From assembly GCF_963675165.1 (NCBI RefSeq), contig NC_087377.1, positions 212,501 through 276,500 on the forward strand: a stretch of 64,000 bases of DNA, read 5' to 3'. Of this stretch, positions 1 to 64,000 are shown one piece after another. Within the stretch, counting starts at the first letter, position 1, and each line of letters opens with the position of its first letter. Source of the stretch: Halichondria panicea. Taxonomy: Eukaryota; Porifera; Demospongiae; Suberitida; Halichondriidae. The notes under the pieces are model-generated. The model searched no databases. It was not told where the DNA came from and saw only the letters and a list, made by a program, of their open reading frames with translations. Made by a program: the position numbers and the translations under genes.

Positions 1-19
1 TAATTTATATGCACTAGCA

Positions 20-345
<326 letters not shown>

Positions 346-510
346 ATGTAACACATAAAGTACATTATGCAATAGTGATTCAGAAAACTCTCCAATCTAC
401 ATAACAGTAGACGCACCCACACAAGTGCTAGTGATCGATATATTTATAGGCCAAGTAGTAGAATGGAATGTGCGTGGGAGCTACTAACATTCCAGGTATT
501 ATTGGGGTCT

Positions 511-1500
511 ACAAAACGTGTAATTGTACCACAACCAATTGTCCTACAAAAACAACGAAGGTATCAATGGAACCGGCATGGCTAGCACTATTGGTATGCA
601 AAGTTTGAACTTGCTATACCAATATTTGTGGAAATTAGGTATGGGATTTCTAGTGACACATACTTGGTTCAGGAGTGGAGACTACAGACTTGAGATAGTC
701 AGCAACTTCAGTCTGACCATACTGTACTGCCCAGTCAAGAGGAGTCCTGCCATCATTATTAGTTACATCTGGACAGGTAAGGGACAGAGATCTTGTAGTA
801 GTACTGACCATTACCATGCAGGATGACTACATTATTTTATTATCATGTACCAACTGTGTATTGTATTGCAGTTGCCATGACGATACAACTGCAGGTACAC
901 TGATTGTTTCATTACATGCACATTGAACCACATTAATATATTCACGGGTTGTCTATCAGAGGATCTAATGAAACAGTACCCACTACGGAAATCACTCACC
1001 AACATCACACTTTAGTTCCTCAACTAGGTATTTCACTAGTTGTATATTTCCTCCCACACAAGCCCTGTGCAGTGGTGTTAGGCCCCGCCTGTCCCTCACA
1101 TCTGTGTGTGGTGATACGTCAATATACTCAATAATTAAGTGAGATATGTTATTATAGACTATAGACTCAAAATTGCGGAAAAATAAAACAAGCCTATACA
1201 AATAGAAATAGTTGGTCTTATTAATTATTGGTATGCAAAGTTTGAACGTGATACACGACTGTGTGCGGAAGTTAGGTATGGGATTTCTAGTGACGAGTTT
1301 AACTTCAGCCATGTACGTAAGTGTATAGTGGTCAAGATGGACCAAACATGTCATTGTACCACAACCACTTGTCGTACGGAGAAAGTAAAGGTAGCATAGG
1401 AAAGGGCATGCCTTGTTCTATTGGTGCACCAAATTCGAGCTTGATACACCACTGTTTGTGGAAATTAGGTATGGGATTTCTAAAGCGCATACAGAAATGC
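511..1500. repeat. Locally duplicated intron segments of the ankyrin gene
   Basis: Three related stretches (about 511-665, 1215-1295 and 1336-1500) share the words ccacaacca, ggtatgcaaagtttgaac and ggtatgggatttct. Each lies beside an ankyrin exon or exon remnant. They look like copies of one exon-plus-intron unit that duplicated in tandem and diverged. Confidence 0.6.
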
Positions 1501-2191
1501 CTGAGTCCTGTTACTATTATCCCTCACATCTGTTGTGGAACAAAGTTCAACTATCACATATATTTTTAACAGATATTACTATGGCAACCGTATAGCAAAT
1601 GTTTATGTATTTCAAACAAGTGTACGTACATTGCAAATAATTATTCGAAATTGAAATGTAACACTATTAAACTTTCCGCTGTATGCATGGTATGAAAACT
1701 TCACATACACAACGACTACTTACCAGTGCTACGACTACTACATCGCAAATAATTATTATACTACGTGAAATTACTGACACAATTGATATTGCTACACAGT
1801 ACATGTATATAATTCAGATACCATAATGATATGGAGAAACAATTACAATACACAAATAATTATAATGACTACTTACCAGTGCTGCACCCGACCTCCTTCA
1901 AGTACTGCACCACCTCTTTATGACCTCCCCAGCATGCCCAGTGAAGTGGAGTCATGTTTTCACTCCCACCACCTTTATCAGTACGAGCTCCATGAGTAAC
2001 CAGTGTCTTCACAATCTCAAGGTAGCCCCTCCAGCAAGCCAAGTGTAATGGAGATTGCTTATCCGCCCACTTGTCACTCCAGTAGAGCTGGTGGTTGGGG
2101 TCTGCCCCCTGTCCCAACATGGACCTAACTTTGATGACGTTACTATAGTTTACAGCCTGCCATAAGTCCCTGGCTAGCTTCTTTTGAGCAC
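650..2191 (-). CDS. Ankyrin-repeat protein, 3' part (three exons seen)
   Basis: Three minus-strand exons encode ankyrin repeats. Exon 1877-2191 starts after tgtacag, ends at gtaagt, and carries two to three repeats with QSPLHLACWRGYLEIVK and MTPLHWACWGGHKEVVQ. Exon 1000-1101 is 102 nt, one repeat (GLTPLHRACVGGNIQLVKYL), bounded by cacacag and gtgagt. Exon 650-768 is a last repeat (GRTPLDWAVQYGQTEV) ending in a stop. Ankyrin repeats are protein-binding scaffolds; the partner cannot be told. The 5' end is missing because the first exon seen begins with a splice acceptor. A decayed repeat-like remnant (reverse of 1500-1530) lies between exons, and introns share duplicated sequence, pointing to growth by exon duplication. 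Confidence 0.75.
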
Positions 2192-2886
2192 TGTACAAAA
2201 TAGATGGTTGGGGGATCAGTCATGCAGAGAATTACTTGATATGTGTATATAGTTTATACAAGTGACACCATGCACATATCCAGCTGTCACTTTGCTGTAC
2301 AGTGTTCCACCTCTGATCATAGCCTGCTCTGACTCTACTAATGGAATGAGCCTCCCTCCATGCAATCACAAGGTGCTACCATGAGTAGTAATTATAGTCT
2401 ACATGTTCACTCACTCTGAGTCTTGTTCAGTAGCCATTCCGAAGCTTTGTTCAAACTCTGTCAAATTCACCCCTTGAATTGTATCTCAGCTCAGTAAGCA
2501 AAGTGCATGCACCCTCTTTCTGTATTTCAAGGGCCCTTCCGGCCACAAAAACCCACATGATTAATTGCAATTGCAAAAGCATAAAAATCCATTTATAATT
2601 ATATGCACACAGTCAATAGTGGAGTCATGTGACCCTACTACACACAAAACAACACTTATAAACACACGGAAAAATAAATATTAAAATTCAGCTAAAAGGA
2701 ACTGCTCCAAATTGATCTACAGTTGTCATTGTCGTCGTAATCTTTGAACTCTCTCTAAGGGGGGGGGTGCTCCAAACAAATCTCGTCTTGCATTGTCAGC
2801 AGTATTATGAGTGGGCGGGGTAGAGGAACGTCCGTCAAAAATGAAGTGCTACCAAAGTCATCCGTAGGAAATGGACTGCCAGTCTG
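2192..2886. other. Stretch without a recognisable gene
   Basis: No convincing exon, RNA gene or repeat family was seen here. There is a run of nine G near 2760 and AT-rich sequence. It may be the 5' intron of the ankyrin gene or intergenic. Confidence 0.4.
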
Positions 2887-2888
2887 TG

Positions 2889-2933
<45 letters not shown>
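2889..2933. repeat. (TG)n microsatellite
   Basis: Pure TG run of roughly 45 bases, followed by a repeated tract (ccaccctctataatacag) that occurs three times up to 3200. Confidence 0.95.
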
Positions 2934-2936
<3 letters not shown>

Positions 2937-3263
2937 GGTGGGAGGTTCAATAAGCAGTATATAGAGTGGAGTGTGTCTATTGTAGTCACCCTCTATAATA
3001 CAGCCAGGTTTGATAAGGGACCCAGAGTCAGCCTCTGCTGTATAATCAATAAGCCAGATTAATGGGCCCCAAAGTCTCCATAGCATGTGTTTGGACCTGT
3101 GTTAGCAGGCCACCCTCTATAATACAGCCAGGTTAATGGGCCTCAAAGTCTCCATAGCATGTGTTTGGACCTGTGTTAGCAGACCACCCTCTATAATACA
3201 GAGCCACTGTTGGTCTACCCACCACTATACATACACAGGGTATACTAATAGTAAGGTACTCAC

Positions 3264-6175
<2,912 letters not shown>

Positions 6176-6471
6176 GAGTCAGCAACTCCATCACCACGCT
6201 ACCTAATTAAACAAGAACAAAGAATAATAATTACAAGGAAGCAGGTATTACATGCAAAATAGCCGATTTGGCATTTTTTAATTTGGCGTCTTAGGCGTAA
6301 TCTCGTGGACCAGCCGATATATCATATTTCAGGGTCAGGGTCCGCATCTTAGGCGTGGCTACTATACAGCAAAGATACCATACCGCTATTTTTAAAAATA
6401 CTCGCCAAAATAATTATTATTAAGTACAGTGTTGCCTAAGTTATTGACCATCAAAGATATTATAGCACCTC

Positions 6472-6771
6472 CACACACACACACACCCACCCACACACAC
6501 GCACACGCACACACACACCCACACACACACACACACACACACCCACCCACACACACGCACACGCACACACCCACCCACCCACACACACGCACACACACAC
6601 ACACGCACACGCACACGCACACACCCACCCACACACACGCACACGCACACACCCACCCACCCACACACACGCACACACACACACACGCACACGCACACGC
6701 ACACACACACACCCACCCACACACACGCACACGCACACACACACACACACACGCGCACACACCCTCCACAC
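6472..6771. repeat. Compound CA / CCCA / CGCA microsatellite
   Basis: About 300 bases of CA repeat regularly interrupted by ccc and gc, giving longer sub-units such as cacccacccacacacacgca. Several His/Thr/Pro or Cys/Val frames across it are artefacts. Confidence 0.95.
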
Positions 6772-6825
6772 ACACTCACTTTAGGCACACAACAGAAGGT
6801 GATCTTTATCTCATCACAAACAAGA

Positions 6826-6917
6826 GATGATAATGGAAGTCAGTGAGGCGGTCCTCATCCGTGGGAAACTTGTGTTCCCTTGTGAAGACATTATTCTGAC
6901 ACAGCTCCTCTACACGT
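6826..6917 (-). CDS. Possible terminal exon, not recognised
   Basis: After a possible acceptor (cgtgtag) the minus strand is open for about 33 codons (EELCQNNVFTREHKFP, DEDRLTDFHYH) and ends in a stop. The composition looks protein-like but no family was recognised, and it does not fit the kinase located downstream. It may be chance. Confidence 0.25.
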
Positions 6918-7384
6918 GTGTGTTGAAACTGTGTGTGGGGGAGCATGTTTATAAGATGCTCAACAATGGGAGATATTAATATTGAGTTGAATCAAAAGCT
7001 TGTAATAAGTGAATAGTGCATTCTGTAGCTGTTGGAGAGGACTATATCACACACCTGACAACCACACCATCACTATATTATTATAGCATCATACTGTAAA
7101 GCAATCCCTAATTTGATAGGCTTTCAAGGAGCTACAAAATGGACAATCCCTACTGTGATTATTATTTATAATGCACCTATCAATGTGATGCCCCCCAGGA
7201 GGGGTCGGGCTAACATTAGGGAGTTGACCATACCCCAGGTCAAGCTTCCCCATGGTGGGGGAGGATTCTGTCTTCAAATCCCCCATTCCCCCAGTCAACA
7301 CTGGCCAGGGTTTGAGCCTCAAGCAGTTGCATACACAATATCCTATACAGTTCTACCGAAAATTAATAAGTCATCAATTATTAT

Positions 7385-8640
7385 TGTCTAGTAATAAGGT
7401 AGCGCTCACCTTTCCCCTGAGTCAGAGTGTTGGTCCATTGTGTCCAGTGCACCGTGCTAGCTAGTAGGACCACTCCAATGGATGTGCTCTCAGAGTATTA
7501 GAGTGAATGCACCACATGGCCATTGGGTAAAGATCGTCACACTATTAGACAAAATATGTTTCATTTTGTAGATTTGATGACAACACGCTCACACACAAAA
7601 TGGAGACGGTTGGGGAGGAAAAGCGTTCACTTGTCCTTCCCTCTAGGAGCTTCCACAAGGCTGGATATCTGGTGAATACTCCTCCAAAAGACCAGCAGCA
7701 ATGGATCACAGGCAAAGAGCAGCGCAGCGAGTACAAGTGAGTGGCTAGTCATGATCAAAAGTGGACCACCTAGTATAGTGTATAGGCTGCTTTAGATGAC
7801 TGGCATTCAATATCTGCTAATAGATATCATTACTAGTGATCAAACTATACAGCCTCTGTATCAAATGCATCCATTGCTACACATTTGTTGACCCGTTACT
7901 TCATTGCGTACAGTGATGGAGAGCACGAGAGGGGCGGAGTCAGTGACCAGTTACTATGACAACATATGATGGAGGAGTTACAAGGTGACACTGTGGAGTT
8001 TGCGTACAACCCATTGGACGTCTTTCACTGCAGATAAAGGAACACAATTAAGAAATAGTGAGTACTGCCGCGTGCAGAGTGTGACTCTTTCCCCCACCAG
8101 AACTGTGATCTGAGCATGTCATGTGATAGGCCTTGTCTAGAGCTACAGAATGCATCTCTTAGTTTTGATATTGATTGCTTTTTAGTGAAGTTATGACCTC
8201 CTGAAAGTTGCTTAAATTATACATTTTATGGGGAAAGTGTTGTGTTAAATCAGGCCTAAGTTTGAGAGCCCTATAACTTGTGTCAGTCTCCAAGATAATG
8301 TGTGTATTTAGTAGTGCTACAAGACTGTACATACACTATCAATTATTGCAGCTCAAGTTGATTTGAAGAAATAAAAATGTTTAAGATAATAATTGTTATG
8401 GTGGAATTATCTACTAGTGATTGAGTGGTCTGATTGTTCTCTCACTTGTTAGATTCGTGAGGGTCAGTTGTTCACTCTGTTGGATGCTGATGATGATCCA
8501 GCCATTGGACGTCAGATAAAAATACAATCGACCTAAGAAACAGTGAGTACTGCCGCGTACAGAGTGTGACTCTTTCCCTGACCAAACTTTGATCTCTCCT
8601 TCCCTGACCAAACTTTGATCTGAGCATATTCATGTGATAG
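7385..8640. repeat. Low-copy module M, first copy
   Basis: This segment recurs at about 24,330-25,212 and, shortened, at 53,632-53,866. Shared landmarks are the sequence around an ATG exon, gctcaagttgatttgaagaaa, and gtgagtactgccgcg. In all three places it lies just to the left of a 40-bp satellite array, so it belongs to one duplicated block. Inside this copy, 8030-8110 and 8510-8590 repeat each other. Confidence 0.8.
7555..7739 (+). CDS. Putative exon in module M
   Basis: An acceptor (cattttgtag) is followed by a frame of about 55 codons, FDDNTLTHKMETVGEEKR through NTPPKDQQQW to EYK, ending at a possible donor (aa-gtgagtgg). The product is not recognised. A second copy at 24,545-24,748 has a 40-base palindromic insertion near the ATG plus base changes that break the frame. 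Whether this copy is expressed is unknown. Confidence 0.35.
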
Positions 8641-8689
8641 GCCTTATCTAACAGTGCTTGGAATAGTTATTCGCTGTACTCCCCCCTAG

Positions 8690-11600
8690 TGTTTACGTTC
8701 CCGTGGGTGGGTTCAATTCACTAGCAATAGTTTTGCGTTCCCGTGAGTGGGTTCAATTCACTAGCAATAGTTTTGCGTTCCCGTGGGTGGGTTCAATTCA
8801 CTAGCAATAGTTTTGCGTTCCCGTGGGTGGGTTCAATTCACTAGCAATAGTTTTGCGTTCCCGTGAGTGGGTTCAATTCACTAGCAATAGTTTTGCGTTC
8901 CCGTGATTGGGTTCAATTCACTAGCAATAGTTTTAAGTTCTCGTGAGTGGTCACTAGCAATAGTTTTGCGTTCCCGTGGGTGGGTTCAATTCACTAGCAA
9001 TAGTTTTAAGTTCCTGTGAGTGGTCACTAGCAATAGTTTTGCGTTCCCGTGGGTGGGTTCAATTCACTAGCAATAGTTTTGCGTTCCCGTGAGTGGGTTT
9101 AATTCACTAGCAATAGTTTTACGTTCCGTGAGTGGGTTCAATTCACTAGCAATAGTTTTACGTTCCCGTGAGTGGGTTCAATTCACTAGCAATAGTTTTG
9201 CGTTCCCGTGGGTGGGTTCAATTCACTAGCAATAGTTTTGCTTTCCCGTGGGTGGGTTCAATTCACTAGCAATAGTTTTAAGTTCCCGTGAGTGGTCACT
9301 AGCAATAGTTTTGCGTTCCCGTGGGTGGGTTCAATTCACTAGCAATAGTTTTGCGTTCTCGTAAGTGGGTTCAATTCACTAGCAATAGTTTTGCATTCCC
9401 TTGAGTAGGTTCAATTCACTAGCAATAGTTTTACGTTCCCATGAGTGGGTTCAATTCACTAGCAATAGTTTTAAGTTCCCGTGAGTGGGTTCAATTCACT
9501 AGCAATAGTTTTGCGTTCCCGTGAGTGGGTTCAATTCACTAGCAATAGTTTTGCGTTCCCGTGAGTGGGTTCAATTCACTAGCAATAGTTTTGCGTTCCC
9601 GTGGGTGGGTTCAATTCACTAGCAATAGTTTTGCGTTCCCGTGAGTGGGTTCAATTCACTAGCAATAGTTTTGCGTTCCCGTGGGTGGGTTCAATTCACT
9701 AGCAATAGTTTTACGTTCCCGTGAGTCGGTTCAATTCACTAGCAATAGTTTTAAGTTCCCGTGAGTGGGTTCAATTCACTAGCAATAGTTTTGCGTTCCC
9801 GTGAGTGGGTTCAATTCACTAGCAATAGTTTTGCGTTCCCGTGAGTGGGTTCAATTCACTAGCAATAGTTTTGCGTTCCCGTGAGTGGGTTCAATTCACT
9901 AGCAATAGTTTTGCATTCCCTTGAGTGGGTTCAATTCACTAGCAATAGTTTTACGTTCCCGTGGGTGGTTTCAAGTTTCCGTGAGTGGGTTAAATTCACT
10001 AGCAATAGTTTTACGTTCCCGTGGGTGGTTTCAAGTTTCCGTGAGTGGGTTAAATTCACTAGCAATAGTTTTACGTTCCCGTGAGTGGGTTCAATTTACT
10101 AGCAATAATTTTGCGTTCCCGTCAGTGGGTTCAATTCACTAGCAATAGTTTTGCGTTCCCGTGAGTGGGTTCAATTCACTAGCAATAGTTTTAAGTTCCC
10201 GTGAGTGGTCACTAGCAATAGTTTTGCGTTCTCATGAGTGGGTTCAATTCACTAGCAATAGTTTTGCGTTCCAGTGAGTGGGTTCAATTCACTAGCAATA
10301 GTTTTGCGTTCCCGTGGGTGGGTTCAATTCACTAGCAATAGTTTTGCGTTCCCGTGGGTGGGTTCAATTCACCAGCAATAGTTTTGCGTTCCCGTGGGTG
10401 GGTTCAATTCACCAGCAATAGTTTTGCGTTCCTGTGGGTGGGTTCAATTCACCAGCAATAGTTTTGCGTTCCCGTGGGTGGGTTCAATTCACCAGCAATA
10501 GTTTTGCGTTCCCGTGGGTGGGTTCAATTCACCAGCAATAGTTTTGCGTTCCCGTGGGTGGGTTCAATTCACCAGCAATAGTTTTGCGTTCCCGTGGGTG
10601 GGTTCAATTCACCAGCAATAGTTTTGCGTTCCCGTGGGTGGGTTCAATTCACTAGCAATAGTTTTGCGTTCCCGTGGGTGGGTTCAATTCACTAGCAATA
10701 GTTTTAAGTTCCCGTGAGTGGTCACTAGCAATAGTTTTGTGTTCCCGTGGGTGGGTTCAATTCACTAGCAATAGTTTTGCGTTCCCGTGAGTGGGTTCGA
10801 TTCACTAGCAATAGTTTTGCGTTCCCGTGAGTGGGTTCGATTCACTAGCAATAGTTTTGCGTTCCCGTGAGTGGGTTCAATTCACTAGCAATAGTTTTGC
10901 GTTCCCGTGAGTGGGTTCAATTCACCAGCAATAGTTTTGCGTTTCCGTGGGTGGGTTCAATTCACCAGCAATAGTTTTGCGTTCCCGTGGGTGGGTTCAA
11001 TTCACCAGCAATAGTTTTGCGTTCCCGTGGGTGGGTTCAATTCACCAGCAATAGTTTTGCGTTCCCGTGGGTGGGTTCAATTCACTAGCAATAGTTTTGC
11101 GTTCCCGTGGGTGGGTTCAATTCACTAGCAATAGTTTTGCGTTCCCGTGAGTGGGTTCAATTCACTAGCAATAGTTTTGCGTTTCCGTGAGTGGGTTCAA
11201 TTCACCAGCAATAGTTTTGCGTTCCCGTGGGTGGGTTCAATTCACCAGCAATAGTTTTGCGTTCCCGTGGGTGGGTTCAATTCACCAGCAATAGTTTTGC
11301 GTTCCCGTGGGTGGGTTCAATTCACCAGCAATAGTTTTGCGTTCCCGTGGGTGGGTTCAATTCACTAGCAATAGTTTTGCGTTTCCGTGGGTGGGTTCAA
11401 TTCACTAGCAATAGTTTTGCGTTCTCGTGAGTGGGTTCAATTCACTAGCAATAGTTTTGCATTCCCTTGAGTGGGTTCAATTCACTAGCAATAGTTTTAC
11501 GTTCCCGTGGGTGGTTTCAAGTTTCCGTGAGTGGGTTAAATTCACTAGCAATAGTTTTACGTTCCCGTGAGTGGGTTCAATTTACTAGCAATAATTTTGC

Positions 11601-12648
11601 GTTCCCGTCAGTGGGTTCAATTCACTAGCAATAGTTTTGCGTTCCCGTGAGTGGGTTCAATTCACTAGCAATAGTTTTAAGTTCCCGTGAGTGGTCACTA
11701 GCAATAGTTTTGCGTTCTCATGAGTGGGTTCAATTCACTAGCAATAGTTTTGCGTTCCCGTGGGTGGGTTCAATTCACTAGCAATAGTTTTACGTTCCCG
11801 TGGGTGGGTTCAATTCACCAGCAATAGTTTTGCGTTCCCGTGGGTGGGTTCAATTCACCAGCAATAGTTTTGCGTTCCCGTGGGTGGGTTCAATTCACCA
11901 GCAATAGTTTTGCGTTCCCGTGGGTGGGTTCAATTCACCAGCAATAGTTTTGCGTTCCCGTGGGTGGGTTCCATTCACCAGCAATAGTTTTGCGTTCCCG
12001 TGGGTGGGTTCAATTCACCAGCAATAGTTTTGCGTTCCCGTGGGTGGGTTCAATTCACCAGCAATAGTTTTGCGTTCCCGTGGGTGGGTTCAATTCACCA
12101 GCAATAGTTTTGCGTTCCCGTGGGTGGGTTCAATTCACTAGCAATAGTTTTGCGTTCCCGTGGGTGGGTTCAATTCACTAGCAATAGTTTTAAGTTCCCG
12201 TGAGTGGGTTCAATTCACTAGCAATAGTTTTGCGTTCCCGTGAGTGGGTTCAATTCACTAGCAATAGTTTTGCGTTCCCGTGAGTGGGTTCAATTCACTA
12301 GCAATAGTTTTGCGTTCCCGTGAGTGGGTTCAATTCACTAGCAATAGTTTTGCATTCCCTTGAGTGGGTTCAATTCACTAGCAATAGTTTTACGTTCCCG
12401 TGGGTGGTTTCAAGTTTCCGTGAGTGGGTTCAATTTACTAGCAATAATTTTGCGTTCCCGTCAGTGGGTTCAATTCACTAGCAATAGTTTTGCGTTCCCG
12501 TGAGTGGGTTCAATTCACTAGCAATAGTTTTAAGTTCCCGTGAGTGGTCACTAGCAATAGTTTTGCGTTCTCATGAGTGGGTTCAATTCACTAGCAATAG
12601 TTTTACGTTCCCGTGAGTGGGTTCAATTCACTAGCAATAGTTTTACGT
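8690..12648. repeat. 40-bp satellite array 1
   Basis: About 99 head-to-tail copies of a 40-bp unit whose core reads gggttcaattcactagcaat followed by agttttgcgttcccgtgagt. Some copies lack 7 bases (gttcaat) and are 33 bp; these nearly always follow an agttttaagtt variant. Runs of accagc versus actagc variants and the recurrence of an identical multi-unit block at 9911, 11,458 and 12,351 show higher-order structure. There are no unique spacers, so this is not a CRISPR array. Long frames inside are artefacts. Confidence 0.97.
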
Positions 12649-12811
12649 GTTTTGTAGTTTGTGCTTTTTGCGCTGTACCCCCCCCTTGCATGTGTGACTG
12701 TGTTTTGTAGTTTGTGCTTTTTGCGCTGTACTCCCCCCTTGCATGTGTGACTGTGTTTTGTAGTTTGTGTGCTTTTTGTGCTGTACTCCCCCCTTGCATG
12801 TGTGACTGTGT
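12649..12811. repeat. 53-bp minisatellite, 3 copies
   Basis: Unit of about 53 bp (tgttttgtagtttgtgcttt, gcgctgtactcccccc, cttgcatgtgtgactg). It abuts the 40-bp satellite here, at 25,212-25,446, at 30,652-30,869 and at 53,867-53,977. Confidence 0.93.
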
Positions 12812-12837
12812 TTAGTCACTAGCAATAGTTTTAAGTT

Positions 12838-13669
12838 CCCATGAGTGGAGGTTCAATAATTCACAACAGCTGCATTGTACCTCCTTGTTTTGTGTTTTTT
12901 ATGCAAGTGCACTGAATGCGCAAGCGAAAGCATAGGTTTTCTGAATGCTTAGAAACAGACCTTTCAAATGATACCATATTTATTTGATATTTGCCAATTT
13001 AGTCCCCATGGTCCGAGGTCTAAAAATAACAAATTCAGGGCCCGGATGAAATATTGGATTGAAACACATCATTTGAAATGTATTTTTCTAAGCTTTCGGA
13101 ATATTATAAAATTTTTGACATGGATCAACTGTTATGGCTGTTGAAAGACCCACCTTCCGTTTGTTCGTGAATCTTTCGGCTGTCATAACTTAAATTCTGT
13201 GGATCGAAAGTCAAAAATGTTATGGTTTTCTGAATGCTTAGAATCAGACCTTTTAAATGGTACGGGTGGGTTAGGGTTAGGCTCCCGTGAGTGGACTGAA
13301 TGCGCCAGCAAAAGTCTTAGGCTCCCGCGAGTTGGCTGAATGCACCACGAAAATAACCCCACGAAAATTACCCGCTATATATACGATAGTTGGATGTTTT
13401 TTATGCGCTGTACTCCCCCCTTGTGTTGTATTTTTTATGTGAGTGCGCTAAATGCGCCAGCGAAAGTCTTAGGCTCTCGCGAGTTGGCTGAATGCACCAG
13501 CAAAAGTCTTGGGCTCTCGCAAGTTGGGCTGAATGCGCTAGCGAACGTCTTAGGCTCTCGCGAGAGGGCTGAATGCACCACGAAAATGACCCGCTATACG
13601 ATAGTTGGAATAGTTAGTATTTTTTCTGCGCTGTACTCCCCCGTGAATCTTTCGGCTGTCATAACTTAA
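12838..13669. repeat. Satellite flank S with diverged, GC-richer 40-bp units
   Basis: The segment is shared with 30,885-31,700. Its later part carries several imperfect 37-40 bp units (ggctcccgtgagtggactga, atgcgccagcaaaagtctta) that align base for base with the 40-bp satellite, which has cactagc where this has cgccagc. Also repeated at 14,557-15,036 and 15,924-16,340. No gene recognised. Confidence 0.75.
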
Positions 13670-14556
13670 CCCTTTCCCAGCTTTAATTAAAACAGAATAA
13701 ATACATGTTTTTCTTTAAAAATCCATATCTTATGAACTGTACATTGAAATCATTCGTAACTATTTCCTACAGGTAGCCCAGACCCCGGGGGTACCATGAC
13801 ATCATCATCGTTACCTAGCAACTGACCACCCCCAACTAATTAGCGATTGTTTACAAACATTCACAATTATGTACACAAACAATATTATACGAAGGCACAA
13901 AGTGACTATAGACACTAAGTAAGTGTTCTCAATGTTCTCACGGTGACATAGTTCGATCAGGATCTGCCGAAACTTCTCTGCGAGGTCGTATCAGCAGACG
14001 CCCTTTTCCCGGGAAACGTTCTTCACCTACACACAAGTTTACAAGTTCAATGGTGGCTCATGATATCCACTGCTGTACTAACTAGCCTAAGCAAACCTAT
14101 ACTGAAGCTATCCTGAAGCTATCAGAATACAGTAGGTTGTACAAATGCTACTCTAGACTTACCAGATCCAGAAACTTGGTCCAGCTCCTTCAGGCTCCTC
14201 AGGCTCTTTATTTTTTAGCTTGAGGTAGCTTCCTACCTAGCTACGATCCCAGTCACTGTCCTCTCACTCTACAAGGCCATAAGCATCGATATTCTCACTG
14301 TCTAGCAGCTCTAGAGCCCCACTGAGGTTGTACTACAAAGATCTTGAAGTCATCATCAAACGGTCACTTTTCTTTCGACGGTACTGCACAAAGCATACCT
14401 CGAAGCAAGATGTTGAAAATACCATGTGAAAGAGCAGCTCAATGCGCATGTGCTGGTACCTACAGCGTGTGCATAGCTCCAACACAGCCCGCACAGCAAA
14501 TTTTTGAAAAATCTCGGTCCGCTGGACGACATATGTCGTCCAAAGCCGGGAAAGGG
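13670..14556. mobile_element. piggyBac-type MITE, copy 1 (TTAA target)
   Basis: 887 bp bounded by TTAA on both sides (13,666-13,669 and 14,557-14,560). The ends are inverted: ccctttcccagcttt on the left and aaagccgggaaaggg on the right. The same flanking sequence with a single TTAA and no insert is present at 13,190-13,193 and 31,247-31,250, so target site and ends are clear. TTAA targets and CCC...GGG ends are typical of piggyBac. No transposase was found inside, so it is non-autonomous. Confidence 0.9.
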
Positions 14557-15036
14557 TTAAATTCTGTGGATCGAAAGTCAAAAATGTTATGGTTTTCTGA
14601 ATGCTTAGAAACAGACCTTTTAAATGGTACGGGTGGGTTAGGGTTAGGCTCCCGTGAGTGGACTGAATGCGCCAGCAAAAGTCTTAGGCTCCCGCGAGTT
14701 GGCTGAATGCGCCACGAAAATAACCCCACGAAAATTATCCGCTATATATACGATAGTTGGATGTTTTTTATGCGCTGTACTCCCCCCTTGTGTTGTATGT
14801 TTTATGTGAGTGCGCTAAATGCGCCAGCGAAAGTCTTAGGCTCTCGCGAGTTGGCTGAATGCACCAGCAAAAGTCTTGGGCTCTCGCAAGTTGGGCTGAA
14901 TGCGCTAGCGAACGTCTTAGGCTCTCGCGAGAGGGCTGAATGCACCACGAAAATGACCCGCTATACGATAGTTGGAATAGTTAGTATTTTTTCTGCGCTG
15001 TACTCCCCCGTGAATCTTTCGGCTGTCATAACTTAA

Positions 15037-15923
15037 CCCTTTCCCAGCTTTAATTAAAACAGAATAAATACATGTTTTTCTTTAAAAATCCATATCTTAT
15101 GAACTGTACATTGAAATCATTCGTAACTATTTCCTACAGGTAGCCCAGACCCCGGGGGTACCATGACATCATCATCGTTACCTAGCAACTGACCACCCCC
15201 AACTAATTAGCGATTGTTTACAAACATTCACAATTATGTACACAAACAATATTATACGAAGGCACAAAGTGACTATAGACACTAAGTAAGTGTTCTCAAT
15301 GTTCTCACGGTGACATAGTTCGATCAGGATCTGCCGAAACTTCTCTGCGAGGTCGTATCAGCAGACGCCCTTTTCCCGGGAAACGTTCTTCACCTACACA
15401 CAAGTTTACAAGTTCAATGGTGGCTCATGATATCCACTGCTGTACTAACTAGCCTAAGCAAACCTATACTGAAGCTATCCTGAAGCTATCAGAATACAGT
15501 AGGTTGTACAAATGCTACTCTAGACTTACCAGATCCAGAAACTTGGTCCAGCTCCTTCAGGCTCCTCAGGCTCTTTATTTTTTAGCTTGAGGTAGCTTCC
15601 TACCTAGCTACGATCCCAGTCACTGTCCTCTCACTCTACAAGGCCATAAGCATCGATATTCTCACTGTCTAGCAGCTCTAGAGCCCCACTGAGGTTGTAC
15701 TACAAAGATCTTGAAGTCATCATCAAACGGTCACTTTTCTTTCGACAGTACTGCACAAAGCATACCTCGAAGCAAGATGTTGAAAATACCATGTGAAAGA
15801 GCAGCTCAATGCGCATGTGCTGGTACCTACAGCGTGTGCATAGCTCCAACACAGCCTGCACAGCAAATTTTTGAAAAATCTCGGTCCGCTGGACGACATA
15901 TGTCGTCCAAAGCCGGGAAAGGG
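15037..15923. mobile_element. piggyBac-type MITE, copy 2 (TTAA target)
   Basis: Same 887-bp length and ends as copy 1, with only a few substitutions seen (for example gacagtactgc for gacggtactgc). It lies exactly 1367 bp downstream of copy 1, with the flank S duplicated as well. The pair therefore arose by tandem duplication of MITE plus flank rather than by two separate insertions. Confidence 0.9.
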
Positions 15924-16339
15924 TTAAATTCTGTGGATCGAAAGTCAAAAATGTTATGGTTTTCTGAATGCTTAGAAACAGACCTTTTAAATGGTACGGG
16001 TGGGTTAGGGTTAGGCTCCCGTGAGTGGACTGAATGCGCCAGCAAAAGTCTTAGGCTCCCGCGAGTTGGCTGAATGCGCCACGAAAATAACCCCACGAAA
16101 ATTATCCGCTATATATACGATAGTTGGATGTTTTTTATGCGCTGTACTCCCCCCTTGTGTTGTATGTTTTATGTGAGTGCGCTAAATGCGCCAGCGAAAG
16201 TCTTAGGCTCTCGCGAGTTGGCTGAATGCACCAGCAAAAGTCTTAGGCTCTCGCAAGTTGGGCTGAATGCGCTAGCGAACGTCTTAGGCTCTCGCGAGAG
16301 GGCTGAATGCACCACGAAAATGACCCGCTATACGATAGT

Positions 16340-16890
16340 TGGAATAGTTAGTATTTTTTATGCACTGTACTCCCCCCTTGCATGTGTGACGGTGTTTTGG
16401 GTTAGTTAGTGTTCACTTCTCTATAATTACATACATGCATTAATTTGGGTGACAATTTGTGGGACATTATGATCATTGACGTGTGCAATAAATGATGTAT
16501 ATATACTGTGTGTGTGTGCAGGACTGAACACCAGCCCCCGGCATGTATCTTGAGGGACGCTGTACAGAGATGTTAGGGCAAGTTCCTTTAATTAGATCCA
16601 GATATTGTAATTATTTCCTTCTTCCAGGTTGTCGGTGGCTAAACGTGCTTATAGTTGCCATGGAGATGGAGATGGTAATTGACTGAAGTCATGTACCTAC
16701 CTCTCGATAGAAGGAAACAAGGATTTGTCAATAATTATAGTACTGTGATAAATAAATGTTTTGTCAACTTCGATTCTCTAAGATCATAATTATTCACAAC
16801 TATAATTATACTATTGTTCTTGTTCTTACAAAACTTTAAATTATGTTACGTTGTTTCGTATTAATTATATATCGAGTACAGCAGCCATTT
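16340..16890. repeat. Duplicated spacer without gene
   Basis: Nearly identical to 31,640-32,195. It contains gcaggactgaacaccagccc and atggagatggagatgg, then very AT-rich sequence. No convincing coding exon in either copy. Confidence 0.7.
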
Positions 16891-18205
16891 AGTGTTAGGT
16901 AGTGCCAGACCATCAAACCATCACCTTGTCCATCCATATATACACAACCATCAACCTACACAGAGAGCATGAGAGACTTGTCACACAACATAGCTAGCTA
17001 CTTATCTGTGTGTATGTGGCTCCTCCACAACCGTCAACCTACACAGAGAGCATGAGAGACATGCCACACGACATAGCTAGCTACTCATCTGTGTGTATGC
17101 TGTTACAGTGGCTCCTCCACACAATCAACCTACACAGAGAGCATGAGAGATACTGTACACAATGGAACTACTTATCTTTTGCTGTGAAGAGACATCTACC
17201 TACACACCATAGAAACCAGCCATACTTATCTTTATTGTCTCCATAGCTGCACACAAAACAATCAAGACACACTATAAATGATAGTAGTGGGCGTTGAGAT
17301 CTGAGCCCCTCCCCCACATCTCCAGTCAAGCCCCTCCCCCTTCAGTACCTGCAATACATTATACAGTGATGAGGTTAGTAATCCTCCCTGGGTCCCAGAG
17401 CAGCATGGCTTGTCTGTATATACCTGGAGGAGAGAGGAGACAAAAGCAGTGAGAGAATGGAACACTAGCTATAGTACAGTAGCTAGTAGGAGGAGCTGTG
17501 TGTGTGCATTGTGGCTGCAAGAGAACAAGCAAATGCATGGTTACATTGAGAGCAGCAGTTCAAACAAAACCATCCACTCCACACAATACAATACCAGCCA
17601 ATCACCACCACAGCTGACAACCATCAGCCTAGTATTATCAATACAGTGATGAGGTTAGTAATCCTCCCTGGGTCCCAGATCTAGCAGCATGGCTTGTCTG
17701 TACGTACGTACCTGGAGGAGAGAGGAGACAAAAGCAGTGAGAGAATGGAACACTAGCTATAGTACAGTAGCTAGTAGGAGGAGCTGTGTGTGTGCATTGT
17801 GGCTGCAAGAGAACAAGCAAATGCATGGTTACATTGAGAGCAGCAGTTCAAACAAAACCATCCACTCCACACAATACAATACCAGCCAATCACCACCACA
17901 GCTGACAACCATCAGCCTAGTATTATCAATACACACACAATACATAATTATAACACCAGACAACAAAATTACACCCATAGCTGTTTGTGCTGTGCAGAGA
18001 AGAGATGAGAAATTCCCACAACAACAAATCAATTCAACAGATCATTATTATCATCATAATACCAGACCAGGAATGAATGCACTCCTGACCAGACAAATCA
18101 TTATAATCAAATCACACATCATCACCAATCTCCAGACTGTGCAACAAAATTTCGCAACCACAATCAAATCATCGACAGAAGGTTTAGTTTCCTTGCACAA
18201 TATTT
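16890..18205. repeat. Repeat R, copy 1
   Basis: Member of a low-copy repeat also at 32,195-33,227, 34,210-35,313 plus 47,964-49,430 (split), and 56,697-59,215. It begins at gtacagcagccat and contains about three tandem units of roughly 93 bp with ctacacagagagcatgagag. In this copy an inner segment (17,340-17,640) is duplicated at 17,640-17,930. The region around 18,160 (caatcaaatc) is the uninterrupted form of the site split by the 12.65-kb block further right. Confidence 0.8.
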
Positions 18206-18480
18206 AGTTGCCAAAATGATGATCACCTTTGAGAAAAAATCACACACAAAACAAACACCAAATGCTAAAATCATAAAAAACTGTTCTAAAAATTAAATTC
18301 TATGCTATATTTACCCTAGTCTCATGAATCAGCCGCCGTTCTTCTGATTCATGAGACTATTTTTACCCCTGGGAACAGCTGTTGTTTGCTAGACTTTTCC
18401 AGGGCTTGCTGTGGAAAGCCCTTCTTGTTCACTCACTTTCTGGTCCCGTTTCTTACCATTGATAGCAATGTCAGACCGAT
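18205..18480. repeat. Direct repeat flanking a unique segment, left copy
   Basis: Begins gttgccaaaatgatgatcac and includes cctgggaacagctgttgttt. A second copy lies at 19,328-19,545 and a single copy at 33,228-33,440. The unique 18,480-19,325 is therefore absent from the paralogous locus. Confidence 0.75.
18317..18359. repeat. Small hairpin insertion
   Basis: Perfect 16-bp inverted repeat (tagtctcatgaatcag / ctgattcatgagacta) with an 11-base loop. The paralogues at 19,430 and 33,320 lack it and read straight through tttaccc, so it is an insertion of a tiny foldback sequence. Confidence 0.75.
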
Positions 18481-19325
18481 TTTCATTTTTGCTATTTCTA
18501 ACTCCTATGTATTAATATCTCTTTTGAACACTCTAGGCAAACCAGAAAAACTTTACTGCACTGGATTTGGTCAAGCGAATGCAGAGATACAGAGTTTTGA
18601 AGAACACTAGTCAGGGAAAAATTCGTACAAAAATTTACCGCATTTTAATGTACTTGGGCGGGACTTATGAAATTTGTTGTTAATACCGGAAATGATCTTA
18701 AAGTTAGCATATCTGCTGAACCGCTTGGTCTATTCTCTTTTAAAAAAGTATGAAATGGACACTCAGGACTCAACATTGTAACCATTTGATATCTATTATG
18801 AAGTTTATAATGTTTCTGTAATGTATATCTGTTTCTTGATCTTTATAAGCAATTTTTCTGTCAATTTCATTTGGTCTAAATAATTCGTTTTTAGTGTGAT
18901 GTAGATTTAAGGCCATACAACTATAAATCTATGATACAACTCTGTTGACAGCTTCTAATTAATACAGTAGATTACTCTTGTCTTTTTTGTGTGCAAATTG
19001 AATCAGTTCTTGCAATTTAATAGTTTTGGTAGATTACATTGTTGTCCCTGGAATTCTCTCCAATCTTTCTTGTTTCTTTTCAACAGAGGCTTTCAGATTG
19101 CTTCAATAATTACTTTCAGTAACTTATAAGAACTTCTAAGAAATAAATACAGCTATTGGTACACTTGGCTTGATTTTACTGCATTTCTATTCTCAGCTCC
19201 ACCCATCTATCCATGCAATATGTGATTCCGCAAGAAATAAAAGCTTATTGTAGCAACTTTTTGCATAATCTGGAGAGAGTTCGAGATGAAAGACATGCTC
19301 ACTTGTGTTTTTGTTCATTTTCATG
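18480..19325. other. Unique segment between direct repeats
   Basis: About 850 bases absent from the paralogous 33-kb locus and lying between two direct repeats. AT-rich with no clear exon. It may be a non-coding insertion or the remains of the ancestral spacer. Confidence 0.4.
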
Positions 19326-19886
19326 TTTGGTTGCCAAAATGATGATCACCTTTGAGAAAAAATCACACACAAAACAAGCATCAAATGCTAAAATCATAAA
19401 AAACTGTTATAAAAATCAAATTCTACACTATTTTTTACCCCTGGGAACAGCTGTTGTTTGCTAGACTCTTCCAGGGCTTGCGGAAAGCCCTTCTTGTTCA
19501 CTCACTTTCTGGTCCCGTTTTTTACCATTGAATTACTGTACGAAAATACCCCCACGCACTACTTCCGGTCTGACATCTCTACCAGTATGAAAATACTCCC
19601 ACTCACTACTTTCAGTCTGACATCTCTACCAATAGGTGTCAGCTGCAGCAGTCCTGCTTCTCTTGGCTGCTAAAGAATCTGGGTGGGGCTGCTGCTGGAC
19701 TGAAGCTAGGACGCCTTCTTATTCTATCCACCGTCAAGGTACCCATATAAAGTAAAAAGCTTATATCATACAGAAATTTTTTTGATACAGACCCTTGAAT
19801 ACTACTGTTGTTTTTATACCACCCAACAAACACAAAATATTTATAACATGAACAAACATTTTTAATAATAATATAGAGCTGCAGGC

Positions 19887-21495
19887 ATGGCCAAGAGGCC
19901 ACACTGGACCACGGAGGAGGTTCTACAAGACATCTTGAATGATGAGGAACCTGCAGAGGAGTGGGAAGAGGATATGGAAGAGGTAACAGCGGACAGGGAT
20001 GAGCCAGTCATGCAGGGCAGTGACGAAGAATTTTCTGATTGGGATGAAGGTTGGGTCTAAAACTAAACTGAATACCGATATAATTTATTACAACGTACAT
20101 GTAGAAATGGAGCCCCCATCAACAGGCAGCAATCCTGCACAAGGTAAATTAAATTGTGACAGGGCCAATGAAAAGGGCCCTTAACGCGGCAATAATTAAA
20201 TTAAGTTATAGGCCAATTTAGTAGAAATAAAAAACATGGGCAAACATTTTTTCACAGGTGCTAACATCAACCCTTCCTCTACCTCTACCTACCTGTAAAA
20301 ATTTGGGTCTCTACGAAGCTTTTAAACGGTCAAGCGCGGACGTTGAAAAAACTCACCGAACGCTCATTTTGAAATTTACTGTCTACGTGAGGGGAAATTC
20401 CCTGGGATTTCCCTATTATTGTTAATTATTTTTAACATATTTATTAATAATTATAAGGTTAACAATTTGTACCAGCTATTGATAAATCCTTTCCTAGACG
20501 ACACAAGTGACGACACAAGTGGTCCAAGCAACTCGTCACACGGTTTGTGCAATGTTATGAAGTACAATTACAATCAGTTAGACTACCACACAAAACTAAT
20601 GTACAGCTAATTATTATTACCCTCACATTTATTTAGGCAATGAGCAACCTACCTGGAGGAGTGAATTGCACACCCTGACTATCAAGTCATTTGAGTCAGC
20701 AGTAGGACCAACAGTGGACATCTCAGAGAGGCCAGAAGAAGTGTTTCTGCTATTTTTTAACAATGGTCTGCAGGGACACATTGTGTGTGAGAGCAACAAC
20801 TACACTAGACATGTAATGGGAGAGGAGGCATACCGAACGTGGACTCAACACACAGTTTAAGAGCTCTGGGCCTTCTTCGGATTCTCCATCCTCATGGGAC
20901 TCAATCACCTGCCATCGATCAATGACTATTGGAGCCGAGACCACTATGCACCCATCGCCGATGTAATCTCAAGGCAGAGATTCCGTGATATCTCCCAGTA
21001 TCTGCACTTCGTGGACAACGACCATCTTGTTCCACGAGGTGACCCCTCGTACAATCGGTTAGGGAAGATCCGCCCCCTCATTGAGCACCTGGGTGAGAGG
21101 TTCGAAGCTTTGTACAACCCTACACAGAATGTAGCAGTGGACGAAGCAATGATTAAGTTTCAGGGGCAGTCTTCCTTAAAGCAATATAATATGCCTATGA
21201 AACTGATCAAACGGGGGATCAAGGTATGGGTATTGGCAGATAGTGCTAACGGCTATTTCCACAAATTTGACATATACACGGGGAAGCAAAAGAAGAGACA
21301 GGTTGGACTTGGTGAGTATGTTGTCAAAACATGTGCCTGCAACCACCTGCAAAGAGATGTAAACGGGGATGGTGTGCGTTCTGCTGGAAGGACTCCAACA
21401 AGAGGACTGACAGATGTAACGAGTGTGGTGTGTGGCTCTGCCATGGTGGAAACCCAACATCAGACTGTTTCTATTTGTGGCATAAGAACTTGTAA
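19887..21495 (+). pseudogene. piggyBac transposase, spliced, broken
   Basis: Four exons with consistent phase-1 introns: 19,887-20,049 (MAKRPHWTTEEVLQDIL, acidic N-terminus), 20,105-20,143, 20,498-20,542 (Asp/Ser rich) and 20,637-21,495. The last exon has the DDE_Tnp_1_7 core: FESAVGPTVDISERPEE, ELWAFFGFSILMGLNHLP, HFVDNDHLVPRGDPSYNRLG and VDEAMIKFQGQ with the first catalytic Asp. Breaks: an in-frame TAA at 20,858-20,860 just before ELWAFFG. After GLGEYVVK (about 21,330) a deletion removes the second and third catalytic Asp regions and joins, in another frame, to the Cys-rich zinc domain (RCKRGWCAFCWKDS ... CNECGVWLCHGG, ends WHKNL). Not functional as it stands. Family activity is cut-and-paste transposition at TTAA. 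Confidence 0.9.
20150..20490. other. piggyBac intron 2
   Basis: Unusually long intron for this gene, containing ctacctctacctacctg and AT-rich sequence. The 34-kb copy has only about 60 bases at this position, so roughly 290 bases were gained here or lost there. Confidence 0.6.
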
Positions 21496-21684
21496 ATATT
21501 ATAATTATTATCTTATTTACTGTTTATGATAATTATTATTTATTAGTACGGCTTCATTATAGTCACATGATGTACGCTAATGATACACACTAATCATTAT
21601 AATTATTTAAAGCAACAAAGCTACGCGTACATATATACGTACTGCATCGCTCGGTAGATTAATAATACACAGCCTATCACTCAC

Positions 21685-21755
21685 CTTGTGACACGTACGT
21701 TTGGTTGACTGCTCCACCACCTGAGAATCACACGCATCTGTGATCCAGCAATGCT
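21685..21755 (-). CDS. Possible isolated exon, not recognised
   Basis: Flanked by gtgtgtacag and gtgagtg on the minus strand and open in the frame CWITDACDSQVVEQSTK. No family recognised and no partner exons found nearby. Confidence 0.25.
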
Positions 21756-22092
21756 CTGTACACACAAAGAAAGATGATGAAGGGTTCTTAGTACTACAAA
21801 TTCTAGATACAATGAAAGCACCGCAGGTGCTGATGCCTCGGTGGAGATACCAAAACTACATAACACAAAGCTACTAATAGCTACTAATAGCACATGATAA
21901 ACAATTTAATTTTGCTGAGTTGGTAATGATCGACCATGATTGTTGTTAAAAACGATTGATGCCCAAAAGTTCAAGTCTAAAGCTGCATTCAAGTAGCAGA
22001 GCCTTGCAGCTCTCTTCTCACTCTTGCAGCTACCAATAGCTAGCGTTCTATAGTGCAGAGCTAACTACTAAGTAGAGTAGCAACACTCGGTA

Positions 22093-22275
22093 AACAAGTT
22101 TGGCTACGTGTTCTTCTGAAAAGGCTGCAATGGCATTCCAAGTAAGCAAAACTAGGCATAACTCGAGAACGAAGCATTATTTGGCAAATCCACGAATTTA
22201 AATCCATGACTAGAAGCCTATATAGAAACTCTTACTTGCACTTGATTCATCCTTGAGCAGCTGTAGCAGTCTACA

Positions 22276-22336
<61 letters not shown>

Positions 22337-22370
22337 TACCGTATACCTCGCTTGCGCATGCGCACCGAGG
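22093..22370. repeat. Second copy of the left-edge dispersed repeat
   Basis: Matches 20-345 (aacaagtttggctacgtg, ggctgcaatggcattccaag), with a CGCA/CA microsatellite at 22,275-22,337 and the same cttgcgcatgcg end. Confidence 0.75.
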
Positions 22371-22379
22371 CTATCTGCC

Positions 22380-23150
22380 ATTCAGGCTGTATTATTTTAT
22401 CAAAGTGTATCATAGGCCCTAAAGAATACTCTAAACATCACTACAGTCAACATACAGCTTAGGAAGCTTGGTAGAGCTGGGCCACTGCAAGTGTTTCTTC
22501 GTTCACAGTCACACACGAGATCACATTTGTATATAAGCCACACCTAGTACATACAGTACCTGCACACAAAAAAAGGTGAAGCAAAGCTTCTTAGGAGTTT
22601 AAACTCTACAGCTATGTGCTATATACCAAGCACAATTAGTATTAGACTGTATGAAGCTTCTAGAGAATCGAAAAAGCCAAGTAACAAAGTGGAATTATAC
22701 GCAACTACTACTTACCACTTGACAGAAGCAGATCACAGCCAAATTTTTGAGATAGTAAGCGATTCGGGCATCATCTTGTAGATCTTTGACTGATCAACTT
22801 GAGCTGCAATAATTGATCGTGTATGTACAGTCTTGTAGCACTACTAAATACACACATTATCTCGCACTGTTTCTGCAACACAGTGGAAAGCTCGCAATGT
22901 TTTTATAACACAGCGGAAGGCTGCAAAAAAATCAAGTCAATCAATAAAACATGACCAAATAAACAACTACAATGCTCCACAAGGCTTCCTAGCCTAACAT
23001 TCCTGCAAACATGCAAGCTACAAGCAAGCAAAGAAACTCACCTCTTCCAGCAAGACACTGAGCTTCTTCTTCAAACGGGTCAGGTGGCATATCCGGCCTT
23101 CAAACTTCAAAGGAACTGAGCTTCTGGAATGAACTGGATCTGAGAATATT
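22380..23150. repeat. Fragments of modules M and R on the minus strand
   Basis: 22,790-22,862 is a reverse copy of the module M sequence at 24,915-24,985. 22,862-22,925 holds two units of the 30-bp tgtttctgcaacacagtgga repeat, and 22,925-23,160 matches 58,930-59,160 of R. In both places the minus strand can be read as a short coding start, MPPDPFEEEAQCLAGR, ending at gtgagt, perhaps a first exon of an unknown gene. Confidence 0.55.
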
Positions 23151-23500
23151 TCAGGCCATTGACATCAGAGTCTCAGTTTCAGAGCTGGAGGTAAAGCCTT
23201 TGAAGTGATCCTTTGACGAGGCCTTGAATTCCAATTCATTTTCAGTCCCTCTAACTCTGGGTCTTCTCTTGCTCCACTCGAAGGAAAGGCTCTTGTCCCT
23301 CAACTCTCGATCAGAGGCAAAGGACAGGGCAAGGAGGAACACATCATCTCCTTCGCTGACTTCCTGACAGTGTAACGTGGGGTAATGGATGTTAGTAGAT
23401 ACTCTTGCACACATGCATAATTATAACAAAATTACTCACTTCTGCAAACCAGCATTCTTGGTGATCGAGGACTGAGAGAGATTTCACTGGTGCATGTATA
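23151..23500 (-). pseudogene. Truncated copy of the COR/Death gene
   Basis: The minus strand reads SEGDDVFLLALSFA and GTENELEFKASSKDHFKGF, clearly paralogous to the exon at 61,233-61,467, and 23,440-23,500 matches the end of the next exon up. The copy then jumps from HFKGF straight to SSSET of the following exon, with the join inside both exons and not at splice sites, so it is a deletion and not a retro-copy. It is then fused to repeat R sequence. Confidence 0.8.
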
Positions 23501-23529
23501 TAGCTCCATTAGTATGAGGACCTCGTGTA

Positions 23530-23713
23530 CATCACTGGATATCTGCTTAGTAATGGATGAATGTATGTCACAGAATACGAGCAATCAGACAGAGCCTTGG
23601 TGACAGCAATCTCTTGTTTGGTGAGGTAGACGTCAGCACACTGCCAGTCTCTTCAGAGCTAGCTTGCGTCCATTACTGGCTCTGACCACAAAGACGACAT
23701 GCAGCAAAGCCAC
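23530..23713 (-). pseudogene. N-lobe fragment of the NAK-type kinase
   Basis: After an acceptor (cacactag) the minus strand gives FVVRASNGRKLALKRLAVC with the ATP-binding Lys motif ALKR. After a one-base frame change at a TGA it continues as DVYLTKQEIAVTKALSD, which contains the alpha-C Glu. This matches the AAK1-family N-lobe and is upstream, in transcription order, of the kinase exons at 6.2-3.2 kb. The frameshift makes it a pseudogene piece. It could be the original 5' part separated by the satellite block, or a stray duplicate. Confidence 0.7.
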
Positions 23714-23721
23714 CTAGTGTG

Positions 23722-23770
23722 TGTGTGCGTGGGCGGGTGTGTGTGTGTGTGTGTGTGTGTGGGGGGGGGG
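23722..23770. repeat. TG microsatellite and G run
   Basis: TG repeats followed by about ten G. Confidence 0.9.
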
Positions 23771-24330
23771 TGGTGGTGTGTGAGGAAAATGGCTGACAAT
23801 ACTTATAGGACATTTTGCAAAAGAGCCGACTTGGCGTTTATTAATTTGGCATCTCAGGCGTGTTTACTACAGCAATGAGGTTGTATCCTAAACAGGTTAT
23901 GAGAAGTCTCACCCAGGTAAGGCTATATGCAAGGCCAGGTCTAATCCCCCAGTCAGTGTGAGGACAACACTTCAAGAGTCAAATTAGAGTCAAATTGCCC
24001 GTACCTCCCGTGGGGGGGGGGCAACACATTGAGAGGCATTATCACCTGATCATGATTATACAGTATAGGTAGTTGTCACCTGAGCGGAAACGGTACTAGA
24101 CACTGGAGTGACACCAGAGTCACACAATTCGTTGAGGTGTCCTGTACCGGCGGGGGGATAGCAAACACAGGGGTCAAAGTGCACAGAATTGCAGGAGAGT
24201 TTGTAGCCATTTCAGCTTGTTGAGATTCAGTAGCAGTAAGCTGTGCAAATTAATGATAGGCTTTTCAAAGAATTGCATGGACAATCTCAACTATACATAA
24301 AACTCCTACTGAAAATTAATAAGTCATCAA
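23770..24330. other. Stretch without a recognisable gene
   Basis: Includes a second G run near 24,013 and the words cattgagaggcatta and cccccagtca, the latter also found near 7290, so this is probably decayed repeat sequence. No exon seen. Confidence 0.4.
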
Positions 24331-25212
24331 TAATTATTGTCTAGTCATATTAAAGGTAGCGCTCACCTTTCCCCTGAGTCAGAGTGTTGGTCCATTGTGT
24401 CCAGTGCACCGTGCTAGCTAGTAGGACCACTCGATCCAATGGATGTGCTCTCAGAGTATTAGAACTGCACTGATGAATGAAGCACATGAACAGTGGGTAA
24501 AGGATCATCACACTATTAGACAAAAATATGTTTCATTTTGTAGATTTGATGACGACACGCTCACACACAAGTAGTTGGGCGGAGTCCGGACTCCGTCCAA
24601 CTAACACACAAGATGGAGACGGTTGGGGAGGAAAAGCGTTCACTTGTCCTTCCCTCTAGGAGCTTCCACAAGGCTGGATATAGGGTGAATACTCCTCCAA
24701 AAGACCAGCAGCAATGGATCACAAGGTAAAGAGCAGTGAGTACAAGTAAGTGGCTAGTTATGATCAAAAGTGGACCACCTAGTATAGTGTATAGGCTGCT
24801 TTAGATGACTGGCATTCAATATCTGCTAATAGATATCATTACTAGTGATCAAACTATACAGCCTTTGTATCAAATGCATCCATTGCTACACATTTGTTGA
24901 CCCGTTGTCAGTCTCCAAGATAATGTGTGTATTTAGTAGTGCTACAAGACTGTACATACACTATCAATTATTGCAGCTCAAGTTGATTTGAAGAAATAAA
25001 AATATTTAAGATAATAATTGTTATGGTGGAATTATCTACTAGTGAGTGAGTGGTCTGATTGTTCTCTCACTTGTTAGATTAGTGAGGGTCAGTTGTTCAC
25101 TCTGTTGGATGCTGATGATGATCCACCCATTGGACGTCAGATAAAAATACAGTCGACCTAAGGAACAGTGAGTACTGCCGCGTGCAGAGTGTGACTCTTT
25201 CCCTAACCAAAC
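24330..25212. repeat. Low-copy module M, second copy
   Basis: Paralogue of 7385-8640 but lacking the part equivalent to about 7905-8275. The exon-like sequence at 24,545-24,748 is broken by a palindromic insertion at 24,571-24,610 (ttgggcggagtcc / ggactccgtccaa) and by small changes (a frame-ending tag at ggatatagggtg). Confidence 0.8.
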
Positions 25213-25446
25213 GTTTTGTAGTTTGTGCTTATTGCGCTGTACTCCCCCCTTGGATGTGTGACTGTGTTTTGTAGTTTGTGCTTTTTGCGCTGTACTCCCC
25301 CCTCGCATGTGTGACTGTGTTTTGTAGTTTGTGCTTTTTGCGCTGTACTCCCCCCTTGCATGTGTGACTGTGTTTTGTAGTTTGTGCTTTTTACGCTGTA
25401 CTCCCCCCTTGCATGTGTGACTGTGTTTTGTAGTTTGTGCTTTTTG
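25212..25446. repeat. 53-bp minisatellite, about 4 copies
   Basis: Same unit as at 12,649, here on the left side of the 40-bp array. The final unit fuses directly into the satellite (tttttgcgttcccatgag). Confidence 0.93.
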
Positions 25447-28145
25447 CGTTCCCATGAGTGGGTTCAATTCACTAGCAATAGTTTTGCGTTCCCGTGGGTG
25501 GGTTCAATTCACTAGCAATAGTTTTGCGTTCCCGTGGGTGGGTTCAATTCACTAGCAATAGTTTTAAGTTGCCGTGAGTGGGTTCAATTCACTAGCAATA
25601 GTTTTACGTTCCCGTAAGTGGGTTCAATTCACTAGCAATAGTTTTGCGTTCCCGTGAGTGGGTTCAATTCACTAGCAATAGTTTTGCGTTCCCGTGAGTG
25701 GGTTCAATTCACTAGCAATAGTTTTACGTTCCCGTGAGTGGGTTCAATTCACTAGCAATAGTTTTACTTTCCCTTGAGTGGGTTCAATTCACTAGCAATA
25801 GTTTTGCGTTCCCGTGAGTGGGTTCAATTCACTAGCAATAGTTTTGCGTTCCCGTGAGTGGGTTCAATTCACTAGCAATAGTTTTGCGTTCCCGTGAGTG
25901 GGTTCAATTCACTAGCAATAGTTTTAAGTTGCCGTGAGTGGGTTCAATTCACTAGCAATAGTTTTACGTTCCCATGAGTGGGTTCAATTCACTAGCAATA
26001 GTTTTGCGTTCCCGTGAGTGGGTTCAATTCACTAGCAATAGTTTTGCGTTCCCGTGAGTGGGTTCAATTCACTAGCAATAGTTTTGCGTTCCCGTGAGTG
26101 GGTTCAATTCACTAGCAATAGTTTTACGTTCCCGTGAGTGGGTTCAATTCACTAGCAATAGTTTTAAGTTGCCGTGAGTGGGTTCAATTCACTAGCAATA
26201 GTTTTACGTTCCCGTGAGTGGGTTCAATTCACTAGCAATAGTTTTGCGTTCCCATGAGTGGGTTCAATTCACTAGCAATAGTTTTGTGTTCCCGTGAGTG
26301 GGTTCAATTCACTAGCAATAGTTTTGCGTTCCCGTGAGTGGGTTCAATTCACTAGCAATAGTTTTGCGTTCCCATGAGTGGGTTCAATTCACTAGCAATA
26401 GTTTTGCGTTCCCGTGAGTGAGTTCAATTCACTAGCAATAGTTTTGCGTTCCTGTGAGTGGGTTCAATTCACTAGCAATAGTTTTACTTTCCCTTGAGTG
26501 GGTTCAATTCACTAGCAATAGTTTTACGTTCCCGTGAGTGGGTTCAATTCACTAGCAATAGTTTTACTTTCCCTTGAGTGGGTTCAATTCACTAGCAATA
26601 TTTTTAAGTTGCCGTGAGTGCATGGGTTCACTTCACTAGCAATAGTTTTACGTTCCCGTGAGTGGGTTCAATTCACTAGCAATAGTTTTACTTTCCCTTG
26701 AGTGGGTTCAATTCACTAGCAATAGTTTTACGTTCCCGTGAGTGGGTTCAATTCACTAGCAATAGTTTTACTTTCCCTTGAGTGGGTTCAATTCACTAGC
26801 AATAGTTTTAAGTTGCCGTGAGTGCATGGGTTCATTTCACTAGCAATGGTTTTACGTTCCCGTGAGTGGGTTCAATTCACTAGCAATAGTTTTACGTTCC
26901 CTTGAGTGGGTTCAATTCACTAGCAATAGTTTTGCGTTCCCTGAGTGGGTTCAATTCACTAGCAATAGTTTTGCGTTCCCGTGAGTGGGTTCAATTCACT
27001 AGCAATAGTTTTGCGTTCCCGTGAGTGAGTTCAATTCACTAGCAATAGTTTTACGTTCCAGTGAGTGGGTTCAATTCACTAGCAATAGTTTTACTTTCCC
27101 GTGAGTGGGTTCAATTCACTAGCAATAGTTTTACGTTCCCGTGAGTGGGTTCAATTAACTAGCAATAGTTTTACGTTCCCGTGAGTGGGTTCAATTCACT
27201 AGCAATAGTTTTACTTTCCTGTGAGTGGGTTCAATTCACTAGCAATAGTTTTACGTTCCCGTGAGTGGGTTCAATTCACTAGCAATAGTTTTACTTTCCT
27301 GTGAGTGGGTTCAATTCACTAGCAATAGTTTTACGTTCCCGTGAGTGGGTTCAATTCACTAGCAATAGTTTTGCGTTCTTGTGAGTGGGTTCAATTCACT
27401 AGCAATAGTTTTGCGTTCCCGTGAGTGGGTTCAATTCACTAGCAATAGTTTTACGTTCCCGTGAGTGGGTTCAATTCACTAGCAATAGTTTTAAGTTGCC
27501 GTGAGTGGGTTCAATTCACTAGCAATAGTTTTAAGTTGCCGTGAGTGCATGGGTTCACTTCAATAGCAATAGTTTTACGTTCCCGTGAGTGGGTTCAATT
27601 CACTAGCAATAGTTTTACGTTCTCTTGAGTGGGTTCAATATTCACTAGCAATAGTTTTGCGTTCCCGTGAGTGGGTTCAATTCACTAGCAATAGTTTTAC
27701 GTTCCCGTGAGTGGGTTCAATTCACTAGCAATAATTTTACGTTCCCGTGAGTGCATGGGTTCAATTCACTAGCAATAGTTTTACGTTCCCGTGAGTGGGT
27801 TCAATTCACTAGCAATAGTTTTGCGTTCCCGTGAGTGGGTTCAATTCACTAGCAATAGTTTTACGTTCCCGTGAGTGGGTTCAATTCACTAGCAATAATT
27901 TTACGTTCCCGTGAGTGCATGGGTTCAATTCACTAGCAATAGTTTTACGTTCCCGTGAGTGGGTTCAATTCACTAGCAATAGTTTTACGTTCCCGTGAGT
28001 GGGTTCAATTCATTAGCAATAGTTTTACGTTCCCGTGAGTGGGTTCAATTCACTAGCAATAGTTTTGCGTTCCCGTGAGTGGGTTCAATTCACTAGCAAT
28101 AGTTTTGCGTTCCCGTGAGTGGGTTCAATTCACTGACAATAGTTT
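25446..28145. repeat. 40-bp satellite array 2, left part
   Basis: About 67 units of the same 40-bp satellite. This part has its own variants, such as agttttaagttgccgtgagt and an insertion giving gtgagtgcatgggttc at 26,620, 26,820, 27,545, 27,750 and 27,910, so it has been homogenised separately from array 1. Confidence 0.97.
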
Positions 28146-28284
28146 TGGTTTTTGCGCTGTGCTCCTCCCTTGCAGGTGTGACTGTGTTTTGTAGTTTGTG
28201 CTTTTTGCGCTGTACTCCCCACACTCACACACACACACACACAGTGAAGGAGCCTCCATCACAACGCCAGCGATATTTCCATAG
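28146..28284. repeat. Interruption of array 2
   Basis: Holds one to two 53-bp units, a short CA run and the tail cagtgaaggagcctccatca. The same trio occurs at 55,200-55,310, so the 53-bp unit plus CA plus tail travels as one block. Confidence 0.85.
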
Positions 28285-30651
28285 TTGAGTGGGTTCAATT
28301 CACTAGCAATAGTTTTACGTTCCCGTGAGTGGGTTCAATTCACTAGCAATAGTTTTAAGTTCCCGTGAGTGGTCACTAGCAATAGTTTTGCGTTCCCATG
28401 AGTGGGTTCAATTCACTAGCAACAGTTTTGCGTTCCCGTGGGTGGGTTCAATTCACTAGCAATAGTTTTAAGTTCTCGTGAGTGGTCACTAGCAATAGTT
28501 TTGCGTTCCCATGAGTGGGTTCAATTCACTAGCAATAGTTTTGTGTTCCCGTGGGTGGGTTCAATTCACAAGCAATAGTTTTAAGTTCTCGTGAGTGGTC
28601 ACTAGCAATAGTTTTGCGTTCCCGTGGGTGGGTTCATTTCACTAGCAATAGTTTTAAGTTCCTGTGAGTAGTCACTAGCAATAGTTCTGCGTTGCCGTGG
28701 GTGGGTTCAATTCACTAGCAATAGTTTTGCGTTCCCGTGAGTGGGTTCAATTCACTAGCAATAGTTTAGCGTTCCCGTGAGTGGGTTCAATTCACTAGCA
28801 ATAGTTTTGCGTTCCCGTGGGTGGGTTCAATTCACTAGCAATAGTTTTGCGTTCCGTGGGTGGGTTCAATTCACTAGCAATAGTTTTGCGTTCCCGTGGG
28901 TGGGTTCAATTCACTAGCAATAGTTTTGCGTTCCCGTGAGTGGGTTCAATTCACTAGCAATAGTTTTGCGTTCCCGTGAGTGGGTTCAATTAATTCACTA
29001 GCAATAGTTTTACGTTCCCGTGAGTGGGTTCAATTCACTAGCAATAGTTTTGCGTTCCCGTGAGTGGGTTCAATTCACTAGCAATAGTTTTGCGTTCCCG
29101 TGAGTGGGTTCAATTCACTAGCAATAGTTTTGCGTTCCCGTGGGTGGGTTCAATTCACTAGCAATAGTTTTGCGTTCCCGTGGGTGGGTCAATTCACTAG
29201 CAATAGTTTTACGTTCCCGTGAGTGGGTTCAATTCACTAGCAATAGTTTTACGTTCCCGTGAGTGGGTTCAATTCACTAGCAATAGTTTTACTTTCCCGT
29301 GAGTGGGTTCAATTCACTAGCAATAGTTTTGCGTTCCCGTGGGTGGGTTCATTTCACTAGCAATAGTTTTAAGTTCCTGTGAGTGGTCACAAGCAATAGT
29401 TTTAAGTTCTCGTGAGTGGTCACTAGCAATAGTTTTGCGTTCCCGTGGGTGGGTTCAATTCACTAGCAATAGTTTTGCGTTCCCGTGAGTGGGTTCAATT
29501 CACTAGCAATAGTTTTGCGTTCCCGTGGGTGGGTTCAATTCACTAGCAATAGTTTTGCGTTCCCGTGGGTGGGTTCAATTCACTAGCAATAGTTTTGCGT
29601 TCCCGTGAGTGGGTTCAATTCACTAGCAATAGTTTTGCGTTCCCGTGAGTGGGTTCAATTCACTAGCAATAGTTTTGCGTTCCCGTGCGTGGGTTCAATT
29701 CACTAGCAATAGTTTTGCGTTCCCGTGGGTTGGTTCAATTCACCAGCAATAGTTTTGCGTTTCCGTGAGTGGGTTCAATTCACCAGCAATAGTTTTGCGT
29801 TCCCGTGGGTGGGTTCAATTCACCAGCAATAGTTTTACCTTCCCGTGAGTGGTTTCAATTCACTAGCAATAGTTTAAGTTCTCGTGAGTGGTCACTAGCA
29901 ATAGTTTTGCGTTCCTGTGGGTGGGTTCAATTCACTAGCAATAGTTTTGCGTTCCCGTGGGTGGGTTCAATTCACTAGCAATAGTTTTAAGTTCCCGTGA
30001 GTGGTCACTAGCAATAGTTTTGCGTTCCCGTGGGTGGGTTCAATTCACTAACAATAGTTTTGCGTTCTCATGAGTGGGTTCAATTCACTAGCAATAGTTT
30101 TGCATTCCCTTGAGTGGGTTCAATTCACTAGCAATTGTTTTACGTTCCCGTGAGTGGGTTCAATTCACTAGCAATAGTTTTAAGTTCCCGTGAGTGGTCA
30201 CTAGCAAGAGTTTTGCGTTCCCGTGGGTGGGTTCAATTCACTAGCAATAGTTTTGCGTTCCCGTGAGTGGGTTCAATTCGCTAGCAATAGTTTTGCATTC
30301 CCTTGAGTGGGTTCAATTCACTAGCAATAGTTTTACGTTCCCGTGGGTGGATTCAATTCACTAGCAATAGTTTCAAGTTTCCGTGAGTGGGTTCAATTCA
30401 CTAGCAATAGTTTTACGTTCCCGTTAGTGGGTTCAATTCACTAGCAATAATTTTGCGTTCCCGTCAGTGGGTTCAATTCACTAGCAATAGTTTTGCGTTC
30501 CCGTGAGTGGGTTCAATTCACTAGCAATAGTTTTAAGTTCCCGTGAGTGGTCACTAGCAATAGTTTTGCGTTCCCATGAGTGGGTTCAATTCACTAGCAA
30601 TTGTTTTACGTTCCCGTGAGTGGGTTCAATTCACTAGCAATAGTTTTACGT
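28285..30651. repeat. 40-bp satellite array 2, right part
   Basis: About 60 units including many 33-bp short forms. The final 500 bases repeat, unit by unit, the right end of array 1 (30,090-30,650 versus 12,351-12,648), showing that the two arrays share their right boundary by duplication. Confidence 0.97.
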
Positions 30652-30869
30652 GTTTTGTAGTTTGTGCTTTTTGCGCTGTACTCCCCCCTTGCATGTGTGA
30701 CTGTGTTTTGTAGTTTGTGCTTTTTGCGCTGTACTCCCCCCTTGCATGTGTGACTGTGTTTTGTAGTTTGTGCTTTTTGCGCTGTACTCCCCCCTTGCAT
30801 GTGTGACTGTGTTTTGTAGTTTGTGTGCTTTTTGCGCTGTACTCCCCCCTTGCATGTGTGACTGTGTTT
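30652..30869. repeat. 53-bp minisatellite, about 4 copies
   Basis: Same unit and position relative to the satellite as at 12,649-12,811, with one extra copy. Confidence 0.93.
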
Positions 30870-30884
30870 AGTCACTAGCAATAG

Positions 30885-31700
30885 TTTTACGTTCCCATGA
30901 GTGGAGGTTCAATAATTCACAACAGCTGCATTGTACCTCCTTGTTTTGTGTTTTTTATGCAAGTGCACTGAATGCGCCAGCGAAAGCTTAGGTTTTCTGA
31001 ATGCTTAGAAACAGACCTTTCAAATGATACCATATTTATTTGATATTTGCCAATTTAGTCCCCTTGGTCCGAGGTCTAAAAATAACAAATTCAGGGCCCG
31101 GATGAAATATTGGATTGAAACACATCATTTGAAATGTATTTTTCTAAGCTTTCGGAATATTATAAAATTTTTGACATGGATCAACTGTTATGGTTGTTGA
31201 AAGACCCTCCTTCCGTTTAATTCGTGAATCTTTCGGCTGTCATAACTTAAATTCTGTGGATCAAAAGTCAAAAATGTTATGGTTTTCTGAATGCTTAGAA
31301 ACAGACCTTTTAAATGGTACGGGTGGGTTATGGTTAGGCTCCCGTGAGTGGACTGAATGCGCCAGCAAAAGTCTTAGGCTCCCGCGAGTTGGCTGAATGC
31401 GCCACGAAAATTACCCGCTATATATACGATAGTTGGATGTTTTTTATGCGCTGTACTCCCCCTTGTGTTGTATTTTTTATGTGAGTGCGCTAAATGCGCC
31501 AGCGAAAGTCTTAGGCTCTCGCGAGTTGGCTGAATGCACCAGCAAAAGTCTTAGGCTCTCGCAAGTTGGGCTGAATGCGCTAGCGAACGTCTTAGGCTCT
31601 CGCGAGAGGGCTGAATGCACCACGAAAATGACCCGCTATACAATAGTTGGAATAGTTAGTGTTTTTTATGCACTGTACTCCCCCCTTGCATGTGTGACGG
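30885..31700. repeat. Satellite flank S, without MITE
   Basis: Paralogue of 12,838-13,669 and 15,924-16,370. It holds the empty TTAA site at 31,247-31,250 (cataac-TTAA-attctgtgg), which shows the pre-insertion form of the MITE locus. Confidence 0.85.
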
Positions 31701-33440
31701 TGTTTTGGGTTAGTTAGTGTTCACTTCTCTATAATTACATACATGCATTAATTTGGGTGACAATTTGTGGGAAATTATGATCATTGACGTGTGCAATAAA
31801 TGATGTATATATACTGCATGTGTGTGTGCAGGACTGAACACCAGCCCCCGGCATGTATCATGAGGGACGCTGTACAGAGATGTTAGGGCAAGTTCCTTTA
31901 ATTAGATCCAGATATTGTAATTATTTCCTTCTTCCAGGTTGTCGGTCGCTAAATGTGCTTATAGTTGCCATGGAGATGGAGATGGTAATTGACTGAAGTC
32001 ATGTACCTACCTCTCGATAGAAGGAAACAAGGATTTGTCAATAATTATAGTACTGTGATAAATAAATGTTTTGTCAACTTCGATTCTCTAAGATCATAAT
32101 TATTCATAACTATAATTATACTATTGTTCTTGTTCTTACAAAACTTTAAATTATGTTACGTTGTTTCATATTAATTATAATTATATCGAGTACAGCAGCC
32201 ATTCAGTGTTAGGTAGTGCCAGACCATCAAACCATCACCTTGTCCATCCATATATACACAACCATCAACCTACACAGAGAGCATGAGAGACTTGTCACAC
32301 AACATAGCTAGCTACTTATCTGTGTGTATGTGGCTCCTCCACAACCGTCAACCTACACAGAGAGCATGAGAGACATGCCACACGACATAGCTAGCTACTC
32401 ATCTGTGTGTATGCTGTTACAGTGGCTCCTCCACACAATCAACCTACACAGAGAGCATGAGAGATACTGTACACAATGGAACTACTTATCTTTTGCTGTG
32501 AAGAGACATCCACCTACGCACGATAGAAGCCAGCCATACTTATCTTTATTGTCTCCATAGCAATCAAGAGACACTATAAAATTAATGATAGTAGTGGGCG
32601 TTGAGATCTGAGCCCCTCCCCCTTCAGTACCTGCAATACATTATACAGTGATGAGGTTAGTAATCCTCCCTGGGTCCCAGAGCAGCATGGCTTGTCTGTA
32701 CCTGGAGGAGAGAGGAGACAAAAGCAGTGAGAGAATGGAACACTAGCTATAGTACAGTAGCTAGTAGGAGGAGCTGTGTGTGTGTGCATTGTGGCTGCAA
32801 GAGAACAAGCAAATGCATGGTTACATTGAGAGCAGCAGTTCAAACAAAACCATCCACTCCACACAATACAATACCAGCCAATCACCACCACAGCTGACAA
32901 CCATCAGCCTAGTATTATCAATAATACATAATTATAACACCAGACAACAAAAATTTAATTACACCCATAGCTGTTTGTGTTGTGCAGAGAAGAGATGAGA
33001 AATTCCCACAACAACAAATCAATTCAACAGTGAAGACCACCAATTAATTCAGATCATTATTATCATCATAATACCAGACCAGGAATGAATGCACTCCTGA
33101 CCAGACAAATCATTATAATCAAATCACACATCATCACCAAGCCAGACTGTGCAACAAAATTTCCCAACCACAACAACCAATCAAATCATCCACAGAAGGT
33201 TTAGTTTCCTTGCACAATATTTGGTTGCCAAAATGATGATCACCTTTGAGAAAAAATCACACACAAAACAAACACCAAATGCTAAAATCATAAAAAACTG
33301 TTCTAAAAATTAAATTCTGCACTATTTTTACCCCTGGGAACAGCTGTTGTTTGCTAGACTCTTCCAGGGCTTGCTGTGGAAAGCCCTTCTTGTTCACTCA
33401 CTGTCTGGTCCTGTTTCTTACCATTGAATTTACTGTACGA
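31640..33440. repeat. Second copy of spacer, repeat R and adjacent segment
   Basis: Paralogue of 16,340-18,480. The inner 300-bp duplication of the first copy is absent and the hairpin at 18,317 is absent. The 33,172 region is an uninterrupted form of the site split at 35,313/47,964. No gene recognised. Confidence 0.8.
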
Positions 33441-33729
33441 AAATACTCCCACTCACTACTTTCAGTCTGACATCTCTACCAATAGGTGTCAGCTGCAGCA
33501 GTCCTGCTTCTCTTGGCTGCTGCTAAAGAATCTGGGTGGGGCTAGGACGCCTTCTAATTCTATCCATCGTCAAGGTACCCATATATAAAGTAAAAAGCTT
33601 ATATCATACAGAAATTTTTTTGATACAGACGCTTGAATACTACTGTTGTTTTTATACCACCCAACAAACACAAAATATTTATAACATGAACAAACATTTT
33701 TTAATAATAATAATTATAGAGCTGCAGGC

Positions 33730-34107
33730 ATGGCCAAGAGGCCACACTGGACCACGGAGGAGGTTCTACAAGACATCTTGAATGATGAGGAACCTGCAGA
33801 GGAGTGGGAAGAGGATATGGAAGAGGTAACAGCGGACAGGGATGAGCCAGTCATGCAGGGCAGTGACAAAGAATTTTCTGATTGGGATGAAGGTGGGGTC
33901 TAAAACTAAACTGAATACCGATATAATTTATTACAACGCACATGTAGAAATGGAGCCCCCGTCAACAGACAGCAATCCTGCACAAGGTAAATATTAATAA
34001 TTATAAGGTTAACAATTTGTACCAGCTATTGATAAATCCTTTCCTAGACGACGCAAGTGACGACGACGCAAGTGACGACACAAGTGGTCCAAGCAACTCG
34101 TCACACG
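33730..34107 (+). pseudogene. piggyBac transposase, 5' exons only
   Basis: Exons 33,730-33,892, 33,948-33,986 and 34,048-34,107 match exons 1-3 of the copy at 19,887 (MAKRPHWTTEEVLQDIL; the same splice phases), with SDKEFSDW for SDEEFSDW and an in-frame gain of five codons (Asp/Ala/Ser) in exon 3. The catalytic exon is missing; after 34,107 the sequence soon runs into repeat R. A dead 5' remnant. Confidence 0.85.
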
Positions 34108-34209
34108 GTTTGTGCAATGTTATGAAGTACAATTACAATCAGTTCGACTTAATTTACAAAACATTAAATTATAATGTTACCTTGTTTCATATTAATTATA
34201 AATTATAGA

Positions 34210-35313
34210 CCAAGGAACAAGTACAGCAGTCATTCAGTGTTAGGTAGTGCCAGACCATCAAACCATCGCCTTGTCCATCCATATATACACAACCATTAAC
34301 CTACGTAGGGAGATAAAAGACTTGCTACACAACATAGCTATAGCTACTCATCTGTAAATTGCAGCCATTCAGTGTTAGGTAGTGCCAGACCATCACCCTA
34401 CGTAGGGAGATAAAAGACTTGCTACTCATCTGTATGTATGCTGTTACAGTGGCTCCTCCACAACCATCAACCTACACAGAGAGCATGAGAGACTTGTCAC
34501 ACAACATAGCTAGCTACTCATCTGTGTGTATGCTGTTACAGTGGCTTCTCCACACACAAATCAACCTACACAGAGAGCATGAGAGACACTGTACACAATG
34601 GAGCTACTTATCTTTTGCTGTGAAGAGACATCCACCTACACACCATAGAAGCCAGCCGTTGATGTCTCCATAGCTGCACACAAAACAATCGAGAGACACT
34701 ATAAATGATAGTAGTGGGCGGTGAGATCTGAGCCCCTTCCCCACATCTCCAGTCAAGCCCCACCCCCTTCAGTACCTGCAATACATTATACAGTGATGAG
34801 GTTAGTAATCCTCCCTGGGTCCCAGAGCAGCATGGCTTGTCTGTACCTGGGGGAGAGAGGAGACAAAAGCAGTGAGAGAATGGAACACTAGTACAGTAGC
34901 TAGTAGGAGGAGCTGTGTGTGTGTGCATTGTGGCTGCAAGAGATGCATGGTTACATTGAGAGCAGCAGTTCAAACAAAACCATCCACTCCACACAATACA
35001 ATACCAGCCAATCACCACCACAGCTGACAACCATCATCCTAGTATTATCAATACACACACAATACATAATTATAACACCAGACAACAAAATTACACCCAT
35101 AGCTGTTTGTGCTGTGCAGAGAAGAGATGAGAAATTCCCACAACCACAAATCAATTCAACAGCGAAGACCACCAATTAATTCAGATCATTATTATCATCT
35201 TAATACCAGACCTTGAATGAATGCACTCCTGACCAGACAAATCATTATAATCAAATCACACATCATCACCAAACCAGACTGTGCAACAAAATTTCCCAAC
35301 CCCACAACAACCA
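34210..35313. repeat. Repeat R, left half of the split copy
   Basis: Matches 56,697-57,640 up to acaacaacca, then stops abruptly at 35,313. The continuation of R is found only at 47,964. It includes the 93-bp units (34,290-34,610). Confidence 0.85.
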
Positions 35314-35647
35314 CACACATAAATGAAAGGTGTCAATTTGGCATGCAAACGCGTGTCAAACTGCTTTCCCAAAAATGAACACACTAACACGGGTGTCAAA
35401 TTAATATATGTCATTTTTACTGTGTCAAAACTGAAACATGCTGAAACTTTTGGTGTGTCGAACAGAGGTATGTCATTTTAAAACGTCACGGTTACAAGAA
35501 TATGACCATATAAATAAAAATACACAAAAGGAACGCCGGAATTATACATAAATATCAAGTAAAACTGAATATAACATAATCATAATTGATACAGTCGGTA
35601 ACTAACTTGGTAATAACTTGGTAACAGTAAATGTACAGTTGGGGTAA

Positions 35648-37186
35648 CTAATGTTGATCTAGCGAGTTTATGAATGATGAGTACTTCACTGTTTTTTTTA
35701 CAGATGTCTCTTTCACACCCATCAACACTTCCTGTATGAAGAGAAGGAGACCAGAGGCAGGTGATGGCTTGGGGTAACTGACGTAGAAGGCGTAGTATGT
35801 TGCAAACAAGCTGATAACCGAGTCAATGACACTGTCGCCCAATACTTCAAAGAGAACCTTTCCTTCACCAAGGATGAACGCTTGCATGCCATTCATGCTC
35901 TTGTCAGCAAAAATTGCAAGCCTTGGCTCTGGAAAGGTCTTTTCAGCTGTCACTTCCTCAATATCAGTCCCGACCTGCAACAAATAAGAGTTAAATTTGA
36001 GGTGCATGCTTCCACAATAATGACGCATGAAAGGAATTACAGTGTTACTGCCTCCGTATATATAGCCGGTAATTTTCGGGAGACAAAATATTTGATTACC
36101 GGCTATAATTATGCGTATATATACGTTGTTGTTTTTACTTACTTGATACAAAGTAAAAGCAGGCAGCTTTAGAGGCTACTCCTGCGGGCCTGAGTTGTGT
36201 GTCAATGAACAGAAGTGCCTTGTATAGCTCCGAGTTTCTTCAGAGTCAGTGGGCACTTCACCATCCATCTGCAGCAGAGTTGGAACAATCTTAGTCCAAG
36301 AATCTCTGATTCGAGAGATGGATTCCTCCCCACACATTAGCGTGAACTCCAACAGCACCTATAACATTTCAAGACTCAATAAATAACCAAGAAAACATTA
36401 GGTGTATAATTATGGTTAAATAAACAATTTAAAGAGCTAACGCACTTACCCATTGATTTCTTGTGAAGAAAGGATTATGTCAAAAGAAGAATTGACATCT
36501 TGTCACCTGAATTTCCAATTCTCTTCCTTCTTTGTTGGTGCGTCTCCCTTATTAACTGTGTAATTGCTGCGTTGTTAGGCGCTTTCTTGGTGAATTGGTC
36601 GCACAACCGACCGTGGTTTCGATCGTATGCACATTCGTCCACACTGATAACGGAGTCTTGGCCAGGAGCGGCTTCAGCTGGCTTTGCTGCAATTATTTGC
36701 ACTAAGTGCGCCTTTTCTGTCTTGAGAGGTTTGATTGCTGACGGTACTGACCTCCTTCTCCGATTTCGGAAGAACATAGTAACCTGTTGCTGCATGCATG
36801 TTGTATGATTAATTATAGCTATAAAAATTTGCAATTATGTATAATTATAATACATGCATGCATTGTTATTATTGTATAATGCTCACCCAATAGCATCCGT
36901 CAATTACAATCTTGTTTCGTAGCTGCTCAAAGCTATTACACAAAACCTTAGCCATTTCGTCGTACTGATTTCCTTTCGGATTCGGGCAAAGACCATAATA
37001 GAAGAGGGAAGCTTCTCGTATTAATGCTAGTTTGTCTTTTCCGTAAATTTGTTTCGCTATTATTGCTCTGTTTACTCTCTCACTGAATACTGGTGGAAGT
37101 GGGCACGGAGTTGGTAGGGTCTTCGTAGGTGCTGCCAGCACCAGTGGGCAAGGAGTTGGTAGGGTCTTCGTAGCATTGCCAGCAAT
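35648..37186 (-). CDS. SAMD3-like uncharacterised protein
   Basis: At least four minus-strand exons: 36,887 to about 37,186 (LPPVFSERVNRAI, LCPNPKGNQYDEMAKVL, DGCYW), then about 36,490-36,783 after aacag (VTMFFRNRRRRS), about 36,180-36,358 (VLLEFTLMCGEESISRI), and 35,648-35,988 after ttgttgcag (ending SSFINSLDQH). The pattern of a 'YPxxxEYxxVAxxLxxxYPxL' region followed by W-x-FRNRRR, and a C-terminal YYAFYVSYPKP...FIQEVL segment, resembles the part of SAMD3-like proteins after the SAM domain, a family of unknown function expanded in fish and invertebrates. The joins between the middle exons are not settled; one candidate is NPFFTRNQW ending at gtaagt. A 36-42 base repeat (ACGAAGACCCTACCAACTC) is duplicated near the N-terminus. 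Confidence 0.5.
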
Positions 37187-37189
37187 GAC

Positions 37190-37856
37190 TGGACACCAAT
37201 TAAAATATGTCAGTAAATCAGTTAGTAATTTTCTGTATATTACGGTATGATTTTATATGTGTTCTTATGAGACCAAAGGCTATGCTTCCCTTTTTCCCTT
37301 GTAGGGAGCTACTTTCAGTTGATTTGCCGATACAAAGAAGAAGAAATACACCTTAGCTAACCTTGGAATCCCACAAGAAGCTAGCCAGCCAGCTTGTATA
37401 AGTTCCCTAACTGCTTTTGTTGATCAATGTTTCAGCGCTTGTCTCGTGTATTGTATTGTAAAATTTGATTATTTTGTATTTTTGTGTTTGATTTGCGGCA
37501 TTCTTACACATATATTTTCATTTTTGCCGATTGCCAGCAAAAATATACGGCCTACTCTGCTGCTTAAAGCGGCTGCTGCTCGATATAAAGTGGACTAAGC
37601 GGTTCCAAAATGTGTCCAGTTTTGTCAAAAAATCCACAATTATCAATGACGTATCGCATTATCTACACATACCCAAGAGCTGCGTAGAGCCACTAATTTG
37701 GGGAATTCCCCATTAATCGCAATGTACCAGCAATGTAAAGTGAGTGTATATGGCTGCAAGTAAGTATAGGCTAGCAGTCATTTACTTGAAGATAGTAAAT
37801 GTGTACAATCTATCAGGATATATAGTATACTATATTATTATGTTGGGTAGAATTAA
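37190..37856. other. Spacer between two minus-strand genes
   Basis: No convincing exon. AT-rich; probably holds the 3' end signal of the gene to the right and the promoter of the SAMD3-like gene. Confidence 0.4.
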
Positions 37857-40436
37857 TCATGATTCAGAGTCAAGTCGTGGCTGTTTGTTCATGTCTACTA
37901 AATCTAATGGAGTTTTTCGTATGTACTTTCGTTTCTTTCGCTTAAATTGTGATGTCTCGTCTATTCTCGCTTCAGCTTTCAGAACCTCCCCCACTGGGTC
38001 ATGCAGATTACTGGAGAAGTAGTGTCTCTTGGCGTCATCATTATTTTTCTCCACCCCTAGAGAAAAAGGTGATTAAAATGTTATCTCTTTACACTCGAAC
38101 TCACCTTGTCCACTAAACATCTTGACATTTCCGTATTTTGAAATAAAGTAAGGGAAGTGAAAGACCAGTGTGTGCATATAGGGCGTAATATTCTTTTCCT
38201 GAAACCCTTGACACTTGTGCTTCAAGCTCAAGAAAAGCCTTATCCAGTCTTTCGCCTATCATGATAGATTATAGTAAATTAGATACAATGGTTCTCCCTA
38301 CTAGTAAACTAACACTATACCTTTTGCTCAACCACTTCACTGGGAGGTGGAGTCCAGCTAGAAACCATCTTATACAAAGAGAGAAATTCCTATAGAGCCA
38401 GACCATATAAATAATTATGTTTGTAAAATGCGAAGGGAAATTTAATTAGTACTCACTGTCCAAAGTTGGGCCATTTTAGCTTGAATTTCTTCCTTCAGTA
38501 GGTCAGCAAACCTCACTGGGAGACGTTCCAGAAACTTCTTGGTGTCGTTCCCCTGCAGTGATGTCCATTCGTAATGTCCAGAAGCTTTGCCATCTGGACC
38601 CCTTGCTTCCCATACCCTGAACGTGATACCACAGTCTTTAACGATCGTCTGTAGTGTTTGTAGGTGAGTGAGTATATGTGCGTTTCCTTGTCTGTCTTGT
38701 TTAGCAGATGCCACTATCTCTAGAATGAGATTTCTTGTTAAAACGTCAGCTATACGTAGGAGTAGGTGTAGCTCATCGGGTATTATATGGTCTGGCTCTA
38801 TGTTCAGTAGTGGTGTTGTAATTGATCCTAGTCGTACACTTGCTGGTTTACTGCTGGGAAGTGCGCCTTTTGCTTGTAGGGAACTCAATGTTCTTGCATT
38901 TGTTACGGTGTAGTCAGCCCTATCCTTTGACATATCCCACCTATAGCGGCAAATGGGGAAGCTAGGTTTAAGCATATAATAATTATAGATATACCTTTCA
39001 TCCTTCTTGATGGTACACCAGACACAAGCGTACATAGAGGTTGCTTTGTTGAGGCCCATACTCAGTAAAAGAAACTAATAATGCAATTTTTATAGTCAGT
39101 AATTAACTATACATTCTCACCTTGTAATCACTACCCAGGAAAAACTCAAGGCGGTACTCTGTTTCATCAACAGTGAGTAGTGGGTGTGAAATGATGTCGT
39201 TCAACTCCTTCAATACCTCAGATAGTCCTGAACTAATTGTTTCATACGACTCTTCGGCTTTTAGGCCAGCAAAAGTATGATTGCCTGTATGAATGTCAAT
39301 ATAAAAATATTTTCACCACTTTCTCGTTTAATATTTTTATTGTTAAGCTTACCCATGCCTGATAAAACATTGTCTTGAATTTCTGGAAATGCAAATGAGA
39401 GAAGTATGATATTGGATGATCTTGTGAATCTGGCTCCGTCACCACTGAGTTTTACTTTTACTGGTTGGGTGATAGCTTTCCCTGAATGAACCTAAAATAA
39501 TAATCCATAATAATAATGTATAATTTCTTCTTTACTTACGATCTTAGCTAGCTCTTCCTGGATTGCAGCTTTCGGTGGTCTATAAGCACCAGGATAAGGA
39601 CCTTCGAGATGTCGGATGTCGAGAGAGTTGTTAATTGAGAGGCGAGCATCCTTGATTCGGTACAGTGGTGGTAAATCAGATGCGACGCTCAATTCATGAT
39701 AAGCTTCGTCACTCACAGCAAACCTGTCAAGTACATAAAGAGCTTGCTGTACCCTCGCAGAATCGTTTGGTGAAAGAGCTGGCGTTTGATGTTGTGGCTT
39801 GTGAGATGGGCTAGATAAAAAATTGAATTTGATGGGAGATCCTGTCTGTTTGCGTAGCTCTAAAGATTCTGGCTGAAGACCGAATGATTCACAAAACCAA
39901 AGCGCTTGCTCTGCAGAGCTCTTACAGTGTGCTAGCTTTCGTTTTACCTGTCGTGGTGATACCTCGTGAACTTTTTTGCCTTTGTTGATGTGTGCTGTGG
40001 TAGGTCTACTTGTTTCGGGGATTGTTGTTGGCTGTGGAGATTCAGTGGATAGTTGCTGCTCAATTTCAGAATACGATTCTGCTTCTCCATCAAGCACGAA
40101 GAGGTTGTATTCTCCAGCAAGTACGGCATACCTCCTTCTTCCTTTTAGCCCCCGTATCCTTCTTGCTACCTTGCTAGCTTGTTCTGCAAGCCTTTTCTCC
40201 AGACGATCGCTTTGTGCTAGTTTAACTATTGTTACCATGCTATTAACTAAGCTAATGAATGTCTCTTCTGCCTTCTTGTTCATGTACCAATGATGCAGCA
40301 ACTCGATAGGAATAGAGAGAGAGAAGTTTGGCTGTACTTGTGGTTCTGTGTGGCTGAAGTCAGAGTACTTCTTTGCTGAATTTGAGATGGTGATGGACAG
40401 GCTCTCTGCTCTTCTGGACTGCTTGTTTACTGCCAT
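37857..40436 (-). CDS. SGDGA/DELH/VEKNND protein, candidate DDE-type nuclease
   Basis: Eight exons with matching phases and no lesion seen: 39,540-40,436, 39,353-39,491, 39,121-39,284, 38,995-39,074, 38,457-38,940, 38,321-38,389, 38,105-38,255 and 37,857-38,056, about 725 residues. Motifs in order: AVSDEAYHELS (about residue 245), VKVKLSGDGARFTRSS (about 310), GLKAEESYE, FFLGSDYK, YACVWC (a CxxC-like pair), IIPDELHLLLRIADVL (about 480), ITPYMHTLVFHFPYF and FSGQGVEKNNDDAKRHY (about 660), with a basic tail RKKRKYIRK. This layout is common in uncharacterised invertebrate proteins. The conserved D (SGDGA), D (PDELH) and E (VEKNND) look like a DDE triad, which is inference. Divergent from the kinase gene, with 214 bases between the starts. 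Confidence 0.75.
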
Positions 40437-40650
40437 AGCTAGGAGGCCCGGGATAATGGAACAAAAGGTCCCTTGAGCTGTTATGTAACAAAATTAATTA
40501 GCCATGTCAATATGAGTGGGCGGGTGAATAGGCTGCGGTGTTATCACCCACTAAATTAACCACAGTACTCATTCAATAGCATGATAACACTTCTCAGATG
40601 CATTATGGCGGGTATTTTGCGACCTCTGGTTCTCTTAGACTTATTACAAA
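40437..40650. promoter_or_regulatory. Divergent intergenic region
   Basis: Only 214 bases separate the start codons of the minus-strand SGDGA protein and the plus-strand kinase, so a shared two-way promoter is likely. No TATA or known factor site is recognised. Confidence 0.45.
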
Positions 40651-41781
40651 ATGGCTGACCAGACATTCTCAAGATCCAAGCTCAAGAGGCTCAATCGAAA
40701 AGCTAGAGTTGACAAAATTGGCAAGCAGCTGTGTATGGAGAAGAAGAGCCTTGAATGTGCCGAGAAAAATGTTCAGAATTGGAAGAAGAAGGCAATAGAT
40801 TATAAACTGTAAGTTGCTGATTAACAGCCAGTAAATAATATTGTTCATACAGGGAACTCAACGTGTATCGAGCTAAGCAATTACGGACAGGAACTCTGGG
40901 AACATCCTGCAGTCACCAACGACCACTAAAGTTACTAACAGCAGCCATGAAGACGAGTGCAATCAGTCTACCCAAGGCAACTCCAAGAATGTGTACGAAT
41001 GCTGATATTATGCGAGGAGTTACTGTAGTTCCAGAGATAAGTGAGAAATGTTTAGCAGATGGGGGTGGTGATGTTCATATAGGAAATGGTCGGTTTGGAA
41101 CATGCTCTCGTATGATTTTTAAAGAGTGTTTTGACGTCTGTGTCAAAACATTTACTTCCGACTCCTCAATCGAATCGATTAGGCATGAAGCCAGTATATT
41201 ACTTACATTAAATTCCAGCCCTTATATACCACACTGTTTTGGTATTTGTTCCACCAGGAGAGCTTTAGTAATGTCTAATGTAAGCGTGAAGCAGCAACAA
41301 GTTTCATTATAATTATTCTGCCTTGTATTCGACTAACGAAATTAAATTAAGCCCTAAGACATGGATGCAAATACTGATCCAAATTTGTGATGGTCTATCA
41401 TACATGCACAAGCTGAGTATTCTTCACAATGATCTTAAAGTAGACAACGTAGTATTAGGGACTACTTTGTTAGAATGTATCCGGCCATGTATTGTGGATT
41501 TTGGAAAGGCATGTAAAGAAAAGCATGCTAAGAAGTACTGCCTGACCGAGGAACAGAAAGTTATTTACATAAAAGAACACACTCAAGTAGCTCCAGACCT
41601 CCGCGATGGGCTTGTTTTACAGAGCACACAGAGCGATATATACTCATTAGGTAGAATAATGAAGAAGATGAACTCCATTGTAATTAAGTCAACTGAACTT
41701 GCCCATGTAATTAAGGAATGTCTTTCTTATCATGCTCATGACCGTCCTAGCTTAGAAACCATTTCTCTTAATGTTGAATGA
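40651..41781 (+). CDS. Coiled-coil protein kinase
   Basis: Exons 40,651-40,808, 40,853-41,279 and 41,302-41,781, about 354 residues. The N-terminal 60 residues are charged and helical (MADQTFSRSKLKRLNRKARV). The kinase domain has the Gly loop GNGRFGTC, the ATP Lys in VCVKTF, the alpha-C Glu in RHEAS, the catalytic loop LHNDLKVDNVVL (HND in place of HRD), DFGKAC, APDLRDG in the APE place and SDIYSLGRI. Key residues K, E, D, N and D are present, so it could be active. The last intron would be only 22 nt (gtaagcgtgaagcagcaacaag); without its removal the frame stops at 41,310. It could instead be a 22-base insertion. Head-to-head with the SGDGA gene. Confidence 0.82.
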
Positions 41782-42069
41782 CTATGTGACTAATTATGTC
41801 TTACATTCATTCGTTCATGTTTAAATCTGGTGCTAGCTTTAACTATGACATAGTCTATGTATAATTGTAGGCAAATCCGTGCTCTCTAATGGAAGGCTGA
41901 CAAGGTTAGCTGTAAGTCGGGATGCGTGTTGACCCAGCCATTTGTTTGAGAGTCATTAAAAGCATTATGGTAGAGAATTGGCCTGAAGCAGTTAGTTATG
42001 AGTCACATAGTGCGTATTGGCTGCTCAGGTTGGGCCATGCATGCATTAACAATTAACAATTAACAATGA
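41782..42069. other. Convergent 3' spacer
   Basis: Lies between the stop codons of the kinase (plus) and the chromodomain gene (minus). A tandem acaattaaca occurs near 42,047. No gene. Confidence 0.5.
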
Positions 42070-42894
42070 TCAACAACGTTTTTTCACCAGATTTACACAT
42101 ACAATTTCAGATAGTAGTCTAGGTGACTCTAACATTTCACCATTGCTATTTCTATATGTTTTCGGTCCATACTTAATTCTAGGACATACTACAATAGGAA
42201 AATCTACTGTGCAGCCATTGCCATATCTATCATACAAAATATACCAACTACCTATAAAATATTCATCGTTAAAATCAGTTTGTTGAAGTTGGAGCTTTCC
42301 GCGGGTCATTTGGGTTCCTCGATCTTTAAATAGGTAACGAAATACATCTAGCCGGAAATCTATAGTTAAATTACAGGATTTTACAGTACCTAAATTTAAA
42401 CTACATTGAATGGACAGAACAAATCTTCTTGTTGCGTCGCTTATAAGCTCGGTATGTGGTGCTTGTGGTGTATTGTATGATCTGAAAGGGGGGAAATGTG
42501 CAGATATAATTATAGTAATACACAGTGCACTGCCATGCCATACTTAATAATCTTACTGGATAGTAGAGATAGTCACATCTTCCTTAGCGACCCATGAAGA
42601 CTGTTCCAATGAGTAACCAGCCCACTTTACCAAATACTCCGTTTTCCCCTAGAAATAGAATCAATCGTATAGGGCTATATATCATAAAATGTTACGTACC
42701 TTAGTTAGTCGATGATGAATTATCCTCTCAACAAGGAAGACCCCTTCTGGCAGACTGTCATCAGACTTACAGCTCAGAGTGGTTCTCACATCTCGTGCTT
42801 CCCGCATGCTAGATAAGTCCATGTCAGCCGAGCTTATATTATGGAGGTAGGAATAGTATCCTTTCTCAGGTCGTTGCCTCTTTGACGAGTCCAT
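42070..42894 (-). CDS. Chromodomain protein
   Basis: Three exons: 42,700-42,894, 42,557-42,648 and 42,070-42,481, about 232 residues. A chromodomain spans exons 1-2: GVFLVERIIHHRLTK then GKTEYLVKWAGYSLEQSSW, with the aromatic positions F, W and W/Y present (residues about 51-96). Chromodomains bind methylated histone tails and in transposons can steer integration. The C-terminal 136 residues (SYNTPQAPHTELISDATRR; FKDRGTQMTRGKLQL; ending LVKKRC) match nothing I recognise. The start is the first ATG of exon 1. It faces the small gene at 43,059 in a divergent pair 164 bases apart. Confidence 0.8.
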
Positions 42895-43058
42895 AACAGG
42901 TCGATCTGCATGAACAGGTCTGCTGGAAGATTAATAATTAGTGACCATAAAGATTTTATCTCTATTCATTTGAACACTTTACTACCATTGATTGCATGCT
43001 ATTACTGTCATGTGAATCAGTAAATTACTATACAAAAAAGAACAGAGAAAGAATTGAG

Positions 43059-43436
43059 ATGGGAAATTGCTGCCACTTCCACCCGTACCCGTACTACATC
43101 GACTCCGACTTACGAGAGATCAGGCACCACAGGAACTCCTTTCCTATTGGGTCGCTAGTAAAGATGGGAACTGAGGGAAAACAATTTTATTTTACAACAG
43201 CAGATGATACTGGAACACATTATTTTCCGATGGGGTCTCAGAAAAAGGCCCAGAACTATTTAAAGAAAGTTGTGAGGCTCAGCCAAACATACGATGTCCA
43301 GGTGTCAGAAGTTTTAAATCCAGACTACACGTTGCTAGGATTTAGAGCCAAAAAAACAAAAGAAGAAAGCACAAAAGAAGCGGACAACAAAGAGCCAAGA
43401 AAGAAAGTTAAATTTAATTTAGTAAAAGTGTTGTAA
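43059..43436 (+). CDS. Small basic protein of unknown function
   Basis: Single-exon frame of 125 residues, starting MGNCCHFHPYPYY and ending in a Lys/Glu-rich tail (AKKTKEESTKEADNKEPRKK). The frame is also open upstream to an ATG at 42,996. MG plus Cys at positions 4-5 could be a lipid-modified N-terminus, which is inference. No family recognised. The promoter region is shared with the chromodomain gene. Confidence 0.55.
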   Translation: MGNCCHFHPYPYYIDSDLREIRHHRNSFPIGSLVKMGTEGKQFYFTTADDTGTHYFPMGSQKKAQNYLKKVVRLSQTYDVQVSEVLNPDYTLLGFRAKKTKEESTKEADNKEPRKKVKFNLVKVL

Positions 43437-43507
43437 CTAGAACAGGACTGAGAAGAATATGACTGAGAACTGACTACTATACTGTACTGTTCTATATAAT
43501 TATTTAC

Positions 43508-43642
43508 TGTGGTAGATCTCTCTAGTCACTGTTACAGGCCGGTAAAAGTAATAACAAAATACTGAGCTGGCAGTACTGCATGCTCAGTATTTTGTTATTA
43601 CTTGTACCGGCCTGTAACAGTGACTAGAGAGATCTGCCACAG
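43508..43642. repeat. Large near-perfect hairpin
   Basis: Two arms of about 58 bases (left tggtagatctctctagtcac ... aaaatactgagc; right gctcagtatttt ... gactagagagatctgcca) around a short centre (tggcagtactgcat). It lies between the 3' ends of the small gene and the SAM-domain gene. It could be a foldback element, a two-way terminator, or joined element ends. Confidence 0.9.
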
Positions 43643-43854
43643 GATAGAATCTACCACAGAAGTCTACATGAGCTCAACCAACAGGTAAACAATAATATTA
43701 CTCACCAGCACCAGTGCAGTGAACGTAGCTAGTTCAGCGAAGATCTTGCGCACGCACTACAATAGTCTATAGTAGCATTTATTTCCGCAGTAGTTAAAAT
43801 GATTGAGTAATATTTGAATTTTCATATAAATAGAACAAATATTTAGACAGGATG

Positions 43855-44856
43855 CTAGAACAATAGTGTCCAAAATACAATGGCAATTGCTGGCAATGGT
43901 GCTGCCAGCACTTTGTACTCTTCTGTCCGTGGCTTTTTAGCAGGTGGTTCAGCTGCTTCATCACTTCTTGCAGGCAGCATTGCTAGAGGATAGTTGGCCA
44001 CAGCTTCGTCCTCAAAATCCCCCATGTTGTAATCCTCTATCAGATTATAGCTGGCACTCATTTGACGTATCGTACCACTCATGGAGCAATTTTCCTGTAG
44101 TTATAAAAGAACGTATATATTATGTCTCAAACTTAACACCACAGAATAAGGGTATTTCGTGGCCAAAAAATTGCCGCTTTGTTAAAGAATTGCACACTTG
44201 TGCAATGTATGAAATAGAAGCCCCTGTAGTGTGCTATGGTGGTTAGCAACAATTGTAGTTGAACGCCCACATTTACCACAATGCTCAGCTCAGTAGAATG
44301 GGGTAGAATGAGAATTGCAGTTGAATACAGTACAATGGGTACAATAGAGCACGGTATAGAATGGGTAGCATATTCTAGAATTGCAGTACAATGGGTTAAC
44401 TCTTTTAAGCACTCAACAATTAAAATTACCTGCTTATAACTATGGTACTAAAGTAAAATGTGTAAATGATTCTAACCTTTTCAAGAAGAGATTTGAGTGC
44501 CATCCTCAATCCACTCTGCGGCAACATATGCTTAAATTCCTCAAAGTCATTGGGTAGTTGAAGCAGTGCAATGCCATCAATTAGGTTTTCTGTAAGTGCA
44601 AACAGATAATAATGTACTATAAAAGCTAAGAATATACCTAAGAAGACACTATAATAATTATTAGTCTACGAGTTGTACCTTTGAATGCAGAAACTACTGT
44701 TTCAGGAAAGCAGTTTTCCCTCAAGAGTCTCCCCACATCAGTTACAGACAACTTTTCCATCTCTTTCAAGGTTCTTTCAAGGTTTCTAAGTAACAAGTCT
44801 AGAGAATATTGCTCTAGGCTATATCTAGTGCGCATGCGCTCTAGATAAAACTGCAT
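43855..44856 (-). CDS. SAM-domain protein
   Basis: Three exons, about 44,679-44,856, 44,477-44,589 and 43,855-44,094, about 175 residues. A SAM (sterile alpha motif) domain crosses exons 1-2: LSVTDVGRLLRENCF, then ENLIDGIALLQLPNDFEEF and SGLRMALKSLLEK, the usual V-x-x-L, IDG-x-x-L-L-x-L and G-x-x pattern. SAM domains oligomerise or bind other SAM proteins. The C-terminal part is acidic with a basic patch (AEPPAKKPRTEEYK) that may be a nuclear signal. Head-to-head with the C2H2 gene, 67 bases between the starts. The last residues are hydrophobic (AIAIVFWTLLF). Confidence 0.7.
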
Positions 44857-44923
44857 AAAATATCGAAATTGGCAAAGCAGTTAGCTCATCAGGTCTCTAT
44901 AGATATATCTCTCCGTATTAATT
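44857..44923. promoter_or_regulatory. Very short divergent promoter region
   Basis: 67 bases between the starts of the SAM gene (minus) and the C2H2 transposase-like gene (plus). No known element recognised. Confidence 0.4.
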
Positions 44924-47851
44924 ATGGCTGACAACTGTGTAGTGACCTGTTGCATGTGTCTTTTTCAGTGCTATTCCCACAAGTCTCTGCTAAAGCACAC
45001 TCTTGCTGTTCATCAAAATGATCCAAGATTTATGGTCAATTGTAGTGTATGTGGCAAGTCAGCAACAAAATGGGAGACTTTGAGGAAGCATTTACGAAAG
45101 CATGGTAAGTCAGCTAATGAGATCATACATAATAATAGATCTAGCATTAAAACTACTACTATTTAATACATCTATAGTTTTGAATATTACATCTATAGTT
45201 TTGAAGTACTTCAACCATTTTTTATAATTATATACAGATGTTCAGATCGACGCAAGTGATCCAATTACAAGTGACCCAGAATCTTGTACAACCACAAATG
45301 ATGACGTTGACGACGATTCACTACCATCGGTTACATCGGCTCATCCCAAGTTTGACCGGGCCATGTTTCTTCTTCGCAGCACTAGCAGTTTAGCACTTAA
45401 TTATTCAAGCATCAAACATCTATGCGAATCAACACAGACACTAATGGAGCAAACTGCAGGACAAATGCAGCAGAAAATGTTGTGTTGTCTTCAAGAAAAA
45501 GGCATCACTGTGGATGAGGTCGTGAAGAAGATTGTCACAGAATGTTGCAATGTTGATGAAATGTTTAGCGGTTTGTCTTCACGAGCGTTAAGAGAGAAAT
45601 ACTACAAACAGCATCTCAATTATGTGGTAATTAACGTATTATTTTGTTATCAGTACAATGTAGCATGAAGGTACATGCATTGTTTTATCATCTCATCATG
45701 TTAAATTACTGTATATGCATGCAATTACAAAATGTATGTTACTAGGAACCATCACCATCACTTCTCGACAAGAACTGGGACTGGGTGAATGACCACGGCA
45801 AGATGCATCTGAAGGAGGTTGAGGCTAAGGGGTACTACATTGATCTCTGGGAGAGCTTGAAGGTTTGTGCTATTTACCAACTCAATCACTGGTTTTATTT
45901 TTATAACTTAATTGTCAGAGTTTGCTATCAAATCCTGCTGTTAGAGAAGAGATCATTGGAAAAAGTTATGTCAGTACAGATGGTAGCATGCGCGATATCT
46001 GTGATGGGGACTTTGTTAAGAAACATCCAGTCTTTCGAGCACATCCAGATGGTTTACAGTTTTTACTGTATCATGATGACATTGAAGTTTGTAATCCTCT
46101 CGGAACCAGTGCTGGAGTTCACAAGTTTGGTGAGAATTGCATTACATGTTGGTTTATACCTTTTTATAATGACATGTAGGTGTGTTTTACTATATATATA
46201 CATTGGGAAACATAAGACCAGTGTTTCGATCATCGCTCCAAGCTATTCAACTACTTGGAGTGGCTAAGTCATCGGACATGAATCAGAGTGCACGTGATAT
46301 CCTCCTCAGAAACTTTGTTCAATGCATGAAATTGCTTTCAACAGTAAGTGTTGCTGGTAGTTTTCTTTTTTTTAACATTACTGTGACGTACCTATGATAA
46401 TGGATATCTCGTGTGTATACATTTCAAATATGCTATTGCAGGATGAAGGATACAGGTTAGAGCTAGACTCAGGTGTGGTAGTACTTCATGGAGCTGTCGT
46501 CTGTCTCTGTGGTGACATACCTGCTAGTAATTTTCTTGGAGGGTTTAAAAAAGGTGTTGGGTTTGCGCTACGGAAATGCAGGCAGTGTCTTTGTTCGAAG
46601 GAAGATTTAAAACATAATGTGAGTTAAAAAACCACTGGTGCTAATTGTATTAATTTTTAACTACTTATAGTTTCATGTTGGTGCGTATACCCTGAGAGAC
46701 TCTCATAGTCACAACCATTACTGTCAGCTAGTGGAAAGTGATGTGAATGGATGTTTGGGGTACTCAACTACGTATGGAGTGAATAATGCGAGCATTCTTC
46801 TGGACATTCCATTCTTTGATGTCACCAAATGTCTTCCGTACGACATAATGCACACAATATTTGAAGGTAAAAATTCATTCAATAGCACACAAATATAATT
46901 ATTATTGCTTCTGTTCATTAGGTGTTGCTCCACGTCTCCTCAAAGAGCTTCTTGTTACTTTTATCAATATCAAGAAGTACTTCACCTTGTCAGAGCTCAA
47001 CCAGTCTCTTGCATCCCACCATTACGGATATTCAGAGCTTGACACCAAACCAAACACAATTACTGGGTCGACAATGGAGTATCATATCAAACAGAAAGGT
47101 GAATGTTCATATCATTTTCCCCACTTTTGTACAATGCTTACTTTCATAATTAAAAAGCACATAAATCATCATTACACGCAGCTTCTCAGATGAAAGCACT
47201 GATCCGATTATTCCCGTTTATCATGGGGGGCTTTGTTCCAGAGGGCGATGAACACACTGGGGTCTTCTCCTAACTCTGTGGGATATCTGCACAATGGTGA
47301 CCGCATTTGTGGTTACAGAGGCAGATGCTTCTGATCTGGCATGGAAAGTAGAGTTGTTGCTAGAAACATATGTGCAACTCTATCCAAACTCGCCCTATGT
47401 TCCAAAGATGCATTATCTTCTGCATCTACCTGACGAACTATTAAGGTATTCTAAAATGTCTAAATTAATGCATAAAGTATATACTTTATTTCATTAGATT
47501 TGGTCCACCACGAAACACATGGTGTATGCGGTTTGAATCCAAGAATAAGGAGTTAAAAGGTTTCACCTCAAACTGCTTTAAGAATGTCCCATACAGTGTG
47601 AGTGTCCGACACCAGCAGAGGTATTGTCACCTTCTAGCAGTGCGTCCTGGACAAGAGATGTCAAATTTCTTGTACAAAGGAGATGAAGTATCCTCAGGTA
47701 AATTTCTATTGCTGTTTGTAAATACAGAATAATTATTACTTTGGAGCTAACTTTTCCTAGGAAAATCTGTCATTTTGGACAATGATCTGGTAGCACCGGT
47801 TACACAACTGTGTGGATTGGACCACCCTCAGCTGCCACTTGTTGCTTATCG
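44924..47851 (+). pseudogene. C2H2-finger transposase-like protein, truncated and frameshifted
   Basis: About twelve exons: 44,924-45,104, 45,238-45,626, 45,746-45,862, 45,919-46,129, 46,180-46,343, 46,442-46,618, 46,671-46,866, 46,922-47,098, 47,182-47,445, 47,498-47,697, 47,761-47,851. The N-terminus has two C2H2 fingers (CCMCLFQCYSHKSLLKH; CSVCGKSATKWETLRKH). The core carries FLLYHDDIEVCNPLG, FYYIYTLGNIRPVFRSSLQ, LCGDIPASNFLGGF, CRQCLC and MRFESKNKELKGF, as in a widespread family of fish and invertebrate transposase-like proteins, with likely D, D and E residues (inference). Near 47,258 the frame slips between PEGDEH and WGLLLTLWD. The last exon ends at a donor with no further exon before the 47,963 junction. 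Probably broken, though the frameshift could be an assembly error. Confidence 0.7.
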
Positions 47852-48532
47852 GTTAGTTTCGTTAACTTTCACAACAAGCTTGTACCAGTGTATACATTTT
47901 TAATTGTTACGATGTCAGCAAACAAACCCACAGCATTCTGTTTAAAACAACAGTAACTACATGCAATCAAATCAACCACAGAAGGACCACCACCAGTAGT
48001 CCAGTAGTTTCCTTGCCCAAGGGACTAATACAATAAGGGCATAATAAACTAAAGGGACCCTGTGACTGTGAGTACCATTAACTAATCTAGCACAGAAGTA
48101 ATCAACCAGAATGTGTGGGATGATTCAACAACAGTAGACTCACAGAGACAACACCTCCTTGCTCTTGAAGACCTCGTCGACTCCAGTTGCAACAAGCCTG
48201 GCACGCAAGGCTTGCACAAGTGCTCAAGACTACTCTTCACTAATCCAGTCAAAAGCTACAGTTCCCTTGGCACACCTACAGTTTAGTTAAAGCCTGAACT
48301 TACCAATTCCATGTGCAGTAGGCACAGAGTTAAGATCCTAAAAAAGCTGTCATAACAGATTAGCATAAGCAGCAGTTGTCTAACTATATTATAGCTAGCT
48401 ATTCTAATGATCCTAGCTATTAAACTAACTATTGGAACTGATAACGAGATCCCAATTATGGCAGGATCCTGTGCTGCTTTCCCTTTAGGCAGTTACTAAC
48501 GGCAGAGTGCTCCCTCAATAGACTGGAGTGCC

Positions 48533-48715
48533 ATGAGTAATCCATCTTTGCACCCCGAAGGCTGGTTCGACAATGGTTTCAAGAACAAGAAGATGCTGTC
48601 CTGCGACCCGACTGTTGAAGAACCTTCCACACACATTCTGATTGATTACTTCAGTGCTATGGACACCATCCCTCCTCCTTCCCCCCCCCCCACCAAAGGG
48701 TTCAAGGCCATGCAG
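48533..48715 (+). CDS. Possible first exon in repeat R
   Basis: An ATG opens a frame MSNPSLHPEGWFDNGFKNK ... PTKGFKAMQ that ends at a possible donor (gtaata). The paralogue at 58,236-58,411 keeps the frame but with several amino-acid changes and a length change in a proline run. The many replacement changes suggest weak constraint. Not recognised. Confidence 0.3.
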
Positions 48716-49119
48716 GTAATATACTCTTAGCCATGCGTATTTAAAACAGTACACAAAAAGCGTTGTCGACACGAGTTTAGCCATGCATACATGCATTTAA
48801 TGTGCGCTTTGCTGGCAAGTATGTATCTATTAAGCTGCATGCATGACCTACACACCTCACAGTCAAGAAGGGGCCACCACACTTAGACACACGGAATACC
48901 AGAACATAAACCTTCCACTCTCAACAAACAAAGCAACACCGATACACTCAAAGGCCAGAGAGTGAACAATCGAATGCAACAAGATACACACACACCACAT
49001 GCAACAAGCTACACACAATATGAACATGCAGACGTATAGTTTCAAATTACAAATGACTCCTGCAGCCTGCACTGCTTCCGATGATCCAGCTCTATCTTTC
49101 CATGGCTGGATATTCGCGA

Positions 49120-49262
49120 TGGTTCTGCAACACAGTAAAAGGCCTGCGCTGTTTCTGCAACACAGCCTGGTGAAATGCTCGCGATGTTCTGCAACACAGT
49201 GGAAAGCTTGCGCTGTTTCTGCAACACACTGGATGGTTCGCGATGTTTTTGTAACACGGCTG
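49120..49262. repeat. 30-bp minisatellite
   Basis: Four to five units of about 30 bases with gctgtttctgcaacacagtg. Related units at 22,862-22,925 and 58,775-58,925. Confidence 0.85.
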
Positions 49263-50089
49263 CAAAAAAATCAAGTCAATAGCAATCAATAAAACATGAC
49301 CAAATAGACAACTACAATGCTTCAAAAAAGGCTTCCTAGCGTAACATTCCTGCAAACATGCGAGCTACAAGCAAGCAAAGAAACTCACCTCTTCCAGCAA
49401 CACACTTCGCTTCTTCTTCAACGAGCATGCTGACTATAAAAGGGGCGTGCCCTGGGCACTCGAGGCGGAAATGATTAAATATGGCCGCGTGCGGTAAACT
49501 CTCTGGCCTCTTTTGCTTCACTGCTCGCTTCATGCACACATGGTTTTACTTTGATACGCCCCTTATACCTAGCCTCCTTCGCAGCCTCTCCTTTTTCTGT
49601 TCTTTGTCACAGAAGAGAAATATTGGAGAACAAAGAAAGAAAGAAGGAAGCAACTAAGAAAAAGGAGAGCTGCCTTGCTAAGTCGCGTGATCCCCTACTG
49701 AAGTAGACAAATTTTAACGAGTGTGGGCGAGAGAAAACCTCAATAACTGTCCTCCCACACAGTACTTGGAGCGCATTTACCAGGAACATAATCTGTTATG
49801 AACAGTACAGTGCAGTACAGTGCAGTAGAGTCAGCCTTCGTGAGACCTTTAGTCAGTAGAGGAAGTATGAAAGACTAGAGTAGAGTAGACTATACTGCTG
49901 TAATAATTATATCTACTAATCAAGTGGGTCTGTTCTGAACTCAGGAAAAAAAACTGAGCTAAATTTAGATATTTAGTCTCTTTAGTCTTTACTAGGTAAG
50001 CCCTGTCTACGATGTTGATTCTGGCTTACTATCTACGATGCTAACAGCTTTTATTTAGAGTTTGCAATGCGTAGGCTCTGTCAGGCTCC

Positions 50090-50141
50090 GCCTAGTTGGG
50101 CGGAGTCCAACCAACGCTGGTTGGACTCCGCCCAACTAGGC
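50090..50141. repeat. 24-bp perfect hairpin
   Basis: gcctagttgggcggagtcca ... and its exact reverse complement around the loop acgc. The same ttgggcggagtcc word forms the palindrome inserted at 24,571-24,610, so both belong to one family of tiny foldback insertions. Confidence 0.9.
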
Positions 50142-50204
50142 TCCGCCCAGCTAGTGATTGCCCACGTTCATTTTCACTTGTCTACCACTTGTCTACCGTC
50201 ACCC

Positions 50205-50634
50205 CAGAGGAGGCTGGAACCACTTGACCTTAGCTAATTAAGGTCACTAATTGGATTTATCCAAACCTCTCTTGCAGACTACTTCAAGCCTAGTTTTTAG
50301 TGTCTATCAGTTTAAAACGTTATTTTTTAGGGGGGATCAAATTTTGTTTTCGCCAATTTTGCTCAGAAGCAGAGATACAATCAAAAGTCTTGCTCTTGCA
50401 CTAGCCTCGATATCATGAGCGGCTTGTTCTCGAGGTCACTGCATACTGGCTTTGAGACTTGTATCTCTGTTTCTGAGCAAAATTGGCGAAAATAAAATTT
50501 GACCCCCCCTGAAAAATAAGTTTTTAAACTGATAGACACTAAAAACTAGGCTTGAAGTAGTCTGCAAGAGAAGTTTGGATAAATCCAATTAGTGACCTTA
50601 ATTAGCTAAGGTCAAGTGGTTCCAGCCTCCTCTG
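50205..50634. mobile_element. 430-bp MITE with 9-bp target duplications
   Basis: Inverted repeats of about 185 bases (cagaggaggctggaaccact at the left end, its reverse complement at the right). Both sides carry ccgtcaccc (50,196-50,204 and 50,635-50,643), a 9-bp target-site duplication. Long terminal inverted repeats with 9-bp duplications are typical of Mutator-like elements. No protein. It sits inside the larger foldback at 49,555-50,797. Confidence 0.88.
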
Positions 50635-50919
50635 CCGTCACCCAACTTAGCAAGGCAGGCTCTCTCCTTTTTCTTAGTCTCTTCCTTCTTTCTTTCTTTG
50701 TTCCTCCAATTAGTCCCGTATTTTATCTTATTGAACTATGACAAAGAACAGAAAAAGGAGAGGCTGCAAAGGAGGCTACCTTATACCTGCATGCATGTAG
50801 CACCTTGGCTCACAAGATACTTTGTTCAAAAAAGAGCAAAAAAAAATGGCTGAAAGATGTGACAACTCTCGTTCTCTACCCAAGAAGAAGCGTGCTAGGC
50901 ATGGTTTTTTCGGTACCAA

Positions 50920-53408
50920 ATGGAGTTGAATTTCGATACTGAAGATGTAAAGCAGGCTTTTGTAGCTAGGATAGATAGGGCAAAGCGTTCTCTTGCTGCT
51001 ACAGCTAGAGGCTCATTGCCCTTGGACAGCAGAGAGCTTATTTCTGTCCTGTTGGACAAGTTGGAGCAGGAGCAGGAGCAGGCAGGTGCTGTTCCTGAGA
51101 GAGAAGACCTACAATCTGATAAATCCAAAGTCTTCCCAATGTTGGAGAATTCAGGTTTGTGTGTGTCAATAGCTTTGTATAAAGACGTTACTTCTTGTTT
51201 AGGAATATTTACTAGCAATACTGACGCTAGTGATGAACAGTTGTTCGTGTGTGAACTGAAGACTTTGTTCCGTCTTTTCACTGGCCTATCCCAAGCATGT
51301 GACCAGTGCCAATCTTATTGTCGTAGGCCGACCAATTTTCGCCAGGTATTTCTGATCCAATAGACCCCAATACATGATGTATGCAATATAATATTGTTTT
51401 TCAGAACGGGCATGTTGTCCGATTTGAATTCAAGTGTGGAAAATGTGGAAAGCGACAGTGGTGGGCTAGCTCGCGAACACTCGGTGGACGATACCTTGTC
51501 AATCAAAAGTGAGTATAATTCCATACGTTTTCAAAATTAACTTGGAATCCTATTTATTGCAGGATCGTCCATGCTTTTACTTGTGCTGGAGTTCTCCCAA
51601 GCCAGTACCTTCACTTTAGTAGTCATGCTGGCTTGGGAAAAGTTAGTTCATGGTATATTTCATCAAGTAAGTGTATGTTATAATTGTACTCTTACAAAAC
51701 ACTGTCACGTTACAGTGTACAAGAAAGGTGGATACTTAGACGTCGTGAACGCTTGTGCCAAGGCATCCATGTTGAGAGCGATTGACGAAGTGAAGGCATT
51801 GCCTGGTTACTCGCAGGACGGTGAGGTAATGAATTCTTATGTGCTAGTTTTGTTTTTGTTTTTCAGTAATGACTTTATCAATAGTGGGTAATAACAGATG
51901 CTCGCCACGACTCAACAGCAAATGCTTATAACACGACTGTTCCCTGTCTCTCGGGAAGGTAAACTAATTATTTTCATTATCTACAAGTGTGCTGCTGTCG
52001 TTTATCATATGAAAATTATCTTTTTCTAGTACGAAAAGAATTGTTGGGTGTTCGACTGTTTCCAGGAAAGAACACATCTGTGCTCAGACTCGAGAAGTAG
52101 CGTGTACTAAGATAGTTCTTCCGGAAGTCATAGATAAAGGTATGTTCAAGCATCAACATTATGAGGTTGTGTTTATTTTTTGTGGATATTATGTCTCAGG
52201 TCTCAATATTGTTGAAGTAGCACATGATAATCAGCCAGTAGTCAAGAGATGTCACTGATGATCTCAACCTTACAAACTTGTACGACACATGGCATGGTAA
52301 GTGTGTAGAATCTCAAATCTCAATTATTACCGTGTCCGTGTATTTTCAGGCACTAAGAATGTAGCGAAGAAGATGAAGAAAGTAGCAATTGGGACCAAAA
52401 AGGCTCAAGGAAAGACGTGGTTTCCAGAGTTATCTGACAAATGTAAGCTTTGATTATAAAATTGCTCAGTAACATAAAAATATTTGTCAATAGGTAAAAG
52501 TACGAAAGTTCACTTGTACTACTGCATGTATGAAGAACTGTGAGCAGTCAGCAGACAATCTAAGAAAGAACATTCTGAATATCGTTAAACATTATCAGGT
52601 GAGTGTGTATGATAACAAGTTGTCCGTACTCTGTACACCAATAACATTTATAATCGTGTTCTCAGAACGAGCACTCAGATTGTAACGAAGCGTCACCCTG
52701 TAAGCATCCAGGGTACAAGCCCACGAAGATAAAACTAGAGGATCCTCTTGCAATCGAGTCATTCACGTCAGCACTAAAAGACACCCTTATTTACAAGAAT
52801 GCCGAATCATTGTCGAGTGAGGTTTTTTTCTAATTATATTAAAATTCATATGATGTTGTTTTTACAGTGTCGAGACACATTCTGGGTGGAGTCTTTCAAT
52901 CACCAGCTGCTCACATACATCTCGAAACGTGTACACTTTGGGGAAGCTACATTCAACATGAGAATGAACCTTGCTATTATGGACTGGGTACGTTATGCTG
53001 GCTAATAATATTATATGTGTGACTGTACATTCATTCATTTGTTTACTTCAGAACGAGAATGTACGTAGAGGGTGTACAAGTGAACGACTGGTTCAGGACA
53101 TGAGAAGACCGGATCGTAGGACTCCCGTAAGAGTGCTGAAGGAAAAATCGTTCAACTTTGCCGGAGAATATGGGAGAATTACGAGCAGCAGAGAAAAGTT
53201 GACCTCAGGTACTGCGTAATATATTTTATGTGCAATCTACATAATTTATTTTACATATAATTTTATAATTTTGCTACATATATATATGTGCAGTGAGTTT
53301 GTAGAGGACGTGCAACCTGAGCAATCAGATGAGCCAGTAGATGAAAACGAGGACCTATTAAACGATGGTGTACATGTACTTGACGAAGATCTTTATGAAG
53401 ACATATAA
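50920..53408 (+). pseudogene. WHGTKN/WVESF transposase-like gene, frameshifted
   Basis: About a dozen short exons from MELNFDTEDVKQAF (50,920) to an acidic tail ending DLYEDI at 53,408. Recognisable pieces: CDQCQSYC and CGKCGKRQWW (zinc-ribbon-like), DARHDSTANAYNT, VEVAHDNQPVVKR, LYDTWHGTKNVAKKM, KHPGYKPTKIKLEDPLA, DTFWVESFNHQLLTYISKR and MRMNLAIMDWNENVRRG. This order is that of a transposase-like family widespread in fish, cnidarian and sponge genomes. D, D and E candidates are in DARHD, AHDNQ and WVESF (inference). Lesions: one extra base near 52,250 (between VVKR and VTDDLNL) and an extra four bases near 52,533 (TGCATG-tatg-AAGAAC). The first intron candidate (48 nt at about 51,155) is free of stops. 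Probably inactive unless these are sequencing errors. Confidence 0.7.
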
Positions 53409-53505
53409 AGTAAGTATGTATCCGTGCAAATTTTGACTAGCCAATCAGCATTTTATATTTGCATTTTACATAATTAAACAATAAAGGAAGTAGAAGACTG
53501 GAAGT

Positions 53506-53562
53506 CTGTGTATGGAACTCCATCTGGATTTGGGAATCGTTCACGCACCTCCTGGAAAAGGT
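53506..53562 (+). CDS. Possible small exon, not recognised
   Basis: Open frame VYGTPSGFGNRSRTSWKR ending at gtatat, just after the transposase-like gene. No family recognised. Confidence 0.2.
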
Positions 53563-53631
53563 ATATAGCAATTGATCGTACTTGCACTGTAAAGTGGGCA
53601 TCATTTATAACTTACTCAATAATTATTATTA

Positions 53632-53866
53632 TTGCAGCTCAAGTTGAAATAAAAATGTTTAAGATAATAATTGTTATGGTGGAATTATCTACTAGTGAGT
53701 GAGTGGTCTGATTGTTCTCTCACTTGTTAGATTCGTGAGGGTCAGTTGTTCACTCTGTTGGATGCTGATGATGATCCACCCATTGGACGTCAGATAAAAA
53801 TACAATCGACCTAAGAAACAGTGAGTACTGCCGCGTGCAGAGTGTGACTCTTTCCCTTACCAAACG
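53632..53866. repeat. Module M, third (short) copy
   Basis: Matches 8350-8585 and 24,965-25,212 (gtttaagataataattgtta, gtgagtactgccgcg). Confidence 0.85.
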
Positions 53867-53977
53867 TTTTGTAGTTTGTGCTTTTTGCGCTGTACTTCCC
53901 CTTGCATGTGTGACTGTGTTTTGTAGTTTGTGTGGTTTTTGCGCTGTACTCCCCCCTTGCATGTGTGACTGTGTTTA
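53867..53977. repeat. 53-bp minisatellite, 2 copies
   Basis: Same unit as at 12,649, joined to the satellite through tgtgtttagtcacta as in the other copies. Confidence 0.9.
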
Positions 53978-54544
53978 GTCACTATAGCAATAGTTTTACG
54001 TTCCCATGAGTGGAGGTTCAATTCACTAGCAATAGTTTTGCGTTCCCGTGAGTGGGTTCAATTCACTAGCAATAGTTTTACGTTCCCATGAGTGGGTTCA
54101 ATTCACTAGCAATAGTTTTAAGTTCCCGTGAGTGGGTTCAATTCACTAGCAATAGTTTTAAGTTGCCGTGAGTGGGTTCAATTCACTAGCAATAGTTTTG
54201 CGTTCCCGTGAGTTGGTTCAATTCACTAGCAATAGTTTTACTTTCCCTTGAGTGGGTTCAATTCACTAGCAATAGTTTTACGTTCCCGTGAGTGGGTTCA
54301 ATTAACTAGCAATAGTTTTACGTTCCCTGAGTGGGTTCAATTCACTAGCAATAGTTTTGCGTTCCCGTGAGTGGGTTCAATTCACTAGCAATAGTTTTGC
54401 GTTCCCGTGAGTGGGTTCAATTCACTAGCAATAGTTTTGCGTTCCCGTGAGTGGGTTCAATTCACTAGCAATAGTTTTAAGTTGCCGTGAGTGGGTTCAA
54501 TTCACTAGCAATAGTTTTAAGTTGCCGTGAGTGGGTTCAATTCA
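53978..54544. repeat. 40-bp satellite array 3
   Basis: About 14 units of the 40-bp satellite, mostly of the gtgagtggg type. Confidence 0.95.
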
Positions 54545-55247
54545 GAGTGTGACTCTTTCCCTTACCAAACGTTTTGTAGTTTGTGCTTTTTGCGCTGTAC
54601 TCCCCCTTGCATGTGTGACTGTGTTTTGTAGTTTGTGCTTTTTTATGCGCTGTACTCCTCCCTTGCATGTGTGACTGTGTTTTGTAGTTTGTGCTTTTTG
54701 CGCTGTACTCCCCCCTTGCATGTGTGACTGTGTTTTGTAGTTTGTGCTTTTTACGCTGTACTCCCCCCTTGCATGTGTGACTGTGTTTTGTAGTTTGTGC
54801 TTTTTTATGCGCTGTACTCCCCCCTTGCATGTGTGACTGTGTTTTGTAGTTTGTGCTTTTTGCGCTATACTCCCCCCTAGCATGTGTGACTGTGTTTTGT
54901 AGTTTGTGCTTTTTGCGCTGTACTCCCCCCTTGTATGTGTGACTGTGTTTTGTAGTTTGTGCTATTTGCGCTGTACTCCCCCCTTGCATGTGTGACTGTG
55001 TTTTGTAGTTTGTTCTATTTGCGTTGTACTCCCCCCTTGCATGTGTGACAGTGTTTTGTAGTTTGTGCTTTTTTATGCGCTGTACTCCCCCCTTGCATGT
55101 GTGACTGTGTTTTGTAGTTTGTGCTTTTTTATGCGCTGTACGCCCCCCCCACACTCACACTCACTCACTCACACACACACACACACACACACAGTGTTTT
55201 GTAGTTTGTGCTTTTTTATGCGCTGTACCCCCCCCCCCACACTCACA

Positions 55248-55281
<34 letters not shown>

Positions 55282-55310
55282 GAAGGAGCCGCCCTCACAA
55301 CACCAGCGAT
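54545..55310. repeat. 53-bp minisatellite, large array with CA runs
   Basis: About 12 units of 53-59 bp; some carry an extra ttttat before gcgctgtac. From 55,145 units alternate with C runs and CA microsatellites, ending in the tail cagtgaaggagccgccctca. A minus-strand frame of about 200 codons through it is only repeat periodicity. Confidence 0.93.
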
Positions 55311-56135
55311 ATTTGCGATAGTCATGATGAAGTACGCTAGGGGGTGTGGTCTCAGCTTGTGTGTGGGTGTGTGTGTAACTGTACATTATGCTGTGAAATT
55401 GTCATGTACTATAATTATATAAATACGACCACATTCCCTCATCCCCCATCTCTCTGTAGACACGCTGTTTCTTATAATCATGGACACTGATGGGACAAGT
55501 TGAAGATAATTATTGTCAAGAAAGTAAACACAAGCCCGGCCCGTTACCAAGGAAACATGACAACATTGATCTCGTCATTGAAAATTTTTAGCCTATGCAG
55601 TCATAAAATTAATATTGTTGTATTTTTTAATCTCTACTGCTAAAATTAATTATGACCAAGAGTGCATGCGCTCTTGTTATGACATAATAATAATTATTAC
55701 AATAAAAGTGGTAAAGATCATTAACTATATAAGTAAGTAAGAATTATGTGTATTTTATAAACCTTACAGTCTCCATGAGAACCCGTGTCCTCTCACGAGA
55801 TCTGATCTACTAGCCACACCCTTAACCACTAGGCCACACCCATTCTTCACCAATCTGTGTATTATCAGGAGCTCATAAATAAGTTTAATTTTGATGACGG
55901 CTCTCTTCTGATGCTACACAGTTACAATACATTTATCATTGATAACATAGCTGGCATGTGCAATTGTGTGGACAGACATTGACTCAACAAAGCATTCACA
56001 TCAGGTATAATTATGGTGGATAGAGTGCTAGTAGTCACCACACAAACACTAGCTAGTATAATTGATAAAGAACAAAAATTAATAATTAAAAAATTAATAC
56101 CAGCAGTCACAGTTTATAATGGCTAGAGGACATTG
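55310..56135. other. Spacer with a SINE-like fragment
   Basis: AT-rich, no exon seen apart from the tRNA-like piece at 55,775-55,850. Confidence 0.4.
55775..55850 (-). repeat. tRNA-like SINE fragment
   Basis: The minus strand reads gggtgtggcctagtggttaa, which resembles a tRNA 5' end with an A box (tggcctagtggttaagg). About 45 bases on comes gacacgggttctcatgg in B-box position, though it departs from GGTTCGANTCC. No convincing full cloverleaf, so a tRNA-derived SINE head is more likely than a working tRNA. Confidence 0.4.
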
Positions 56136-56321
56136 TCAGGTTAGAGTCACTTGCAATCTTCCCTTGAGGTCCTCAGCAATGTCAGCTCTACTGATTACGG
56201 GAAACTCTAGAGCTGTCAACAAGTCCTCCAGTTGTGGACCACCTTGCAACCACTCTACGAGCATGTGTGTGAAACACTTGGTGACACTGTTGGGTCTTCT
56301 GGCATTCTCCTCAGCTATCAC
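56136..56321 (-). CDS. Death-domain exon (second half of the domain)
   Basis: After an acceptor (cactgcag) the frame gives CFTHMLVEWLQGGPQLEDLL, then ALEFPVISRADIAEDL, and a stop after LQVTLT. This is the helix 4-6 half of a Death domain and matches the layout of the exons at 59,614 and 60,568 (W then DL/LI, ALxxPxISRxDIA). Death domains assemble signalling complexes by Death-Death contacts. The exon for the first half was not found; an R copy lies where it would be expected, at 56,697-59,215. Last exon of a separate or broken gene. Confidence 0.6.
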   Translation of the reverse strand: MIAEENARRPNSVTKCFTHMLVEWLQGGPQLEDLLTALEFPVISRADIAEDLKGRLQVTLT

Positions 56322-56696
56322 CTGCAGTGTACATTGTTATTATAATGACATCATTCTGCACTATCCAAGTTCTACGGTATATCAGCTGAAATTATGAATC
56401 ATGTCAAGTTAATGAATTCAGTGGCCAACCAATTGCTACTAACATGCAACACAGCCACCCACACAACTAAAGAAATAAAACTACTAACAGGGTTTCATAC
56501 AGAGGGGGGTCCTGGAATATCCCCCCCCTAGAAATCTGAATATTAATGATGTCATAATAAAAATGTATGACTTTTCTCCAAATGTCTACAATATCTCATT
56601 AGACTAGTGAAATTAATTTTATGCACACAAAAAACCATGCACCTCAGATAACCATTCCTCAACAATTGTTCCGGGGAAGGACCCCAGACCCCCCTC

Positions 56697-59215
56697 TAGA
56701 CCAAGGAACAAGTACAGCAGCCATTCAGTGTTAGGTATAGTGCCAGACCATCAAACTATCCTCAATATATACACAACCATCAACCTACACAGAGAGCATG
56801 AGAGACTTGCCACACAACATAGCTAGCTACTCATCTGTATGTATGCTGTTACAGTGGCTCCTCCACACACACAATCAACCTACACAGAGAGCATGAGAGA
56901 CACTGTACACAATGGAACTACTTATCTTTTGCTGTGAAGAGACATCGACCTACACACCATAGAAGCCAGCCATACTTATCTTTGATGTCTCCATAGCTGC
57001 ACACAAAACAATCAAGAGACACTATAAATGATAGTAGTGGGCGGTGAGATCTGAGCCTCTCCCCCACATCTCCAGTCAAGCCCCACCCCCTTCAGTACCT
57101 GCAATACATTATACAGTGATGAGGTTAGTAATCCTCCCTGGGTCCCAGAGCAGCATGGCTTGTCTGTACCTGGGGGAGAGAGGAGACAAAAGCAGTGAGA
57201 GAATGGAACACTAGTATATACAGTAGCTAGTATAGGAGGAGCTGTGTGTGTGTGCATTGTGGCTGCAAGAGAACAAGCAAATGCATGGTTACATTGAGAG
57301 CAGCAGTTCAAACAAAACCATCCACTCCACACAATACAATACCAGCCAATCACCACCACAGCTGACAACCATCAGCCTAGTATTATCAATACACACACAA
57401 TACATAATTATAACACCAGACAACAAAATTACACCCATAGCTGTTTGTGCTGTGCAGAGAAGAGATGAGAAATTCCCACAACAACAAATCAATTCAACAG
57501 CGAAGACCACCAATTAATTCAGATTATTATTATCATCATAATACCAGACCAGGAGTGAATGCACTCCTGACCAGACAAATCATTATAATCAAATCACACA
57601 TCATCACCAAACCAGACTGTGCAACAAAATTTCCCACCCCACAACAACCAATCAAATCAACCACAGGAGGACCACCACCAGTAGTCCAGTAGTTTCCTTG
57701 CCCAAGGGACTAATACAATAAGGGCATAATAAACTAAAGGGATACTGTGACTGTGAGTACCATTAACTGAGCACAGAGGTAATCAACCAGAATGTGTGGG
57801 ATCAGTGGTTCAACAACAGTAGACTCACAGAGACAACACCTCCTTGCTCTTGAAGCCCTTCTCGACTCCAGTTGCAACAAGCCTGGCACGCAAGGCTTGC
57901 ACAAGTGCTCAAGACTACTCTTCACTAATCCAGTCAAAGGCTACAGTTCCCTTGGCACACCTAGGGTTTAGTTAAAGCCTGAACTTACCAATTCCATGTG
58001 CAGTAGGCACAGAGTTAAGATCCTAAAAAAGCCGTCATAACAGATTAGTATAAGCCAAGAAGCAGCAGTTGTCTAACTATAATTATTATAGCTATCTATT
58101 CTAATGATCCTATAGCTAACTAACTATTGGAACTGATAACGAGATCTTAACACTCCCAATTATGGCAGGATCCTGTGCTGCTTTCCTTTAGGCAGGTACT
58201 AACAGCAGACTGCTCCCTCAATAGACTGGAACGCCATGAGTAATCCATCATTGCACCCCAAAGGCTGGTTCGACAACGGTTTCAAGAACAAGAAGATGCT
58301 GTCCTGCGACCCAGCTGTTAAAGAACCTTCCACACACATTCTGATTGATTACTTGAGTGCTACAGACACCATCCCTCCTCCCCCAACCACCAAAGGGTTC
58401 AAGGCCATGCAGGTAATAGACTCTTAGCCATGCGTATTAAAAACAGTATACAAAAAGCGTTGTCGACACGAGTTTAGCCATGCATACATGCATTTAACAG
58501 GCGCTTTGCTGGCAAGTATGTATCTATTAAGCTGCATGACCTACACACCTCACAGTCAAGAAGGGGCCACCACACTTAGACACAAGGAATACCAGAACTT
58601 CCACTCTCAACAAACAAAGCAACACCAATACACTCAAAGGCCAGAGAGTGAACAATCCAATCAATAGCTGGGACAAGATACACACAAGATGAACATGCGG
58701 ACGTACGGTTTCAACTTACAAATGACTCTTGCAGCCTGCACTGCTTCTAATCTATCTTTCCATGGCTGGATAATGCTCGCGCTGTTTCTGCAACACAGTA
58801 GAAGGCTCGCGCTGTTTCTGCAACACAGTGGAAGGCTCGCAATGTTCTGCAACACAGTGGAAAGCTCGCGCTGTTTCTGCAACAGTGGAAAGCTCGCGAT
58901 GTTTTTGTAACACAGCGGAAGGCTGAAAAAAAATCAAGTCAATACCAATCAATAAAACATGACTAAATAGACAACTACAATGCTCTTCCTAGCCTAACAT
59001 TCCTGCAAACATGCGAGCAAGCAAAAAAACTCACCTCTTCCAGCAAGACACTGAGCTTCTTCTTCAAACGGGTCAGGTGGCATATCGGCACCTGATCCCT
59101 TCAAACTTCAAAGGAACTGAGCTTCTAGAACTGGATCTGAGAATATTTCAGGCCATTGACGTCAGAGTCTCCAAGGAGATGCCATGGAGACAACATGGAG
59201 GACCGCAGGAGTACT
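56697..59215. repeat. Repeat R, full uninterrupted copy
   Basis: Contains in order the 93-bp units (56,760-56,920), the ctgggtcccagagcagcatgg segment, the uninterrupted site at 57,641, the exon-like frame at 58,236, 30-bp units at 58,775-58,925 and the MPPDPFEEE start (minus, about 59,037-59,085). Serves as the empty-site reference for the 12.65-kb block. Confidence 0.85.
58236..58411 (+). CDS. Possible first exon in repeat R, second copy
   Basis: Paralogue of 48,533-48,715 (MSNPSLHPKGWFDNGFKN), open to the same gtaata donor context. Not recognised; see that entry. Confidence 0.3.
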
Positions 59216-59613
59216 AGCTACAAGGTGTTGCAAGTATATATTGTGGGTACATTGCGAAATCTGTCCCAGTGAATACTCATACGCATGCGCAGTGTGCCCC
59301 TTCATGAAATTCAACAGCTAGAGACCAGCCCCTCCCCTTTTATCCATCATTGTGCAGAAGCTTGACGACCTTTTCAGCTAGCTATCATGCATGCTGCCAT
59401 TAATGTACAAAATCAACCTGAACATATAACTACTTAGAAACTGCCATGGCAAATGCTTTCATATAATTATAACGCATGATGGACTGGATTATTATTATTC
59501 AAAAATCTTAGCAAGAGTGGGAACCAGCAAAACAAAGCATAAAAATAAATTAGCTGTTTCTGATCAATAAAAGATGTACGAGTCACTATCATGATATGCA
59601 GTCAGTGGAGCTG
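59216..59613. other. Spacer downstream of the COR/Death gene
   Basis: No exon or known repeat seen. Contains catacgcatgcgcagtgtgcc and AT-rich sequence. The 3' end of the minus-strand gene should lie here. Confidence 0.4.
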
Positions 59614-62600
59614 TTACTGTGAAGCTAGCTTGGTTAGTTTAGACTCCATCTGTTGGGTAATGTCTCCACGACTAATGACAGGAGACTTAAGTGCATGGAT
59701 GAGTGCTCCTAGTGTGGGGGCGGGGGTGGATCCTGTCAACCATTGCTCCAGTAGTTTAGTGAAACAGTCATCACACTCATTCGGACAGTCCCTCTTGATG
59801 GCCTGTGTGTGTGTGTGTGTGGGTGTGTGGGTGTGTGGGTGTGTGTGTGTGTGTGTGGGTGTGTGTGTGGGTGTACATGTGAACTACTAATTTCACTACT
59901 ACAGCTATAGAGTCACTGACACCACAGGCACACAGAGGATTATAGGAATGATGATAATTATTGCTATAGGCTAATAATAATAAATGGGTTTGCACATGCA
60001 GGCTAATTATGACAATGAGTGCAGTACTGCTTGCTGGCACATTCCTTAACTGATGATGCCTGACTGTATGAGCACAGGGCTATTAGTACACAGTCATCTA
60101 CTGCTATACAGTGTTCAGTACACACACAGCAGAGCACTCACATCTAGTGTCCCCTCATTGACACCCAACTGCTCTCCCAGAGGACGCCATGTCCCCCTCA
60201 CCTCCCAGGCAGCTGTCCTCACTACCCTCAAATGATGATCCACACTCAGTCCCTCTGGAAGGAACACACAATCATGACAACAACATAACACTGTCATTAT
60301 TCCTAAGCAATGCCTACTAACTAAAACACACATTACTGAAGGACACTCTGTATTGTACTGATAAGATCAGCTACATCAGTATTCACTGCTGTTAATTAAA
60401 TCAAGATTATTGTGCTTACCATTGTGAGTGAGAGGACAAATATCAGGAGAGATGTCGCTGGTAGCTTTTGTCTGCAAAGAGAAATCAAATATTAGTTACT
60501 TGGGTTTATGTAACGTATAATTATAGAACATGTTCTGTAAAGACTTGTAATAATTATAGTTGCCAACCTTAATGGTGGTTGCAATGTCCCCACGAGCAAT
60601 GGCAGGAGACTCTAGTGCTCTAACAAGGGCAGACCAGGAGGGGGAAGGAGAGGAGCGCTTCACCCAGTGTGTCAGCATGGCCTCAAAGCACGGCTCAACC
60701 CAGCGATAGTCCTTCTCAAGACTCTGTATCAGTGCACACAGTGAAACACAGTATTAAATACTTAGTAAGAGCTCAACATTACGTTGCTATAGTAACCTGT
60801 TAAATAGGTTGGTACATCATACAAGACCACACCAAATATGCAGAGTCAGCATTGCTAGAGATACCTCATTCTAAGAATGCTTACAATTGAAACGCTCACT
60901 ATTCAACCATTAAATAACAGTAGCAGTCAATTAAATAGTGCACACACATAATTAGAATGAAGGGACTACACTGGGAGAATATACTCAAGGTGGTGGAGGT
61001 AGTCATTGTTAAGGTCTCACCTTCCTAGTTGCATAGTCAATGTCCAGTTCTATAGCCAGGCTGTACCAGTCAGAGCGTATCTCTTTGATCACTTCCTTCA
61101 CATCTGCAAACAGCTCATCAGTTTCAGAGCTGGAGGTGTCCTCTGTAACAATTCAAATATAATCACACATTGTACAGTACACACGTAACAATGTACACAC
61201 AATCTGCACACATGCTCTGACATTATTCTCACCAACACTCTCTTTGAGGCAGTGGTACACGGTCAAGAAAGCCTTCTGGTTCTTGGAGATCTCACAACTG
61301 ATAAAGCCCTTGAAGTGACCATTTTTTGATGAGGCCTTGAATTCCAATTCATTTTCAGTCCCACCAATTCTCGGTCTTCTCTTCCTCCACTTGAAGGAGA
61401 GGCTTGGATCTAGGTCCTCAGCAAAGGGCAGGGCAAGGAGGAACACATCATCTCCCAGGCTGACTTCCTGATACAAAAACGACAAATTAAAACAATGAAC
61501 CAATTTGTTATTTACTTACTTCTGCAAACCAACAATCTTGGTGGGGACTCAGAGAGACTTCACTGGTGCATTTAAAGCAGGGATCAGCTCCTGTTGTGAG
61601 GAGGCAAAGCTTGGAACCATCTTCATGTGTGCCACAGTAGCAGTCGAAGGCAATAATCGGAGTGAGTAGTGGACTAATATCCTTCATCACCAACAGGAGG
61701 GTTGAGAGGACGTAGGAACAAAGCTCGTGCATCGTATGATTCCTGTTCTGTCGAATAATCCGTATCTCGTAGCTATCGACATGGGCAATTAGGGTAACAA
61801 AATGCTTGGCAGATTCGTCAATGTGAAAGGAGACGAGGTTTCTCTTTACTGAGGTATCAGTGGCAAGTTTCCAAGTCATGCCCAGAATGCCTTTGCCTTT
61901 ACTCCCCCTTGAGACCAATTCACTGATCATGGCACAGAATACTCCAATGGGAACATACTGGGGGTCAAATGTGATCTTGATTGGAGAGGGTGTATCAATG
62001 CCAGTGGGGGGTGGTTTCGTTAGTTCCTCGCGAGATGCACACTTGAGAATAGCGGGGATGAAAAACGTCGTTTCGTCTTTTTCTGTGGTAAGGCCTTCCT
62101 TCACCACTGTTGTGATTTTGGCCAAGAGATGGGAATGCTCGAGTAGTATCAGCAGCTTCTCAACAGGGATCAACTGGTCTTTCTTCACACTTTGGTTTTC
62201 CTCCGAATTGCATCGAGTGATTGTTTTCAGTGAGAATTGCCCCTTGAGTATCCAATTTCTTCTCTCAGCTTCCTTAAACTGAATAATACTCTTTTCAGAA
62301 TGGAGCTCCAGCAACGGATTGACAACGAGAACACTGAGGCTGTTGAATACCACTTGGGGGTTGCAAATGACAAAGTTCCCAAACCAACCATCTTTATCCT
62401 TGATCTCTGGATGATAGATCAAGGCTCCAACATACCGATCCAGGTACCAAACGGTGAATCGAACCTCCTCCTCTCTCATCTTTAACCCCTCGGTACCGAT
62501 ACGAATGCATTCTTCCATAGACACAATATCAAACTCTTTTCTCAGTACAACTCCAAACAAAAGCTGTTGTGGGCGAATTCGAAGCTTGGCATCTTTGAAA

Positions 62601-63985
62601 TAGCTACTGAATAAGCCATGAAGATGTTCACGAAGAGGTTCCATATCAGAATCAGTGCCTTCGTAGTTGTCCACTGCTATGAACTTCTTGTCTTTTGGGT
62701 GAGAAAGTAAATCCTCAAACTTGCTGGTAATCTTGGTCAAGGCTTCGTTTTTCTCTGTCAACTTTTTCTCTAAACGGTTTTGGACATCTTTATTGAAAGT
62801 GTCTGAGTTGAGATGTTGGCTGACTGTTTGCTCAATGGCAGCCATGTCTTCTGCACTGACATTAGCATGCTCATCACTCTTCTGTTGAGTCAAAATGTTC
62901 CGAATTGCTTTCTTTTGTTCGTTTTCTTTTAGGCTCTCGCTGGCAGTGGTGCTATCGCTCTTGCTGGCAGTGATGCCATCGCTCTCGCTGGCAGTGGTGC
63001 TATCCCTCTCGCTGGCAGTGGTCTCGCTGGCAGTAGTGCCATCGTTCTCGCTGGCAGTGGTGCCATTGCTCTCGCTGGCAGTGGTGCCATCGCTCTCGCT
63101 GGCAGTGGTGCCATCGCTCTCGCTGGCAGTGGTACCATCGCTCTTGTAGATAGCTGAGTGACAATATTTCTCGTACAGAAGATCGACTTTGATTTGCATT
63201 GTCAGTTCATCCTTGAAAGTACCTATGAGGGTAGCAACAGGCTTAGCAGAGCCTAGATTGCCCAGTTTACTACACTGCTCTCTGTCAATATCCGAGTCAA
63301 TCTTGGTATGGTGGCTGATAGCTGAGAGGATTTGAGAGAGTGTTTCTCTGCTTGTGTACGTTGAATCGTACGGTGTGATCTTGTCCTTTCCTCGTTCGTA
63401 GGAGACTTGACACATGTCATCGAGGTCTTTGTCCAGTCGAAAGAATACCAGGAAAATCCCTGCGCCTTTGCTTAAAAATGGAAACATCTCCACGAATCCA
63501 GGCTGCCCACCTATATCGACCAGATTGAGTAGGACTTTGTTCAGCAGCTCTTTAGTGTACTCTCCTGAACCCACAATACTCCGGAGTCTCGAGACAACCT
63601 CTCCAACATCTACAGTGGTCACTTTCACGACCTTTTCCGGTGGGTCTGGTGTTGGCTGATCAGTTGGTGATACCGATTCTGGTGTTGGCCCAGGTGTTGG
63701 TGATACCATTTCTTTGGGTGCAGTAGCAGTTTCATCGATCTTGAGTTGAGTTTGCTTCTTGGGGTCAGTGGTTTCTTGTGTGGGCTGTTCCTTAGGTGGA
63801 CTGACAGTGCTGTCTTCAATAGGTTCACAGGACATAAGGTAAGAGAAGATAAACTGTGTTTCTTCCTCTAGACTTGAAGATGCATTGAATTCAAGTTTTG
63901 TTCCAGATTTGTCCACAAAAGCCAATACTTGTTCACACTCGGCTAGTAATGTACTACAACGTTTCCTTTGATCTTCGGGCAGCAA
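59614..63985 (-). CDS. COR-like GTPase protein with two Death domains (5' end outside window)
   Basis: Exons: 61,520 to beyond 63,985, then 61,233-61,467, 61,021-61,142, 60,568-60,723, 60,420-60,471, 60,142-60,254 and 59,614-59,802 (stop). The big exon has VLLNLVDIGGQPGFVEMF, the DxxGQ-type switch of Roc/Ras-like GTPases, then a TTASESDG repeat and a coiled region. A COR-like part follows (LREHLHGLFSSYF, EVRFTVWYLDRYVGALIYHP, PQVVFNSLSVLVV, WILKGQFSL, IPVEKLLILLEHSHLLAK). No P-loop (GxxxxGKS) is visible; it should lie upstream, outside the window. Death domain 1: ADVKEVIKEIRSDWYSLAIEL plus WVEPCFEAMLTHWVK and IARGDIATTI. Death domain 2: RGTWRPLGEQLGVNEGTLD plus CFTKLLEQWL and ISRGDITQQM, each split by an intron. 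Likely a cytosolic innate-immune or cell-death scaffold, by family analogy only. Confidence 0.8.
59803..59878. repeat. TG / TGGG microsatellite at a splice acceptor
   Basis: On the coding (minus) strand the CA run directly forms the tract before the final acceptor (cacacacag-GCCATC). Confidence 0.9.
62930..63150 (-). repeat. In-frame 24-bp coding minisatellite
   Basis: Inside the large exon, eight to ten units of 24 bases encode SDGTTASE, with variants such as SNGTTASE and one short unit. It keeps the frame. It lies between the GTPase-like part and the coiled/COR part and is probably a flexible, length-variable linker. Confidence 0.9.
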
Positions 63986-64000
63986 AGACAGGTTAGTAAT

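Follow-up and report, generated by a model that had tools for sequence, protein, structure and literature searches.

A 12.65-kb block in a repeat of the sponge Halichondria panicea is very probably one transposon nested in another, the inner one encoding a putative RAG1-like transposase, a kinase and a chromodomain protein

A multicopy repeat (R) in the genome of the sponge Halichondria panicea, located less than 1 Mb from the end of its contig, is interrupted by a gene-dense block of 12.65 kb, which raises the question of whether this block is a single mobile element or the product of more than one insertion. The block lies within the stretch of DNA analysed here (NC_087377.1, positions 212,501 to 276,500), which is 64,000 nucleotides long and is referred to as the window. 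As stated in a preliminary description of this DNA, the last base of R before the block is 35313 and R picks up again at 47964. Three R copies in the window had been described as continuous across the insertion point. This holds for the copy at 57650, which matches the full 200-bp joined test sequence, but the copies at 33179 and 18162 match over some 20 bp, beyond which they diverge. R is also unbroken across this point at C1:114695, 141027 and 194004, in each case over the full 200-bp test sequence. Comparison with empty sites in R bore out the suspected 2-bp CA target duplication at the block edges, which is deduced from one insertion event, and a terminal inverted repeat is indeed not obvious there.

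The block had been interpreted as one giant 12.65-kb transposon with seven genes, and its clean edges in R and the divergent arrangement of its gene pairs would fit such an element. The other copies in the genome refute this interpretation, however. Five other insertions in R of the element that forms the two flanks of the block (the outer element) have ends approximately 6.0 kb apart and are therefore without the 6.7-kb middle, as established by alignment for one of them (C1:77637-83635), in which the left part is continuous with position 43899, and by end spacing for the remaining four. The search for other copies that had been proposed thus found the middle in none of these five two-ended insertions; at many other locations it stands by itself, bounded by ends of its own. 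Furthermore, the 'SAM' and 'SAMD3-like' genes, previously listed separately, form the two parts of a single reading frame: at the point where the window has 6.7 kb of additional DNA, an uninterrupted outer copy (C1:79246-79740, minus strand) reads straight through in one frame of 165 aa. The block therefore contains six genes and not seven; the kinase, the chromodomain protein, the two transposase-like genes and the small basic protein are all present. We regard the block as very probably a nested insertion, one transposon inside another, with the following layout.

35312..35313: left copy of the CA target duplication that flanks the outer element (empty sites in R)
35314..37173: outer element, left part, with terminus CACACATAAATG (recurrence of the terminus and continuity with 43899 in C1:77637-83635)
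35648..37173, minus strand: 3' half of the outer SAMD3-like gene, severed by the inner insertion (approximate outer boundary; uninterrupted outer copy)
37174..43898: inner element, 6,725 bp, complete (copies, flanks and empty sites)
43899..47963: outer element, right part, ending AACTACATG (comparison with other outer copies)
43899..44880, minus strand: 5' half of the outer SAMD3-like gene, severed by the inner insertion (approximate outer boundary; uninterrupted outer copy)
44924..47732, plus strand: multi-exon transposase-like gene of the outer element, with C2H2 fingers (approximate boundaries; weak Plavaka match)
47964..47965: right copy of the CA target duplication that flanks the outer element (empty sites in R)

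In this sequence of events, a transposon of about 6 kb, with a zinc-finger transposase-like gene and a SAMD3-like gene, would have entered R with a 2-bp target duplication, and a different, complete transposon of 6,725 bp would later have jumped into the SAMD3-like gene. The left terminus of the outer element was also found at C3, C5 (two), C6, C7, C11, C12 and C15, with a flank common to the C3, C11 and C12 places and different flanks at the others. With its 2-bp target duplication, a CAC start and a transposase-like gene with weak similarity to Plavaka (PF18759, E 0.0026, 17.5 bits, below the curated cut-off of 26.3), the outer element resembles the CACTA/Plavaka group, from which it differs in its ends (CACACATAAATG on the left and, as reverse complement, CATGTAGTTACT on the right, with neither CACTA-type nor clear inverted repeats) and in its SAMD3-like second gene. 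The frame of the transposase-like gene is apparently broken near 47230 in the window copy. The SAM and SAMD3-like labels of the split gene are provisional; a Pfam scan of its SAM stretch gave no match.

The finding of kinase and chromodomain genes beside a transposase had been considered unusual, and we agree, except that this cargo belongs to the inner 6,725-bp element and not to the whole block. The inner element contains the following features.

37174..37186, plus strand: left terminal inverted repeat, CATTGCCAGCAAT (empty sites)
37857..40436, minus strand: transposase gene, its core RAG1-like according to a homologue model, 727 aa in 8 exons by a hand-made splice model (exons 1-4, 40436-39540, 39491-39353, 39284-39121, 39074-38995; exons 5-8, 38940-38457, 38389-38321, 38255-38105, 38056-37857)
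40651..41781, plus strand: protein kinase gene (PF00069)
42070..42894, minus strand: chromodomain gene (PF00385), 232 aa, exons 42894-42700, 42648-42557 and 42481-42070
43059..43436, plus strand: small protein gene (MGNCC...), 125 aa with a basic C-terminus, matching no known family
43499..43650: palindrome of 152 bp near the right end, two 76-nt arms, 91%
43886..43898, minus strand: right terminal inverted repeat (terminal G in 16/16 copies)

Fourteen complete copies of the inner element are 99-100% identical, and the same ends, defined by the flanks of 16 copies together with empty sites, were found at 16 places across eight contigs. The inner element has thus spread recently. For five insertions, four of them outside the window, seamless empty sites are available, and at such testable sites the element seems to insert without a target duplication. 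It could be argued that the inner copy, or the lack of a duplication, is an assembly artefact, as R is multicopy and prone to mis-assembly, with a contig end less than 1 Mb away; the 16 places with the same ends and the four seamless uninterrupted sites outside the window make this very improbable. Short flank matches were seen at individual copies: a 3-bp match (TGT) at the C7 copy, or 4 bp when the terminal G is assigned to the flank; and matches of odd lengths up to 9 bp at C6:5075734, which are due to the CA microsatellite in which this copy sits and include the 5-bp flank repeat seen in one of the 16 copies. The joined-flank search covered 14 of the 15 fetched sites, that is, all except the microsatellite copy. 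GCAATG, present at both inner ends, was considered as a 6-bp target duplication and rejected, since it is missing from the uninterrupted site.

What kind of transposase does the inner element encode? Its core looks like that of the RAG1/RAGL/Transib kind, according to a RAG1-like fold that was predicted for a homologue from Nematostella (39% identity over 77%) in place of the window protein. The PDB matches of this predicted fold were RAG1 and Transib; Harbinger, CACTA and Chapaev structures were absent from the fold lists, which excludes nothing. In a sequence profile, the second Asp, the CxxC motif, the His-His pair and the Glu are colinear with RAG1, and the first Asp was placed by motif. 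The RAG profile matches are weak, with no single stretch significant by itself (i-E 0.8 to 64), and coiled-coil proteins match the N-terminal coil at similar E-values (9e-4, 0.01 and 0.004). For the homologues of the transposase, NCBIfam yielded no informative match, and none of 71 pattern matches in viral contigs encodes a relative.

One might argue that the inner element is an ordinary Chapaev/CMC member of the Transib clan, in which only the cargo is unusual and the missing duplication is a quirk catalogued in Repbase. Kapitonov and Koonin unite Chapaev, Chapaev3 and Transib in one superfamily and report Chapaev from the starlet sea anemone (PMC4411706). Among 53 relatives of the inner transposase, the named ones are mostly cnidarian as well, and the precomputed Pfam family PF28422 on two of its homologues means that a curated family already exists for part of these proteins. 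We know of no solved structure of a CMC-type transposase (Chapaev and kin), and RAG1 as best PDB match is therefore compatible with CMC membership. Against this reading, Pfam matches of the inner gene models up to E 1 include no CACTA, Plavaka or KDZ model, and CMC target duplications measure 2-4 bp according to PMC4482050, compared with none for the inner element. We consider CMC membership rather unlikely. The same paper describes Spy elements of the PHIS superfamily as inserting without target duplication, a property that the inner element shares, along with inverted repeats. Spy is, however, PIF/Harbinger-related with AAATTT as target, which was not seen in the flanks of the 16 inner copies, and the inner transposase is predicted to be RAG1-like.

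Transposition by RAG, RAGL and Transib is described as producing 5-bp duplications, Transib has a single transposase gene, and the RSS heptamer starts with CAC. What the inner element shares with ProtoRAG-type RAGL elements and RAG1 is a DDE-type transposase whose core, as judged from the homologue model, is RAG1-like, and as in RAGL a putative chromatin-reader gene, here that for the chromodomain protein, is part of the same element. Unlike in RAGL, no adjacent convergent RAG2-like kelch/PHD gene was found, the element having kinase and chromodomain genes instead; five seamless empty sites argue against a 5-bp duplication; and the ends, CATTGCCAGCAAT, do not resemble the RSS heptamer. From Transib the element likewise differs in having four genes instead of one, a zero- instead of a 5-bp duplication and different ends. 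A scan of the four gene models and of 15 ORFs in the inner element gave no kelch or PHD match, and no space between or beside the gene models exceeds 683 bp. Short exons of an unseen gene might still be present.

Of 17 near-identical copies, 12 encode the inner kinase in a single frame of 312 aa. In the window copy the frame is broken between about 41280 and 41310, a break common to three other near-identical copies, and a fourth has another, indicating that copies whose kinase is broken still spread, at least in trans. An intron between kinase exons 2 and 3 was assumed and then rejected, as the frame is continuous in the 12 copies and in protein P0054. Some searches had used the wrong-intron model; the kinase identification stands on P0054, whose intact frame matches PF00069 with E 9e-22 (1.7e-17 for the window copy). 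The chromodomain protein matches PF00385 (E 2e-12), and none of 61 candidates in the protein database was a homologue at E <= 0.01. The single-sequence fold of the small protein reached a pLDDT of 44.8 and was disregarded. The kinase and chromodomain genes could be recently captured host genes that travel as passengers, and the four other near-identical copies with a broken frame indicate that kinase loss is tolerated in cis. We think this improbable, since a relative at C13:3.14 Mb has the same gene order, with transposase and kinase at 50-55% protein identity, and P0059, from another source, is a kinase with the same N-terminal extension. The association of the genes is thus old.

Tentatively, and with somewhat less than even confidence, we propose that the inner element represents a separate RAG1-like lineage that never had RAG2, that its transposase integrates with a zero-base stagger, that a kinase and a chromodomain protein occupy the regulatory and chromatin-reading place of RAG2, and that it is still active or was so very recently. 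Most likely, the predicted transposase would bind the CATTGCCAGCAAT ends, excise the element and join both ends to directly opposed target phosphates, which would result in a seamless insertion. By analogy to the PHD finger of RAG2, which reads H3, the chromodomain protein may read chromatin, either in targeting or in escape from silencing, and the kinase might regulate the transposase, or host repair or silencing; we offer both roles as possibilities, with less than even confidence. A relative with a RAG1-like core that inserts in this way would show that strand-transfer spacing can change while the fold stays the same, and would illustrate another way in which RAG1-like enzymes gain chromatin-reading and regulatory partners. 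As the copies are near-identical and their genes mostly intact, these ideas can be tested at the bench.

Several smaller observations concern the inner ends. Inward of the 13-mer, the motif TGGACAC follows after 3 bp on the left and after 13 bp on the right, a result matched in 30 of 2,000 shuffles within 40 bp and in 305 of 2,000 within 60 bp. A 12/23-like spacer was not upheld, given the 6-bp spacer of a diverged C3 copy and the shorter right end of three older copies, which equalises the spacing. In these three copies the right end is 7-9 bp short, and the present right end may therefore be a recent change. With no mirror on the left, the fourth base past the right end is a pyrimidine in 16/16 copies (12 C, 4 T).

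The block that interrupts the multicopy repeat R in the window (G000:C1:212501-276500; assembly of 131 Mb in 39 contigs, labelled C1 to C17 where named here) is a composite. The interruption itself, placed at 35314-47963 (12.65 kb) in the preliminary description, was borne out, as four sites (window 57553-57748; C1:114695, 141027, 194004) match the joined 200-bp R flanks unbroken, and two more (window 33179 and 18162) follow them for about 20 bp beyond the insertion point before diverging. Empty R copies read ...ACAACCAATCAAATC..., the filled copy in the window reads ...ACAACCA, element, CAATCAAATC..., and their comparison gives a 2-bp CA target duplication for the outer element. The further proposal of a single giant seven-gene element was not upheld, as the filled R copy at C1:77637-83635 aligns to window 35314-37173 and then to 43898-47963, leaving the middle ~6.72 kb unmatched. 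Without the insertion, the outer sequence passes directly from TCTTCGTAG to GTGCTGCC; at this nesting point the window has TCTTCGTAG[CATTGCC...GGCAATG]GTGCTGCC. In the uninterrupted copy one 165-aa frame crosses this point, and the inner element therefore split an outer gene. We consider nested insertion highly probable, with our confidence slightly reduced for weak sequence-profile matches and PF28422. The genes of the inner element (window 37174-43898), from hand-made GT-AG splice models, are as follows.

Genes of the inner element
minus strand: 727-aa protein (transposase), 8 exons
plus strand: kinase
minus strand: chromodomain protein, 232 aa, PF00385 E 2e-12
plus strand: small basic protein, 125 aa

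The outer element encodes a C2H2-finger transposase-like protein, with a weak Plavaka match below the cut-off (E 0.0026), and a SAMD3-like protein; a CACTA/Plavaka-like identity is putative and unproven. Five copies on C1, at 77637-83635, 333416-339389, 619753-625726, 681444-687545 and 944851-950849, all adjoining R, have their two ends about 6.0 kb apart, and a right half adjoins R sequence at C1:13338088-13342197. Because they adjoin R, most outer copies seem to have arisen by duplication of a single insertion in R; a partial copy at C6:390100-394698 lies outside R. The left terminus also occurs at eight further places on seven contigs, three of which (on C3, C11 and C12) have a common flank. 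A second family, on C3, C5, C6, C7, C11, C12 and C15, has only the first ~127 bp of the outer left end in common, followed in several members by a minisatellite (~64-bp period). In addition, R flank plus outer left end stands in three copies with a 3,138-bp period at C1:71261-77736, and in two copies with the same spacing at C1:941613/944751.

The 6,725-bp inner element is present in at least 14 complete copies at 99-100% identity, all inner copy counts being lower bounds from 31 of 37 candidates scored.

Copies of the inner element
Complete, on C1: window, 3336566, 4056056, 4426914, 10838204, 11588458
Complete, elsewhere: C5:7317893; C6:127383, 5075734; C7:6733151; C8:4670707; C12:5939748; C13:1815411; C17:1586526
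Split by 10-12 kb inserts: C17:2197160; C12:4254125
Left-truncated: C1:195630
Decayed: C1:13108971-13119876; C5:1241936-1248233
Older relatives: on C3, C9, C13 and C1

Since these copies are nearly identical but stand at unlinked places in different flanking sequence, the inner element has transposed recently. Two copies contain third insertions, C12:4257497-4269167 (~11.7 kb; 6-bp GTTATC duplication and short inverted repeats) and C17:2200600-2211147 (~10.5 kb), one between the transposase and kinase genes and the other just before the kinase start. All 17 near-identical copies share a 152-bp palindrome near the inner right end (window 43499-43650), perhaps a hairpin terminator or a small insertion of older date.

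For the target sites, we compared the 20-base flanks of 15 fetched copies and the window. The base following ...GGCAAT is G in 16/16 copies, and the inner element is therefore CATTGCCAGCAAT...ATTGCTGGCAATG; read on the opposite strand, the final 9 bp of this young right end are identical to the first 9 bp of the left end. Three older copies (C5:1241936, C9:3017678, C1:13119876) end at ...GGCAATTG, 7-9 bp shorter on the right and adjoining unrelated flanks. Flank repeats of 1 bp occur in 5/16 copies (2.9 expected by re-pairing), of 2 bp in none (0.7 expected) and of 3 bp in two (0.33 expected), namely the C7 copy, where the repeat becomes 4 bp if the terminal G is assigned to the flank, and a copy in a CA microsatellite, which also accounts for the single repeats of 5, 7 and 9 bp. 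The fourth target base to the right is a pyrimidine in all 16. The flanks of 14 copies (the 15 minus the microsatellite copy) were then joined without the element and searched against the genome; among 40 of 306 candidates scored, four have uninterrupted counterparts over 39 bp and the other ten none.

Uninterrupted counterparts of inner insertions
C13 copy: at least 8 places, 100%
C17:2197160 copy: at least 4 places, 100%
C8 copy: at least 26 places, 100%
C1:4056056 copy: at least 1 place, 98%

Including the window copy, 5/5 testable insertions are seamless. The right junction at C1:195630 agrees, as TAGTACT is preceded by C in three uninterrupted R copies and by the element's G in the filled one. 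The C8:4670707 target is a multicopy sequence, most instances of which are accompanied by an inverted partner no more than ~100 bp away, an arrangement like that of a small inverted-repeat element.

From the end structure, the fold and the seamless sites, we think it rather probable that the transposase, with its predicted RAG1-like core, would bind both inner ends, excise the element and join it to the target without a stagger. Staggered joining with the gap trimmed instead of filled is less likely, because no bases are lost at uninterrupted sites. Among solved structures, the chromodomain protein comes nearest to chromobox proteins. It may anchor the complex on modified histones; for the kinase, a possible role is modulation of the transposase or of the host response. 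RAGL transposons pair RAG1L and RAG2L genes in convergent orientation between ends that resemble the RSS heptamer, and their target site duplications (TSDs), like those left by RAG and Transib transposition, almost always measure 5 bp (PMC7204232); the words 'sponge' and 'kinase' are absent from that text. Transib, TransibSU, Chapaev and Chapaev3 are said to make up the Transib superfamily (PMC4411706). CMC TSDs are 2-4 bp, and Spy, related to PIF/Harbinger, inserts without TSDs and prefers AAATTT (PMC4482050). A limited literature search, not directed at RAG1, brought up neither a RAG1-like transposon that carries kinase and chromodomain genes nor one that lacks a TSD, which is a weak negative.

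The kinase is a single 312-aa frame in 12/17 near-identical copies; the frame is broken alike in the window and three others, and differently in one (C6:129989). Because five of 17 copies have a broken frame, the kinase is not needed in cis. No variation is seen across 17 relatives in the glycine-loop residues, Lys, Glu, HND, Asn or DFG, and the family therefore seems capable of catalysis. Of the 21 matches listed for the small protein, 18 are 97-100% identical. The inner cargo is old. Pieces of transposase (-), kinase (+) and chromodomain (-) genes stand in inner-element order at C3:3531641-3536145 and in reversed order (chromodomain +, kinase -, transposase +) at C13:3140806-3145424, the protein identities at this C13 locus being 50-52% for the transposase, 55% for the kinase and 35% for the chromodomain protein. 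Kinase and chromodomain pieces also adjoin at C13:2523231-2524129, with a transposase piece 27 kb off, and P0059, a kinase in the protein database, has the same N-terminal extension as the inner kinase. Isolated pieces count against an old association: a kinase piece at C1:6173026, transposase pieces at C3:3523269-3524302, and kinase matches (C3:3645864, C1:4737469, C1:4777411; 36%), which may be other kinases.

Elsewhere in the window, a piggyBac-type transposase fragment lies at 20861-21529 (+; PF13843, which we take to be the piggyBac family, E 2.7e-37). Long minisatellite arrays at 8687-12648, 25442-28151, 28286-30651 and 53985-54544 cross-match at many offsets, often multiples of ~40 bp and mostly 85-95% alike among 200 of 656 matches. 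The contig also contains 5,000 bases of N at C1:125001-130000.
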